From: Cucumis sativus
Lineage: Eukaryota; Streptophyta; Magnoliopsida; Cucurbitales; Cucurbitaceae
Reading direction: 5' to 3'
DNA: 64,000 nt
NCBI RefSeq assembly: GCF_000004075.3
Contig: NC_026657.2
Coordinates: 10,788,001 to 10,852,000, forward strand
The translations under genes were made by a program, and so were the position numbers. This document shows positions 1-64,000 of the stretch, piece by piece (positions within the stretch are counted from its first letter, which is position 1; each line of letters starts with the position of its first letter). The notes below the pieces were generated by a model, which was not told the DNA's origin, did not search any database, and was given only the letters and a program-made list of their open reading frames with translations.

Positions 1-808
1 CTGTCAGTAGTTTGCAGCCATGTTGTCCTCAGAACCTTCCACTATACGCTGAGATACAGAAATGCATGGGAATTATAAGGAGTCAGATACTTGCGCTTAT
101 ACCCACGTAGGTTCGAATCCAATTCCCCTTGTATTAAGTCAATTTGAAATGGTGTGTAAATACGTCTTTAGATATAATATTTTGGCCGCACCTTTTTGAA
201 TTATAAATTTGTAACTCCTTGCTATCAGTTTCTTTTTTCACTGTACCATAGACAGGAATTATGTATAAATCATTATAGTTTGAGCAAATTGTAGTTTCAT
301 TGAATGAATTCAATCTTCCACTTGCTTATGCATCGGTAGTATTGTTCCCCATCCTCTTTTTGGCATTAGATTATGCTTGGGGATTATCCAGTCTAGAATT
401 CTAATCTAGAGTAGAAAATAATTAGGTTCAATGATAGTAGTAAACACTGAGTTTGTCAAATGAGTAGAAGTGGCATTTAAATGATGGAAAAGATTTCTCA
501 TACAAACAATGGAATTCAGGTCATTGGATTTTAAAAAAGTTGCAATTTGCCAACAAACTAAAAGAATGCTGCAACATGAGTAAGAGAAGCTAAACATCAT
601 TCTTTCACTAGAGAAATCAAATTGTTTTAGACTCGTGAATATGATGAGACTTTATAGTTCTCGTTGCTCAAAAACATCAGGAACAGCAACCCGGTAGGGC
701 TTACTAACTGCCTTGCTTCCAAAAAGGTTCATCCTTTCAAGTTAATTCTCCAATCTTCTGAAAACTGAATATCTCCAGTTGTGTTTCCTTCCCTTTAAGC
801 TCACAATC
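1..808. other. Intergenic, no gene seen
   Basis: Reading both strands I find only short uninformative open frames. A tRNA B-box-like string lies at 110-120 but has no convincing cloverleaf around it. The right edge abuts the 3' end of the minus-strand gene at 809-1687. Confidence 0.6.
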
Positions 809-1687
809 TCAACTTCTTTTTGGGTTTTCCCCCAACGCCACACTCGGAGTCCTCAACAATCTGCAGTGTGCAATCTCAACATAAGGAAAAATGGAGGCAA
901 CACTCATCAGATTATATAGAGCTTGAAGAAGGGGGATTTCAACCTTTTGCCTTTTATTCTTCTTATTCTTATTTTTCTTCTTCTTGTTCTTCTTCTTTTG
1001 TTTCTTAGGCTCAGAATTCATAGATTCCCCTTCATCAAAAGAAGCCTGAATCATCATCATTCATCAGTCAAATTGTTAATACAATGATGATTAATACATT
1101 AGATTCACGAATTCTGAATAGAACTAACCTCAGGGTCATCAAATGTGTCCACATGCCGGATATTTGTACCACCTGATAAAAACATCATCATCATCATCAT
1201 ATATATATAGAGAGAGAGATAGAGAAGAAAAACAAACATACCAAACTTTGATTTGATTAGACTAGTTAATTCTATTCCGTATCCAACGCATTCACGATCT
1301 CAACAAAGAAAAATAGAAATACAAAAAGGTGGGAGAAAATACGAACTGGAATGAACAGAGGCTTTGGCATTACGAACAGCAAGGTCCAAAATCTGAGGAT
1401 TAATAGAAGAGAGAGCATTAGGATCTTGGTTCAATTTCCGGTGAAGAAACTTAGCGAGAGCCGCGGCTTTGTTGGTTTTCAATGGTCCACCTGGATGAGC
1501 CAACCTTTGAACAGAAACCCCATTGGTTAGAAGAGAAAACCCTAGATACCCAAATAGATGAAGAAGAAGAAGAAGAAGAAAGAAACCTTGGGTGAGATCG
1601 AGAAGAAGTGGATTGCGATGGGAGAGGAGCGAACTTGCTTCCGCGTAAAGCTCGTCTTTCTTCTTCGGTAAGATCTTCCATCACCAT
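809..1687 (-). CDS. Small plant protein of unknown function with lysine-rich tail
   Basis: Four exons join in frame: 1687-1587, 1504-1347, 1172-1129 and 1045-809, each with GT-AG borders, giving about 179 aa. The N-terminus is MVMEDLTEEERRALRGSKFA; the second Met (1681) may be the true start. A proline/serine linker follows, then LAHPGGPLKTNKAAALAKFL and an Asn/Ala-rich segment, then IRHVDTFDDPE, and finally a run of Lys/Asn (KKKNKKKKNKNKKNK) that resembles a nuclear or nucleolar signal. I recognise this architecture as a conserved short plant protein but cannot attach a function. The last 45 residues after the Lys run look unconserved, so the true C-terminus may differ through another splice. 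The joins are strong because every phase closes exactly. Confidence 0.75.
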
Positions 1688-1930
1688 TGGCTATGGATTT
1701 TCTCTATTTTTTGTTTTTTTTGTTTTTTCCAAATTCTTTCAGAAATTTGAATTCTGTTCCCTTTTTGCTTTGTGCAGATCTCACGACATCGCCCGTCGCT
1801 TCCTTTCTTCTCTTTGGGGGATGAGAAAGCAAAGTCGTTTTGTCGTCCCGTTGGAGGGAGGAGCTCCACGTGAACGACGTGTCGAACCACTAAATACCTT
1901 TTTCTTTTTCTCTAACATAGTTTTTTAAAA

Positions 1931-3030
1931 TAAAAAAAATAAAAAAAATAAAAAAAATGGTTTTCAAATATAACCAAATGAATCCCAAAGAGATTTGAGA
2001 ATGAATCATAAAGCAGTTTCTGTGAGGAATTTAGGGATAGCTGAAAATAAACATTGAAAAATGAGTGAAAAGAATGAGTAAAAATGGGGTATTAAATGAA
2101 TATAATTAATTGTGGGTTGTGAGCCCAATAGTAGTTAATATGTATAACACAAATTGGTTGGTTGAATAGTTGCTGGGAATCATCCTAATTCCTATGCATG
2201 AGAAGATGCTCCCACTTTGATCTCTTTTGTTTCCTAAATTATTAATTTTCTGGGTGGGTACACCCCTTATGGCACTATCCCATCCATCCACATCCATAAT
2301 AACAACAATAATAATAATAATTGTTGTTATATTTTCAAATACAGAATAAATAGTTGCATACAAAAGAAAATATATTTTGAAAGATAACGCAGATATAGTC
2401 GTAGAAGTACTAATAATAACAATAATAATGATATTCCACAAACAACGGTTGAAGAAAAGTAAATGAAAACAAGATGTCAATACACAACTTTTTTTCTATT
2501 ATACTTTACTATCTAACCTAAATAATACTTTTTTCTTTTTATTTTCTAGTTGCTTTTGGTCTATGAGTTCTAAAATTAAAATGGATTTTTTTACTCTCGA
2601 GCTTTATTAATAAACCCGCCCCACCAGTCTCTAGTCAAGGAGTTTGAAGAAATAGGTTTAGAAGGTCTTAAAGATATTTTATGTTTGATTTTCAAAAATA
2701 ATTATATGAAATTTTAAAATTTTGAAAAATAGTTTTGAAAAGGACATAATTTTTAAAAGTTATTATTCTAATTTAAAATGTCGTATAATTATTTAAAGTA
2801 AAAGTCTAAAGTTATAAGAGAAGCCTTTTAAACTTATTTTTAAAAAGTTAGATCAAATGAGTTTAATCTTATAAGTGGAGAGACTAAAAAGACCTATTTT
2901 CAAAGCTTACGAACAATTCATCCAAATCAATAAACTAAAAAGATATCTTTTGTTTGTAAAGAGAGATTTTAATATTTATGATTGACTTGAAAAACAGAAG
3001 AAGATAAAAGAGCAAATATGATAGAGTGAC
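1931..3030. other. AT-rich intergenic
   Basis: No coding signal on either strand. It holds short A/T runs and ATA/ATT microsatellite-like stretches near 2300-2430. It separates the upstream region of the minus-strand gene at 809-1687 from the repeat at 3032. Confidence 0.55.
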
Positions 3031-3031
3031 A

Positions 3032-3285
3032 CACATGGACGGATCTATTAAGGGGCTAGGGGTACGTGCCTTCCTTCAAATTCTCGGTTTTTGTATTTTA
3101 ATAGTAGTTTTGAAGTGTCAAATTACAATATATATTAAATAATGTGTCATTTCTTACTATATTCTGCCTTTGATATAGTGGATGTGGCCCCCTTTAAAAT
3201 TTGAAGGAGTTCAAATCTCATCTATTCCAATTTTTGTTGTTGTTAATAGTGTTCCCTACATATGATTTCTGGATACGCCACTGAT
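3032..3285. repeat. MITE/SINE-like interspersed element (tentative)
   Basis: The left edge carries GGACGGATCTATTAAGGGG and the right edge TTTCTGGATACGCCACTGA. Read as reverse complements the two edges are loosely similar (GGCGTATCCAGAAA against GGACGGATCTATTA), as expected of worn terminal inverted repeats. Edges of this look are common in plant non-autonomous elements. No target duplication was confirmed and no coding content is present. Confidence 0.35.
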
Positions 3286-3987
3286 AACACATACAACTAA
3301 ACTTCAACCGTGGAAGACCCAATTAAAAATAACAATACTTGTGGAGGGACGGGAGGAGTTTCACTTTCAGTACCCAGTCTTCTCAGAAGGAAAATCTTGC
3401 GGTAACAGCAAAAGGGATCACATGGAATTAATGTCAATGACGAGAGAAGCTAATCATGTTAGCTAGGGAGGAAATAAAGCACCTATGTGAAGTGGATATG
3501 TCATGTTGTGCTTTGCAACTCATATTCATATTATTTCAATCTTCCAAACAGAAGTTAATATATGGAAGTTAGGAAAATTAATGTGCAAAATATGGAGTTG
3601 AATAGTGTTATTATAGAAGTTGAGTTGCTAACACACTAATATATGGAGTTGGTAGGCCAGAAGACAAGACAGAGAATATGAAGGCAATAGGAAAAAGGAT
3701 GTAAAGTAAGAAATATTCTAAGAATGAGGAAGAATCTAATGCCATAAATAGGAGGAGTATGATGTAAGAAATTTTTGCATCATGGAGGCCACTTTGAATC
3801 TCCCCAACTGGAAATAGTAGAAAATATGGATTTTTAAAATCAACCATATGTTTGAAGTTTAAAAATATCTGCCCTTCCTCTCAACTTTTAACTTTGAAAT
3901 TTTGATTAACTTAGAGTTTAATATAGTTTTACTTAGCTCAAAACTTATTAATACCAAAATAACACTGGATTTAAAGTGAGTATCTGG

Positions 3988-4400
3988 GGTGTTCACGCAA
4001 ACCGAAGAAATTTAACTATCTCCTTTTAAAGTCAAACTGAGCCAAATTGAAAACTCAATGAAACTGAGAAATTTTGAATACGAAATATCAGTTTGGCTTC
4101 ACATTCGAAAACCAAATTTGAAATTGAACTACTATATGTATATTTAAAAATGAGTAAAACCGATTCTAAAACTAGATCGTTTTAATTTTGAAGAACAAAA
4201 CTGTATTTAAAACGAACCATTTTTTTTTTGTTTAACTATTTTTAAAATACCAAAACTGAATTTCAAACCGAACCCGTATAAATATCGTCATTTAAAACAG
4301 TAAATCAGTTCAGTTTAACGAAACCGGATCATTTTCACTACTAATGAATATAACTATCAGTAAAAAGTGTAAAATTTTGAAACCCCACCTAACCGAAACT
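3988..4400. repeat. Degenerate 'AAACCGAA' repeat element
   Basis: It starts with GGGGTGTTCACGCAAACCGA and repeatedly uses AAACCGA/AACCGAA words on one strand before ending near CACCTAACCGAAACTATC. This resembles a widespread class of plant elements with GGTTCGGTTT-rich ends. It is heavily diverged, so family and exact ends are uncertain. Confidence 0.35.
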
Positions 4401-6119
4401 ATCAAAAATTGGATAGTATGTTTTCTTTTTTCACTTTGTATTAAATACAAGGGTAAAAATTGATGAGGAAAACGACAGAATCATGTAATTTTCTGCTGAA
4501 GTTGGAATATGTCAGCTTCCTTTTAAATGCAAAAAAGAAGAGAGAATCTCAGGGAGTTTTTCTATCAGAACAAATAGTGGATTTCAAGCAGCAGTGAGTG
4601 GAAGAGGGGACATGTTCTGTTGCTATGTTCTACAATTATTTCATAACATACAAGACACTGAAAAAGTAATTCAAAGGAAACCACAGAGAGTTGAAGGGTT
4701 TAGGGTTTGGAAGAAAGTCATGTACACAGTACCTGTAAGGAAAGGCTGCCTTTGGATGGAGAGGACCCCCCACCCCCTGTGGAGCACCAGAATACACCAA
4801 ATTTCTATCAGGATGCCTTTGATAAATAGGTTGGACCCCTCTAAGGGAGCACCAAACTATACCCACATTTCTGTAAATGCACACCAACCCTACAACCAAT
4901 TTGAACTTAAATGTATTATAATAAAATATATAGTGGAAAATGCCAACAAAGTGGTTTCATTTTAGCTTGGTAATATACATAATTAGGACATCTTATATGA
5001 AGATCTTTTGGATGTACTAGTAAGTAAAGCTTACTACGAAAAAGGCTTATCCCTAAAGTAGACAATATTAATTCAACTTGAAGCTAATGTACATAGTTCA
5101 AATTTAGCTTATAAATTTTTATCTTACTTTTAGAAGTAATGATAATAATTCCTATCCAACGAAAACATAAACTTATCTGAAGTACATAAACCCAAAGGAT
5201 GTTTAGATAGTTTCAGTAATATAATATCATATCCATGAATGCCTTTACCCTCCATAGATATTTTCATTGAAGAGTTAAAAGAATGAAAGAAGTGAAAGTT
5301 TGATTGACAGCTAAAAATTAAAAGTTTTGCTGGGAGTTGGGAGAAGTGGAAAGAGGTGGAAGGCAAAAGCAAAAGCAAAAGATGATTAATGACAACACTA
5401 AGATGGATGGGGGTAGCACACACAAGATCTGAGGACACCAAATATCAAATAGGAAACCAGAATCTAATATGGCCCCTAGTCCCTACTAACTGCTTCTTCT
5501 TCTCATTGAGAATTGAGAAATGAGAAATGCCACTTGAGACAATTTGTCAATGTGGACCAAAGTAGGTTTCTCATAAATATATCAAATACCTCATCATTTA
5601 ATCATCTATCATTTTCAATTTTACCTTCAACCAACGCATGTTTACAAAGTTAGAATCCACCTCCAACTTTACGCTCTTTATAATATATATTCATTGAAGA
5701 AAAAAACTTTTAAAATTTTTGGTTATCAAACGTAAGTGTGTTTGGTTGCTCATGGAAAATGTTATTAGAATTTATGAAAATAAATTAGAGATATTTAATT
5801 TAATATTATAATTGCAGTAGATTAATTAATCAAACTTTAAATATCATCCAATAATAAAAATTATTTAATTAATTAAGAATTGACAATAATTTTAGTTATA
5901 AACATTTGAAAATTGAGTAATTTATACTTAAGTTTAAACAATTAATATAATTTTAAAAATATTTAATGAAGTTATATTAATTATAATTTAATACATAAAT
6001 ATTTTTATAATTAATTAAGTTTGTCAGTAGTCTTAATTTTAATTAAATAATATAAAAATATATTTTCAATAATCAATATATTATATAAAAAAATAAATGA
6101 AATAACAAAAAGGTTTTTT
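4401..6119. other. Intergenic, no gene supported
   Basis: Open frames exist on both strands around 4594-4965, but neither resembles a protein family and they overlap head-on. The rest is AT-rich. Nothing else was recognised. Confidence 0.5.
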
Positions 6120-7010
6120 TTTATAAAAAAAAGTACTATTTACCCAATAAAAAATGTCAAAAATAGTAAATTTAACAAAAATATAGTAAAATTTTTTGTT
6201 TCTATCAATAACAAACATTGATATACTTCTATCAGCGACATTGCATCTAAATATTTCAATTTGTTTTGCTATTTTTAAAAATGTCCTTAAAAGACCATAC
6301 CAAATTCATTACACTCGATTTTTATATGGGGTCTAAATATTTTGTCAATTTCTCTATTTTTTATAATTCTTAATAAAAAAATATGCCAACAATAAGAAAA
6401 CACAAAATTGAAAAAAGGTAGAAAAAGTATTTAAAAAATGAGATTTTTTACTAAAAAATATTTAAACATGGAAAAAACTCACTCACAATAAAAAATACCA
6501 AAAATGTCCTTATTGACACATGTAATATATTTGACTATACGATCGTTTAAGTTTATATTCAGTCATTAGATTTGATCGTATCCAAATGTAAACGATTTTC
6601 TTTCAAAAATTCTTTGATACACACACTATCGTTTGTATTTGGGCATACGATCGTTTAGATTTGCGTACTCAAATCTAAACGATTTTTTTAAAAATATTTT
6701 TTTGTACATAATCATTTAGATTTTATACGTTTATATTTGATACACGGTCTTGAAAAACCAAATAACAGTTTGAAAAAAAAGTTTCATATTTGATATAAGA
6801 TTTTGAACCAAATAACCGTTTAAAATTTTTTAAAACAAATTCTAAAAAAAGAAAGAGAAAAATACAAAAGAATGACAAAGCTAAAATATTTTTAAAAAAT
6901 AACTCACTTGATTGTCTTTTTTATTTTATTATACGGTCGTAAATATTATGGTATTTTGTTATAAAGGTGAAAGTTTTCATAAAATAATGGTTCCAAATAT
7001 GGGATTTTAA
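6120..7010. repeat. AT-rich repeat with ACGATCGTTTAGATTTG words
   Basis: The motif ACGATCGTTTAAGTTTATA, its near copy ACGATCGTTTAGATTTGCG and inverted versions (AATCTAAACGATT, AATGTAAACGATT) recur between about 6535 and 6730. The first 180 bases (ATAGTAAATTTAACAAAAAT, later TTTGCTATTTTTAAAAATG) vaguely resemble the MITE family seen whole at 29933 and 57671. No coding content. Confidence 0.4.
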
Positions 7011-7066
7011 CGAACTCTTCCGTTTGCATGGCTAAACAAATCACTTCTTTTGTTTTAGGTAATTTT

Positions 7067-7259
7067 AGGTAACATATGAAAAAATTTCCATAAATAAATC
7101 ATATGTTTTAGGTAAATTTTCTATAAATAATAATATGTTTTAGGTAACATATGAAAAATTTTCCAGAAATAAATAATATGTTTTAGATAACATATTAAAA
7201 ATTGTCCATAAACAAATAATATGTTTTAGGTAGCATATTAAAGAATTTCATAATAAATA
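7067..7259 (+). repeat. Minisatellite, about 43-bp unit
   Basis: The unit starts AGGTAACATATGAAAAATTT and ends AATAATATGTTTT. It is repeated head to tail about four and a half times with a few substitutions (AGATAACATATTAAA, AGGTAGCATATTAAA in later copies). The first copy contains an extra piece ending in the same ATGTTTTAGG border. It is non-coding. Confidence 0.7.
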
Positions 7260-8733
7260 CCTGGAAAAATGGCATTTTCGGAAAGAGCCAAAACCTTCTA
7301 ACAAACACCAATTTTAATCCATTCTCCCTCAAAACCCCCAACCAAGCAGGTCATTAAATGTTAATTTTATTGATATAGTTAAGACATGTAAACATGTCAT
7401 GAGAAGAAATAGACTTTTTTCTTACGTGTAGCTTCAAAGTGACACATATTTATCTGTTCTAACTACTCTAGTAAAACAATAATTTACTGATGCATCAACT
7501 TTTTGTTGGTAAAATTTAAACAAAAAGGCCCTAAAGAGGTTTTTGAGAATCACCTAAAAGTGTAAAGACCATTCGGTATATTTCCCCTTTATCAAATTCC
7601 ATTGCTTCATGCTATATCCCATTTTCCACCGCCACCAACAAAAAGGGAAAAAAAATTCAAAGAGTAAAGCTAGATTTCATTTCAGCAAAGATGGAAGAAA
7701 AAAAGTTAGGAAAGCACTTGTCTTTTGTTGGCTTAATTCATACCTCGTTCTTTCATCAACTAGGTATATAATATTCTCACATGGATGAACTTTGAATATA
7801 CCCAATCTGACCACTGCTGAGGCCTGGAATTAGAACAAAAAGACTTTAAACCGTATGATATAATCTACTTCAAAATTCAGTTAGTAACTCAACGCATAAT
7901 TCATCGCTCAATATTCAGTCAGTAACTCACCACATAATTCATCATAGAAAAGTGAATGGTATTTCCTCAGTCACATCCTGATTCTTGTACAATTCGAAAG
8001 GGAGCTTTACAATATATTCCATTTCGCGTTCCCCTTTCAGCCGTAGAAAATGGTAAGAGAATCTGGGTTTTAGTTTCATGGCATGCAAAAGCTAAACCAC
8101 TTGATGATTTATTACCTACTCGTATAATCATGTTACAGGCAGAAAGTTACTCCAGTAAACTGTGTCACATTCATCAAATAAAATGATGTCTCCAATTATT
8201 ATTTATTAACTTGAAAAAATACACCAAGTCTTGAATATACTTTTCAGTTGGCCAAAGTTATTTTTTAGAAACAAATACATTTTTTACGCTTCAGTCAAGA
8301 AAATTACATTTTTATCTTCTAGTTTTTTAGTTTACTTTTATTTTTGGTCTATAGGTAACTAACTGAAAATTAACGCAAATAACTTGGTGGCATTTGCAAA
8401 AATCCCTCAGTAAACGTACGTGTAAGATCTCAATTTGCATGCTTGGAAGAGATGGAATGAACATAAGAGGGGGGAAATATCAAAAGAGGTAGGAAATATA
8501 AAATCCACGCCTCAGACTGGATTGAGGTCAATTTGATCAGTTTCGATCGGTAAAGTTATAGGCTTAAAATAAAATCAAATATGCCAAGGCTTAAATAACT
8601 CACAGGAAAAAAGATATAACCTAATACAAGTCTCAAATAACGAACCTCAAAACATTGACAAAGAAAAATAAAACAATGCATCAAAATTAAGGCTTGAGTA
8701 ACTTTCACGAAAAAGATATATACAAGTGAAACT

Positions 8734-8739
8734 CACGTG
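8734..8739 (+). promoter_or_regulatory. G-box CACGTG upstream of the dioxygenase gene
   Basis: A palindromic CACGTG sits about 120 bases upstream of the TATA box and 225 bases upstream of the start codon. bHLH and bZIP factors bind this motif in plants. Function here is inferred from position only. Confidence 0.45.
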
Positions 8740-8854
8740 TCAAATAATGCCCCAAATTCAATGTCCCCACGAACTGTAATATATTTCAGAAATAATAATA
8801 ATAATAAAAAGAAATAGTGCTTCAAGTAGCTCTGAATGCATGCTTGGGCAGCAC

Positions 8855-8862
8855 TATAAATA
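8855..8862 (+). promoter_or_regulatory. TATA box of the dioxygenase gene
   Basis: TATAAATA occurs 102 bases before the ATG at 8964, leaving room for a leader of about 70 bases. It fits the consensus and lies just ahead of a gene that begins cleanly. Confidence 0.7.
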
Positions 8863-8963
8863 CAGGGTCATCTCAGGGTAGAGATACTTGCATTCCAAGA
8901 GTTTCAACCTTCATCTAAGCTCATTTCTTTCTTAAGAACCCTGTTTCTAACTCTCCACTCTCT

Positions 8964-10294
8964 ATGGCTCCAGGACCTATTTCTCCAATCAAGCAAGGGC
9001 ACATTCAAGATGTGCAAGAACTCAGAAAGTTTGAGCCTAACATTATTCCCGAGAGATTTATCAGGGACATACAAGAGAGACCAGCACCAGCAACACCTTT
9101 AATCTCATCCTCTGACATTCCCACTATTGATTTATCCAAGCTTCTAAAGGGAAACAGAGATGAACTTCTGCAGCTAGCCACTGCCTGCGAGGAATGGGGA
9201 TTTTTTCAGGTAAAAAACTGATTGTTTATTTCCTTTTCAGCAGCTTAAGGTAGGCCGTGAAGACTAATGCCTTGGTTTTCTATTAGGTAATCAATCACGG
9301 AATCGCTCTGAACCTACTAGAAAATATAGAGGGGCAGGCAATGGAATTCTTCAGGCTACCTTTGGAAGAGAAACAAAAGTACGCAATGGCACCAGGGACA
9401 GTTCAAGGATATGGGCAAGCATTTGTGTTCTCAGAGCACCAAAAACTGGATTGGTGTAACATGTTCGCTCTAGGAATTACACCCGAATATTTAAGGAACC
9501 CTCTATTATGGCCAAACAAGCCAGCTAACTTCAGGTTGTTGTTCATGTTTTTCTTTTTCCAATACTGTCACCATTGCATTATCCATCCAGTAGCTTACAA
9601 TTATGCTCCTTTTCTTTTGCAGCAATACTGTGGAGATTTACTCAAAAGAAGTAAGAAAGCTTTGCAAGAATCTATTGAAGTACATAGCTTTAAGCCTTGG
9701 TCTAAAAGAGGACCTATTTGAAGAAGCGTTTGGGGCGGCCGTGCAGGCAGTAAGGATGAATTACTATCCACCGTGTTCAAGACCTGATCTTGTTTTGGGG
9801 TTGAGTCCACACTCCGATGGAAGTGCTTTAACTGTTTTGCAGCAAGGAAAGGGATGCTCAGTTGGGCTCCAAATCCTTAAAGATGACAAGTGGGTTCCTG
9901 TTCAACCGATCCCAAATGCACTTGTGATCAACATTGGCGATACAATGGAGGTAAAAATGAAACTTTGTCTAATACTAGAAATGGTTATCTATCTCATAAT
10001 GGAGACTTAACCTCCTTTCTCATTGTTACATGTATGCAGGTTGTTACAAATGGCAGGTACAAATCCGTCGAGCACAGAGCTGTGACTCACAAACACACTG
10101 ACCGACTTTCCCTCGTCACATTTTATGCTCCTAGCTATGACATAGAGCTTGGTCCAATGCCAGAATTCGTGGACAAAAACAATCCATGCAAGTATAGAAG
10201 ATACAATCATGGAGAATACAGCAAGCACTATGTAGCGAACAAGTTACAGGGAAAGAGAACCCTGGAGTTTGCTAAGATTCCAATAAAAAACTGA
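8964..10294 (+). CDS. 2-oxoglutarate/Fe(II)-dependent dioxygenase, SRG1-like
   Basis: Four exons (8964-9209, 9287-9534, 9623-9950, 10040-10294) with GT-AG borders give 358 aa, the usual length for the plant DOXC class. The N-terminal DIOX_N part includes IPTIDLSKLL and WGFFQVINHG. The catalytic jelly-roll carries MNYYPP and then the iron ligands His228 and Asp230 (SPHSDGS) and His286 (SVEHRAV), with the 2-oxoglutarate-binding Arg296 and Ser298 (RLSLVTF). All essential residues are present. The enzyme should oxidise a small specialised metabolite or hormone in the cytosol using O2 and 2-oxoglutarate. The substrate cannot be told from sequence: relatives include SRG1 and O-demethylase-like proteins. 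The start is chosen because it lies 102 bases after a TATA box and gives the standard N-terminus. Confidence 0.93.
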
Positions 10295-13200
10295 TGCTAA
10301 AGCATTCACAAACTTTCCCACCAAGGGATACCAATGCCAGGCACTTTATAGAATTTAGCACAGCGATACTGTGACGTTGGCAATAAGGGGAAAAAAATAT
10401 CGGTCAACATGCATAATGTACATCATGTCTTTAATTATTTCTCAATTTAAATGGATTGTCTATCACAGTTAACTCTTACCTAGTTAAGCTTCGTAATTTT
10501 TGACAATTTGGTTTCTGGGGCCTCTAAGATTTGACGCTTCTCTTGTCAAGTCATGTTTGTCTTTGGGGATTTCAATCAAATAGCAGCTGTACTTGGAAGA
10601 AAACAAGAGTGACACAACGTAGATGTCCCTTTTTAACTACATACGAGAAGATACATGTGGGAACCAACAACATAATATCCCCACTAGATTGTTTAAAACC
10701 ACAAAAGGAGTTAATGGACGAGACCTCCATGACTATTATTTTAGCAAGAGAACGTCCGGGTGGTGACCAAAAAAGAGCTCATAAAATATGAATATATTCA
10801 CATCAAGCGCTTCGACAGATGCACAAACCATATCAATAGTTTTCTTTTTGTTCCTAATGTTTTATTTAGTTCTGAGTGCTAAGAACAAGTAGTCCACAAA
10901 GCAAAGCATGATGATACCGAATATAATAATGGCTTGAATAAACAAATCAAATATCCCGTGTAATAATGGCTCCATACTGACCCACCATGAAACTTGGCAA
11001 ATTAGTAAAACAGTTTTTCATCCACCACTAGTTAAAATCAGAGTGCCAATGCAAGTAGTGGCTCCATTAGTTAGAAAAGGTTCCGAGTTGCAAAGACCAA
11101 CACATCTGATGCAATGTCTTGGTAGAAATGGAAGAATATAGCCCATTAGGAATTTGTGAGTTTAATATCCTGAGGACTTTGTTGGACAAGGATACAGAAT
11201 CAACAAACTTTTTAATCCGTGATTCTAAATCTCACTCAAGGGAGGAAAGAAAAAACCCTTACTGACGTAGAAAAGTCCTATGCTTCGAGATTAATCTCGT
11301 TGGAAGTAAATACACCGCCGCTCTTTTTTTTGGTCGGTACACAACAGATGGACAGAAAATAGAATTTGGAAGCCGAACAATAGGTGAAGAAATTGAAAGA
11401 TAGGGATTATTTATCTCCATTTTTCAACTTTAAAACTTTACTTTTGATAGCTATGCAAATGGATTAGGAATAACTAGACAGAAGAAAACGATTAGTGTTT
11501 CGAAGATTGATTATCAAATAATACAATCAAGAAAGATGACTTTAAATTAATTCTAAAATATAATTGTTGCTAACCAGCAAAATAAGTAGGACTAATTATC
11601 TTTATTGGTAAGAAATTTTAAAAATTTACAAAATCTAACTTTTAATAAACGAGAAGATTTCTCTTGTAGGCTTGTAACTTAACATATTATGAAAGGCTTC
11701 CCCGAGTAACAATAATGGTGGAAAGGTCCAGGTGGTGAACAGAGTGCATGCTGTCATGTTCACATTGGTAGCGCCACCAAACGAATGCAAGCAGTCATAG
11801 TCACTCGATAAAAGCAATTAAGAAATGATTGCAGTAGAAGAATTCTTTATCCTATACCCATTTACCATCTAAATTCATTAGCAATCTCAACTAAAAGATT
11901 GCTAAATTCATCACAGGCATCAGCTGATTGCTAAAATAATCATGGAAGCAAACACTTGTTAATTACTCCAAATTCTAAATCAATGGTCAATCATAGATTC
12001 GATATTTATAAACGTTTTATCATATATGTGTGTGTATATATATATATTGAGTTAACTATTGACTTAAAAGTTGATAATCGCTTGTACCAGGTAATTAGAA
12101 CATAATATTTCCAGGTGGTATATTCCTCTTTCATGATACAGGAATAAAAAGTTTTACAGTTAGAAAATGATATAAAACCTCCAAACGGAGGAAGACAGAT
12201 CATGAAAGGGAACCATAGAATCATCGGAATGTGGCCGTAATTATTGTGCGTGAAAAAGGACCAGAACCCACTAAGAAACGATCCAATGCTCACACGAAGG
12301 AAGTCCTTTTCTTTTTTAATATCTCTAATTTCCACCGGTAATAGTGGAAGCGTCAAATAGGAACTCTATAAAGGAAACATGATCTCAGCACAAGGGCCCC
12401 AAAATCCCACCCTCAGGAAACTTTTAATAAGTTGCATTAGTCAAACATGATTATTTCAATGATTGATTGATTTTATAATATAAATTTCACAAGAAAAATT
12501 AAAAAGATGCAAGATGCAAGATGCAAGATGCGAGATGCGAGATATTATTTGTCTAATTGATATTGGATACCTTGTGATTTGGGAATCTGAAGAGGACCGT
12601 CAATTTTGCTTCACTAACTTCATCATTTCTTTCTTCCACTACTCCGTAGAATTGAAATTCCTTACATTTCGTAAGCTCCCTATATGCTATGTACATTAAC
12701 ATTCCCCTTTTCTTTCATATCGAAGCCCGACCATTACTGTTCATTCATACTTCACAAAATAAGAAAAGAGTTTCATGTGCGAAAATTAACAACCGAACAA
12801 ACCTCACCTCACAGACTGTATTATCAGGAGTTAATGCGGCATCGTTTAGGCCAAATGTTCCATCATTGCCTGAAGAATTCGAAGAAATTTCAATATGAAA
12901 TAGGGAAATTCATCCAAGCATTGTAAATTTTACTTTAAATTGTATGTATTTCGACGATTGTCCCATTGTTCATGATTATCGATTACTATTTTCCATAGTG
13001 AGTGAGAGAGAGAGAGATCGCACCTTTGGCGCCAAAAGAATTCTGAAAATCGATGCAATCAACGGAACAAAACCGGGGAAATTGTTCGTTACAATAGTTG
13101 ATCTAATTGCGCCACCACCGAAACTTATTGAAAATTAAACTTTTTTTCAATGCTATTGATTGGTTTGGTTTTGCTGTTGAAATCTTTCCCATTCTATAAA

Positions 13201-14553
13201 ATTTTCAAAAAAAAATTGTGATCATTCCGAATCATAAAACAAAACTTAACTAATTTCTCAAATCCTTCTCAAAATCCTACTTATCTCTCTCAAATCTCAT
13301 ATAAAATTTACACAATTCTTTAAAATTTGTGTTTTAATTTAAAAGTCCTTTAGATTCCAAATCCTAAATTGCAAATGGCATCCAAATCACCACAAAAAAA
13401 TCCCACCAAAATAACATTCTATATTTTTGGGTGTTTTTGGGTGAAATCTAGGTTGTATTTACTATAATTTGATTTCGTTAAGCTTTTTCGGAGAATTTTC
13501 GGATAAGTTTAACAACGAGATTCTATATACTTTAAAACTTATCCGATCTTTTATAAATTTTGATTTTTCTCAAAATTTAAAAGGTTGTATCAATTTGAAA
13601 AAGACAAGATTTAACGTAAGAGTTACATAAAGAAGTTACTAAATATCCATAGTGAGAATAAGCAAAACAATAAAAGAAGATAATTTTTTTTTAACTAAAT
13701 CTCAATATCGAAAAATGGCTCGTTTTTGTTTTTTTATAGTTAAATCTTGTTAATTCTGACAAATTTTCATGCAACCATCCAAAGGAGCAGAAAACTCATT
13801 GAGCTAAGGAATAAAATAAAGTTGATGGACCAATGGAGTGAAATGAGGTAGGTGAATCAAATCTCTTATCTCGAGATTGAGTTGTGCTTATTTTGACGAT
13901 GAAGTTGCATTTCGATTTTATCGAATGGAACTTGAACTATTGATTTAATTTTAATTTATGCTAATTTATCAACTAACTATTTTAACATATATAGTTCTCA
14001 AAATTCATTACTTCAACCAAAAAATTATTAGCTCTTATGTTAATTTATTTTGAACATTTAATTCATGGTTAAATTGATACATCTAGCAAGTTTATGAGTA
14101 AACATTGATTTCCCCCCTTAAATTTATAACTAAATTCAAACCTAATTGAGTGTCTTAACCAAATTGAAACCATAACATAACTGAAAGGGAAATTAGACTT
14201 GGAAAAAGAATAATGGTATTAACATTAATAATAAATGAAAAAAAGCAAAAAAAAAAAAACAAGTGTTCATCTAAAGACAATATACATAGATTGGGACATA
14301 TCAGCTGATGAACAAATTATTCATTGATCAATTGGCATTGGAAATTATTCTCTCTACTTACCAATTAACAGCCAGTTTCAACATTGGGGATTCAGATTTT
14401 CCATCATTGTCTAATCATATATCTCAACTTAATGTAGATGTAGCAAGCGGATCTGTACCACCATCTCTATCTCCATTGCCATTGTAGGATTCCTTTCAAC
14501 CTATTTTCTAGTTGTAAAAATCGTTAAGTTTTTATATTTTGATGAAGGTCAGA
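10295..14553. other. Intergenic between dioxygenase and CUL1
   Basis: It contains the 3' flanks of both genes and AT-rich filler. Open frames near 12006-12356, 12514-12926 and 12944-13138 have no family resemblance and no supporting splice pattern. A short heptamer array at 12505-12543 is the only structured element I noticed. Confidence 0.5.
12505..12543 (+). repeat. Heptamer microsatellite (AGATGCA)n
   Basis: The word AGATGCA/AGATGCG is repeated five to six times in direct order. The last two units carry an A to G change. It is non-coding. Confidence 0.8.
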
Positions 14554-17500
14554 TCATGCTAGATACCTAAACAAGGTTGGGTTGTCAGTGTCTCTTTCCA
14601 GATAGTCTCGGGCGATTAGATCTTCGATACGTTTTTTTATTATCTTAAAGTCAGGCTGCAAATTCACAATATTTCTTTTTAGAATCTCAAAGTTAAAAAG
14701 CAGATTAAGAAAAAAAGTACTGACATGAAAGTGTTTGAGAGAAACCTTGAACATGCGACTGAGTTGCTCAACGCACTCTAGCACCAACTGTTGGTGACTC
14801 AAAACTTTCCGACTCTTCATAATACGGACAATTGATGCATCGATAGCATAACGTCTGTCTTTGTCAACATCTTTAATTACCTTCTTCTTATCATCCACAG
14901 GTGGAAGAGGGATCTGCACAAAGGAATATCAAAACACTGCCATTAACAAGAAGAATTATAGTTAGCATCAGAGTGCATGAAAAAATTGTGAAGCATTAGA
15001 ACCTTGATCCTCCTCATTTTGTCTGTAAACTTCAAGTTGAATGTGAAGTGATCCGTTGGCGAGATAGTTTTAGTATTTGGCTCCTTGTTAAGAATCTTAT
15101 ATTTGGCGCACGACAGGGAATGGAGTAGTCTCACTATATCTTCATCGCCCAAATTTAATTGTGTCTTAATTTCAGAGTAACAAAGTTGTTCAAAGATATT
15201 AAACAGCAGCAGGACAGAAGCCTAAAAACAAACAAAAGAGAGTACCATATAAATCACCATTAAGGACTTGGCAGTAGAACAAACTTCCACTTCTCCAAAA
15301 CAAGAGGGGGCGATATTAAAACCTGATAAGTAGTCACAATTAGTTCGATAGTTTTTGATTCGAACTTTCCGTTGATGTTACAGGTACCCAGAGAATAAAT
15401 CCATGTTAGCTTCTTGTGATTTTCTTTAATGTGATAAAATCCTTTGAAAGACTCAACGCAGTTAACCTGAAGTTGAGAGAAAAGAAAAGTTAAAAGATAC
15501 AAGTTTCCATCAAGTTGTTTAGGCTGTACATGGTTAAACTCGAAATGAGATTAATCTGTGCCTACCATCTCGGCTGGGAGGTTGAGATCAAAGGACTTAT
15601 AACTAGGCCAATACCCAGTAGTTAGAACAGTAACTGTCAAGTCGATGCCAGGATGTGCTTGTGGATTATTGCAAAGATACTCCTCAAAGTTAGATTGGTT
15701 CTCCCTTGCCATAGCCAAATCTTTTACCTAAGGGAATCCAAAACAATCACACTTGTAAATGTTTTCATAACATCAAGCACTTCAAATTACAAACAAACAT
15801 TTCGCTTACCATGCCCTCCATCTTTGAGGTGAACTGACCACCACATTGCTGTTTCAGTTTAGTCAGAATACTTCTCTCATGGTCGTCATTGGCACTCTTG
15901 TCAAAAAGAAGTCGCCTTGCGAGCTTTTTCCTGCAAAAGGTTATGGAATTTATCATCATCATTTCATTTTTCATAATTTACGGTTTAACCTTATAAACAA
16001 ATTAATTGGAGAATCTAGAGAGTTACCGATAAAATTCGGCAAAAAGATCTTTATCACTGATGTAAGCAAGCAGCTTCACTACCTGCCAAGAGAGAAGGGT
16101 TTAAATTTGTAATGATAACATTCTCCAGAAATCACAAGGGGCAAGGCGGATGGAACAAAATATAGGAAAAGAGAATGAACCTTTTCAAGAGTCTCCTCAA
16201 TTGCTTCATCACTCAGTTTCTCACTTCCACCTTTCTTAAGAATGTTATCACAAAATGTTGAGAGTAACTCTGCACTTGAACTTCCAGCAACACTCTTGTT
16301 GCAAAAGACCTCAAAAGCCTCCTTGAGAGCCTAAATAGATACACATATATTTTGATTAATAATTTAAATCCTAATAGTTCTACTTCTATACCATAATATC
16401 TTTTTCTAGAAACCTCATCCTGGTTTTTAAGACCAGTTTATGTGGTACTCATACTTTGCAAATGGTAATAGACTAGTAAAAAGGAACGCACCTTGTGGAA
16501 AAGTGTATGATTTTGGAAACAGTTGTCCACGTATGCCATATATTTATCATGTAGCACCATCACTTTTCTTATGAACACCTAAAATAAGAATCATAGTTTT
16601 AGGTCGTTATGTGATACATACTTACAAATATCTATCGATATATATATATTATTGAAAGAAACAAAAAGAAAAATACACATATATACGTGAAAACCCTAGT
16701 GTAGGGATGCCCATGGTGGAGACTTTTCTTATTATTTACTTATGAAACACAAAGAAGCAAGGGAGAGAATTAATATGCAACAAGAGCCTTAACAAAAAAA
16801 GAAAGAACAACTAGGGAAAAGCAATTTACATAAATAACCTTGGGCTTTCAACACACACCAAACCCATAAACTCTAACACTCCCCCTCAAGTTGGAGCGTA
16901 CATATCAATAAGACCCAACTTGCTAATATAGAAATCAAAACTTAGTTTGAGAAGTTCTTGGGTGAGAATATCAGCAACTTGTTAAGGGTTGCATATGCTA
17001 CCATTGTCTAGTCTTTTTTAATAAAGTGTCCACATATTTAGTTTTGTCATGTTGGCCTAGATTACTGGACTATTTCAAAGGTGTTATCTCTAGAGAGCAC
17101 AATATCATCAACATAGACGATCAACACAACAATCTTCCCAGACTTAGAGACCTTTGTAAGCAAAGTGTGATAAAAGTGTTCCTGTTTATACCCTTGGGAC
17201 TTAAAAAAGGTGGTAAACCTGTCAAACCATGCTCTCGGCGACTGTTTCAATCCATACAAGTATTTCTTAAGCTTGCACACATGATGGTCAAACTGGCTTT
17301 CAAAGCCAGGAGGGGGACTCATATAGACTTCTTCCAAATCTTCATTTAAGAATGCGTTCTTAACATCAAGCTGACAGAAGCCAATCTTTGTTTAGTGCAA
17401 CAAATAGAATGAACCTAACGGTATTTAACTTTGCAACAGGAGAAAACGTCACAGAATAGTCGACCCCATACGTTTTCTTAAATCCTATTCCAACTAACCC

Positions 17501-20500
17501 TACCACGTGCCTTTCTAGAGTTCCATCTACTTTGTACTTGAAAGTAAACACCCACTTACATCCTGCAGTTTTATGCTCCTTAGGAAGAGCACAGAGCTCC
17601 CAAGTCTTGCTCTTCTCAAGGGCTCTCATCTCTTCCATGAGAGCAGCTTTCCACACAAAACACTCTAAGACAATGTGAATATTCTTATGCATAGTGGTGG
17701 AGTCAAGATTGGATGTAAAGGTTTTGAACTGGGGTGATAGGTTATTGTCCTGGTACCTTTCCTCAGTGCAATATAAATGTCAATAGGCAAAACATACTCA
17801 TCAAGATTACCAGAATGATCTTGTTTAGCCTCAACACCTTCAGTTTCTACCATGACCTCAATCTCATCAAAACGGCCCCCTTTTCACCCCTATATCGAAC
17901 CTGTAATTCTCACCCATTTTATTATTAACATATGAGTTAATAGATTCAGTCATATATTGATCTCGTGATGGTTCAAATTCTTAGACCGAAGTTGGTTGAG
18001 CAGTAGGGGATCCAACTTCCTTTCTGATATTCCTCCTATAATCGGTTATCCAGGGAACTTGGTTGGTTGGTAGGTTTGTGTCACGAGGAACAAGGTCAAG
18101 TAAGGTTATGAGAGTAGGAGTAGTAGACTCTAAAGGAAACACACAGTTAGGCTCTTCACTTACACTCTCCCCCTGAAGCAATCTAACAGAAAAGAAAGGA
18201 AGATCCTCAAGAAAAGTGACAACTGACATCCATGGAGATAAAGTACTTACGAGAAGAAGGATGGAAACATTTATATCCCCGTTGATGAAGAGAATACCCA
18301 ACAAACACACAGACCAAAGCCCGATGGGTGAACTTGACCTGGTTAGGGCCATGACGATGAACGTAGGCCGTGCACCCAAACACACAATGGGGAACCTCAG
18401 GAATGAGACAAGTAGAAGGGTAAGTGCAGTAAGAACAACATCCCCACATATAGGAGGGAAGGGAAGTAGACAACAAAAGATAGTGGGCTACTTCCATAAG
18501 GTGACGGTTTTTTCGTTCGAAAACCACATTTTGTTGGGGGATGTATGCACAAGAACTTTGGTGGACAATCCCTTTGGAGGGCAGAAACTCGTTAAGGGTA
18601 TGATTTTGAAACTCACGACCGCTATCACTTCGTAGAATTGCAATCTTGGCATTGAATTGTGTTTCTACGATGTGATCAAAGTCTCGAAAAATGGAGGTGA
18701 CCTCGAATTTCTCAGAAGACTCTACAGTAAAATAATTTACATAAAAACCCTGGGCTTGACACACCAGGCCCATAAATGCTAACATATATATATTTATATA
18801 AAGAGAGAGAGAGAGATAGAGAGAGTGCATAAGAAGATTACCTGTTCCTGCAAGTCAACGGCATCCTTTTTCTCAGCCTACAAAGAAGGAAAAAGCTGCC
18901 CTCAGTTCTAGCCAAAATAACTTCACAAGATTGACGTTTGTAGCTCAGGTAAATGTCCACCTTTTTTTAATCAAAAAACCAATTTTCATTGAGATAGAAC
19001 TCAACTAAATGTTCATGAAAAGTACAGCTTAATCATAAAATCAACGCTGCAGACTAGAGTATATTAAACCTGTCCAAAGCACACACGGTCCCTAATTATG
19101 AGAACGACAAGAACTGTTACAACACACAATTCACTTATACATGGCACCGAGTTTAATTTGAATGCATGAATATTTGAAACCGAGCTCTGCAATTCATAAA
19201 GCTATTAATAAGGAAACCCATTTTCTTATCAAGTATTAGGCCACTTAGTGTTATTAAATTATACAGCTTTCATTTTATTACTTCTTAGCCCAGGTGCAAG
19301 ACCGAGAGCAAGACATGTCAATATATCTATCTAAAACTAGAAACTTCCAAATGATATTAGCTATGCCTATAACACATTGGAAAATCTCCAAAAGAAGAAA
19401 ATAATTTGTGAATGTAACACCAAGACACCCAAACTATCAATTTATATCAGAATGCAAAATAGAAAGAGAGAACTTGAAGAATAAAGGAAAATAATCCATC
19501 CAATTTAAAATAGGAAGAGAAACTATCAATCACATCTCTAACTTTCTGAAAAGCGGAAAGCAGAAACCTTTCTGCTTGAAAAGAAATTTTCTTGGGAGAT
19601 AATATATATATGCTTTACTAAAAACTTCAGCAGTGACTGCACCTAGATGTAACTATTACAAACCTACCCACCTTAATTATTATTGATTAACTGTCAAGAG
19701 TCCATTGGTCAATGATTAATCAAAAAGGCAACTCTTTAATTTATCTAATGGTAATGCATGAATAAACAACATACAATGGATGATGACAAACCTTTTTGTT
19801 GCTTGCTGCATCTTCTGCCTGTTTGACCAAGGCAGTCCCCTGAGCAGTAACATGCTGAATGATGGAAATTTAAAGATCACATTAGAGCTAAGAAAGGTAG
19901 ATAAAATAAGAGCAAAGAATTCTAATCGTCTCAATTGGAAAACAAGGCAAAGTGGAAGTGGTTAAATCATTAACCTGCTTAAATGTATTCGAAACTGGCT
20001 CTAGGCCCCTAGGAATTTTAGAGAACAGTCTGAACATTCTTGATAAGTCATCCACCTAGAAGATATCCGATAAACACCAAAGAAGAAGATATAAGTTCAC
20101 TTTTCAGAAATTGTCAACCATATTCTTGGAAATCAAATATATTAAATTTTGCAAGTACCTTGTCATCTCTAAGCAATGCATGACATCCAGAATGCTCCTT
20201 TTCAAGCAGTTGGGTACAATACGCAGATAACAGTTCATGTTGAGCTTTCTAGAAAGAGAAAGAGGAACGTATCAACTATATACCTGAGGATGATCGAGAT
20301 CAAAGAAGAATGAAAAAGAATAGTACAAAAGCACTAAGAAGACATAACAAACCTCAAGAAGTTTAGATTCACTGCTTGAGTGCAAATAATGTGAAACTCT
20401 GTCTTTCTCACGCCTTAGACAATCCTCAGCCTAGAATGTTCAATAAAATGAATTTAGGCTACCAGAAAAATAAATCGCAGTCATCTACAACACTAAGAGC

Positions 20501-21965
20501 AGAATAAAGGGAAGTACTTTCAACATATAATCAGGACAAGAGTCTTCGAGAATCCAGTTTGAAGCCTTTCGAGAGTAATAAGCAGCAGTGTCTTTGAGCA
20601 TGGCTACTTCAAAGTCATTTTCATAGCAATCCATTTCCCCCATCCCAATCTCCACAAATATATCTAAGGCATTCTTTAACAGAGCTCGGTCAATTTGCTC
20701 TCCTTCACGCTCTTTATCGATCTGATAGGAGAAAATTTAGTTACGAATTGCAAAGCTTAAAAGATAGTGCAGAAAATAAAAGGGCATCAAGTTAATATAC
20801 CAGTGATATAACAGCATCTCTAACTTTTGCATTCAACTCCCTGTAAACCTAAACCAACACAAATGTCAATACATATTCTATTGCAATGACTGGCAAATTT
20901 ATTAATTAGCAAGTTTCACAAGTATAAAGAACAGATTTTAGCCAAGCGAAGGGCCAAGAATATAAAATGCTAAGAAAAACCCAGCACAATGTTTGGTCGT
21001 AACTAGTTCCATACCAGATCACGAAAACAGGTCAGCCCAACAGTATGAAGAGATGGAAGTGACCTTCGAGCAATAAAGTAGCGATCAAGATAATAGAAGA
21101 AACGAGAAAGCCACCTAACCATCACTTTGTGGTTTGCCCATCTTTCCACAAGCTCTCTCAACAAGAACTCGTCATGCTTATCCCTCAAAGATGGCAATAC
21201 CTGAAAAGAAAGTTCAATTGTGAGCAAGTGAAACAGATAACCTGCACCCCAGAAAAACTAGAACCTGACCATGAAATTTTTTCACATGAAGGATAGCTCA
21301 TGAGACGGAAATAATCCATGAACCTAGGACTATCAACCCAATGTCATAAATGTGTGACCATACAACACAAGTACAAATATTGTGAAGCTAGGACTAAAAA
21401 TACATCGCCAAGTGAAAAATGTTTAAGACAATAAACGCACTTCAGCTTCAAGCATACCAAATTTAATGGTGAATTTGGACCATTCACAACACTAGCATGA
21501 AACCGACAAGAAGAGAATTAAAGACACTTAACCATTTATATCAGAAGAAAAACAAAAGTCAGAAAAACCAATATATGAACTAATATTTCTTACTGATGAA
21601 ATTATATACTCTTCAAATGATTCGCGGTACTTATCGTACAACTGGTGAGAGTAGTCATTAGGAAACCTTTGAGTACACATGTTATAGATGGTCCTGTAGA
21701 CATAATAGATATCATAAGTTGGATTCATCGTCTCCATCAAAACTCCCCCCCACCCTTCAAAGGTATCAATTAAATAAATATACATATAAAAGGAAAACCA
21801 TTAATAGCAGGCAATTTAGAAGAATTTGTACGTGTAGAGCATCATGTAATCTTCCGAGCTGAACTGTGGCTCTGGCAGTCCCTCAAGAATGTTCTTCAAT
21901 TTTGTAATTCCCTTTTGCATGAAGTCCCATCCTTGTTCCAGATCAATAGAGTTTTGTTCACTCAT
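14554..21965 (-). CDS. CUL1: CULLIN1, scaffold of SCF ubiquitin ligases
   Basis: Nineteen coding exons join in frame with GT-AG borders: 21965-21832, 21693-21594, 21200-21015, 20848-20801, 20721-20518, 20430-20353, 20248-20159, 20055-19975, 19854-19792, 18877-18842, 16578-16492, 16330-16181, 16082-16027, 15930-15810, 15727-15566, 15466-15323, 15221-15003, 14913-14746, 14655-14554. The product is 742 aa, matching plant CUL1. The N-terminus [20 protein letters not shown] begins the cullin repeats that bind SKP1/ASK-F-box modules. The cullin-homology region includes [20 protein letters not shown] and [15 protein letters not shown]. The C-terminal winged-helix has the neddylation site IVRIMKSRK (Lys686) and ends LFRYLA. 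It acts in nucleus and cytosol, where RBX1 binds the C-terminal half, in auxin, jasmonate and gibberellin signalling. Nothing appears broken. A copia fossil sits in the intron between exons 10 and 11. Confidence 0.97.
16690..18785 (-). mobile_element. Ty1/copia LTR-retrotransposon fossil in a CUL1 intron
   Basis: This lies wholly inside the intron between CUL1 exons 10 and 11, in the same orientation as the gene. Reading the minus strand, integrase-like sequence (about 18.7-18.2 kb) precedes reverse-transcriptase-like sequence (about 17.7-17.06 kb, with a YVDD-type core), which is the Ty1/copia order. A polypurine GAGGGGGAG tract followed by TGTTAG marks an LTR start near 16883. A second related LTR piece lies near 18728-18784. 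Gag and protease parts were not seen. It is broken in several places, and the diverged LTR pieces suggest it is not recent. Confidence 0.85.
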
Positions 21966-22014
21966 TGTTGTATGACTAGCAAACTCAAATTACTCAATGC
22001 TGATATCAAAAGTT

Positions 22015-22354
22015 CTGCAAATTGAGACCATAAAATTCACAATCAGATAACGAACAACACTGTAAACACAAACCACAAACAACTGTTTCATATACCCAAT
22101 TCGAAACTATAATTCAAGCTTCAAAGTAACAACTCATCATTAACATTAATGAATCACAAATTTCAATCTCACTCCCCTTCCACTACTCATCCATAACTAA
22201 AACGACCCATTCAAAAACTGAATTACACCACTCCAAAACAATCCCAACGAAACAAAAAATACATTCCCATGATTCAGAAATTTGCAAAGAACAATCAAAA
22301 GAACAAGGAGAGAAAGGTTTAATGCAAACCAAAAAAAAAAACGAGAAGTAAAAC
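22015..22354 (-). other. Probable 5'-UTR intron of CUL1
   Basis: On the minus strand CTACAG|GTTTTA at 22355/22354 gives a donor, and TTTGCAG|AACTTTTGAT at 22015/22014 an acceptor, 49 bases before the ATG. Leader introns are common in plant housekeeping genes. It is inferred from splice signals only. Confidence 0.5.
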
Positions 22355-22504
22355 CTGTAGCTAGCGATTGAAAAACAGAAGCGCGCAAACAAAAAATCCG
22401 ATGAGCGTTGATGGGATTGAGTTGCAAAGTGCTAACAATGATTTTGGAAAGAAAAAAATGGGTTTTGCATACGAAAACTGATAATTACTTTAAAAAAAAA
22501 AAAA

Positions 22505-22525
22505 AGAGAGAGAGAGAGAGAGAGA
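22505..22525 (-). promoter_or_regulatory. GA/CT dinucleotide tract at the CUL1 promoter
   Basis: About ten GA repeats lie 540 bases upstream of the CUL1 ATG, just beyond the likely first leader exon. GA/CT tracts are frequent near plant transcription starts and can bind BPC proteins. The role here is inference. Confidence 0.4.
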
Positions 22526-22529
22526 ATAA

Positions 22530-24950
22530 GGGTTTTAAAAGAAAATTGAAATCTTTCTATAATCATAGTTAATAATTAACTGAAAATTTCAAGTAAAAGA
22601 ATGATTGGGGTGTTCTTAATTGTTTTTAAAAATTGTATTGGGTTGAGATTAGCATGTAAGTTTAGAAATTAGTAAATGAAAAACATACTTTAGAAGTGGT
22701 GTGGCACTTAAGGTAGTTCTTAATTCTTCAGGACCTGGGAAGGAGTTGTTCTTGAGACTAAATTGTGAGTTTGTTGAATTGAATTTTAACACTAACCGCT
22801 TGACCATTGATTTCCCTTTTTATTTAAAATCATAGTAGGTCAAGTATATTGCCTTAAATAATTATAATAATTTAGAATGTATTTTTATTTCTTGTAATTA
22901 CTTGAAATTTTACCTTTACCATTTTATATAAATATTTCTAAAGTACATTTTTTTTAAAATAGTAAAATAAATAAATTATTATAAATATTAATGTAATAAT
23001 GTAGATGTGCATTAGTGTGCTTGATAATCGTAGTCACATTTCTTCTTATTAATCATCCAACACTATGTCATATGTATGTAAAAGACTTACTCTTAGTAGT
23101 CATATAATTTGTTTCATACTTGTTAAATTGGCTAGGTTTGTAATTATGAGTGTATGACCCACATTTAAGAGAATTTCATGAGAGAGAAAATGGAAATTTA
23201 TAAAAAAAAAGTTATTTCTTTATATTTCTTCGAGTTTCGAGTAGTGCCTTGTTCTGAAAAGATAAATATCTATCTGTGGAGAGAGGATGAGTAGTTTGTT
23301 TTTTTCTTTTAACAAAATAAATGGAACTAGAGTGTAATAAGAAAAATTAACTATTTGTAATAATATAATTATTTAAATATGTTTAGAAATTTTGATTGAA
23401 ATCATACATTGGTTATATTTGTAAGTTAGAGATATACTGTTTTTATATTTTTGATTGAATTGACATTGACTTAAATGAATTGAAATAAAATTGGAAGCTT
23501 TTAGTAAAACAATAATGAAGTTAAGTTTGATGGCAATTGAATAGTTAAAATATTGACATGTCATCAATGGATGGGTTTGATATCAAGACATTTAAAATCA
23601 AATATTAAATATTGATGTCAAACATCAAATCATTGACTTTACAAGCAATTGTGAGAGTAGTCCCCCGCCCCACCACACAAGGTACTCGATAAGAGGATGG
23701 AGAGTGATTCATTGCATTCGAGCCACTACATACATACAAATCGAAAAGTAACCAAGTTTTAGATACCACTATCATCACAAGTAACTGTAGATGTGTTAGA
23801 TGATGACTTATAAATATGCTCGTTTAACCATCCTACTATAAGTAATTTTCAAATGAGAGACTTGACCGGACTTCTTTTTTCATTTAGTTTAATTTAAAAT
23901 TTATTATAAGTGTGAGAACCTTGTGTGCTTGTCAACGTAGAGAACATTAAAACTATGGTCACTAAGCATCAACAGTAAAACTCAACACAACCTTAAGGTA
24001 TTATTCGAACAGTATGCGAGTTGAGGTATGTTCCATGGTCACTAAACACTCAAAAGAAAACTCAAGACAAACTTCAAGATTAACAGTTCAAGTTGAGATA
24101 TGCTTATTTTAACTTTTTTTTTTCTATCAATGCATATGAACCAACATCTTACTTTTTGTTTGTTAACCATTTATTTTCTGTTTCTTGGTTTGTTAGTTTT
24201 TTAAAATTGTCCTTGTTACATCATCATCTTCTAACCCTGATTTTCACATTTTCTAAATAAACATTTTAATTCTTACCCAAATTGGGAAGATTTTCAAAAC
24301 TTTATTTAGTTTCTAAAACTTTGATTTCCATTTTAAAATCGTTTAAAAAATAAACGATAAAAAAAAATCAATAGTGAAGAAATAACAAATGATTAATTTT
24401 AACCTTTTATTTCACCAAAAAAAAAAAAAATCTCCAAATCTCCTCCTTCGCATTAATGGCTAACCGGTATTATGGTAGAAAGTTGTGTTGAAGTTGCTTT
24501 TACCGGAAACGTGTCTTTTTACCTGAAAGGTTTTGATTCATGAGTTTAAACATAACTATTAGGAGATGAGAAACAACCAAACCGACCTACTAAGCATAGC
24601 AAGACATATAAGAAGGTAGAGAAAGAAGCACGAGGAACCTAATAACTTTTCCAAGAAATGGGGTGGGAGAAGCATTGATTTCAGTTATTAATTGATTCCA
24701 TTTAATTATATTACATTCACTACATAAAAGGGCATTAAGTATTTTACAACCATTGACTAAATCAAGAAATGTATTGAACAACAAATATGTGTAATTAAGA
24801 TTAAAGTATTCTATCAATATATTGAGATATCTATAAATTAGAGATTTGACATCGGTATAGATTAATCGTTAATGTTTATAAGTTTGATAAATACTCAGAA
24901 AACAAGATTATGTAATGTTGGCTTTATGAGTAATAATACTTGGATTGTGT
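22530..24950. other. AT-rich intergenic between CUL1 and COAD
   Basis: No gene is supported. The one structured element is an approximate tandem duplication at 23951-24105. Otherwise the stretch is T/A-rich filler and short A-runs. Confidence 0.5.
23951..24105 (+). repeat. Imperfect tandem duplication, about 80-bp unit
   Basis: CTATGGTCACTAAGCATCAA... is followed by CCATGGTCACTAAACACTCA..., and each copy ends in GTTGAGGTATG/GTTGAGATATG. Two copies lie head to tail with many substitutions and small gaps. It is non-coding and the origin is unknown. Confidence 0.6.
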
Positions 24951-24952
24951 TT

Positions 24953-27076
24953 CTAGTCTTTCTGTTGTTGCAAGGCAGAGGCAGCCTTCTCTGCCTCAAG
25001 CTTTCTCAGTGTTGATGAACTCAGTTTTTCACCCCCAGACTGCTCCTCAGTTACTAAATCTACAACTTCAATCTGCAAACAGAAATCACCAAATCAAGCT
25101 AATTTAATATGGAATATTTTGTACTGCAAACAAAGACGATGCGGAAAAAGGACTCAGACCTTCAGTTGCGAAAGGCCGTTTTCGGATCGCTTCTTGTTAA
25201 CCGACATGCCACCAGGTAATGTCTCTTTGCTGCAAAAGGAAAACCCAGAGACTGTTTTATTGGCTTGGATGAAAGAACATCATCAGTCATCACATCGACA
25301 GTGAATATCAAAGATTTATTAGAAAATAAAACAGCAAAGGAAAAACCTGACAACAATAGCTTCCAAAGCTTCTTCAACAATGGATGGACCATATGGATCG
25401 ACAATAGGTTCAACTCTTACCAACAGCGTGGGCTTCACAGACTGCAAAAATCGCCAAACAACATTACTTGGGCCATCCAACTAGCATTGAAAATAATATT
25501 TATTCACAAGATACGAAGCACAGCCAAGAGGGAATTCACTTCCAAGAACATATGGCAGAAAGGGCATGTTTGAGAGGATGGAATGGAATGGGTATGTAAT
25601 GGGTTTTAATTCCAAACCTGGGTTTGGATTGAGCATTTTCGCCCCGATTAATAATATTAAACTCATTCCCTACCCACAGTTTTCAGCCCAACCCTCTTTA
25701 CCACTGTTTTGTGGCTTCACAATCTAATTCTTGTTCCACCCTCAATTCCCCACCTCTCGTATTCCTAGTAATTTTGATTACATTCTAACGGGAGAGCTTA
25801 AATGTAATGAAAACTCATGAGAATTAGAAGAATGTTGGAAAATGTGAGTAATTGAAAGAATGAAACTAAGATCGTAAAACGTGAAAACAGTGAGAAGGAC
25901 TGTTGAATTGAAAACTATCAAAAATAAATGAGTTTTATATTACAAATAGGACCCAAAACGCTCATTCCAAATATGACATTCGGATTACATTACATTATAA
26001 ATTCATCCCATTACGGATCACAAACACCCAATACTTTTGATTACATTCCAACCTGCTAAACAGCCCCAAGGAGACTTCATGGTCCGTGAAATCCAGGACT
26101 GTTTCATGCAGCTAAGTCACCGTCGAAACAAACTCTTGCAAGCTTATAGTTTTATAAAAAACATTACTTCCTTGAGGATCATCCAAAGATTCAGAAGAAC
26201 AGTAATGAATGATCTTCTTGCTAAAATGAAGTACAAGAGGCAACTTTACCAATTCTCCATTAGTAGGTACAGAAAGAAAACCGGCATGCATACACAAAGG
26301 GACAAAGAAATAGCTTCTTAAATTAAGTACCTTGATATAATTTACGACATTCTGCATTCTTTCCTCAATGGGTTGTATAAGTTCCGGGAACTGCAAAACA
26401 GCAATTTAGATGACCATCTCAAACCCATGGTTCTAGAAACAAGGAAAATTTTGCCAAGGTCATAAGTCGAACAACTTTAAAAATCAAATCAAAGAAATAA
26501 CCACCTAGAGCACTTGTAATAAGTGGCAGATTGTCTCTCTTTTTATTTTACCAATTAGAGGAAAATTTTGATGTTACCAACCAGAGCAGTCTGCTGGACG
26601 AACTTTGCGCGGATAACGTGAACAGACACATAATATGTTGTAAAACTAACAAACAACACATTAAAAGTTTGCAAAACACAAAGTGAACAGATTTGTTAAA
26701 ATTAATATCAGCTAATCCAGAACTGAGTGGGAGTTCATTCAACACTTCCAAATGTAGATTAAGGAAGACTGAAAAAGATAAAGCAGCAAGAAATTTGACA
26801 GAAATGAAGTTAAGACCTTTTTTTTGCTTAGCATAGGACCATCACAAACTCCGATCCAAATCCGATCCCTTGCAAGCTCTGCTGCAGCCTGAATTCCACC
26901 ATATACCATATCTCAACAAATAACAAGAAAACATTCAAAATGAAGAAGAGAGATACCTTGAGAAAAAGACGGTGACCGTCGTGTAATCGGTCAAAAGTAC
27001 CACCAAGAACCACAGCTCCATATGAATTTGGAGGAGAGATTTTGTAATTGATTGTCGAATCCTCCGTGATAGCCAT
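24953..27076 (-). CDS. COAD: Phosphopantetheine adenylyltransferase (CoA synthesis)
   Basis: Six exons join in frame: 27076-26957, 26888-26817, 26390-26331, 25441-25347, 25229-25160 and 25072-24953, giving 178 aa, close to the plant monofunctional PPAT. The nucleotidyltransferase fold shows [12 protein letters not shown] near the N-terminus with the HxGH motif at His32-His35, then [27 protein letters not shown], and SSSTLRKLE near the end, which corresponds to the C-terminal nucleotide-binding signature. The enzyme transfers AMP from ATP to 4'-phosphopantetheine to form dephospho-CoA. The start is the first ATG after a possible leader-intron acceptor at 27084. The intron between exons 3 and 4 carries a MITE-like insertion. 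A broken partial copy of this gene lies at 42.0-42.2 kb on the other strand. Confidence 0.95.
25562..26072. mobile_element. MITE-like insertion in COAD intron 3
   Basis: The left edge reads GGGCATGTTTGAGAGGATGG and the right edge, reverse-complemented, GGGGCTGTTTAGCAGGTTGG. Both are followed by AATGGAAT/AATGTAAT, so they form imperfect inverted ends about 28 bases long. Another inner inverted start, TTGGGTGTTTGTGATCCG, suggests nesting or rearrangement. No transposase is present. A clear 8-bp target duplication was not found, so the family is uncertain (hAT-like by look). Exact ends may shift by tens of bases. Confidence 0.5.
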
Positions 27077-27083
27077 TTCTCTA

Positions 27084-28140
27084 CTCCTGGGAATCTACAT
27101 TTACACATGTGGAACCTAATTAAGTTCGTGTCAACTTATTAAACTACTTGGCTAATATCAACCTACTAATCTTCTTATTCTACTCATGTTATCATCATTA
27201 CTAACGGAAAGTCAAGTAACATCAAACCTAAAATTCATTAAAACTAAACGCTAATTAGTAGCAGGAACTGCTTAGGGAACAAAGATCATATGAAAATCCC
27301 AAAAAAACCCTTTAGCTAAAAGAATCTCTATGGCCGTAATTACCTCTAAAATCAAAGAAAAATCCTAAACCTGATAAAATTTGATTCTAAAGAAACCTGA
27401 TAAACCCCAATATTAACAAGAAAACAGAACAAAACTGAACAAAAGGCTTTGACACGAACAGTATCATATCGCAATCAGCGTGAAAAGGATTCTTATCTGT
27501 AGAGTATCTAATTCTAATTCAGAAACAATACACCTTTCTTCAATGGTTGCTGCCACTTCCCCCTCCACATATATTATGAATTTCTTTTTGTAATGACCCC
27601 AACTTTCAACCCAAATTAGGAGACGTTACTACACTTTTTCACTCTAGTCCAACGACATCATCAATCAAGTGAAACGCAAATTATCAGTCCGGAGCTACAT
27701 ATAAAAAAGTTTCAAAGATTAGAGCCTAAACTAAACGACTTCAAAACATTCCGAACAGGGAAATGAAGGTTAGCTAAAAATGGTATGGGTATTCAGATTT
27801 GAGAAAAGGCCGTAAGCAGGCGGGTCTTACTCGAATTGAAGAAGAGTAGATTCGGGGTGGTTGGGCGTCTGGTTCCCAGATATCAGATTGTTCCGTGGGT
27901 AAACGTAAAACTAGAGAAGCTGCCAATAGTGTCGCCTTTACTTTACAAGTAGACCACACTTTCGTAAATGTGTTCTTCTCGTCAATTTCGGCCGACCTCT
28001 ACACCCTTCTCCAATTTCAAAATAATCGTTTCAACAATATGGGCCGGCCCAATTTATAATCTTGGAAGCCCACATTTTGCTTCACAGGCCACCTTCACCT
28101 TCAATCTTCCAAATAGTTACAACAACAAAGATTTATAAAA
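27084..28140. other. COAD upstream region and possible leader exon
   Basis: On the minus strand an acceptor-like TTCCCAG|GAGTAG at 27084 lies eight bases before the COAD ATG, so a 5'-UTR intron with a leader exon somewhere near 27.8-28.0 kb is plausible. The donor is not identified. The T/A content rises sharply beyond 28.14 kb, which suggests the promoter edge. Confidence 0.35.
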
Positions 28141-28800
28141 AATCACAAATCACAAATCACAAATCTGTTATTTTATGATTTATTTGGTTGATTAGGTTTT
28201 GGTATTTTTTTTAGAAAATTATAACTTTATCATCATTATTAATTATATATAATTTTAAAATTAAATTTAAATTATCTTTTGTTTATATTAGACTCAATTT
28301 ATTAGATAAATCATAATTTTCTTAATTATTAATAAATATATATTTATATTTATTAATGAAATATTTATTACCTTTACGAATAATTTAAATATGGTATAAA
28401 TTACTATTTTATATTGTAATAATATTTTTAATTATACTGCAAAGTAATTATTTTCAAGCTCATACCCGAACCAAAAGTTTTTTTCTTTTTCAATTTCTAT
28501 TTCAAAAAATTATTTCCTCTTTCCTTTCAATTTGTCACTAAATATATAGTTGATCTTTTTTTTTCTTTCTTTTTTTCATTTTGTATATTATTTCTTATTC
28601 CATTTGGTAGCATATTTTTTTTTTCTTACAAAAGTTGTTCTTATGTTCCGTAGCATATATTTTGGTCACTTTTCTTCTATTTTATTTTATTTTTTATTAT
28701 TTACTTTATCTTCCTGTCATGCTCAACGTATAATTTTTATTAAATGTCATGTTATTCGTATATACTATGATATACCATTGAATAGTAAATTTATATTTTG

Positions 28801-29200
28801 TGATTTGTTACATACATACTATTGCATATATTCAAAATACATATACGTATTTTTTTTTTCATGTTCTGTGATTTTTTCCTATTGCGTATATTTACCAATA
28901 TCTAAACATATTATATATCCATTAAGTATTTTTATTTATTTATTACATTTATGTTACCGAATAATTTATTTTTGTTTTGTCATTTGTTACATATATCCAA
29001 TAATACATATATAGATTTTTTTCAAGTTTTGTATTTTTTTTTACTATATTTATATACTACTGTATACACATATTATGTATTCGATCAGTATTTTTTTTAA
29101 TTCTTACATATATACTACTACATAATACATATATTTTATATAATTTGTTGCATATATACTACTTTATATATTTAATAATACATAAATGATATGTTATATT
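28801..29200 (+). repeat. Degenerate long-period tandem repeat (about 160-180 bp)
   Basis: The words TGATTTGTTACATACATACT (28801), TCATTTGTTACATATATCCA (28979) and TAATTTGTTGCATATATACT (29141) recur at spacings of about 178 and 162. Each is followed by a T-run and ACATATTAT-type sequence. A weaker copy may precede them. The tract is extremely AT-rich and non-coding. Confidence 0.5.
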
Positions 29201-29932
29201 GAGTACCCTAATGTATTTCGAATACGAAATATAAATTCTTACTAAATTTAAATTTTTATGATTTTTTTCTTGAAATATCACTGTACCAGTCAGTCATCGA
29301 TGTTTTTCTTCTTTACCGCTTATGCTTCCCCTAGTATTCTATTATTCAACGTCTATTGCGAAGGAAATGGAATCAATATTTAACGTATTCAAACAAGGAA
29401 ACTTTTACTTTTTTTTTCTAAACCGTAACCCACGTCCCTAATTTCTTTCTTTGTCGGTCCACCTTTTATAAACAAATCGATATAAAAATATTTCGTTCGT
29501 AAAATATATATCGTATTATTCAATATATTATATAATTAGGTGAAATATATGAAAAACAATGCAAACCAAAAGAAGGAATGGACAAAGAGAGAGATTGGAA
29601 AATGAGAGAGAGATCAAGGAAATATTTTTCTTTTAACAAAACCACTCAAATAAAAATAATTAAGAAATTTTTTTTATTATAATATTACCACAATAGAATT
29701 AATCATTTACCCTACTAATCATGATCAACTTTCATTTTTCATTTTTATATTTTTAATATTTAATTAATAATAAAGATGGATAAATTGGTCATTTAGAACT
29801 TATATTTGTATAAAATATTAGTCAATTTAGAACATTTCTGAAAAATTTGGGTTAATCTTGTAATATGGTATACCATTTTAGAGTATCTTGGCTAAAGACC
29901 CTTACAACAATGGTGATTGTCATTTTATGAAT

Positions 29933-30142
29933 AATAATTAAAAATATAACAACATTTAAAACAAATTGCAAATATAATAAAACCTGATAGACTTATATTG
30001 TTGATAAACTTGTATGATTTATTAATAATAGATCATGAATATTTGTAACACTGTCTATCGATGATAGAGTTATATCGATAGAATTTAACAATTTTTGTTC
30101 TTTTTGCAATTTTTTAAAATGTTGCTATATATTTAATTATTT
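29933..30142. mobile_element. MITE with about 40-bp inverted ends (family A)
   Basis: The left end AATAATTAAAAATATAACAA pairs with the right end read backwards, AATAATTAAATATATAGCAA. The match continues through CATTTTAAAA..AATTGCAAA, giving roughly 40 bases of inverted repeat. The middle holds ATAGACTTATATTG and TATCGATGATAGAG words. A relative with the same ends lies at 57671-57890. It has no coding capacity. Confidence 0.65.
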
Positions 30143-30242
30143 TAAATCTAATCGCTAAACGTGCTATCAATTTTCTAACACAACTTAGATCGGGAACTGA
30201 AAGGGTATTTTATGATTGTTTGAGCTTTATCTACCAGTTTCT

Positions 30243-30343
<101 letters not shown>

Positions 30344-30374
30344 AGCACAAATTCTTAAAATAACGAAATTAAAG

Positions 30375-31430
30375 GTATGTTTGGTAATGTTTTTGTTATA
30401 CGTTTCATGTTTCCTGCTCTTTTTTAGAACAAAAAACATAAATATGTTTGATAACAATTTTTTGTTTCTTGAAAAAAATAAACATAAAAGAAAATTGCTT
30501 TAATAACTGTTTTTTGTTTTCTAATTTTATTCGAGGTTTATTTTTTATTTTATTCGTGTTATTTTATTCACATTTACTTCAATTAAATGTTACACCATTC
30601 ACCTTATCAAGCTTAAATAGGGAGGTCTTCTGGTAATCTTATTGATATCTGAATGACAGAGCTGGCGAGGATGAAAACAAAAATTCACGGCGAAAACCCA
30701 CAAATTAGATCTTGCAAAAACCCAGATATGCACAAAAAGGAAAAGAAAAACTCAGATCCAGCGAAGAGGAAGACAACAAAGACGATGAGAAGAAGAGGAA
30801 GATGATGATTATTTGGAGAAAACGATGGAGATAAAAGGAAGAAAAAGAAAATTGCGAAAATAGAAATGAAAAAGGAAGTAGAAAAATACTTGAGAAAAGT
30901 AAAAAGAAATTAATAAAAATAATTGAGAAAAACAAAAACAAAAAAAATAAGAAACGAAAAAGAAAACGAATAAAAATAATTGTGAAACGAAAAAAAAGAA
31001 ACAAAAAAAGGAAACTAATAAATGAGAAATGGAAAAAGAAACCAATAAAAATTATAAATGGAAAATGAAACCAATAAAAATAGTTGAAAAACGAAAAAGA
31101 AAACCAATAAAAATAAGAAAAATGAAACTAACATAAATAATTGAAAAACGAAAAAGAGAACCAATAAAAGTAACTTATAAATGAAAAATGAAACTAGTAA
31201 AATAATTGAGAAATGGAACCTAAAATTAAAGAAACTAATTCAGAAAAAAAAAATGAAACCGATAAAAATAATTGAGAAATGAAACCGAACAAACTAATTT
31301 TTTATGTTTTCAATATTTACTTATAAAATGAAAAACGTTTCTAATTTTCTTAGAAACGAGCCCTTATCAAACACTTATGTTTCTTAAAAATGAAAACAAA
31401 AATAGGAAACATGGCCTATATTTTGTTCTG
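30375..31430. mobile_element. Possible large non-autonomous element with TGTTTGRTAA ends
   Basis: The left edge has GGTATGTTTGGTAATGTTTT, while the right edge reverse-complemented gives AAGTGTTTGATAAGGGCTCG. Both are followed by TTTC-rich sequence. Edges of this kind are frequent in plant non-autonomous elements. The interior is purine-rich and repetitive (see 30830-31300). No target duplication was confirmed. Confidence 0.4.
30830..31300 (+). repeat. Purine-rich degenerate minisatellite
   Basis: Units of roughly 30-40 bases built on CCAATAAAAATAATTGAGAA followed by ACGAAAAAGAAA or TGAAA recur many times with variation. The plus strand is nearly free of long pyrimidine runs, so the opposite strand reads as artificial Phe/Leu/Ser-rich frames. 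It is non-coding. Confidence 0.65.
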
Positions 31431-31570
31431 TTTTCAATAATTTCTTGTAAATTGAAAAAAAAAAAAACTATCTTTTTTCCTAATGGTTACTTATAAAAAA
31501 GTTCTAAATTTTTTATTGAATAGGAAATGTTTATTGAATTTTAGTTTAAAAAAAGTTCTAAATTTCTCGC

Positions 31571-32056
31571 CTTATAACCTACTTAAAAATCCTAGTCAAA
31601 GTTTTTTCTAAACAAGTTGTTCACCCTTGTAAGCATAAAATTAAGCAAGGATGTGATCTCAAAAAAATTATACTTGCGTTAACACAATACGAATGCAGAA
31701 GCCATAAAGAAGATACAAACTAAGGATGAACAAAAAGAGGGATACCAACAAAATACCAAGTCAATCCATAAATTCTAGTTGTCACTACACATATCAACTA
31801 ACAAAACAGTTAAATCTAAAAGTTTCAAGGAATTCAAACCTGTTCATCTTTAGAATCCATTAATTTCTGTTTATACAACTCCAACAATCCAGGAACCTGC
31901 TCCTTATGAGGGTTGATCATTTTTTCTATGAAACAGTTTTCAGAAGACTTAAAAAACAAAGAAAAATTGGCGTACTTCTTAATCAAACCCTTTGACAGCA
32001 AAACTTGATAAACATGGCCTCTAGGCAAAAGCCTCTTCTTCAAACTAAGAAGCGTA
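31571..32056 (-). pseudogene. 3' stub of an mTERF gene (tandem duplicate)
   Basis: The minus strand 32043-31834 encodes MKKRLLPRGHVYQVLLSKGL ... LLELYKQKLMDSKDEQV, which matches the last 70 residues of the neighbouring mTERF proteins and nothing upstream. The downstream flank (31571-31830) also matches the flank of the next gene at about 32137-32390, for example GTAAGCATAAAAT followed by CAAGGATGTGATCTC. So a segment of about 480 bp was duplicated locally. Homology stops near 32056, inside the gene body. It is a truncated host gene copy and probably not functional on its own. Confidence 0.8.
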
Positions 32057-32389
32057 ATTTTTATAGCATTTTTACCTTTTTAATGCATCAATAAATTTAT
32101 AATTAAGCAACCATTTTCTTTTTTGTTTCTATTGCCTTGTAACCTACCTTTTACTGAAAACCTAGTCAAAGTTTTTTCTAATTAAAAATTTGTTCACCCT
32201 TGTAAGCATAAAATAAACAAGGATGTGATCTCAAAAAAATTATATTTACGTTAACACAATACGAATGCAGAAGCCGTAAAGGAGATGCAAACCAAGAATG
32301 GACAAAAATAGGGATACCAACTCAATCTACTACACATATCAACTAACAAGACAGTTTAGTTATTAAAATTTCAAGGAGATCGAACCTGT

Positions 32390-33469
32390 TCATCTACTAG
32401 AATCTATTAACTTCTTCTCATACAACTCCAACAATCCAGGAATCTGCTCCTTATGAGGGTTGATGATTTTTTCTATGAAATGCTTTTCAGGAGACTTCAA
32501 CATGAAAGGAAGATTCTGGTGCTTTTTAATCAAACCCTTTGACAGCAAAACTTCATAAACATGGCCTCTAGGCAAAAGCCTCTTCTTCAAACTAAGTTGA
32601 AGTAAAATTGGTCTTTCAGCAAGGAAAGATGATTCGTATTCCATTTTATTGACAAGAAAATCCATTGCATTATTAATCTTATCCACAGAAAATGTCATAC
32701 ACCGTGGATGCTTTCTAAAAGCTACACGGATCTCTTCTTCAGATAATCCCCATTTCCTATAAACTTCAACCTTCTTATCCCATGTAGATTTGGTCATTGA
32801 TCGCAGACAAAAAACAGCATCAACAAAATGCAATTGTTGAGTGTTGAATCCAATTTCCTTAACTCTCTCTACAGTCTCCTTGAATTGGATGGAATTTGTC
32901 AAGAACACTCTAGGCTGGTACTGAAGATATTTTAAAATATTTGAATCCGGCACTCCAATTTGTTTCAGAATTTCAATATTGGGACCAAGACAAATTCGAA
33001 GATCCTTAGAGAGAATACTCACAGAATGTTTTATGGTAGCCAGAGTCTTCTCCTCACTTCCAAGCACGGCTTGAAGGTAATTAAAGGCTGGAATAATTCG
33101 TTCGTTTAAACTTTTTGATAAAACCCAAGGATCGGAACGTAATATTTCGAAAATCTCTGAGGAAGAATGAGCTTTAGATTGAAAAAACAACAATTTGGGC
33201 AACAGGGTTTTCTCGGGGTTAGAAGAAAGAATTGGAGGATACCTGTTGGCAAGGTAAGAGATTTGTGATTCAGAGAATCCATGATTCGCAAGTAAATCAA
33301 TTGCAGCCTTCCCTTTGTTATTGAGCTGAACAGCATTAGAAGGCAACGAAGCAGATTTCGGAGATGATACAATCTCAGAAGAGGTGGATAGGCATGTTGC
33401 GGAAAATCCGTGAGAAGAGACTGAGGATGGAGATCTAAGAAGAAGGAGTCTGCGAAAGAAGTTAGACAT
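32390..33469 (-). CDS. mTERF-domain protein 1 of the cluster
   Basis: A single exon of 359 aa. The N-terminus MSNFFRRLLLLRSPSSVSSH is rich in Arg, Ser and Leu, as expected of a mitochondrial (or plastid) presequence. The body is built from mTERF motifs, about 30-35 residues each, such as NHGFSESQISYLANRYPPIL, LLFFQSKAHSSSEIFEILRS and KWGLSEEEIRVAFRKHP. The C-terminus is LLELYEKKLIDSSR. mTERF proteins bind organellar nucleic acids and affect transcription, splicing or translation. Plant genomes carry tandem clusters like this one. The stop lies four bases before a donor-like ACAG|GTTCGA that all copies share. This is the most diverged of the four intact genes. The exact organelle and target are unknown. 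Confidence 0.92.
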   Translation of the reverse strand: MSNFFRRLLLLRSPSSVSSHGFSATCLSTSSEIVSSPKSASLPSNAVQLNNKGKAAIDLLANHGFSESQISYLANRYPPILSSNPEKTLLPKLLFFQSKAHSSSEIFEILRSDPWVLSKSLNERIIPAFNYLQAVLGSEEKTLATIKHSVSILSKDLRICLGPNIEILKQIGVPDSNILKYLQYQPRVFLTNSIQFKETVERVKEIGFNTQQLHFVDAVFCLRSMTKSTWDKKVEVYRKWGLSEEEIRVAFRKHPRCMTFSVDKINNAMDFLVNKMEYESSFLAERPILLQLSLKKRLLPRGHVYEVLLSKGLIKKHQNLPFMLKSPEKHFIEKIINPHKEQIPGLLELYEKKLIDSSR

Positions 33470-33847
33470 GAGTGCAAGAAGTGGGAGGAGAAGGAAGAGT
33501 GAGGTGTTGGTACCTTGTTGAGAAGAAGAATGAGAGAAGAGAGAAGAGAAAAGGGCAGGGCGGCGGCGCGCGGAGGTTAGGGATTTTGATGGGAAATCGT
33601 CGAAAATAGCTTTATATATATATATATATAATGGGCAAAATCAATCAAATTGAAAATTTGTAAATATATATAACATCATAGTTCATTGGTGAATTTATGC
33701 AATCTTCCATATTTATATTTAAGTTTTGTTTAACCTAAGGAAGAAAACTTTTTATCTTCAACATATATATATTTTTATAACGATATATAATAATGACAAA
33801 TTTTTCGCGTTTTTGTTTCCATATTTATTAACTGTCATAGAATGTTA

Positions 33848-34400
33848 GGTTAAATTTTTTTTCTTTTTTTCTTTTCTTTTCTTTTTCCTTTTTCTTTTTC
33901 CTTTTTCTTTCTTTTCCCTATTTCCTTCTTCCTCCCCGTGCGTCCTTCCCCTTCTCCCCAGCCGCAACCGCCGCGCCTCTTCTCCTTCCTCCCGTACGCC
34001 GCGACGACTCCACCGTCTCCTTCTCCCTTCCCTTCCGTTTCCTTCCCGCCGCAGCCCAGCCGCAACCAGTCGTCTTTCTCTTCCGTTTTCTTTCCGTCGC
34101 AGCCCAGCCGTAGCCCGCGATCTGCCGTCTCCATCTCCGGCTCGCGAAGCAACCTTGCAGCAGTCATCCCGCATGCCGATCTGCCGTCTCCATCGCCGGT
34201 TCTGTCTTCGTCGAAGCCCGAGCCGCCGTGTGAACCAGTAACCGCCACGTTCGCCGCTCACAACCGCCGTAAAGCCAGCCGCGCAACCTTCGTTCCAACC
34301 GCTGCACTGCCGCGCGATTCTCCGGCCACGTCTTCTTTAGCCGACCGCTGACCGACCCACACTTAGGATTTTGCTGCGAGTTCGACAGTCGTGCGTTGAG
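33848..34400 (+). other. GC-rich island with CT-rich start, unassigned
   Basis: A T/C-only tract (33853-33930) runs into strongly GC-rich sequence, very unlike its AT-rich surroundings. Internal direct repeats occur: GCAGCCCAGCCG twice and GATCTGCCGTCTCCATC twice. Both strands are open (Pro/Ser-rich on plus, Arg/Gly-rich on minus), which reflects composition and not two genes. It ends close to a donor-like ATCGAG|GTAAGG near 34530. It could be a leader exon of a captured gene or part of a repeat. I cannot decide. Confidence 0.4.
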
Positions 34401-36059
34401 TGTTGGGAGTAACCTTGGGCTCCCTTAAATTCACAACCAAATTGTGAATTGTTGAGGGTTCAGTTCGCCAATATTTCGGATTTGATTCATTGGATTTAGT
34501 CGATTGAAGAATTTGCATAGAAATCGAGGTAAGGGATTTTCTACTGGACTCAATTGTGATTGTGAACTGTATGTGTGTTGAATGTATACTGTGGTTTGAC
34601 TGAAAATATATATGAATGCATGTGAATTGAAGTAGACATAACGTCGAATGTATATCGTGAATGTCATGGAAGATATATATAAGTGTGTGTATGTTGACAG
34701 GACAAAGATTGTAGATTGTGTTGGTATGAGATATAGATATGAACTTGTGATTCTCGTTTAGATTGGGTGTACGATTACGCTAAAGTATGATTGGGTTAAT
34801 AAGGATTGGCCTGTTTCTTGTTTGTTGTTTTTTCTTAGTAATGGTAGTGTGTGAAAGGGAATTTGATAACTCTATATATTGTTTAATTATGGTTTTGAAT
34901 TCTGTTTTGTGTCTTTAAAAGGACGTTGAACTTCAAAATCGTTTTAATAGGGTCCTTGAACTTTGATTTTTTCTTTAGGGGAAGGGGTGTGTAAGGGATT
35001 TTGATTTTAGTCATTGAATGCCAGTGTGTAGCGCCCACCTCCAGGTGACGGATTTTCAGCAGCCACCGTCGCCCTCTTCCAATTTTGTTTTCGACAACCC
35101 TCTCTATTCTATGTTGCTGTTTCCAATGGGGTTGTATTATCTTCTGGAGTATACATGTTGGATTTGTTGTAGATGTAGCCATGGTTTCCTCCTTCGTTGC
35201 TTATTCTTAACTTCATGTAACTTATAGCCATCTAATTCGTTTCTTCTTCCTATTTTTTCTCCTCTTCTAATGGCATCTTTCATTCTCTACATCCAACTTG
35301 CGCAACCGTGATATATTCTCCAAGGTAAGTATCTCTTTAATGGACGTCAAAAGACTGCATCTTGAAAAATGATTTCATCCAAGATATATTCATATGGGCT
35401 TTTTTATTCCTTTGAAAGAATGTCATTCATATATTACACATCCTTATACCTGAGTTTACAAGGTTGTTATAGTACTTTCGCGTTTCATGAGTGAAAAGAT
35501 AGAATCAAGTTGCGGAATTACGTTCATTTTTAGAGCTCTTAAGTGATTGAAGATAGTTGATGTATATTTATTTTCTCAAAAGTCACATTTTTTGCAAGTT
35601 TGGTTTACTTTGGATTTATTAAAGATAATACCAGTTCACTTATTGATTCCATTCATTCCCGAAAAAATTCTTTAAAAAAATTTAGTTTAACACCAAGAAT
35701 CGCTTTGAGGATTTATCTCCTTAAGGGTTGTCGGAACCATATACTGAACATCTACAATACGTTTGATCATAGTTAACTTTACAATGATCTAGTTGATAGT
35801 CTTCCTATTTGTTGAGCTTCTCTTTTAGATTGAAGGAAAGGGAAAGACTTGGCTAGGTTGTGGCAAGCAAACTTCTTCGCTATTATGTGGAGAAATTTAG
35901 AGGGGAGGCTAGGGAGTTAGAGAGTTTTTTTGGAAAAAAAAAAAGAGACGGGACTTTACATTAAGAGAATGAAAAAAAAGACCAATGTTCAAAGAAGTGA
36001 AAAAGAGCAACATAGCACAAAAAAAAGACATAGGAACATAATGCAAAAAGTAAGCTAGA
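34401..36059. other. Region without recognisable gene
   Basis: T-rich, intron-like DNA on the plus strand. A donor-like site near 34530 suggests transcription of some kind. No open frame resembles a known family. Confidence 0.4.
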
Positions 36060-36275
36060 GAGGTGATAAGGATAATTAGTATATTTTAGTTAATTGGTTA
36101 ATTGTCTTATTTTCCTGTAAGGCTATAGATAGCCAATTTAGAGTGTATTTGAACCTCTTGAATATCTTTCCAATATAGAACGTTGTTCTTGGAGAGCTTT
36201 TTCTCATCTCTAAGGAATGAGATTTCTCTTGTTCCAGAATGGATTTGGCATGGTACTCCAACCTGCTGCATCAAG
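36060..36275 (+). mobile_element. LTR-like fossil fragment (tentative)
   Basis: The stretch has the look of a plant copia-type LTR: AT-rich leader, CTATAGATAGCC promoter-like box, CTTGAATATCTTTCCAATA and GAATGAGATTTCTCTTGTTC, then GGCATGGTACTCC resembling a primer-binding border. No partner repeat was seen nearby, so it is at best a solitary, worn piece. The family assignment is weak. Confidence 0.3.
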
Positions 36276-36715
36276 AGGTTTAATTATTCAGTTTGGGCAT
36301 TGATCACTAGGACTTTTTGTAATTGTGATAATGATCTTGTTCTTTTTTATTAGATTGTTTTATGTGATTAGTCATTGACTCCTTTTTATGAGTATTACGT
36401 CTTTTTTTTGTTTTTCTTATTGCAATTTGGTTTTGGTATTTCTGTTGTATGTCTTTTTATTATTATTATTTGCAATTTGGTTTTGGTATTTCTGTTATGA
36501 ATAGAGTTTTGTTTGCCCTTGGTTCTTTTATTTTTTCAATAAACGTTCGGTTGCTTAAATAAAATGGTTCTCTGGACAGAAGTGAATTGTGAGTTTACTG
36601 AATTTGGTAAATTTAGAAGCATTCCTCTGTGCATCCTCTAGTAGATTTTGGATTTTCCTCTTCCACTGTAATGGAATTGGACCGAGAAAAGTTAATGTGT
36701 TCCAGTTATTTTACG

Positions 36716-37105
36716 GTGCTGGCACTTACATGTTTGGAATTGATGATGAACGAATAATTGATGCTACAAGGGCTGGAAGCATTGCTCATCTGATCAACCA
36801 CTCTTTCGAAGTATGTATTACTTTAACAATTGATTTACTTTTTATTTTTTCCTTTTATGTTAATGTTCTTTATCCTCATGAGATGACTCATTAAATTATG
36901 TGTCAATAGAATTATCTTATATCATAGTGCTCTATGGAGATGAATGCAAGTTAGCTAAATTTTTCCTTAGATGCTTGAAAGTTAGAAGAGAAATTTAACT
37001 CCGGTTTTTCTCTCATGGACTAAGCTATCTTATTCTTACACAGTAACTGTTGCTCCTCACAGAAGTGTTCAAGGATAAATAAAGGTTCATATTAGAAGTG
37101 GACGT
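36716..37105 (+). pseudogene. Fragment of a Trithorax-like (ATX1/2) SET-domain gene
   Basis: The plus strand 36716-36810 encodes GAGTYMFGIDDERIIDATRA and GSIAHLINHSFE, closely matching the SET domain of ATX1/ATX2 histone H3K4 methyltransferases. The invariant Cys of NHSC is Phe here. A GAA|GTATGT donor follows. About 230 bases on, AACTGTTGCTC...AGAAGTGTTCAAGGATA (near 37040-37100) resembles the next ATX exon (NCYSRVISV) but has lost its frame. The retained intron shows a copy of genomic DNA and not of mRNA. No other ATX domains (PHD, PWWP, FYR) were found. The fragment is upstream of a CACTA terminus and may have been captured by that element. Confidence 0.75.
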
Positions 37106-39394
37106 CCATTAGTTTTGGTATGTATGTAAATTATTTTAAATCTAAGTATCTGATTTCCTAATAGTTGAAAACCTTAGTTTATTGACAAGAAATCAAATGG
37201 TTACTTCTGAAGTTGGTTGATTGTATTTGGTTATGTCTACTAATGAGAATGACTTTACCTTAAGGGGATAGACTTTAGTTTTGGTATCTCCAATTGAGAA
37301 TTTAGCCATTGTGCTTACTCTTTATGGAGTATCTAAAGACAAGAAATCGACACTCCAATGCTATGAAAATTTTCCTATAAGGTAACATTTATAGTCTCAT
37401 GTTCATTTGGTATGTTATTTTATTTGCTTACTTTGTAATACTATTCTATTTTAGAGCTATTTAGTCAATTGATTGTAAATTTTGACTACAGCTGATGATA
37501 TGTGGGGAAGATATTCATAGTTCATCTTTATTGGCGATGATTGCATAATACAAACTGTTTAACTCTAAGGATTACAAATTGTCGTACATGTATTGTCGTA
37601 GGCTGTTTTGTTCTAAGGACTAGGAACAACCCAAGAAGTTGTTCAATTTGCAGTGGCCATTTGGTAAATGTGTGAAATAGTTTTATGCAATGCTTGAATT
37701 TCCTTCATTTTTAACACATTTCATGCTTTCATTACGATGGAGCCTAGGAATGGAAGAAGAAAAAGAGACTTCAAGTTTCTATTTTGTTTCTATTTCAAGG
37801 ACATGATTCCTAGACTTAAAAGTTAAAGTTCTTAGTTTTAATGTTATTCTCATTTTGTTTGTAGATTTTAAAGAGTTGAAGATAACAATCGATGAGACAT
37901 TGAGCTTTGAGTTATGTGAGAGTTCTTTTTTAACTGAGGTAACTCTCTCTCCCTTGTTTCTTAATTCTCTCCCTTTGCTTTCCAAATTGCCTCTCAGGCC
38001 ATCTTGCCATTGTGAAATACTATTTGAATGTGAGTTTATTGGAAGTTTAATAGGTAACTGCTTAGATTCTTCTGCTAAAGTTCAAAATGTCCACACCTCC
38101 CAAGGAATAACTCACGGTAACACTCTTATCTCCATTTCTATATATGAGTCTTTGACCCTTTTCTTTTCTTCTCTTATCATTTATGTTTTTCCTCTCTTTT
38201 GGCCTTATGGTTTCTGGGTTTTCCTTGATTTTTCATTGCTTTGATCTTCTGCTTGGTTTGGTTATTTGGAATTGTTGGTTGATCCTACTGTTTTCTGTTG
38301 TTTTCTTTTTCCCCTCTTTTCTTTCTGGTTTTAGCAAATTTGAACTCAGACTGCTAGTTTTTATGATGTGTATCGGTTGAAGTTTCAAGTTGTTTATTCT
38401 GTTTGGAAATAAAAAAAAGATCTAGAGAGACAAATGTAGTTTATTAAAGTCAATAGAGTTAATTATTTTAAAACTAGTACATGTTTGAATTCAATATTAT
38501 TACATGCTTCTTGTTTTTTCTAGTTTTAAGTAGCATATGAGATTTTGTCAATGTTTGGGTATAATAATCTAGTTTTTAATGAGATTTTGTGAATGAAGGA
38601 TTCTGAGTACCCTTTCATTTTTTGGACTTCCCCATTGTAGTTCTCACTCACCTTAGTTTCTCCATTCCCACCATTTGATTGGAGATTTTTTTTGTTATTA
38701 CTCCTTATAGGTTTCTTAGGAAGAGTTCGATATATATGTGACTGGCTCATGAAATTATGGTATTTGGTGCCATACTGCATTGGGATATGAATCTTCTTGC
38801 AATCAAATAACTACAGAAGGTGATTATTTGCTTGTGTCCTTGGTTCACTACCTTTGAATGTTTAATATATGGATTGGGGATTAGAAATGTATGTTTTTGC
38901 AATGTGCTGTCTAATTGGTTTTTGTAATTCAGAACTGCGGTCTTCCAAAATATGGACAGCTTTGTCCTCATGGTCTTCTCTTTTCATTTCATGGAATCAA
39001 GTGTTGAAGTTCTTGTTTGTGTTCTGTATTTTATTGAGACGTTGATTTAGTTATTCATTGACTGTACGTATGTGTTATGGATTCTTTGTAGGTTCAACTG
39101 GAGTCGACAAGTTCATGAGTTTTGTTTCAAATATCATTTCCAGAAACGAACATTCTCGGTTGGTCCAGTCAAATATATTCGAATGCTATTTAAGATATTT
39201 TTTGTATTTCGTACATGTGGATTACTGAAACTTGTATTAAGATGTACAAATATTATAAATCGTATTATAGTGTATATATATTAAAGTGTTGGCTATTTTC
39301 TTGTACATTGGTGTGAAACTTGTATAATTTCAAATTTGTCATTCTCAGCTACATTATTGTCATTCTAATGGTTCGTGTAATGGTGGAGCTGCAT
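37106..39394. other. Non-coding stretch between ATX fragment and CACTA end
   Basis: Exon-like pieces bounded by TTTGTAG and GAG|GTAACT (about 37864-37938) and TTTGTAG|GTTCAACTGG (about 39090) are visible but match no family I know. They could be further captured fragments. The left end of the CACTA element was not found here. Confidence 0.35.
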
Positions 39395-40036
39395 GGAGAA
39401 CAGAATAAAACTATAGGAAATTGAGAAATGTGATAGTTAATAGTTGTTGTAAATTGGAGAACGATGACAGTTATTTAACAAAATAAATTGTCACGATTGC
39501 TCTATATGTGACAGGAATAACATGTCGTCATAAGATAAACAATGACAATTTTTTTTAAAAAAAAAACTGTCACGATTGCATTATATTTGACTGGAAAAAA
39601 ATGTTGTCAATGGCAAAACAATGACATTTAATGTTATCGAAAAACTGTCACGATTGCACAATCGTTGACTGGAAAAAAATGTCGCCAATAACTAAACAAT
39701 GACATTTTTACAAAAAAAAACTGTCGCGAAAAACATATTCATGACAATTAATACATGTCACGATAATAGAATTCGTGACAATTATTTAACTGTCGTTAAT
39801 AAAGAAATGATGATAGTTATTGAATGTCATAAAATAAATTATGACAGTTATTGAATGTCGTTGAATGTTGATTAACGACATTTATTTCATGTCATAAAAC
39901 AACCTATTGCGACAGTTTTCAAAAACTGTCGTCGAAGGCCTTTTCATGACTCCCGCTTCTATGATTGAAAATAACTGTCGCGAAATCCGTTCACGACAGT
40001 AAATAACTGTCGTCGTAGCCCACTTTTGTACTAGTG
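39395..40036 (-). mobile_element. CACTA (En/Spm) transposon terminus with subterminal repeats
   Basis: The right edge reads TTTTGTACTAGTG, which in reverse is the classic CACTAGTACAAAA end. Inside it, some fifteen short words of the type AACTGTCGCGA, TGACAGTTAT and TGTCACGATTGC occur in both orientations across 640 bases, as expected of subterminal transposase-binding repeats. No transposase was recognised and the opposite end was not found in the window, so this is a partial or internally replaced element. A possible 3-bp target copy (TGT) follows the end. Confidence 0.85.
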
Positions 40037-40229
40037 TGTGGATGTAGAATCATAAATAGCAAAATATTAAAATTATTTACAAATTAAAGCATAATCTAAT
40101 TTAAGTTTTTGTTTTATATACTTTTATAAATAATTTTATTTATGTTTGTTAACAAGTTCCAATTTAATATAACAACTAATAAATAATACTTGACAATCAC
40201 AATATTAAAAAAGAAACTGACAGTAAATT

Positions 40230-40590
40230 CTTCAATTTTATTTTTTCCTTTTTTGCATTGTAACCTTCTTTTTACGTAGGAATAAACCAAAGTTAAAATT
40301 TGGAACTCTTTTATGTATGTGTGTATATTCTAGAAAAGTTGATCATCCTTCATGGAATAAATTTTATCTTTGTAAGCATTTTGGATTAAACAAAATTTTA
40401 ATAACAGCACATCAAATAATATCTCTCGACTCCTTTTAGATTTAGAAAATAAAAAATTAATTCGTTAAAGATATATCATTGTATTGGTTTAAAATTTGTA
40501 ATCTTTGATTCAAAATTCAAAACTTTTCAAGACCCAACTGATGGAAGTATCAAATTTCGAAATAATAATATAACTCCAACAATGTAAAAG
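40230..40590 (-). repeat. Orphan relic of an mTERF 3' flank
   Basis: AAGACCCAACTGATGGAAGTATCAAATTT... followed by ACTCCAACAATG matches sequences 3' of the mTERF genes at 43.6-43.7 kb and 46.37-46.44 kb. Upstream words (TTGTAAGCATTTTGGATTAAAC, AACAGCACATCAAA) also recur. No mTERF coding sequence remains next to it. The relic lies between the CACTA end and the DUF7086 gene. Confidence 0.65.
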
Positions 40591-40760
40591 AAAAGAGAAA
40601 AATAAATATTAACAAATGTAAATAACACATAAAAAATTATATTTCATTCAGGGTGAATAAAGCTAATGAAACTACAGTTCTAGCAAAGAAAATTATGTGT
40701 ATATAAAAAAAACAATGGATATAAGAGTAATTGGGGAGTGCAGCAGAGACATCTCACCAG

Positions 40761-41663
40761 TCAGTTTTGATCGAAGGTGGGTTGAAGTTGCTTACACAAA
40801 CCAAAATAAGTGAAATAAACAAGACGGTCCTTGGCTCCAGTTCTATGAATCTTTGTTTGAGTGCAGAAGTGTTTGAGTTGTGTGAGCTTCAAACGTCCAA
40901 GAAAATTTCCCAATAACAAGAACAACCAATTGATTTTATTATCATTTCCTGCAGGTATGATTGGCTCTACACATTTTTCTTTATTGCAAAACTTGCAGTT
41001 TAGTAGAGTAGGGTTTGTCCAACAATTTGGAGCTCTATCATGCATGTTACATTTTTCTCTTTCAATGAACTTTATCATCTCTTCAAACTTACTCATTAAG
41101 TCATACTCTATCTCATCCTTTCTTTTACATCTTTTGCATTTCACTTCCCCTTTGATTGTGCGTATGTTGTTTGCTTGAAGATACTCGAGTTTGTGGATTA
41201 TGGCTCCCTGCTCTGTCGACCACGGATACGGTGGCTCGATCCTACTAGTGTCTGCTTGTTTTCTAGTTCGTTTTGGTCTCGGGAGTTCTTCGTTTGGTTC
41301 GTTTTGAGTTCGTTTTGTTGGCCGGATTTCTTCGTCTGCTTCGTTTTGAGTTTGTTGTGTTGACGGTGGTTGTAGCCTATCAGGTGGCAGAAGATCAGGA
41401 GATTGCGATGGTAGAAGGAGAGAGGATGGAGGGTCGGCTGCAGTTGAAGGAAGGGGAGAAAACTCTAGTGGTCGATGTTGTGGAGGCGGAGGATGAGGAC
41501 GAGGAGGGTGCAACGACAAATGGAGTGATAGTGGTGGAGTAAGAGACTGCGTTGGCAAACGGAGAGAGAGTAAAGTCTGAGGTGAGGGAGGAGGAGACTG
41601 AAACGGAGGACGGAGAGAGAGCCATTGGGAAATGCATTGGTCACCACTTTCATCATTCTCCAT
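40761..41663 (-). CDS. DUF7086-type plant protein with paired CxxC motifs
   Basis: A single exon of 300 aa. The first 120 residues are Pro/Ser/Leu-rich and low complexity. A basic stretch (PTKRTQNEPNEELPRPKRTR) could be a nuclear signal. The conserved C-terminal half has PYPWSTEQGAIIHKLEYL, then VKCKRCKRKDEIEYDL, MHDRAPNCW, LLNCKFCNKEKC, INWLFLLLGNFLG, LKHFCTQTKIHRTGAKDRL and YLGLCKQL-like YFGLCKQLQP. These motifs identify the plant family of unknown function DUF7086. Two CxxC pairs suggest a zinc-binding fold. A TATA box at 41723-41731 supports this start. The biochemical role is unknown. It sits alone between transposon debris and the mTERF array. Confidence 0.85.
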   Translation of the reverse strand: MENDESGDQCISQWLSLRPPFQSPPPSPQTLLSLRLPTQSLTPPLSLHLSLHPPRPHPPPPQHRPLEFSPLPSTAADPPSSLLLPSQSPDLLPPDRLQPPSTQQTQNEADEEIRPTKRTQNEPNEELPRPKRTRKQADTSRIEPPYPWSTEQGAIIHKLEYLQANNIRTIKGEVKCKRCKRKDEIEYDLMSKFEEMIKFIEREKCNMHDRAPNCWTNPTLLNCKFCNKEKCVEPIIPAGNDNKINWLFLLLGNFLGRLKLTQLKHFCTQTKIHRTGAKDRLVYFTYFGLCKQLQPTFDQN

Positions 41664-41722
41664 TATTATTATTGTTATTAGATAAGAGTTCTAATCATGA
41701 AAATATGAGAAAACAGTTGGTT

Positions 41723-41731
41723 CTATTTATA
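41723..41731 (-). promoter_or_regulatory. TATA box of the DUF7086 gene
   Basis: TATAAATAG on the minus strand lies about 60 bases upstream of the ATG at 41663. Its consensus match and spacing support a short leader. Confidence 0.6.
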
Positions 41732-41793
41732 GAACTAAAATATAGAAAATCCCAAAAGAAATAGGAATCATAAATTATTATAAATAAGACTAA

Positions 41794-41823
41794 GATCTTT
41801 TATCTTTTATCTTTTATCTTTTA
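41794..41823 (+). repeat. Heptamer microsatellite (ATCTTTT)n
   Basis: Four direct copies of ATCTTTT lie upstream of the DUF7086 gene. Confidence 0.8.
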
Positions 41824-42010
41824 ACAAATAATTTAAACAACAAAATCTTTGTATCAAACACTTAATTCAAATCCTTTCTTTTCAATTCAAAAATGATTTT
41901 CGATAAACTCTTTTAAAGAATATAATAAAAACAATACTTAAGTATTTCCAATTTTATCTTATAATTTGTCATCTATTACCTTATACTTTTTTTAAAAAAA
42001 TTGTTATCTA

Positions 42011-42233
42011 TGATGGTCCTATGCTAAGCAAAAAAAAAAAAAAAAGGTCTCAACTTCATTTCTGTTCAATTTCTTGCTGCTTTTATCTTTTACAGTCTTC
42101 CATAATCATGAACTTCCACTCAGTTTTAGATTAGCTTTGTTTCGATTGTAACTTAGCTGCATGAAACAGTCCTGAATTTCACGGACCATGAAGTCGACTT
42201 GGGGCTATTTGGCAGATTGGAATTTAATCAAAA
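42011..42233 (+). pseudogene. Partial, rearranged copy of COAD
   Basis: The piece starts with TGATGGTCCTATGCTAAGC, the end of COAD exon 2 ([10 protein letters not shown]), but the A8 run of the parent is about A17 here. It continues into COAD intron 2 (GGTCTCAACTTCATTTCTGT..., GTCTTCC.TAATC, CCACTCAGTTTTAGATTAGC). It then jumps to COAD intron 3 sequence (TTAGCTGCATGAAACAGTCC, TTTCACGGACCATGAAGT, TTGGGGCTATTTGGCAGATT). Exon 3 and its surroundings are absent. Because introns are kept this is a DNA-level duplication. The parent is 15 kb away on the opposite strand. It cannot encode a product. Confidence 0.85.
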
Positions 42234-42820
42234 TTAATAAAATTGATGGATATTAAAAATATTTATGATCCTCTATAGATATAAACCATTAGAATCAAAA
42301 TCTTCAAATTCAAGTAATAGAAATTGTTGTAAAGGAGTTCATGTAAGAGAGCTGAGCACAAAAAGAGGACTTTTTAAAATAACACCCACTAAACAAATAA
42401 CTAAAATATATAATTGAATTAATTTAAACAATTAAAAGGATTATAATTAAATAACGTATTTATTTTAATCAATTACTCTATGAAATTAATAGTATTGTTT
42501 TTTTTCTCCACATTTTTAAATACAAAGGTTGAAAACCTTCCTGATGAGAATTGTTTGAAGTTCGTAAGAAATAATCAATACGTCACACTCTTAATTTACA
42601 AATAATAAATTTTAATATCAAAATAGTTAATTAAATTAGTTATATCACATATATATATTCTAAAATACGTAACTTTGAAATAAAAATATCAAAAAAATTT
42701 AATTAATATCTTCTTAGTTTGGTGAAAAGTTAAATGCAGTTCTTAATTATAATTTTTTTTAAATTTAATTAGTTCCTTAAACATGTGTTTTAATATTTTT
42801 TCAATTTTTTTTTTTTGACA
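42234..42820. other. AT-rich intergenic
   Basis: No gene or repeat was recognised. This is AT-rich filler between the COAD fragment and the duplicated mTERF 3' flank. Confidence 0.5.
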
Positions 42821-43110
42821 ACTTTTATGAAAAACAAATAAACTAAAAAATTCAAACCTTTTAGAAATTCTAATTCAAGTTAGGAGAAGTGGGGGATAAA
42901 ATTAAGTTGTGCAAAAAAAAAAAAAAAACGATTAAGTACTGCCCTTGATTTTGACTAAAATATAATAGTATATTTCATCTCTTTATTCCTTCTAATTTAT
43001 TATTTTTCACTTGTTTTCTTCTTCTTCCTTGTTCTTTTCTTTTCTTTTTGTTCAGCCATTCTTTTCTTCCATCTCTTTTTTGACAAAAATCAACCATGTT
43101 TCTTGAGAAG
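42821..43110 (-). repeat. Duplicated mTERF 3' flank, copy 1
   Basis: ATGAAAAACAAATAAACTAA, ATTCAAACCTTTTAGAAATT and AAGTTAGGAGAAGTGG, then a CTT/TTCT-rich stretch and AAATCAACCATGTTTCTTG, recur at about 52690-52980 and, in shorter form, at 49870-50090. All copies have the same orientation relative to the array. It is non-coding. Confidence 0.7.
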
Positions 43111-43796
43111 AGGAAACAGAATTAGCACAAAATCTTGAGGAAGATGGGTATCACAATGACTAAGACTAAAACTTCATGAAGCTCACTCGAGGGGAAAGAG
43201 CTCCATCAACAATCAGATAACAATCTGGTGACACAATATCGACCTCTGTTGAAGCAATTGTTGAACCTTTTTGTCATAAAAAAATAGAGCTTTCTAGATT
43301 CTATAATTCTCTCAATCCTCTTTTTTCTTTTTAGTTGAATACTAGTTGGGCTTCTTTTAAGACAAAGATTACCTGAAAAAACCACCACCGGATCGGTTTA
43401 ACATTTACAAATATAGGAAGAAAGAATCGGTAACCCTTAATTGAGACATCAATTTACATGTCAAGTTTAGTTGAATGGAATTGGCATGCCTTTCAGAAAT
43501 TTTAGTTAAAAACCTTACAAAGCTTAAATTAAACAAGGATGCGATCTCAAAAATATTATATCAGTGGTAATAATAGCACATCAAAGAATTGAAATTAGTT
43601 GACCCTTATGAGCATAAATGAAAGTGGAGTTGGGTTAAAAAGAACCAACTGATGGAAATACCAAATTTCCCATCATAAAGAGCTGAAATAATGCAAACTC
43701 CGTCAATGTTGAGCAAAGGGACCGTATCCAGAAAAGTGGTAATTTTAGTTGTCACTACACATATCAACCAACAAAAAACAGTTAGATATTAAAATT

Positions 43797-44912
43797 TCAA
43801 GGAGATCGAACCTGTTCATCTTCTAAATCCATTAATTTCTGTTCATACAACTCCAACAACCCAGGAATCTGCTCCTTATGAGGGCTGATGTATTTTTCTA
43901 TGAAACGCTTTTCAGAAGAGTTAAACAACGTAGTAAAATTCGCGTGCTTCTTAACCAAACCCTTTGACACCAAAGCTTGATAAACGTAGCCTCTAGGAAT
44001 AATCCTCTTCTTCAAACTAAGTGAAATTAAAAGTGGTCTTCTAGCAACAAAAAATGGTTCACATCCAATTTTGTTGACAAAAAAACCCATTACATCGTTA
44101 ATCTTATCCTCAGAAGCTCTCATGCCCCATGGATTCTTTCTAAAAGAAAAACGGATCTCTTCTTCAGACAATCCCCATTTCCTATAAACTTCTAACTTCT
44201 TATCCCATGTAGATTTGGTCATTGATCGCAGAGCAAAAACAGCAACAACAAATTGCAATCGTTGAGGGTTGAATCCCATTTCCGTAACTCTCTCTACAGC
44301 TTCCTTGAATCGGATGGAACTTGTCAAGAACATTTTAGGCTGCCGCTGAAGATAACTTGAAATATTTGAATCCGGCACTCCAATTTGTTTCAGAATTTCA
44401 ATATTGGGACCAACTGAAGTTCGAAGATCCCAACCGAGAATACCCGGAAAGCGCTTTATAGCAGTGAGAGTCTTCTCCTCACTTCCAAGCACGGCTTGAA
44501 TGTAATCAAAGGATGGAATAATTCGTTTGTTTAAACTTCCTGTTAAAACACAAGGAACTGAACATACGAATTTGACAATTTCTGGGGAAGAAAGACCTTT
44601 AGATTGAAAAAACAACAATTTGGGCGATAGGATTTTCTCGGTGTTCATAGAAAAAATTTTAGGATACCTCTTGGCAAGGTCGGAGATTTGTGATTCAGAG
44701 AATCCATGATTCGCAAGTAACCCAATCACAGCCTTCGAATTATTATTGAGCTGAACAGGATTAGAAGGCAATGAAGCAGATTTCGGAGATGATACAATCT
44801 CAGAAGAGGTGCATAAGTATCTGAGAGATTTCAATGGACTGTCGGAAAATCCGTGAGAAAAAGCTGAGGATGGAGATCTAAGTAGAAGGATTGTGCGAAA
44901 CACGTTAGACAT
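43797..44912 (-). CDS. mTERF-domain protein 2 of the cluster
   Basis: A single exon of 371 aa. The N-terminus MSNVFRTILLLRSPSSAFSH is a likely mitochondrial presequence. Successive mTERF motifs include NHGFSESQISDLAKRYPKIF, LLFFQSKGLSSPEIVKFVCS, RFPGILGWDLRTSVGPNIEI and LKQIGVPDSNISSYLQRQPK. The end is LEDEQVRSP. The frame runs through a donor-like GAACAG|GTTCGA and stops a few codons later, so a spliced longer form is possible. The middle third is almost identical to gene 4 (50260-51375) while the first 60 residues differ. Likely role: organellar nucleic-acid binding. Target unknown. Confidence 0.92.
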   Translation of the reverse strand: MSNVFRTILLLRSPSSAFSHGFSDSPLKSLRYLCTSSEIVSSPKSASLPSNPVQLNNNSKAVIGLLANHGFSESQISDLAKRYPKIFSMNTEKILSPKLLFFQSKGLSSPEIVKFVCSVPCVLTGSLNKRIIPSFDYIQAVLGSEEKTLTAIKRFPGILGWDLRTSVGPNIEILKQIGVPDSNISSYLQRQPKMFLTSSIRFKEAVERVTEMGFNPQRLQFVVAVFALRSMTKSTWDKKLEVYRKWGLSEEEIRFSFRKNPWGMRASEDKINDVMGFFVNKIGCEPFFVARRPLLISLSLKKRIIPRGYVYQALVSKGLVKKHANFTTLFNSSEKRFIEKYISPHKEQIPGLLELYEQKLMDLEDEQVRSP

Positions 44913-45180
44913 GAGTGTAAGAAGTGGGAGGAGAAGGAAGACTGACCTGTTGGTTTCTTGTTGAGAAGAAGAATGGGAGAAACTAGAAATGCCTCACAAG
45001 AGGATGAAGCAATGAAAGAAGAGAAAAGAAAAATGGGGGGCGGGGGAGCATCGGCGATGAGCGGAGGGGGAGAGTAGGAGAGAGCAAAGAAAATAAGAAA
45101 AGGAAAGAAAGAGGGGTTAGGGCTTTTGAAGGGAAATAGTCCAAAATAGCTTTTTATGTAAATTTTAAGAAATAGCACTC

Positions 45181-45315
45181 TTTTTATTTTATATTTTAAA
45201 AGTAACACTGTTTCAAAAAACTAATAATTTAGTTATTCTTATCAAATTTTTATTTTATATTTTAAAAGTAACACTGTTTCAAAAAACTAATAATTTAGTT
45301 ATTCTTATCAAATTT
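45181..45315. repeat. Near-perfect 66-bp tandem duplication
   Basis: TTTTATATTTTAAAAGTAAC ... AGTTATTCTTATCAAATTTT occurs twice head to tail with period 66 and no mismatch seen, in the upstream region of mTERF gene 2. Perfect identity implies a recent event. Confidence 0.9.
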
Positions 45316-46636
45316 TAAAAAACTTTATGAAGGATTTATCTCGGTCTCTCTCGACTGAGTGCATCACCAAGATAGTGTACCTTTTATTAAAAATTTGAAA
45401 ATGACATAATTGCAAAATAACATAATTGCTTTTTTTAAACTCGAGAACATCTCGAAGCAACTTTAGCCTGATGTCATATTACATAAATTTCTTAGCTTAG
45501 AACGGACAACTTTGGTTCATGATCAATCACAAATTTGACCGGAGAGGAGTTAACCTCAATTTCTAAATCATTTAAGTTACATGATTTCAACATATATATA
45601 TTATTTTTGTCATTCTCATTAGAAGTTCTTTAGCACACCACACTGAAAGTCGTTTAAATTGTAGGAGCAAAATCGTTCACAGTTGAAAATGAGCAAAATG
45701 TTTGGAATTTAGTGTTTTCGGATAATATATAACATTCGAAACACCATGGGTATTTTGGTCATTTATATATCACTTTGTTTTAAAAATTTTAATAAAAGAC
45801 GCACTATCTCAGTGTCGCAATTGGTCGAGAGAGATCGAGAAATTTCTTTCAAATTTGAAAAGAATCTCAAGGTAGATCTCGATCTAAAATTATGCTATTT
45901 TTAAAATATAAAACTAAAAAAGTGCTGATTTTGTCAATTTCCTATATATATATATTCCTTTTAAAATTATCCCCCTCTTTTGAAATCTCAGTAAAAAAAG
46001 TTCAAAAATAATGTTCTTTTTTTAAAAAAAAAACTATGATAAGAAGCATATACCTAAAAACGATAAGACATATAAGAGTGAAGCTAAAACTATCTAAATG
46101 AAGAATTTCTTTACCACTTCACTAGCATATATTATTTATTAACTTCAAATACTTAAATGGGTCTACCACACATTTCATTAACTAAAATTTCATAAATCTG
46201 TGAAAGAAACTCAAATTTTAAATATAAAAACTACATCATCAAAATAGTTATATAACGTTAAAAACCTTATAAAGCTTAAATTAAACAAGGAAGGACATCA
46301 AAGAATTGAAATTAGTCATATGATGCTAAAAGCCTTATGAGCATAAATGAAATGTGAAGTTGGGTTAAAAAGACCCAACTGATGGAAGTACCAAATTTGC
46401 CATCATAAAGAAGCTGAAATAATGCAAACTCCAACAATGTTGAGCAAAGGGACAATATCCAAATATGAGGCAAAGCGGTTCTAAAGAAGTCATTATTTAG
46501 TTAGCAATCTAAAAACTGATTATGTAGAAACACATTCTCTTTAACATATATAAATTTTAGTTGCTACTTTGTCACTACACATTTCAACTAATAACAAACA
46601 GTTTAATTATTAACATTTCAAGAACATCGAACCTGT
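45316..46636. other. Intergenic between mTERF genes 2 and 3
   Basis: It contains copies of flanks also seen elsewhere in the array. Examples are TTTTGGTCATTT and AAGAATCTCAA (about 45740-45880), related to about 52150-52320, and AAACCTTATAAAGCTTAAAT to CAAAGGGACAATATCC (46260-46460), related to 43510-43740. No coding sequence. Confidence 0.6.
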
Positions 46637-47731
46637 TCATCTTCTAGACTCCACTAATTTCTGCTCATACAACTCCAACAATCCAGGAATCTGCTCCTTA
46701 TGAAGGTTGATGTATTTTTCTATGAAACGCTTTTCAGAAGAGCAAAACAACGAAGTAAAATTCGCGTTTTTAATCAATCCCTTTGACACCAAAACTTGAT
46801 AAACATGGCCTCTAGGCAAAAGCCTCTTCTTCATACTAAGTGAAACTAAGATTGGTCTTGTAGCAGCGAAAGATGATTTGCATCCCATTTTGTTGACAAA
46901 AAAATCCATTGCACCATTAATCTTATCCTCAGAACCCATCATACACCATGGATGCCTTCTAAAAGCAGAACAGATCTGTTCTTCAGACAATCCCCATTTC
47001 CTATAAACTTCAACCTTCTTATCCCATGTAGATTTGGTCATTGCTCGCAGAGCAAAAACAGCAACAAGAAACTGCAATTGTTGACGGTTGAATCCCATTT
47101 CCGTAACTCTCTCTACTATCTCCTTGAATCGGATGGGGTTTATCAAGAAAGTTCTAGGCTGGTACTGAAGATATTTTAAAATATTTGAATCGGGCACTCC
47201 AATTTGTTTCAGAATTTCAATATTGGGACCAACTGAAATTCGAAGATCCTTCACGAGAACACCCGCAAAGCGCTTTATGGCATTGAGAGTCTTCTCCTCA
47301 GTTCCAAGCACGGCTTGAATATAATCAAAGGCTGGAATAATTCGTTTGTTTAAACTTCCTGTAAAAAAATTAGGAACTGTACATACTATTTTGACAACCT
47401 CTGGGGAAGAAAGCCCTTTAGATTGAAGAAACAACAATTTGGGCAATAGAATTTTCTCGGGGTTCATAGAAAGAATTCTAGGAAACCTCATGGCAAGGTC
47501 AGAGATTTGTGATTGAGAGAATCCCTGATTCTCAAGTAACGCAATTAGAGCCTTCCCATTATTCTCGAGCTGAACAGCATTAGAAGACAACGAAGCAGAT
47601 TTGGGAGATGATACAATCTCAGAAGAGGTGGATAAGTATCTGAGAGATTTGAACGGACTTTGGGAAAATCCGTGAGAAAAGAGTGAGGATGGAGATCTAA
47701 GTAGAAGGATTGTGCGAAAGAAGTTAGACAT
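46637..47731 (-). CDS. mTERF-domain protein 3 of the cluster
   Basis: A single exon of 364 aa. The presequence-like start is MSNFFRTILLLRSPSSLFSH. mTERF motifs include NQGFSQSQISDLAMRFPRIL, LLFLQSKGLSSPEVVKIVCT, RFAGVLVKDLRISVGPNIEI and KWGLSEEQICSAFRRHPWCM. The C-terminus is LLELYEQKLVESRR, with the stop just ahead of the shared donor-like ACAG|GTTCGA. The first 60 residues and the leader are nearly identical to gene 4, but the central part follows its own lineage. Upstream is a duplicated leader with GC-rich patches. Predicted organelle protein. Confidence 0.92.
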   Translation of the reverse strand: MSNFFRTILLLRSPSSLFSHGFSQSPFKSLRYLSTSSEIVSSPKSASLSSNAVQLENNGKALIALLENQGFSQSQISDLAMRFPRILSMNPEKILLPKLLFLQSKGLSSPEVVKIVCTVPNFFTGSLNKRIIPAFDYIQAVLGTEEKTLNAIKRFAGVLVKDLRISVGPNIEILKQIGVPDSNILKYLQYQPRTFLINPIRFKEIVERVTEMGFNRQQLQFLVAVFALRAMTKSTWDKKVEVYRKWGLSEEQICSAFRRHPWCMMGSEDKINGAMDFFVNKMGCKSSFAATRPILVSLSMKKRLLPRGHVYQVLVSKGLIKNANFTSLFCSSEKRFIEKYINLHKEQIPGLLELYEQKLVESRR

Positions 47732-49429
47732 GAGTGTAAGAAGTGGGAGGAGAAGGAAGACAGACCTGTTGGTTCCTTGTTGAGAAGAAGAATGGGAGAA
47801 ACTAGCAATGCCTCACAAGAGGATGAAGCTATGAGAGAAGAGAAAAGAAAAATTGGCGACGGCGGGGTATCGGCGATCGGCAGAGTGGGAGAGTGAGAGA
47901 GTGAGAGAGTGAGAGAGAACAAAGAAAATGAGAAAATGAAGGAAGGAAGGGGTTTAGGGTTTTTGAAGGGAAATGGTCGAAAGTAGATTTTTTTAAAACC
48001 AACCCGTTTCTGAATACTCGATAGAAAAAAACAAAAGACAAAGTTGAAGTCTAATGGGAAAGAAAGTTTTGGACACCAAATTTTAAAAGGAAGAGTTTTG
48101 GGACAAATGTACATGTAGATGTTTAAATTACCCTTTAGTTTTAAAAAAAAACCTCTAAAATATTGAACGCAATTTCTTTCTCATGCAACACATACTATTC
48201 CACGCTGGTGAACTCTCACAGGTGACTCCATTTAAAATTTGGTCTCCAAAACTCTAGTCCAAACCAGCTACCATCTAGAGTTGTAAATGGTCAAAAACCA
48301 AACCATGTGACTTTAACTGAGGTTTGAAGGAAAATCTCTGTGCTAAATCAGTGTATTTAATGATGTTTTGAGTTTAATGGAGAATGGACTTGAGTTTTGA
48401 GTTCTCTCAGCTGGAATGAAGAATCAAAACTTAACAAATTGTTCATTTTCTTAAAAAAAAATCCATCATTAAGAAAAAAACCACACTGATAAAGTTGAAA
48501 AAATCTTGAAATGAGGCAAATAAAAGTTGAAATAACTAAGAAAGAAAAGTTTTTGAAACAACAATTAGATTGTTAAAATTGAGATTCAAATTATAATTTA
48601 TACACCACAAGTATATACATGAGATTCGACCGCTTTGGACTTCTAAGATCAACATGCTACCGAACATGGATTAAAGAAGTGTTTGTTCACAAAAATCCGA
48701 ATAAGGTACAACCATCTTTCTTACAAGCATTTCATCAAACACATTATGGGCGTAACTTGGAATTTTCCGTTGTTCGTCACATTACAACCAACTAAATACA
48801 CGAATTAAGGATTTCAGTATATGAAGAAACCAATTATGCAACACCCATTAACTAACTGTTAAAATTAATTGCAATAACAAAACAAAAATTCTAAAATACA
48901 AGAAAAGAAAAGAAGAAAAAATAACCTGGTGTCAATTATTGAAAGAGTGGCCGGAAGTTGAAGGTGTGTGTGAACGCTGGGTGCTAAGTCACTGGGCGTG
49001 ATGGATGGGTCACCATGGGCGTTCGGGTGGTAGGGGCTTCATGGAGACTTTCTTTGTTCCTGAAAGATGGAAAGTGAAAAACTAGAGGAGGAGTTGTTCT
49101 CTTTTTTTTAAAAAAAAAACGTCTTCAAGAAATGTTCGGATGTGAAAAATATTTTGAAAATTCGCCTACTTTTCATAAAAATTCTTGACATTTGCAAAAC
49201 GTAAAGAAAATACATATTATTTGACGTTTTTAAATGTCAAGAAAAGTTCTAGCATTAAATTTTTTTCAAAAGATTACCCATATCCGCCTTTTCATAAAAT
49301 CAGTGATGTTATTGACCTTTTCATAAAATTTGGACATTTTACCTTTGAAATCACGAATTTTTTAATATTTTATTTCTAAAAACGGTCAAATATTTAAATC
49401 ATAAACATTAAGAGAGTCTATTTTTTTCA
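47732..49429. other. Leader of mTERF gene 3 and intergenic DNA
   Basis: The first 230 bases upstream of gene 3 match those upstream of genes 2 and 4, including AAGAAGTGGGAGGAGAAGGA, GTTGAGAAGAAGAATGGGAG and GGCATCGGCGAT-type GC patches. An open minus-strand frame across this leader overlaps the gene start in another frame and is not a gene. The rest is AT-rich with nothing recognised. Confidence 0.55.
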
Positions 49430-50100
49430 AGTAGTATTGAAATTTTAAAACAAAAGCTCACAATCTCGATGTAGAGAGAAATTATGTAAAAACGATTTTT
49501 TAAAATTTGAGAAGAATCGCAATGTCGAGGGACAAAATAGATCGAGATAAACAAATTTAGTAGCTTTTGAAAATATATGTAAAAGTAAAAGTGTGCTACT
49601 CCTCACAAATTTTCCCAAAATTTTTCCATTTATTTTTAAGAGTTATCATAATGTAGTTTTGAAAAACATTATAAAAACAATTAAGTTAAAATAAATTATT
49701 TAAAATAACAAAGAAATATTTCATATTATTTTATCAGTTACGTCTCTTATTCTTTGTTAATAATTGCAATTAACCTCTTTTTTAATTAAGATAATTAGAC
49801 ATTCTAAAATTAACAAAGGAAAATCTCTTTCTTCTCTCCATCCATCTTCATCTTCTCTTCCTCTCCCTCTTTTATGAAAAACAAATAAACTAAACAATTC
49901 AAACCTTTTACAAAGCATAACCCTTCACAATATAGTATATTTCCTCGTCACAACGCTTGTTCTTCTCTCTTCCCTCTTTATTCTTTTTCTCTCGTTCTCT
50001 TCTTCTTCCCTGCTGTTTTCCCTTCTTTTCTTTTCTCTCTCATATTTTATTGCGTTTGAAATTGACCAAAATCTACCCAAAAAAATATATGATTGTTGGT
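49430..50100 (-). repeat. Duplicated mTERF 3' flank, copy 2
   Basis: AATTTGAGAAGAATCGCAAT, AACAAATTTA, AAGAGTTATCA, AAATTATTTAAAATAACAAA and ATGAAAAACAAATAAACTAA recur in the same order at about 52205-52980. The block lies directly 3' of mTERF gene 4. It marks the duplication unit of the array. Confidence 0.7.
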
Positions 50101-50259
50101 TTAAAAATTGTTAATCTTTGATTCTAATACTTGTATATACATATATATCTATTTTAGATAGCAAAAAAGTGATAATGTAGAAACACAGACTCTTGAATGT
50201 ATATAAATCTTAGTTCTCACTACACATATCAACTAACAAAACAGTTAAACATTAAAATT

Positions 50260-51375
50260 TCAAGGAGATCGAACCTGTTCATCTTCTAAATCCATTAATT
50301 TCTCTTTATACAACTCCAACAATTCAGGAATCTGCTCCTTATGAGGGTTGATGAATTTGTCTATGAAAAGGTTTGCAGAAGAGTTAAAAAACAAAGCAAA
50401 ATGCGCGTACTTCTTAATCAAACACTTTGACACCAAAACTTGATAAACGTAGCCTCTAGGCAAAATCCTCTTCTTCAAACTATATGAAACTAAAGTTGGT
50501 GTTCTAGCAACCAAAAATGGTTCACATCCCATTTTGTTGACAAAAAAATCCATTGCACCATTAATCTTATCCTCAGAAGCACTCATACAACGTGGATTTT
50601 TTCTAAAAGCTAAACGGATCTCTTCTTCAGACAATCCCCATTTCCTATAACCTTCAACCTTCTCATCCCATGTAGATTTGGTCATTGATCGCAGAGCAAA
50701 AACAGCAACAACAAACTGCAATCGTTGAGGGTTGAATCCCATTTCCGTAACTCTCTCTACAGCCTTCTTGAATCGGATGGAACTTGTTAAGAACATTTTA
50801 GGCTGCCGCTGAAGATAACTTGAAATATTTGAATCCGGCACTCCAATTTGTTTCAGAATTTCAATATTGGGACCAACTGAAGTTCGAAGATCCCAACCGA
50901 GAATACCCGGAAAGCGCTTTATAGCAGTGAGAGTCTTCTCCTCACTTCCAAGCACGGCTTGAATGTAATCAAAGGATGGAATAATTCGTTTGTTTAAACT
51001 TCCTGTTAAAACACAGGGAACTGAACATACTAATTTGACAATCTCTGGGGAAGAAAGACCTTTAGATTGAAAAAACAACAATTTGGGCGATAGGATTTTC
51101 TCGGGGTTCATAGAAATAATTTGAGGATACCTCTTGGCAAGGTCAGAGATTTGTGATTCAGAGAATCCATGATTCGCAAGTAACCCAATTACAGCCTTCG
51201 AATTATTATTGAGCTGAACAGCATTAGAAGGCAACGAAGCAGATTTGGGAGATGATACAATCTCAGAAGAGGTGGATAAGTATCTGAGAGATTTGAACGG
51301 ACTTTGGGAAAATCCGTGAGAAAAGAGTGAGGATGGAGATCTAAGTAGAAGGATTGTGCGAAAGAAGTTAGACAT
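50260..51375 (-). CDS. mTERF-domain protein 4 of the cluster (mosaic)
   Basis: A single exon of 371 aa. Residues 1 to about 48 (MSNFFRTILLLRSPSSLFSH to SSPKSASL) and the leader are almost those of gene 3. From about residue 50, with VQLNNNSKAVIGLLANHGFS, through RFPGILGWDLRTSVGPNIEI to GFNPQRLQFVVAVFALRSMT, it is nearly the same as gene 2. The last 100 residues are more its own (ANLFIDKFINPHKEQIPELL) but end LEDEQVRSP like gene 2. The change of affinity falls near 51210-51245. This pattern suggests unequal crossing-over or gene conversion. Predicted organelle-targeted nucleic-acid-binding protein. Target unknown. Confidence 0.92.
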   Translation of the reverse strand: MSNFFRTILLLRSPSSLFSHGFSQSPFKSLRYLSTSSEIVSSPKSASLPSNAVQLNNNSKAVIGLLANHGFSESQISDLAKRYPQIISMNPEKILSPKLLFFQSKGLSSPEIVKLVCSVPCVLTGSLNKRIIPSFDYIQAVLGSEEKTLTAIKRFPGILGWDLRTSVGPNIEILKQIGVPDSNISSYLQRQPKMFLTSSIRFKKAVERVTEMGFNPQRLQFVVAVFALRSMTKSTWDEKVEGYRKWGLSEEEIRLAFRKNPRCMSASEDKINGAMDFFVNKMGCEPFLVARTPTLVSYSLKKRILPRGYVYQVLVSKCLIKKYAHFALFFNSSANLFIDKFINPHKEQIPELLELYKEKLMDLEDEQVRSP

Positions 51376-52204
51376 GAGTGTAAGAAGTGGGAGGAGAAGG
51401 AAGACAGACCTGTTGGTTCCTTGTTGAGAAGAAGAATGGGAGAAACTAGCAATGCCTCACAAGAGGATGAAGCTATGAGAGAACAGAATAGAAAAATGGG
51501 GGGCGGCGGGGCATCGGCGATGGGCGGAGTGGGAGACAGAGAGAGGGTTAGGGTTTTTGAAGGGAAATGGTCGAAAATAACTTTCTGAAAACTAATTAAT
51601 AAAGGTGAAGCTAAAACTAGCAAAGTACACAGACTTTTTCTCTTTAATGAAATTAGCGTTGTACACTCTTCATGAATCTTACACCAACATTCATCTTGAT
51701 TCCCTCTCAAATCAATTTGGTGCAATATCAAGACTTTGTAAAGCACAATCATTATTAAAATTATTTCCAAAATTATTTTTAAAAAAACATATGTGAAACA
51801 CAAACAAATTTGGAAGAAATTTTATAAATCTTGACTGAGATTATTCATCTCCTCGAATCCATATTGATAAAATTGTCGAGTTCATCAAAGGAAACCACTT
51901 ACGTTAACTTAAAATATAGTTTAACATCTAATTAGAACCGAAAACCAACTACATATTTTTCCATCCACCTCAGATTTTACCTAAACTATGGAATTGTTCA
52001 AAATAAATCACATTTACATATTTAAGCTTGAGAATGACTATGTTAAATTTTGGAAGCAAAAATCAGACAAATCTCTTCGATTTTGGGAGCAAACATGCAA
52101 CATCTCATCCCGAATGAGTCCAGGATTTAAGGTTTTGAGAATATCTAATGTTTAAGCTTTCGAGAGTATTTTGGTCATTTGAGAATTTCATTTATTTTGA
52201 AATT
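51376..52204. other. Leader of mTERF gene 4 and intergenic DNA
   Basis: The 180 bases upstream of gene 4 match the gene 3 leader. Beyond about 51600 similarity is lost. No gene is seen. Confidence 0.5.
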
Positions 52205-52980
52205 TTAATATTTTCAATAAATAAAAAACTCACAATCCCATTGACATTCTAGACCTAGATGGATCAAAAAATTATTTTAACACAATTTTTTTCAATTTGA
52301 GAAGAATCTCAATGTCGAGGTTAGCTTAATAAACCTAGAAAAACAAATTTACATTTTTTTAAGTGTACTATTTTTGAAATGTAAAACTAAATGTGTGGTA
52401 GTTCCCGACATTTTTCAATTTAATTTCTTTTAAGAGTTATCAAAATTATTTGAAAAAGATTATAAAAACAATAAGTTCAAATAAATTATTTAAAATGACA
52501 AATAAATAGTTCATATTATTTCACTTTTTAACCACTCCTAAACTAATTACAATTATATTCTTAAACTTCGGATTTGATGAATTATTCCTCTTATATTTTA
52601 TCAAATATTTTAAAATTAACAAATCAAAATTTCATCTCAAATCTCTTTCTACTCCCTCAACCTTTCCTCTCGCATCTTCCTCTCCTCTGTTTTTTATGAA
52701 AAACAAATAAACTAAAAAATTCAAACCTTTTACAAATTCTAATTCAAGTTAGGTGAAGTGGAAGATAAAATTAAGTTTTGGAGAAAAAAAAATGATTCAA
52801 TATTGCCATAAAATTCCAAAGACACTTAGTTATTTTCTCTTCATTCTTTATTCTTCTTCTCTTGTTTTCTTCTTCTTCCTAGTTGTTTTCCTACTTTTTG
52901 TTCTCTTTTCTTTCAATCTTCATTTTCTTTTATCTCTCTCATATTTTATTGTGTTTGAAATCAACCATGTTTCTTAGGGA
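52205..52980 (-). repeat. Orphan mTERF 3' flank, copy 3
   Basis: This block matches 49430-50100 and 42821-43110 but has no mTERF gene on its 5' side, where one would be expected at about 53.1 kb and beyond. It probably marks a lost array member or the array edge. It is non-coding. Confidence 0.65.
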
Positions 52981-53818
52981 AGGGGAAGATAAAAGATGAA
53001 GATGCAAAGTGATGATGAAGGGAGAAGAAAGAAGTAAGAGAAACGAATGGATGCATGCTTGATATTTTGCTGGCTTCGACCAAGCCGAGATTGAACAATT
53101 TTATTTTATCCATATTTTGGGACTAAGTTGATCTCTTGAGTCGGAAAACATGCGAGGAAGCCTCATTAAGTTGTTTTGTACGGTTTGGACCTTTACTTAA
53201 GCCAACCCATTTTTTCGATTCTTGGTAAGTTTTCACTCGTGCCCCGAATCTATTGTACTTAATGTTGTTTGTTGGATGTCGACTATGTCCATTAGATTAA
53301 AAAATCATCCATAACTACTATGTTTAGTTTTTGTGTCATCGTCTTAACAACAAAACAAGATATATAAATAAAAAAATTTAAACATATTTAAAGTAAAAAG
53401 ATTAAATTTTGACCAATTGAATGTTTAGTTTATGGACTAAACATGAACATAATCCAAACTAATCCACAATGGAACTGTTCAATATGTTGATTTTTCCCCT
53501 CAAATCTACGTCAAACACCAATTGGTTGGTTTCCTTTGATTTTGTAGGGATGATAGGCTAATCAATCGACTATGTCAATGATCGGTCGATTTTCGTGTAA
53601 TATTTTCATCTATAATTATATATTCCATTCAAGTATTTGTATTTGCTGCTAGCTCGTAGCCATGCAAAAGTTATTAGATATTTGATTTCAATGGATATTA
53701 TTATTAATCTATAAATTGATAGCTAAAACATAGAATATAATTCTCCATCTTTGGACATGTTGTCATTGTGTATTATGATCATATGCTTAGAGTTAAAGCA
53801 AAGGATTAGGCAATTAAA
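52981..53818. other. Intergenic, no gene seen
   Basis: AT-rich DNA between the orphan mTERF flank and the BAHD gene. No mTERF motif was recognised in any frame. Confidence 0.5.
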
Positions 53819-55397
53819 TCATATTGCAAATATATAACGCATGAACTTCTTCATCTTCTCCTTCTCCAAACTAATCCAAACATTAACACTACCTCTACTC
53901 CTCCCTCCGCCGCTCTCTCCGCCGTTCGCAGGAGAAAGTAACAACACAAACTCATCATTCCCGTTGGCCACTGGACTAACATGAACCGGTTTTCCAAACC
54001 CAAAATCTAATTCCTTAAACGGCAACTTCCACCAAGCCGAAACATAAAAACTCTTCCCATTACAAGTCGCCGGAATCCCTCTATAAACCTCAAGCCAATC
54101 AATCGCCGATCTCACATACTCCTCCCCCGATACCCTCTCAATCCCTTCCTTCACCCTCTCCACACAAAACGAAAACGGCCGTTCCACCACTTCCGCCGCA
54201 CGCGCCGCCGCAAACCCAGTAACCACAGCGTTTCCAACGAAACCATCTGGGAGAACCGGACGGATCTTGGACCGGACATCAACCGCAAACAAAACCATGG
54301 AGGTTTCGCCTGGGCGGTCCGAGTAGACCGCGCGGGTCCTGGCGCGCCACAGCTGGGACAGAATGGCTTCGAAGGTGGAGCAGGGGATGGGAGCAGCGGC
54401 GTTCTTGAGAGTGGCGATGGTGGAGGGGGTGAAGGGAATGAGGGAGTGGAGGTGGTTGGAGGCGGACATGGGCGGCGATGGGGTAGGGGAGGGTTTATTG
54501 AGGGCGGTGAAGGAGGAGGGGAGTTGTTTTAGGGTTGGGGAAAATGGGGTGTACTCTTGGTGGGGATGTGAAATAAGAGGAGGATTTCGAGCTCTGAAAA
54601 TTGTTCTGTCGTTAAAAATGGTTTGGGGTTTCAGGTCGCCGCCGCCGCGACATATTGATGCGAGGTTTTGGAACATCTCCGCCGCGGATTTGCCGTCCAA
54701 AACGCCGTGGTTTGTTACCATGCCGATTGCATACCCTCCGCACACAAACTCCGTAACCTGTACCATGTGTACAATTACAAACAAGTTTTATGGGTTGAAG
54801 ATAAATATCAATATTTTGCTTCAAGAAAAATGTGATATAATGTACCATCTATCTATGTTTTGTCACCATCCATTACTTTCTTGTATACAGAAATCCAATG
54901 AGTGAAGTGAATATTATTCTAATCAAATCAATTTCATTCAACAGTTTTTCGCCACATACCTGAACAGTAAACAGAGCTCTTTCATGGAGGTTTGTGTGGA
55001 GTCCAGGCCGATGAACAAACCGACCAAAACTCGGATTCGGAAGCGACAAATCCCCAAGATCCCTCATCCTCACCTTCGATTTCGCATTCACAAACACAAC
55101 ACCGGCATTATTACAAGCCAGCTCCAACCGCCCGCTCTCCCGGTTCGTCTGAAATCGACCGGCCAAGAAATAGTACGGAACCAAAAGAATCGCCAACGCT
55201 CTCTTCACAATCCTCGACATCTCCGCCGCCGAACCGTCCTCAAAGAAGTACACGGTTTCCACAGTGAAGGCCACCGCCACATCGATGTTCGACAGGAAGA
55301 TCGTCTCCTCCGGCGTTGGATTGGATGGAGAGAGGAGTTTCTGAGGCTCGTCTTTGAGTATGTCTTCGTCGGATATGGAGAGAGGAGAGACGGCCAT
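53819..55397 (-). CDS. BAHD-family acyltransferase
   Basis: Two exons, 55397-54960 and 54757-53819, join after FTVQ to VTEFVCGGYAIG, giving 458 aa, normal for the family. The catalytic HxxxD motif is HGVLD (His163, Asp167) in TNHGVLDGKSAAEMF. The structural motif near the C-terminus is DFGFG (397-401), a variant of DFGWG. The enzyme transfers an acyl group from CoA to an alcohol or amine in the cytosol. The N-terminal LSNIDVAVAFTVETVYFF and overall pattern recall the omega-hydroxyacid feruloyltransferase (HHT) side of the family, but the substrate is an inference. The single intron at this place is the usual BAHD position. The second exon is GC-rich compared with its neighbours. Confidence 0.93.
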
Positions 55398-57670
55398 GGC
55401 GATTAATTTGATGCTGATTGAGAGGGAGAAGGAATTGGAGAGAGGTGAAATCCATGGCGGATTTAGGAATTTTAAGAGATAAAATTGCGATTTATTTGGA
55501 GCATGAGAGTTTCGTTGCTTTCGATTCTTTAGCGCGGGCGTGAAAGAACATGTTCATTTCTCGTCGGAGACGGGAGAGGAGGTAATTTGGTGGCGCCCGT
55601 CCGTCGTGCGGGAAGTATACCCGTGCGGATCCCATGTATGAATTAAAAGTTTAAAGGACAGTTTTGTAATTTAATGTAGGCCCAATTAATAATTGGGCCT
55701 ATCTATCTCTTATTAAAGCCCAGGGATCCTATTAGTCGGGCGAATCCGGTTTGAATTTATTTATAAATATTTGTCGGCAAACTTATTTTTTTTCTTTCAT
55801 AATAAATAATAATAATTATTTATTCAAAACTAAAAATGTAGAATAAAATGTTTTTTTTTCTCTTTTGAAGAAAGACCAATACTTTAAGTTGTGCCCTTTT
55901 TGTTGGAATTTTAGAGTTATAAAAGTATTTTATAGTTTGAGAAGTGGAATTTCATAAGTATGAAATTTTGTTGGTTTATACCAAACTCGTAATTGTGTGA
56001 GTTCTTAATTACGTCTTTTAGTGATTTTACACTACTTCACTTATCTGGTTCTAAAATCAGTCAATCTAGTCTTAAATCATTGGACTTTGAGAATGAAGAA
56101 AGCCTATCGTCTATATTCGTGGTTTGGAAACTAAGTAGATAATAAGAATCATACCCTCTCCTTTTCCTATTAGAATTTAAACTCATACTCTACCCTATAT
56201 GGATCCCTACCTTTCTATAGTTTTTTTTTTCTTTTTTTTGTTAATACGGGGAAGTAGCTCAAACAAATCCAATTGAAAGATAATGCTAGATCTCATGACT
56301 TCGAATGTCTCCTTTTATGGAACCCCTATAGTGTCTATTTACAGGAAAAACATAACTCAAACTAGAGTCATTTCAACCTTTGATAAACATGATCTCGCAC
56401 AATTAGAGTCGTCAAAATTTAGAAAGCATATTCGTTGACACCTCCTATTGAGGTAAGAGAGTCCAACCCCAAAAAAATTGGATAGAGACGGATTTAAATG
56501 TTGGCTAGATAAGCATCCTATAATAAGAGGAGTAGTTATAAACCTATATACCCACATACTCAAGTATTCGAGTTTGTGTGACGAACACCGGACTGGTGTA
56601 CAAATATTTCTCATCTTGTAGTTCACATTACTTCCTAAATGGTAGATTTATCATTGTTGTCATGTGAATGATATATGCATTTTCTCCTCTCTGTATTTTG
56701 GCACCAATTAATTATGCTTTTTTTTTTTTTACTAAATCCACCCAAAAACAGTTTAGAAAATTAATTATGTGTTTGAATTACATTTTCAAGTGTTTAATTT
56801 TTTTTAAAAAAAAACTAAACTATTGGAAGCCACTTCAAATATAATTTTAAGTGTATCTAACAAATTTTTAATTCAATCCAAACGAAACAAATTAACCTAA
56901 CTATTTGTGTTAAATTTTTACTCATACTTCGAGCAAATAAAAGAATTTATTAGAAATACAATCAAAGTCCAACATTTATTTAAACAACTATTAAAACAAA
57001 AGAATTTTATAAAAATGTCAACAAATTGATCTTCTCATTAATATATTTCACGTTTTTAAATTAACAGATTTGCTATTCATATTATATTCACATTATGATT
57101 TTACATATATCTGGTGATGTGAATTATGAAAATATTAATGAAATGTAAACAACGGGTTGATTTATAGTTTTAATTTTCTTAAATGTAAGCAAGTGAAAAT
57201 TAAATTAAACACACCTTGTTATAAGAGTTATACTATTGATATCACGATTGTTTTGAGTATGTAATTGACGTGTAATTGTTCTAAGTTTTATTGTTGTCTC
57301 GTTGATGAATCTCAACTTTGTTTGACATTCGAGTAATGGTCTATTGACTCAAATATTGCATGGTTGTCCTATGACACCTTTCTAAAAAATACGACTTGAC
57401 CTAAATTGGTTATTAAGAAGTAGTTGGATGAGTTAGACATATTTGACCATATTTTAGGGTTATTTGATAATTTTTGTAACATTTTAATCTTCAAAACTTT
57501 TAATTTCTAATAATAATTTGGTCTCTTATTTGGTAAGAATTTCGTCTTTTTAGTATTAGCAATTTCTTCTCCATTTTTTACCATAATTAATATATTTCTC
57601 ATACACAAAAGTTGAATTCTTAGTCAAATATTTTTTTAAAGAATGGTTGCAAATATAACAATTAGATTCA
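55398..57670. other. BAHD promoter region and AT-rich intergenic
   Basis: The first few hundred bases are the presumed promoter of the BAHD gene, moderately GC-rich to about 55640. Beyond, DNA is AT-rich. An 89-codon frame near 56357-56626 has no family resemblance. Confidence 0.5.
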
Positions 57671-57890
57671 AATTAATTAAATATGTAGCAACATTTTAAA
57701 AAAATTGTTAATATAGCAAGATTAGCAAATATTATCCATAATAGAAGTCTATCATTGGTAGGCTATGTTGCAAATATGAATCTATTATTGATAAATCATA
57801 CGAGTCCATCAACGATAGAAGTTTATCGCCTATAGACTTTGCTATATTTGCAATTTAAAAATAAACTTTGTTATATACTTAATTATTATT
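57671..57890. mobile_element. MITE of family A, second copy
   Basis: The left end TTAATTAAATATGTAGCAAC and the right end read backwards, AATAATTAAGTATATAACAA, match each other and the ends of the copy at 29933-30142. Between them are TAGAAGTCTATCATTGGTAG and GACTTTGCTATATTTGCAAT. This supports one non-autonomous family in the genome. Non-coding. Confidence 0.6.
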
Positions 57891-59880
57891 CCTAAAATTG
57901 CTACCTATTATAATTATTATTATTTTTTATTTTAAACTAACGACCCATTTCAATATAATATGTTTCTTTGTTTTTTAAATCGATACCTATAAACACTCAT
58001 TTTACATTTAAATTTCTTAGTTTGTAATATGCTTCTTACCAATATGTTCAAAAATCACGTCAACTTTTGAAAACTAAAGAAATTTTTTTTTTTTTAGAAT
58101 TTAAGTAAGATTTAAACTATTTGAGTCAAGAAGGATACATACTATTACTATATTATATTACAAGAGAAAATATACTTACTTGAAAAAAAATTAAAAAACA
58201 AAATGTGTAGCTATTTCTGTTTTTAGTTTTTAAGTTTTTAAAATTTTGAATGATTAATTGTAGTTTTATTTTTCTTTTAATAAATGATTTCCAAATATGG
58301 ATTAGTTATTGAATATTATTCTTTAACAATTTAAACCACACACTTTTAACACTTAGTAACAATTTAATCCTTACCATTCAAATCATTATGTTTTATGACT
58401 TTATTGAGTTTTTTTCTTTTGTAGATATATGAATTGGTAAATTGGTTAAAAACAAAGTATATTTATAACACAAAAGGCTTAGTCATATTTAATAAAATCC
58501 AACACTAACTTTTACGATAAATATCAAATTATTATATAATTTAGATATCGACATTTATATCTTTGATTCATTATAGTCTTTGTACTATCAAAATACTTTT
58601 TTTTCTCGTTCATATAAATTTAGCTCGTTTATTTTGTCTTATAAAAAGGAATTATAATGGTGAACAAACGTAAACTTTGTACCAAATTAAAATGATGGTT
58701 ACATCTTGAATATTTCTGTAAATAAAATATCACGTTAAAACTTTTATCCATAAACTTAGATAAAAACAAAGATATAGAAACTACAATAATCACTTTTAAA
58801 AGTAGAAACATGAAAGTGTATATATAAATACATATTTCTAAGGTACAAACAACAAAATAAATAAAAGAAAAACAAATAAAAAATTACAAAAATTAAAATA
58901 TTTATAGTTATTATTATACATATTATTATTTGGTAAGAAAAAGTAGTATTCAAACCATTAAACCGAGAAGGAAAAAGAAAAAGTTGTTACCAATATTACC
59001 CCTAAATCCAATCTTTATTTTATCCAAAAGCCAAATCATTCAACATCTCCAAACATTTGACTCCCCCACCATAAATAAATATAAAATAAACATTTCTTCA
59101 AATAATATTTTATAAAAAAGAGACTTTTTCTTAAATAATAAATAATTTTAAATATTTACAAAATGCAGTAAATTTTTTTAATTCTATCCATTGTAATAGT
59201 GATGTCCTTCTGGGATTGATTATCAAATATCATTTATTGAAGAATATCACTTACAAATTTTTATTATTGATATAATTTGAAATTTGATGTTCTATTTTTG
59301 ACAATTATTTTATAAAAGATCAAAAAAATGTTTAAAAAATATCTTTTAGAATGGTGTTTTTATTTTTAAAATTTGAGTAAGAATTTGGATGTTATTTTAA
59401 AAAAATAAGTAAGTTATTGTAATATTCTTTATATTTAATTTTCAAAATGGAAAACAAAAACGAAATAATAATATTTACAGGAACATTATTTTAACTTTTA
59501 AAAATTAAATAAATACATAGCGAAAACCCAATTGAGTAATTTCCACCCAATTTTCATTCTCAAAAAACAAAATAAAAGAAATCCAAAACCATTAAAAATA
59601 AAAAGCCAAACTCACACACCACGCACCACACCGCGAGTGCACCAACACCCCTCCGCCGCCCGCCACATATAACCCAAAAAAGCAAAATCCCGCCGCAACA
59701 CGCACTCCGATACAACGTGTCGATATCCAATTCGGAAGTCACATCATCTCCAGTACACCTTTCCGTAGATAATCCAGTCGGCGCCACCGACGTGATCTCC
59801 ACGTGCCACACGACTCGCCGTCGCCAGCGCCGTCACACCACGCGCCAACCACCCCGCGTACAAAATACTCTTCTCCCGTT
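57891..59880. other. AT-rich gene-free stretch
   Basis: No coding frame resembles a protein. The GC content climbs sharply after about 59620, where the promoter of the next gene begins. Confidence 0.5.
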
Positions 59881-59897
59881 CCTCAAAACGGACCTCA

Positions 59898-59937
59898 CCC
59901 CCCCCCCCCCCGTCCCTCTCTCTCTCTCTCTATAATA
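59898..59937 (+). promoter_or_regulatory. C-run, CT tract and TATA-like box of the SANT gene
   Basis: A run of about 13-14 C, then about eight CT repeats, then TATAATA (59931-59937) followed by more CT-rich leader. Pyrimidine tracts next to the transcription start are typical of plant genes. The start site is probably near 59960. Confidence 0.5.
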
Positions 59938-60073
59938 AGCCCTCTCTTTCTATCTCTCAAAGCACATAAACAAGTTCGCTTTATTTTTATTTTTATTTCT
60001 TCTTCTTCTTCTTCTTCTTCATATATTATTCATCCCCATTTTTCTTCGGCTTTTCAATTCTGTATTTCTCGCC

Positions 60074-60085
60074 ATGAAAGCGTAG
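60074..60085 (+). promoter_or_regulatory. Three-codon upstream ORF (ATG AAA GCG TAG)
   Basis: A minimal upstream frame lies in the predicted leader exon, just before the donor AG|GTACAA at 60102. Short uORFs can lower translation of the main frame. Whether ribosomes use it is unknown. Confidence 0.4.
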
Positions 60086-60102
60086 CTTTGTGTTAAACTA
60101 AG

Positions 60103-61593
60103 GTACAACTCTTCTTCTTTACGACTATATATGTACGAGTATTTTCATTTTATACTGTATTAACTACTCCTATACATGATTTTCGTTTTTTTTTTTTTTT
60201 CCTTTTCATGTTTGTTGTTGTTGTTGTTGTTATTATTATTATTATTATTCTCTATCGTAATTCGATTTTGTTTATGGATTGAACAAACTCCAGGGATCCT
60301 CTTTTGTTTTTGTGAGTTTTTTTCGTTGTTACAATTACAATATATGGTTTCGCTTCTTTAAGGAAGAAATAACTTCATGTCGGGTTTTTGAATTTTCTTC
60401 GATTTTTCTTCTTAGTGTTAACCACAGCTTTTTAGGTGTTTTCTTCATTTGATTAACTTTAATTTTCTTAGATCACATTGAGATAATCTCTCAGAACGTA
60501 ATTTCTCGAGTATTTTTCGCTTGTTCTAACCGAGTTGTTTGTTTACTGGTTCTATCTGTGATTAGTGGTTTTTTTTTTATATTGAAGTTTCGAGTGGAGC
60601 TGCTTTTTAAGTCTGTTAATGTGGGGACGTTTGGTTGTTTCAATTCTTTTTTTTTTTTTTTTGGGTTCAAAATATGGATCTGGATATGATTGCGGTTAAT
60701 TGAGTTTGGAGTACTATTGCTCTTTTCTTCCTTTACTTGCAAGGGATTTTTCTTTCTTTCTTTTTTTAAAAGAAAAAATGTATGTATTTATCTTTCTATA
60801 ATGTCTTCTTTGTTTAATTTGGAAGATTTAGAACGCTGTTTTTGTATCTTATATGATTGGTTGAATATGATTTGTAATGGTAAGTGTTGACAGGATATTT
60901 TCTGTGTTCTGAAATATCAACTTGAGAATTCGATCTGGGTTTTTCTTTGCGTTGGGTTTAGCATTTGGAATATGTTCCTTGCAAATACTTTTTTAATTAG
61001 TTGGGGCGGATCTATTTGGTTGCTAATGAACGTTTTATGTTTGTGTTTGGATGCTCACTCTTCTCTTAAAGGCCAGACGAGAGTGAATAATTTACTTGCT
61101 GTACATAATGTATAGGTTGGAAAGTTCTTGGCTTCATTCGTAGTAAATGTAGACTGTTCGTTATATTTGTTAAAATTCGTTCACTACATTTGTTAAAATT
61201 CAAGATGAGTTGTGGGGAAACTTATGGTAACTGTACTTGTACCATCAATATCTTTATTCATTACATCGAGGTTTTTATCCTCTGGTATTAACATGCGATT
61301 TTTAATTGGTTTTTCTGGTGTGTTTTCAGGAAAAGTAGACGTTTTTATTTTCATATTTTGCCTATAATTGTAAAATATGCTTGTTAATTGCATAATACGA
61401 TTATTTTTGGAAATCAAACTTTTAATGTTCCTGAGAAGGATACCTGAAATTCTAATGCAAATGCATGATTGAAGATTAACTCTTTTAATACTTGATAAAA
61501 TCTTGCAAGGTTAGTGCTTCTTGATATGATAACTTTAGAATTAGTTAAAAAGATATGCTCAAGTGGTTGTCATGTTGTGAATGGCTTTTGCAG
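60103..61593 (+). other. Long 5'-UTR intron of the SANT gene
   Basis: The donor ACTAAG|GTACAAC and the acceptor CTTTTGCAG|ATGGATG bound a T-rich intron of about 1.49 kb. The acceptor falls directly on the start codon. Long leader introns in plants often raise expression. Confidence 0.6.
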
Positions 61594-64000
61594 ATGGATG
61601 TAGTTCAAATAAAAAACCAAGATACTTGCTGCGAAGATATGTCACCCGACCAGTCTGTTTCTCCACAGATTTCTAGTACATGGGCTGACTTTAGAGAACC
61701 TGAGGCTCATCCTCGAATTGGGGATGAATACCAGGCAATAATTCCCCCTCTTGTGGTCAAATCAGATGATCTTGGGCTTTTGAAAAGTGAAGCTGGTGGT
61801 CTGCGTGATATTTACGTTGGATTTCCTGCACCAGAAGCAGGTATAGATGATGTTGAGATTCTGAAACAGAAGCAACATAATGGGAATGATAATATTGTTC
61901 TGGCATCAAACCAAAGTGAACATGCAGCCGTGTCTGAAATGCAGGATGTTCCAGAAGCTCGAGAGGTTAAATCATCCGATGCCATGGCAAATAAGGATTT
62001 GGAATATGCAACAAATTTTCTGTTGCAACAAGAAATGAAGATGAAAATGAAAGAAAGCAATGCTGACAATGACCAATGGTTGGCTTCTGATTCCTTGAAT
62101 GATTCGTCGAGTGACATAGAAATGGCCAGTCTTCTCCTTGGATTATACATTTTTGGGAAGAACCTCATTCAGGTGAAGAAATTTGTTGGAACTAAACAGA
62201 TGGGGGATATTCTCTCATTTTATTATGGGAAATTTTACGGATCCGACAAATACCGTAGATGGACAGCATGTCGTAAAGCAAGAGGCAAGAGATGTATATG
62301 TGGACAGAAGTTATTTACTGGCTGGAGGCAACAGGAGTTGTCATCTCGCTTGCTTTCCTCATTATCAGAGGAAAAGAAAAATACCGTAGTGGAGGTAGAG
62401 TTCAATTTTTACTTCATGCTAGATTATATAACAACCGATCCTCACATTGGCAACCTCATCAATGTAAAAGAGTTCAGAAATTTATAGATTACCCGCAGTG
62501 AAACTACCACATGCTTTTGTACATAGTTATTTAGAGTCAGCTGAAGTTGTCCTGCCCACATTTTCCTAAAGAATGCAGAACTAACACCCCGATTTTTCAG
62601 CGCAAAGATAGACACATTACATTTCCATGTAGTTTGCTAACTTGAACACTTAGATCCATGTTCCTATCGAAGCAAGACACTATATATTGTTGTTCTTCTT
62701 CAGTTTCACTAACATTTTGTATACTCTCAGCCTCAATAACTTATTCACTGTTGTGAAGTATATTGTGCCAATATTTTTTCTTTAACATTTTGACTTATGG
62801 TCAAAGAGATTGTTCAGTCGGCGAAGGGCTTTATCTCGATTTTCTATCCTGCATTTATTACCTAATTCCTATCATTAGCGATAGCTGATGCATTTTGTTT
62901 CCCTAGATCTCAAGTTTTGATGTATTGACAGGTTTGTAGGGGATTTATTGAGGGTAAAATACTGCTGGAGGAATATGTATTCTCTTTGAAAGCTACAGTT
63001 GGGTTGAATGCCCTTGTAGAGGCCGTTGGAATTGGTAAAGGAAAACAAGATCTTACCAGCACCACCATGGATCCAATTAAGTCTAATCATGCTCATCCTG
63101 CCCGGCCGGAAATACCAGTTGGTAAAGCATGTTCGACACTTACACCTGTTGAAATTGTCAAATTTCTTACTGGAGATTTCAGGTTGAGCAAAGCACGATC
63201 AAGTGATCTCTTTTGGGAAGCTGTTTGGCCTCGTTTGTTAGCAAAAGGGTGGCATTCCGAGCAGGCTAACAATTATGGTAGTACTGTTGGTTTAAAGCAT
63301 GCTTTGGTATTCCTGATCCCTGGTGTGAAAAAATATTGCCGAAGAAAACAAGTTAAGGGAGAACATTACTTTGATTCAGTCAGTGATGTCCTAAATAAGG
63401 TTGCTTCAGACCCTGGGCTTCTTGAACTTGACAATGTTGTAGAAAAACAGTGCAGTGACAAGGAAGAGTGCGAGTTGAGTGGCAAAATAAAACAGGACCA
63501 GGAAGATTTCCCTAGTCAGCAACGTTATTGCTATCTTAAGCCACGAACTCCCGTTCATATTATGGATACAATCAAATTTATGGTTGTTGATACAAGTTTG
63601 GCTGATGGAAGCACATTCAAGATCCGTGAACTACAAAGTTTGCCAGTTGAGATTACAAATAAATATGTTTCCAAAAGTCATTCCGAAGAGGATGAGCAAA
63701 TTTCTTCAGAGATTTCAATGGATGATACTCATTCTGATAATACTATGCATTTTGATAAGGAAGTAAGTGACACTTCCAAAGGCACCAGAATCAGCTTGGA
63801 CAAAAAAGTTTATATTGATGAGGAAACTTGTGTAGGAAATTCTTCAAATAAAGAGTCTTCAAATGATGGCCTAGATGGCCTACATTCTACCAGTATAAGC
63901 ATGGAAGTTCAGGAGGATAAACAATCTTTATTGGACAACACACAACAAAGTGATATTGTTCTGGACCAAATGAGCGAGGGAAAACCCAAATCTGAAATTG
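61594..64000 (+). CDS. SANT/Myb-like chromatin protein (partial, runs off window)
   Basis: Coding exon 1 is 61594-62394 (267 codons, ending VVE|GT). Exon 2 begins at 62932 (VCRGFIEGKILLEEYV) and stays open to the window end. The protein starts MDVVQIKNQDTCCEDMSPDQ. A conserved block IEMASLLLGLYIFGKNLIQV ... DILSFYYGKFYGSDKYRRW (about residues 175-215) is the SANT/Myb-like fold. It is followed by a basic Cys-containing stretch (RKARGKRCICGQKLFTGWRQ), then PVEIVKFLTGDFRLSKARSS and LFWEAVWPRLLAKGWHSEQ. This matches the plant family often labelled 'arginine-glutamic acid dipeptide repeats protein', whose Arabidopsis members (SANT1-4) are reported partners of histone deacetylase HDA6. So a nuclear, transcription-repressing role is likely. 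The C-terminal part lies outside. Confidence 0.88.

Follow-up and report, generated by a model that had tools for sequence, protein, structure and literature searches.

In mTERF repeats, a conserved proline caps the central helix and forms the S-loop (PMC4705650). In human MTERF1, the S-loop prolines line the major groove of the DNA, direct base contacts are made by R162, R202, R251, R350 and R387, and in the last segment W383 stands in for the proline (PMC4705650). A recognition code has been published for the PPR proteins; among the open-access literature matches listed, titles and openings of abstracts mention neither such a code for mTERF proteins nor gene conversion among mTERF paralogues.

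Tandem clusters of these genes are on record. On Arabidopsis chromosome 1, nine MTERF genes lie in tandem within 70 kb (PMC3471360). In cereals, the RFL-mTERF clade is clustered and has been named for its restorer-PPR-like evolution (PMC7759465, PMC10226603, PMC8431178), and the restorer loci of barley (Rfm3) and rye are linked to mTERF genes (PMC7759465, PMC10226603, PMC8431178, PMC7154926). In another gene family, the RGA08 NBS-LRR cluster of banana, sequence exchange produces chimeric genes within a fast-evolving cluster (PMC3017797).

We have analysed a window of 64,000 nucleotides from Cucumis sativus (contig NC_026657.2, positions 10,788,001 to 10,852,000); all coordinates below are those of this window. 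It carries, within 20 kb, four intact mTERF genes and one 5′-truncated copy, which are arranged head to tail on the minus strand. Like the Arabidopsis cluster, it is a tandem array of mTERF genes, but its copies show traces of sequence exchange, whereas the accessible part of PMC3471360 describes no such exchange for Arabidopsis. Tandem clustering is also the trait that it has in common with the RFL-mTERF genes and, by analogy with them, a restorer-like role of the array is a possibility; a tblastn search of the window with an approximate PPR consensus, used without a positive control, returned no PPR match. The array resembles banana RGA08 in having chimeric genes made by exchange in a fast-evolving cluster, and differs from it in gene family; at RGA08, mTERF is represented by pseudogenes and remnants within a cluster of R genes (PMC3017797). 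With human MTERF1 (PDB 3n7q) it shares repeats having an S-loop proline, at a weak sequence match (E = 0.011 only); the target of MTERF1 is double-stranded mtDNA.

The mTERF array and its surroundings

All four intact proteins matched PF02536 (mTERF) in a Pfam profile search, scoring 121–136 bits against a cut-off of 23.1. The members of the array are plant-type mTERF genes, belonging to a family of organelle nucleic-acid-binding proteins, and their products are probably imported into mitochondria (or plastids). The first-pass annotation had spoken of four genes. All four are intact, but the array has an additional 5′-truncated copy (Table 1). The latter lies immediately downstream of gene 1, within a direct repeat of ∼480 bp (31569–32049, 82% identical to 32134–32596).

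Over codons 48–358, the four copies have accumulated ∼255 substitutions. In the absence of constraint, these should have produced ∼12 stops; none was seen (P = 6e-6), which indicates that the genes are kept. Both length changes within codons 1–358 (six residues absent in gene 1 and one in gene 3) are in frame. Near codon 362, a one-base difference gives genes 1 and 3 a different and shorter C-terminus than that of genes 2 and 4, which end alike.

Several other features were observed in the window. Spacer repeats of 70–78% identity (49479–49914 with 52269–52736, and 42823–43071 with 52692–52915) flank gene 4 and occur downstream of gene 2; they are perhaps remnants of the duplication unit of the array or of a transposon. 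Upstream of gene 2, at 45181–45316, an AT-rich unit of 66 bp is perfectly duplicated in tandem. At 39483–39707, a unit of ∼78 bp is repeated in three imperfect tandem copies, and the 98 bp at 30244–30341, which match their own reverse complement perfectly, may be a simple repeat. A BAHD-type acyltransferase (PF02458) extends over two ORFs at 53819–55397, probably as two exons or as a broken gene. The remaining features are a 300-aa ORF that has a DUF7086 domain and is rich in proline in its N-terminal part (40761–41663), 2OG-Fe(II) dioxygenase pieces (9341–10294), a cullin neddylation-domain piece (14554–14919), a retrotransposon integrase/polymerase remnant (18207–18830) and an ORF with DUF7952 (61555–62487).

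Table 1. Genes of the array, tracts of gene 4 and S-loop blocks of its repeats, in window coordinates
Feature	Coordinates	Strand	Description
Gene 1	32390..33469	-	mTERF, 359 aa; most diverged among the intact copies; Pfam match on 32402-33469
Gene 2	43797..44912	-	mTERF, 371 aa; ORF and Pfam
Gene 3	46637..47731	-	mTERF, 364 aa; ORF and Pfam
Gene 4	50260..51375	-	mosaic mTERF gene, 371 aa, uninterrupted ORF; Pfam mTERF 132.8 bits
5′-truncated mTERF copy	31825..32049	-	corresponds to the last ~74 codons
Tract A	51235..51483	-	108 bp of leader and codons 1-47; identical to gene 3 (47591-47839); positions -108 to 140
Partner switch, gene 3 to gene 2	51231..51235		from variable-site lists
Tract B	50665..51231	-	~570 bp, gene-2-like, 96-100% identical to gene 2
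Core of tract B	50789..51015	-	227 bp identical to gene 2 (44326-44552); positions 360 to 586; codons 121-195
Segment C	50263..50664	-	own 3′ third of gene 4, 87-89% to genes 3 and 2; repeats 6-8
S-loop block (-2 to +5), repeat 1	51109..51132	-	Pro84; register analysis
S-loop block, repeat 2	51001..51024	-	Pro120; register analysis
S-loop block, repeat 3	50893..50916	-	codon 156, Pro in genes 4 and 2 only; register analysis
S-loop block, repeat 4	50785..50808	-	Pro192; register analysis
S-loop block, repeat 6	50578..50601	-	Pro261; register analysis
S-loop block, repeat 7	50482..50505	-	Pro293; register analysis
S-loop block, repeat 8	50380..50403	-	codon 327, Pro only in gene 1; register analysis

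Three histories within gene 4

It had been claimed that the leader and the first ∼48 codons of gene 4 follow gene 3, that its centre follows gene 2 and that the partners switch at about 51210–51245. We observed all three. On a scale where 0 is the A of the start codon of gene 4 (window coordinate = 51375 minus position), genes 3 and 4 differ at none of the 249 positions of tract A, and gene 2 differs from each of them at 17. Downstream (141 to 359) genes 3 and 4 differ at 23 of 219 positions. The gene-3-like 5′ end also stops on its upstream side, a point that the earlier description had missed: from −163 to −109 the two genes differ at 10 of 55 positions (82% identity; Fisher p = 1.8e-8 versus tract A). 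In three consecutive pieces of the region 141 to 710, differences between genes 2 and 4 number 9/219, 0/227 and 4/124; the middle piece, the core of tract B, begins at +1 of the S-loop of repeat 2 and ends within that of repeat 4. At positions 711 to 1112, 45 of 402 sites differ between genes 4 and 2, and 53 of 399 between genes 4 and 3. Gene 4 also has bases of its own, both in between the tracts and outside them (positions 359, 587 and 609, and 16 others in segment C). The upper 95% bound on divergence inside the two identical tracts is 1.2–1.3%.

The limits of the switch are the last site shared with gene 3 only (51235) and the first site shared with gene 2 only (51231), and it is bracketed by sites with a two-against-two pattern at 51247 and 51201. 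A search of the + strand of the window for the two strings offered as diagnostic of the partners gave exactly two occurrences of each: GAATTATTATTGAGC in gene 2 (44737) and gene 4 (51200), and GATTTGGGAGATG in gene 3 (47598) and gene 4 (51242). When identity was plotted in 50-bp windows, as the first-pass annotation had proposed, genes 3 and 4 stayed at 100% between about −87 and +137 and fell off after that, and genes 2 and 4 were at 94–100% from about +137 to about +710. Both partners and the switch of the supposed two-part mosaic are therefore recovered, but the gene has three histories, its 3′ third following neither neighbour closely.

As predicted from these tracts, the gene 4 protein consists of the presequence of gene 3, gene-2-like repeats 1–5 and its own repeats 6–8, which bears out the claim that nucleic-acid-binding repeats have been shuffled; the gene 4 and gene 2 proteins are identical over residues 116–203. 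The targeting sequence, which was also said to be shuffled, is so at the DNA level, but the effect is probably small, the presequences of genes 2, 3 and 4 being nearly alike (five amino-acid differences between genes 4 and 2 in codons 1–47).

Recombination tests, which the first-pass annotation had called for, were run on the 1294 columns that are gap-free in all four genes (gapped columns dropped), 312 of which are variable. The longest concordant runs comprise 43 variable sites for genes 3 and 4 and 47 for genes 2 and 4, each at a permutation p of 0.00005, the floor of 20,000 column shuffles. In a 3SEQ-like scan of 24 triplets, the two lowest p values (0.00005 and 0.00015) both have gene 4 as the child of genes 2 and 3. 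There are 46 two-against-two sites, of which 32 group genes 1 and 3 against genes 2 and 4, seven group genes 1 and 2 against genes 3 and 4, and seven group genes 1 and 4 against genes 2 and 3. Partners switch 14 times along these sites versus a null mean of 21.6 (p = 0.0024, shuffling). Because 32 of the 46 pair gene 2 with gene 4, these two would seem to be sisters along most of their length, with tract A as the foreign piece. The scan also gave a weak signal with gene 2 as the child, for a gene-3-like patch at 972 to 1068 (about 43844–43940; p = 0.0036, uncorrected for the 24 triplets), so the tract map is to be taken as a minimum and further exchange in the array is possible.

Probable gene conversion and competing explanations

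We consider it very probable that gene 4 is a mosaic in a tandem mTERF array, patched by interlocus gene conversions. Identity tracts with both ends inside homologous sequence, by which interlocus conversion is recognised, were found in tract A and in the core of tract B; as both are closed on two sides, gene conversion is favoured over unequal crossing-over as the probable molecular process. At least two recent conversions and probably an older third would have patched the gene. One, of ∼250 bp (leader and presequence), would have taken place between genes 3 and 4, and another, of ∼230 bp, between genes 2 and 4, nested in an older gene-2-like stretch of ∼570 bp. The core of tract B looks younger and nested in an older exchange because it is identical to gene 2 and its surroundings are less so, with p values from the difference counts of only 0.0015 against 141 to 359 and 0.015 against 587 to 710. 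Gene 4 may have been the recipient of the exchanged tracts. The sites of tract A (nine unique to gene 2, five common to genes 3 and 4, none unique to gene 3 or gene 4, and 29 unique to gene 1) are in our judgement compatible with either donor, and gene 4 donating to genes 2 and 3 explains the same sites.

The first-pass annotation had offered unequal crossing-over alongside gene conversion, and only the latter fits well. One recombination within misaligned copies would give a hybrid with gene 3 upstream and gene 2 downstream, in keeping with the gene-3-like 5′ part, the gene-2-like centre and the head-to-tail order of the genes, and the spacer repeats on both sides of gene 4 (70% over 485 bp) could be its residue. 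A single crossover, however, predicts flanks that continue the parents. The likeness to gene 3 ends at −108, that to gene 2 weakens past +710, and neither parent is continued in the flanks of gene 4 outside the ∼1.4-kb gene unit; a simple unequal crossover is thus disfavoured, and we regard it as improbable. Still less probable is an assembly chimera, in which reads from near-identical copies were misjoined: tandem genes of such similarity are known to be prone to misassembly, but about four separate joins would be required within 1.4 kb, and bases found only in gene 4 sit between and beyond the tracts. Pure constraint, by which the leader, presequence and central repeats would keep their likeness without exchange, was rejected and has next to no chance of being right, for although genes 2 and 3, too, are most conserved in the leader and presequence (93% identity in tract A), the identity that is specific to one pair extends to the leader and to silent sites (0/36 differences for genes 3 and 4 versus 4.5/36 for genes 2 and 4 in codons 1–47; 0/53 for genes 2 and 4 versus 5/52 for genes 3 and 4 in codons 121–195), so protein constraint is not its cause.

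Paralogue differences cluster around the S-loop proline

An mTERF repeat has ∼33 aa with a capping S-loop proline, and the anchors in the array are spaced 32–36 residues apart. Proline is present at codons 84, 120, 192, 261 and 293 in all four copies, at 156 in two and at 327 in one; at the presumed repeat-5 position, 227, none of the four copies has it. We aligned the seven repeats on codons 84, 120, 156, 192, 261, 293 and 327 and counted the amino-acid differences at each register. The values were highest at +1 (0.79), −6 (0.60), +4 (0.52), and +5 and −2 (0.50 each), the mean being 0.28. The max-over-offsets p was 0.0006 with the seven anchors, 0.0026 with the repeat-5 anchor included and 0.0046 with the five strict prolines only. 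The amino-acid differences of the paralogues are thus concentrated at set registers about the S-loop proline, a result that is well supported, within four genes only. Between genes 4 and 2, one of 20 positions at −2, +1, +4 and +5 differs in repeats 1–5, and six of 12 in repeats 6–8.

We compared these registers with the base contacts of human MTERF1. In the weak match (E = 0.011), prolines 69, 106 and 147 of the 3n7q chain are the counterparts of plant positions 120, 156 and 192. A single arginine triple in the aligned part of the chain fits the spacing of R162, R202 and R251, and its members stand at −2, +1 and +9 relative to the nearest proline, these being the three prolines of the match; we assume that they are those of the S-loops. 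With W383 in the place of the proline, R387 falls at +4. Three of the four base-reading arginines that could be placed are therefore at variable registers (−2, +1 and +4), R350 lying unplaced beyond the end of the alignment. At +9, the register of R251, variability among the paralogues is not clearly raised (0.36 versus the mean of 0.28). As the match between the plant proteins and MTERF1 is weak, we treat the coincidence of arginines and registers as a lead.

Tests for selection at the S-loop registers

Over codons 48–358, omega is 1.55 (p = 0.016 versus 1). By segment it is 0.57 (p = 0.28) in codons 1–47, 1.36 (p = 0.20) in codons 48–237 and 1.79 (p = 0.04) in codons 238–358. The likelihood-ratio statistic of M2a versus M1a over codons 48–358 is 31, a value reached in none of 79 simulations under M1a; it is 15 in each of two parts of these codons on the supported tree, and 9–12 on other trees for codons 238–358. 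We did not take this naive result at face value, much of it being absorbed by multi-base changes and faster sites. At equal parameter number, M1a+MNM (lnL −2337.4) is slightly better than M2a (−2339.5), and the statistic is 13.0 with multi-base changes (p = 0.0015), 6.8 with a fast neutral class alone (p = 0.009) and 4.3 with both (p = 0.038).

Diversifying (positive) selection as the driver of the register differences is moderately supported by these tests, at p = 0.0015 or 0.04 depending on the controls and in four genes. It is quite possible, though we would put it somewhat below even, that the clustering instead reflects relaxed constraint on an exposed loop, or a hotspot of mutation there, and not diversifying selection for new binding specificity. 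Silent differences are also raised at −2, +1 and +4 (p = 0.005) and when +5 is added (p = 0.02), the selection test weakens to p = 0.038 with faster sites and multi-base changes, and the register codons have a pairwise pN/pS of just 1.18–1.63. Of six such comparisons only one is significant (p = 0.004), in which all six pairs, not independent of each other, are pooled and offset +5 is counted in. Over the whole block from −2 to +5, however, silent differences are not raised (p = 0.23), whereas amino-acid differences are (p = 0.0001), and the fast class retains an omega of about 2.3 under both controls, which argues against this alternative.

Implications for mTERF recognition

The mosaic structure of gene 4 is in itself essentially ordinary for a plant tandem array. 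It is a natural block swap of repeats, and the combination may change the choice of organelle nucleic acid to which the protein binds. The clustering by register is the more interesting feature, and the variable registers may be read-out positions. We tentatively propose, as a reading with a lesser though real chance of being correct, that the array generates new binding specificities. The S-loop positions −2, +1 and +4 (and +5 and −6) would form a base-reading code like the PPR code positions; diversifying selection, perhaps in an arms race with mitochondrial male-sterility genes, would change the residues at these positions, and gene conversion would reshuffle the blocks of repeats in which they lie. 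If this is true, gene 4 would carry a combination (repeats 2–4 of gene 2 with its own repeats 6–8) that is present in no other copy in the window. The array supplies concrete candidate positions for an mTERF code, three of these registers being those that hold base-reading arginines in human MTERF1.
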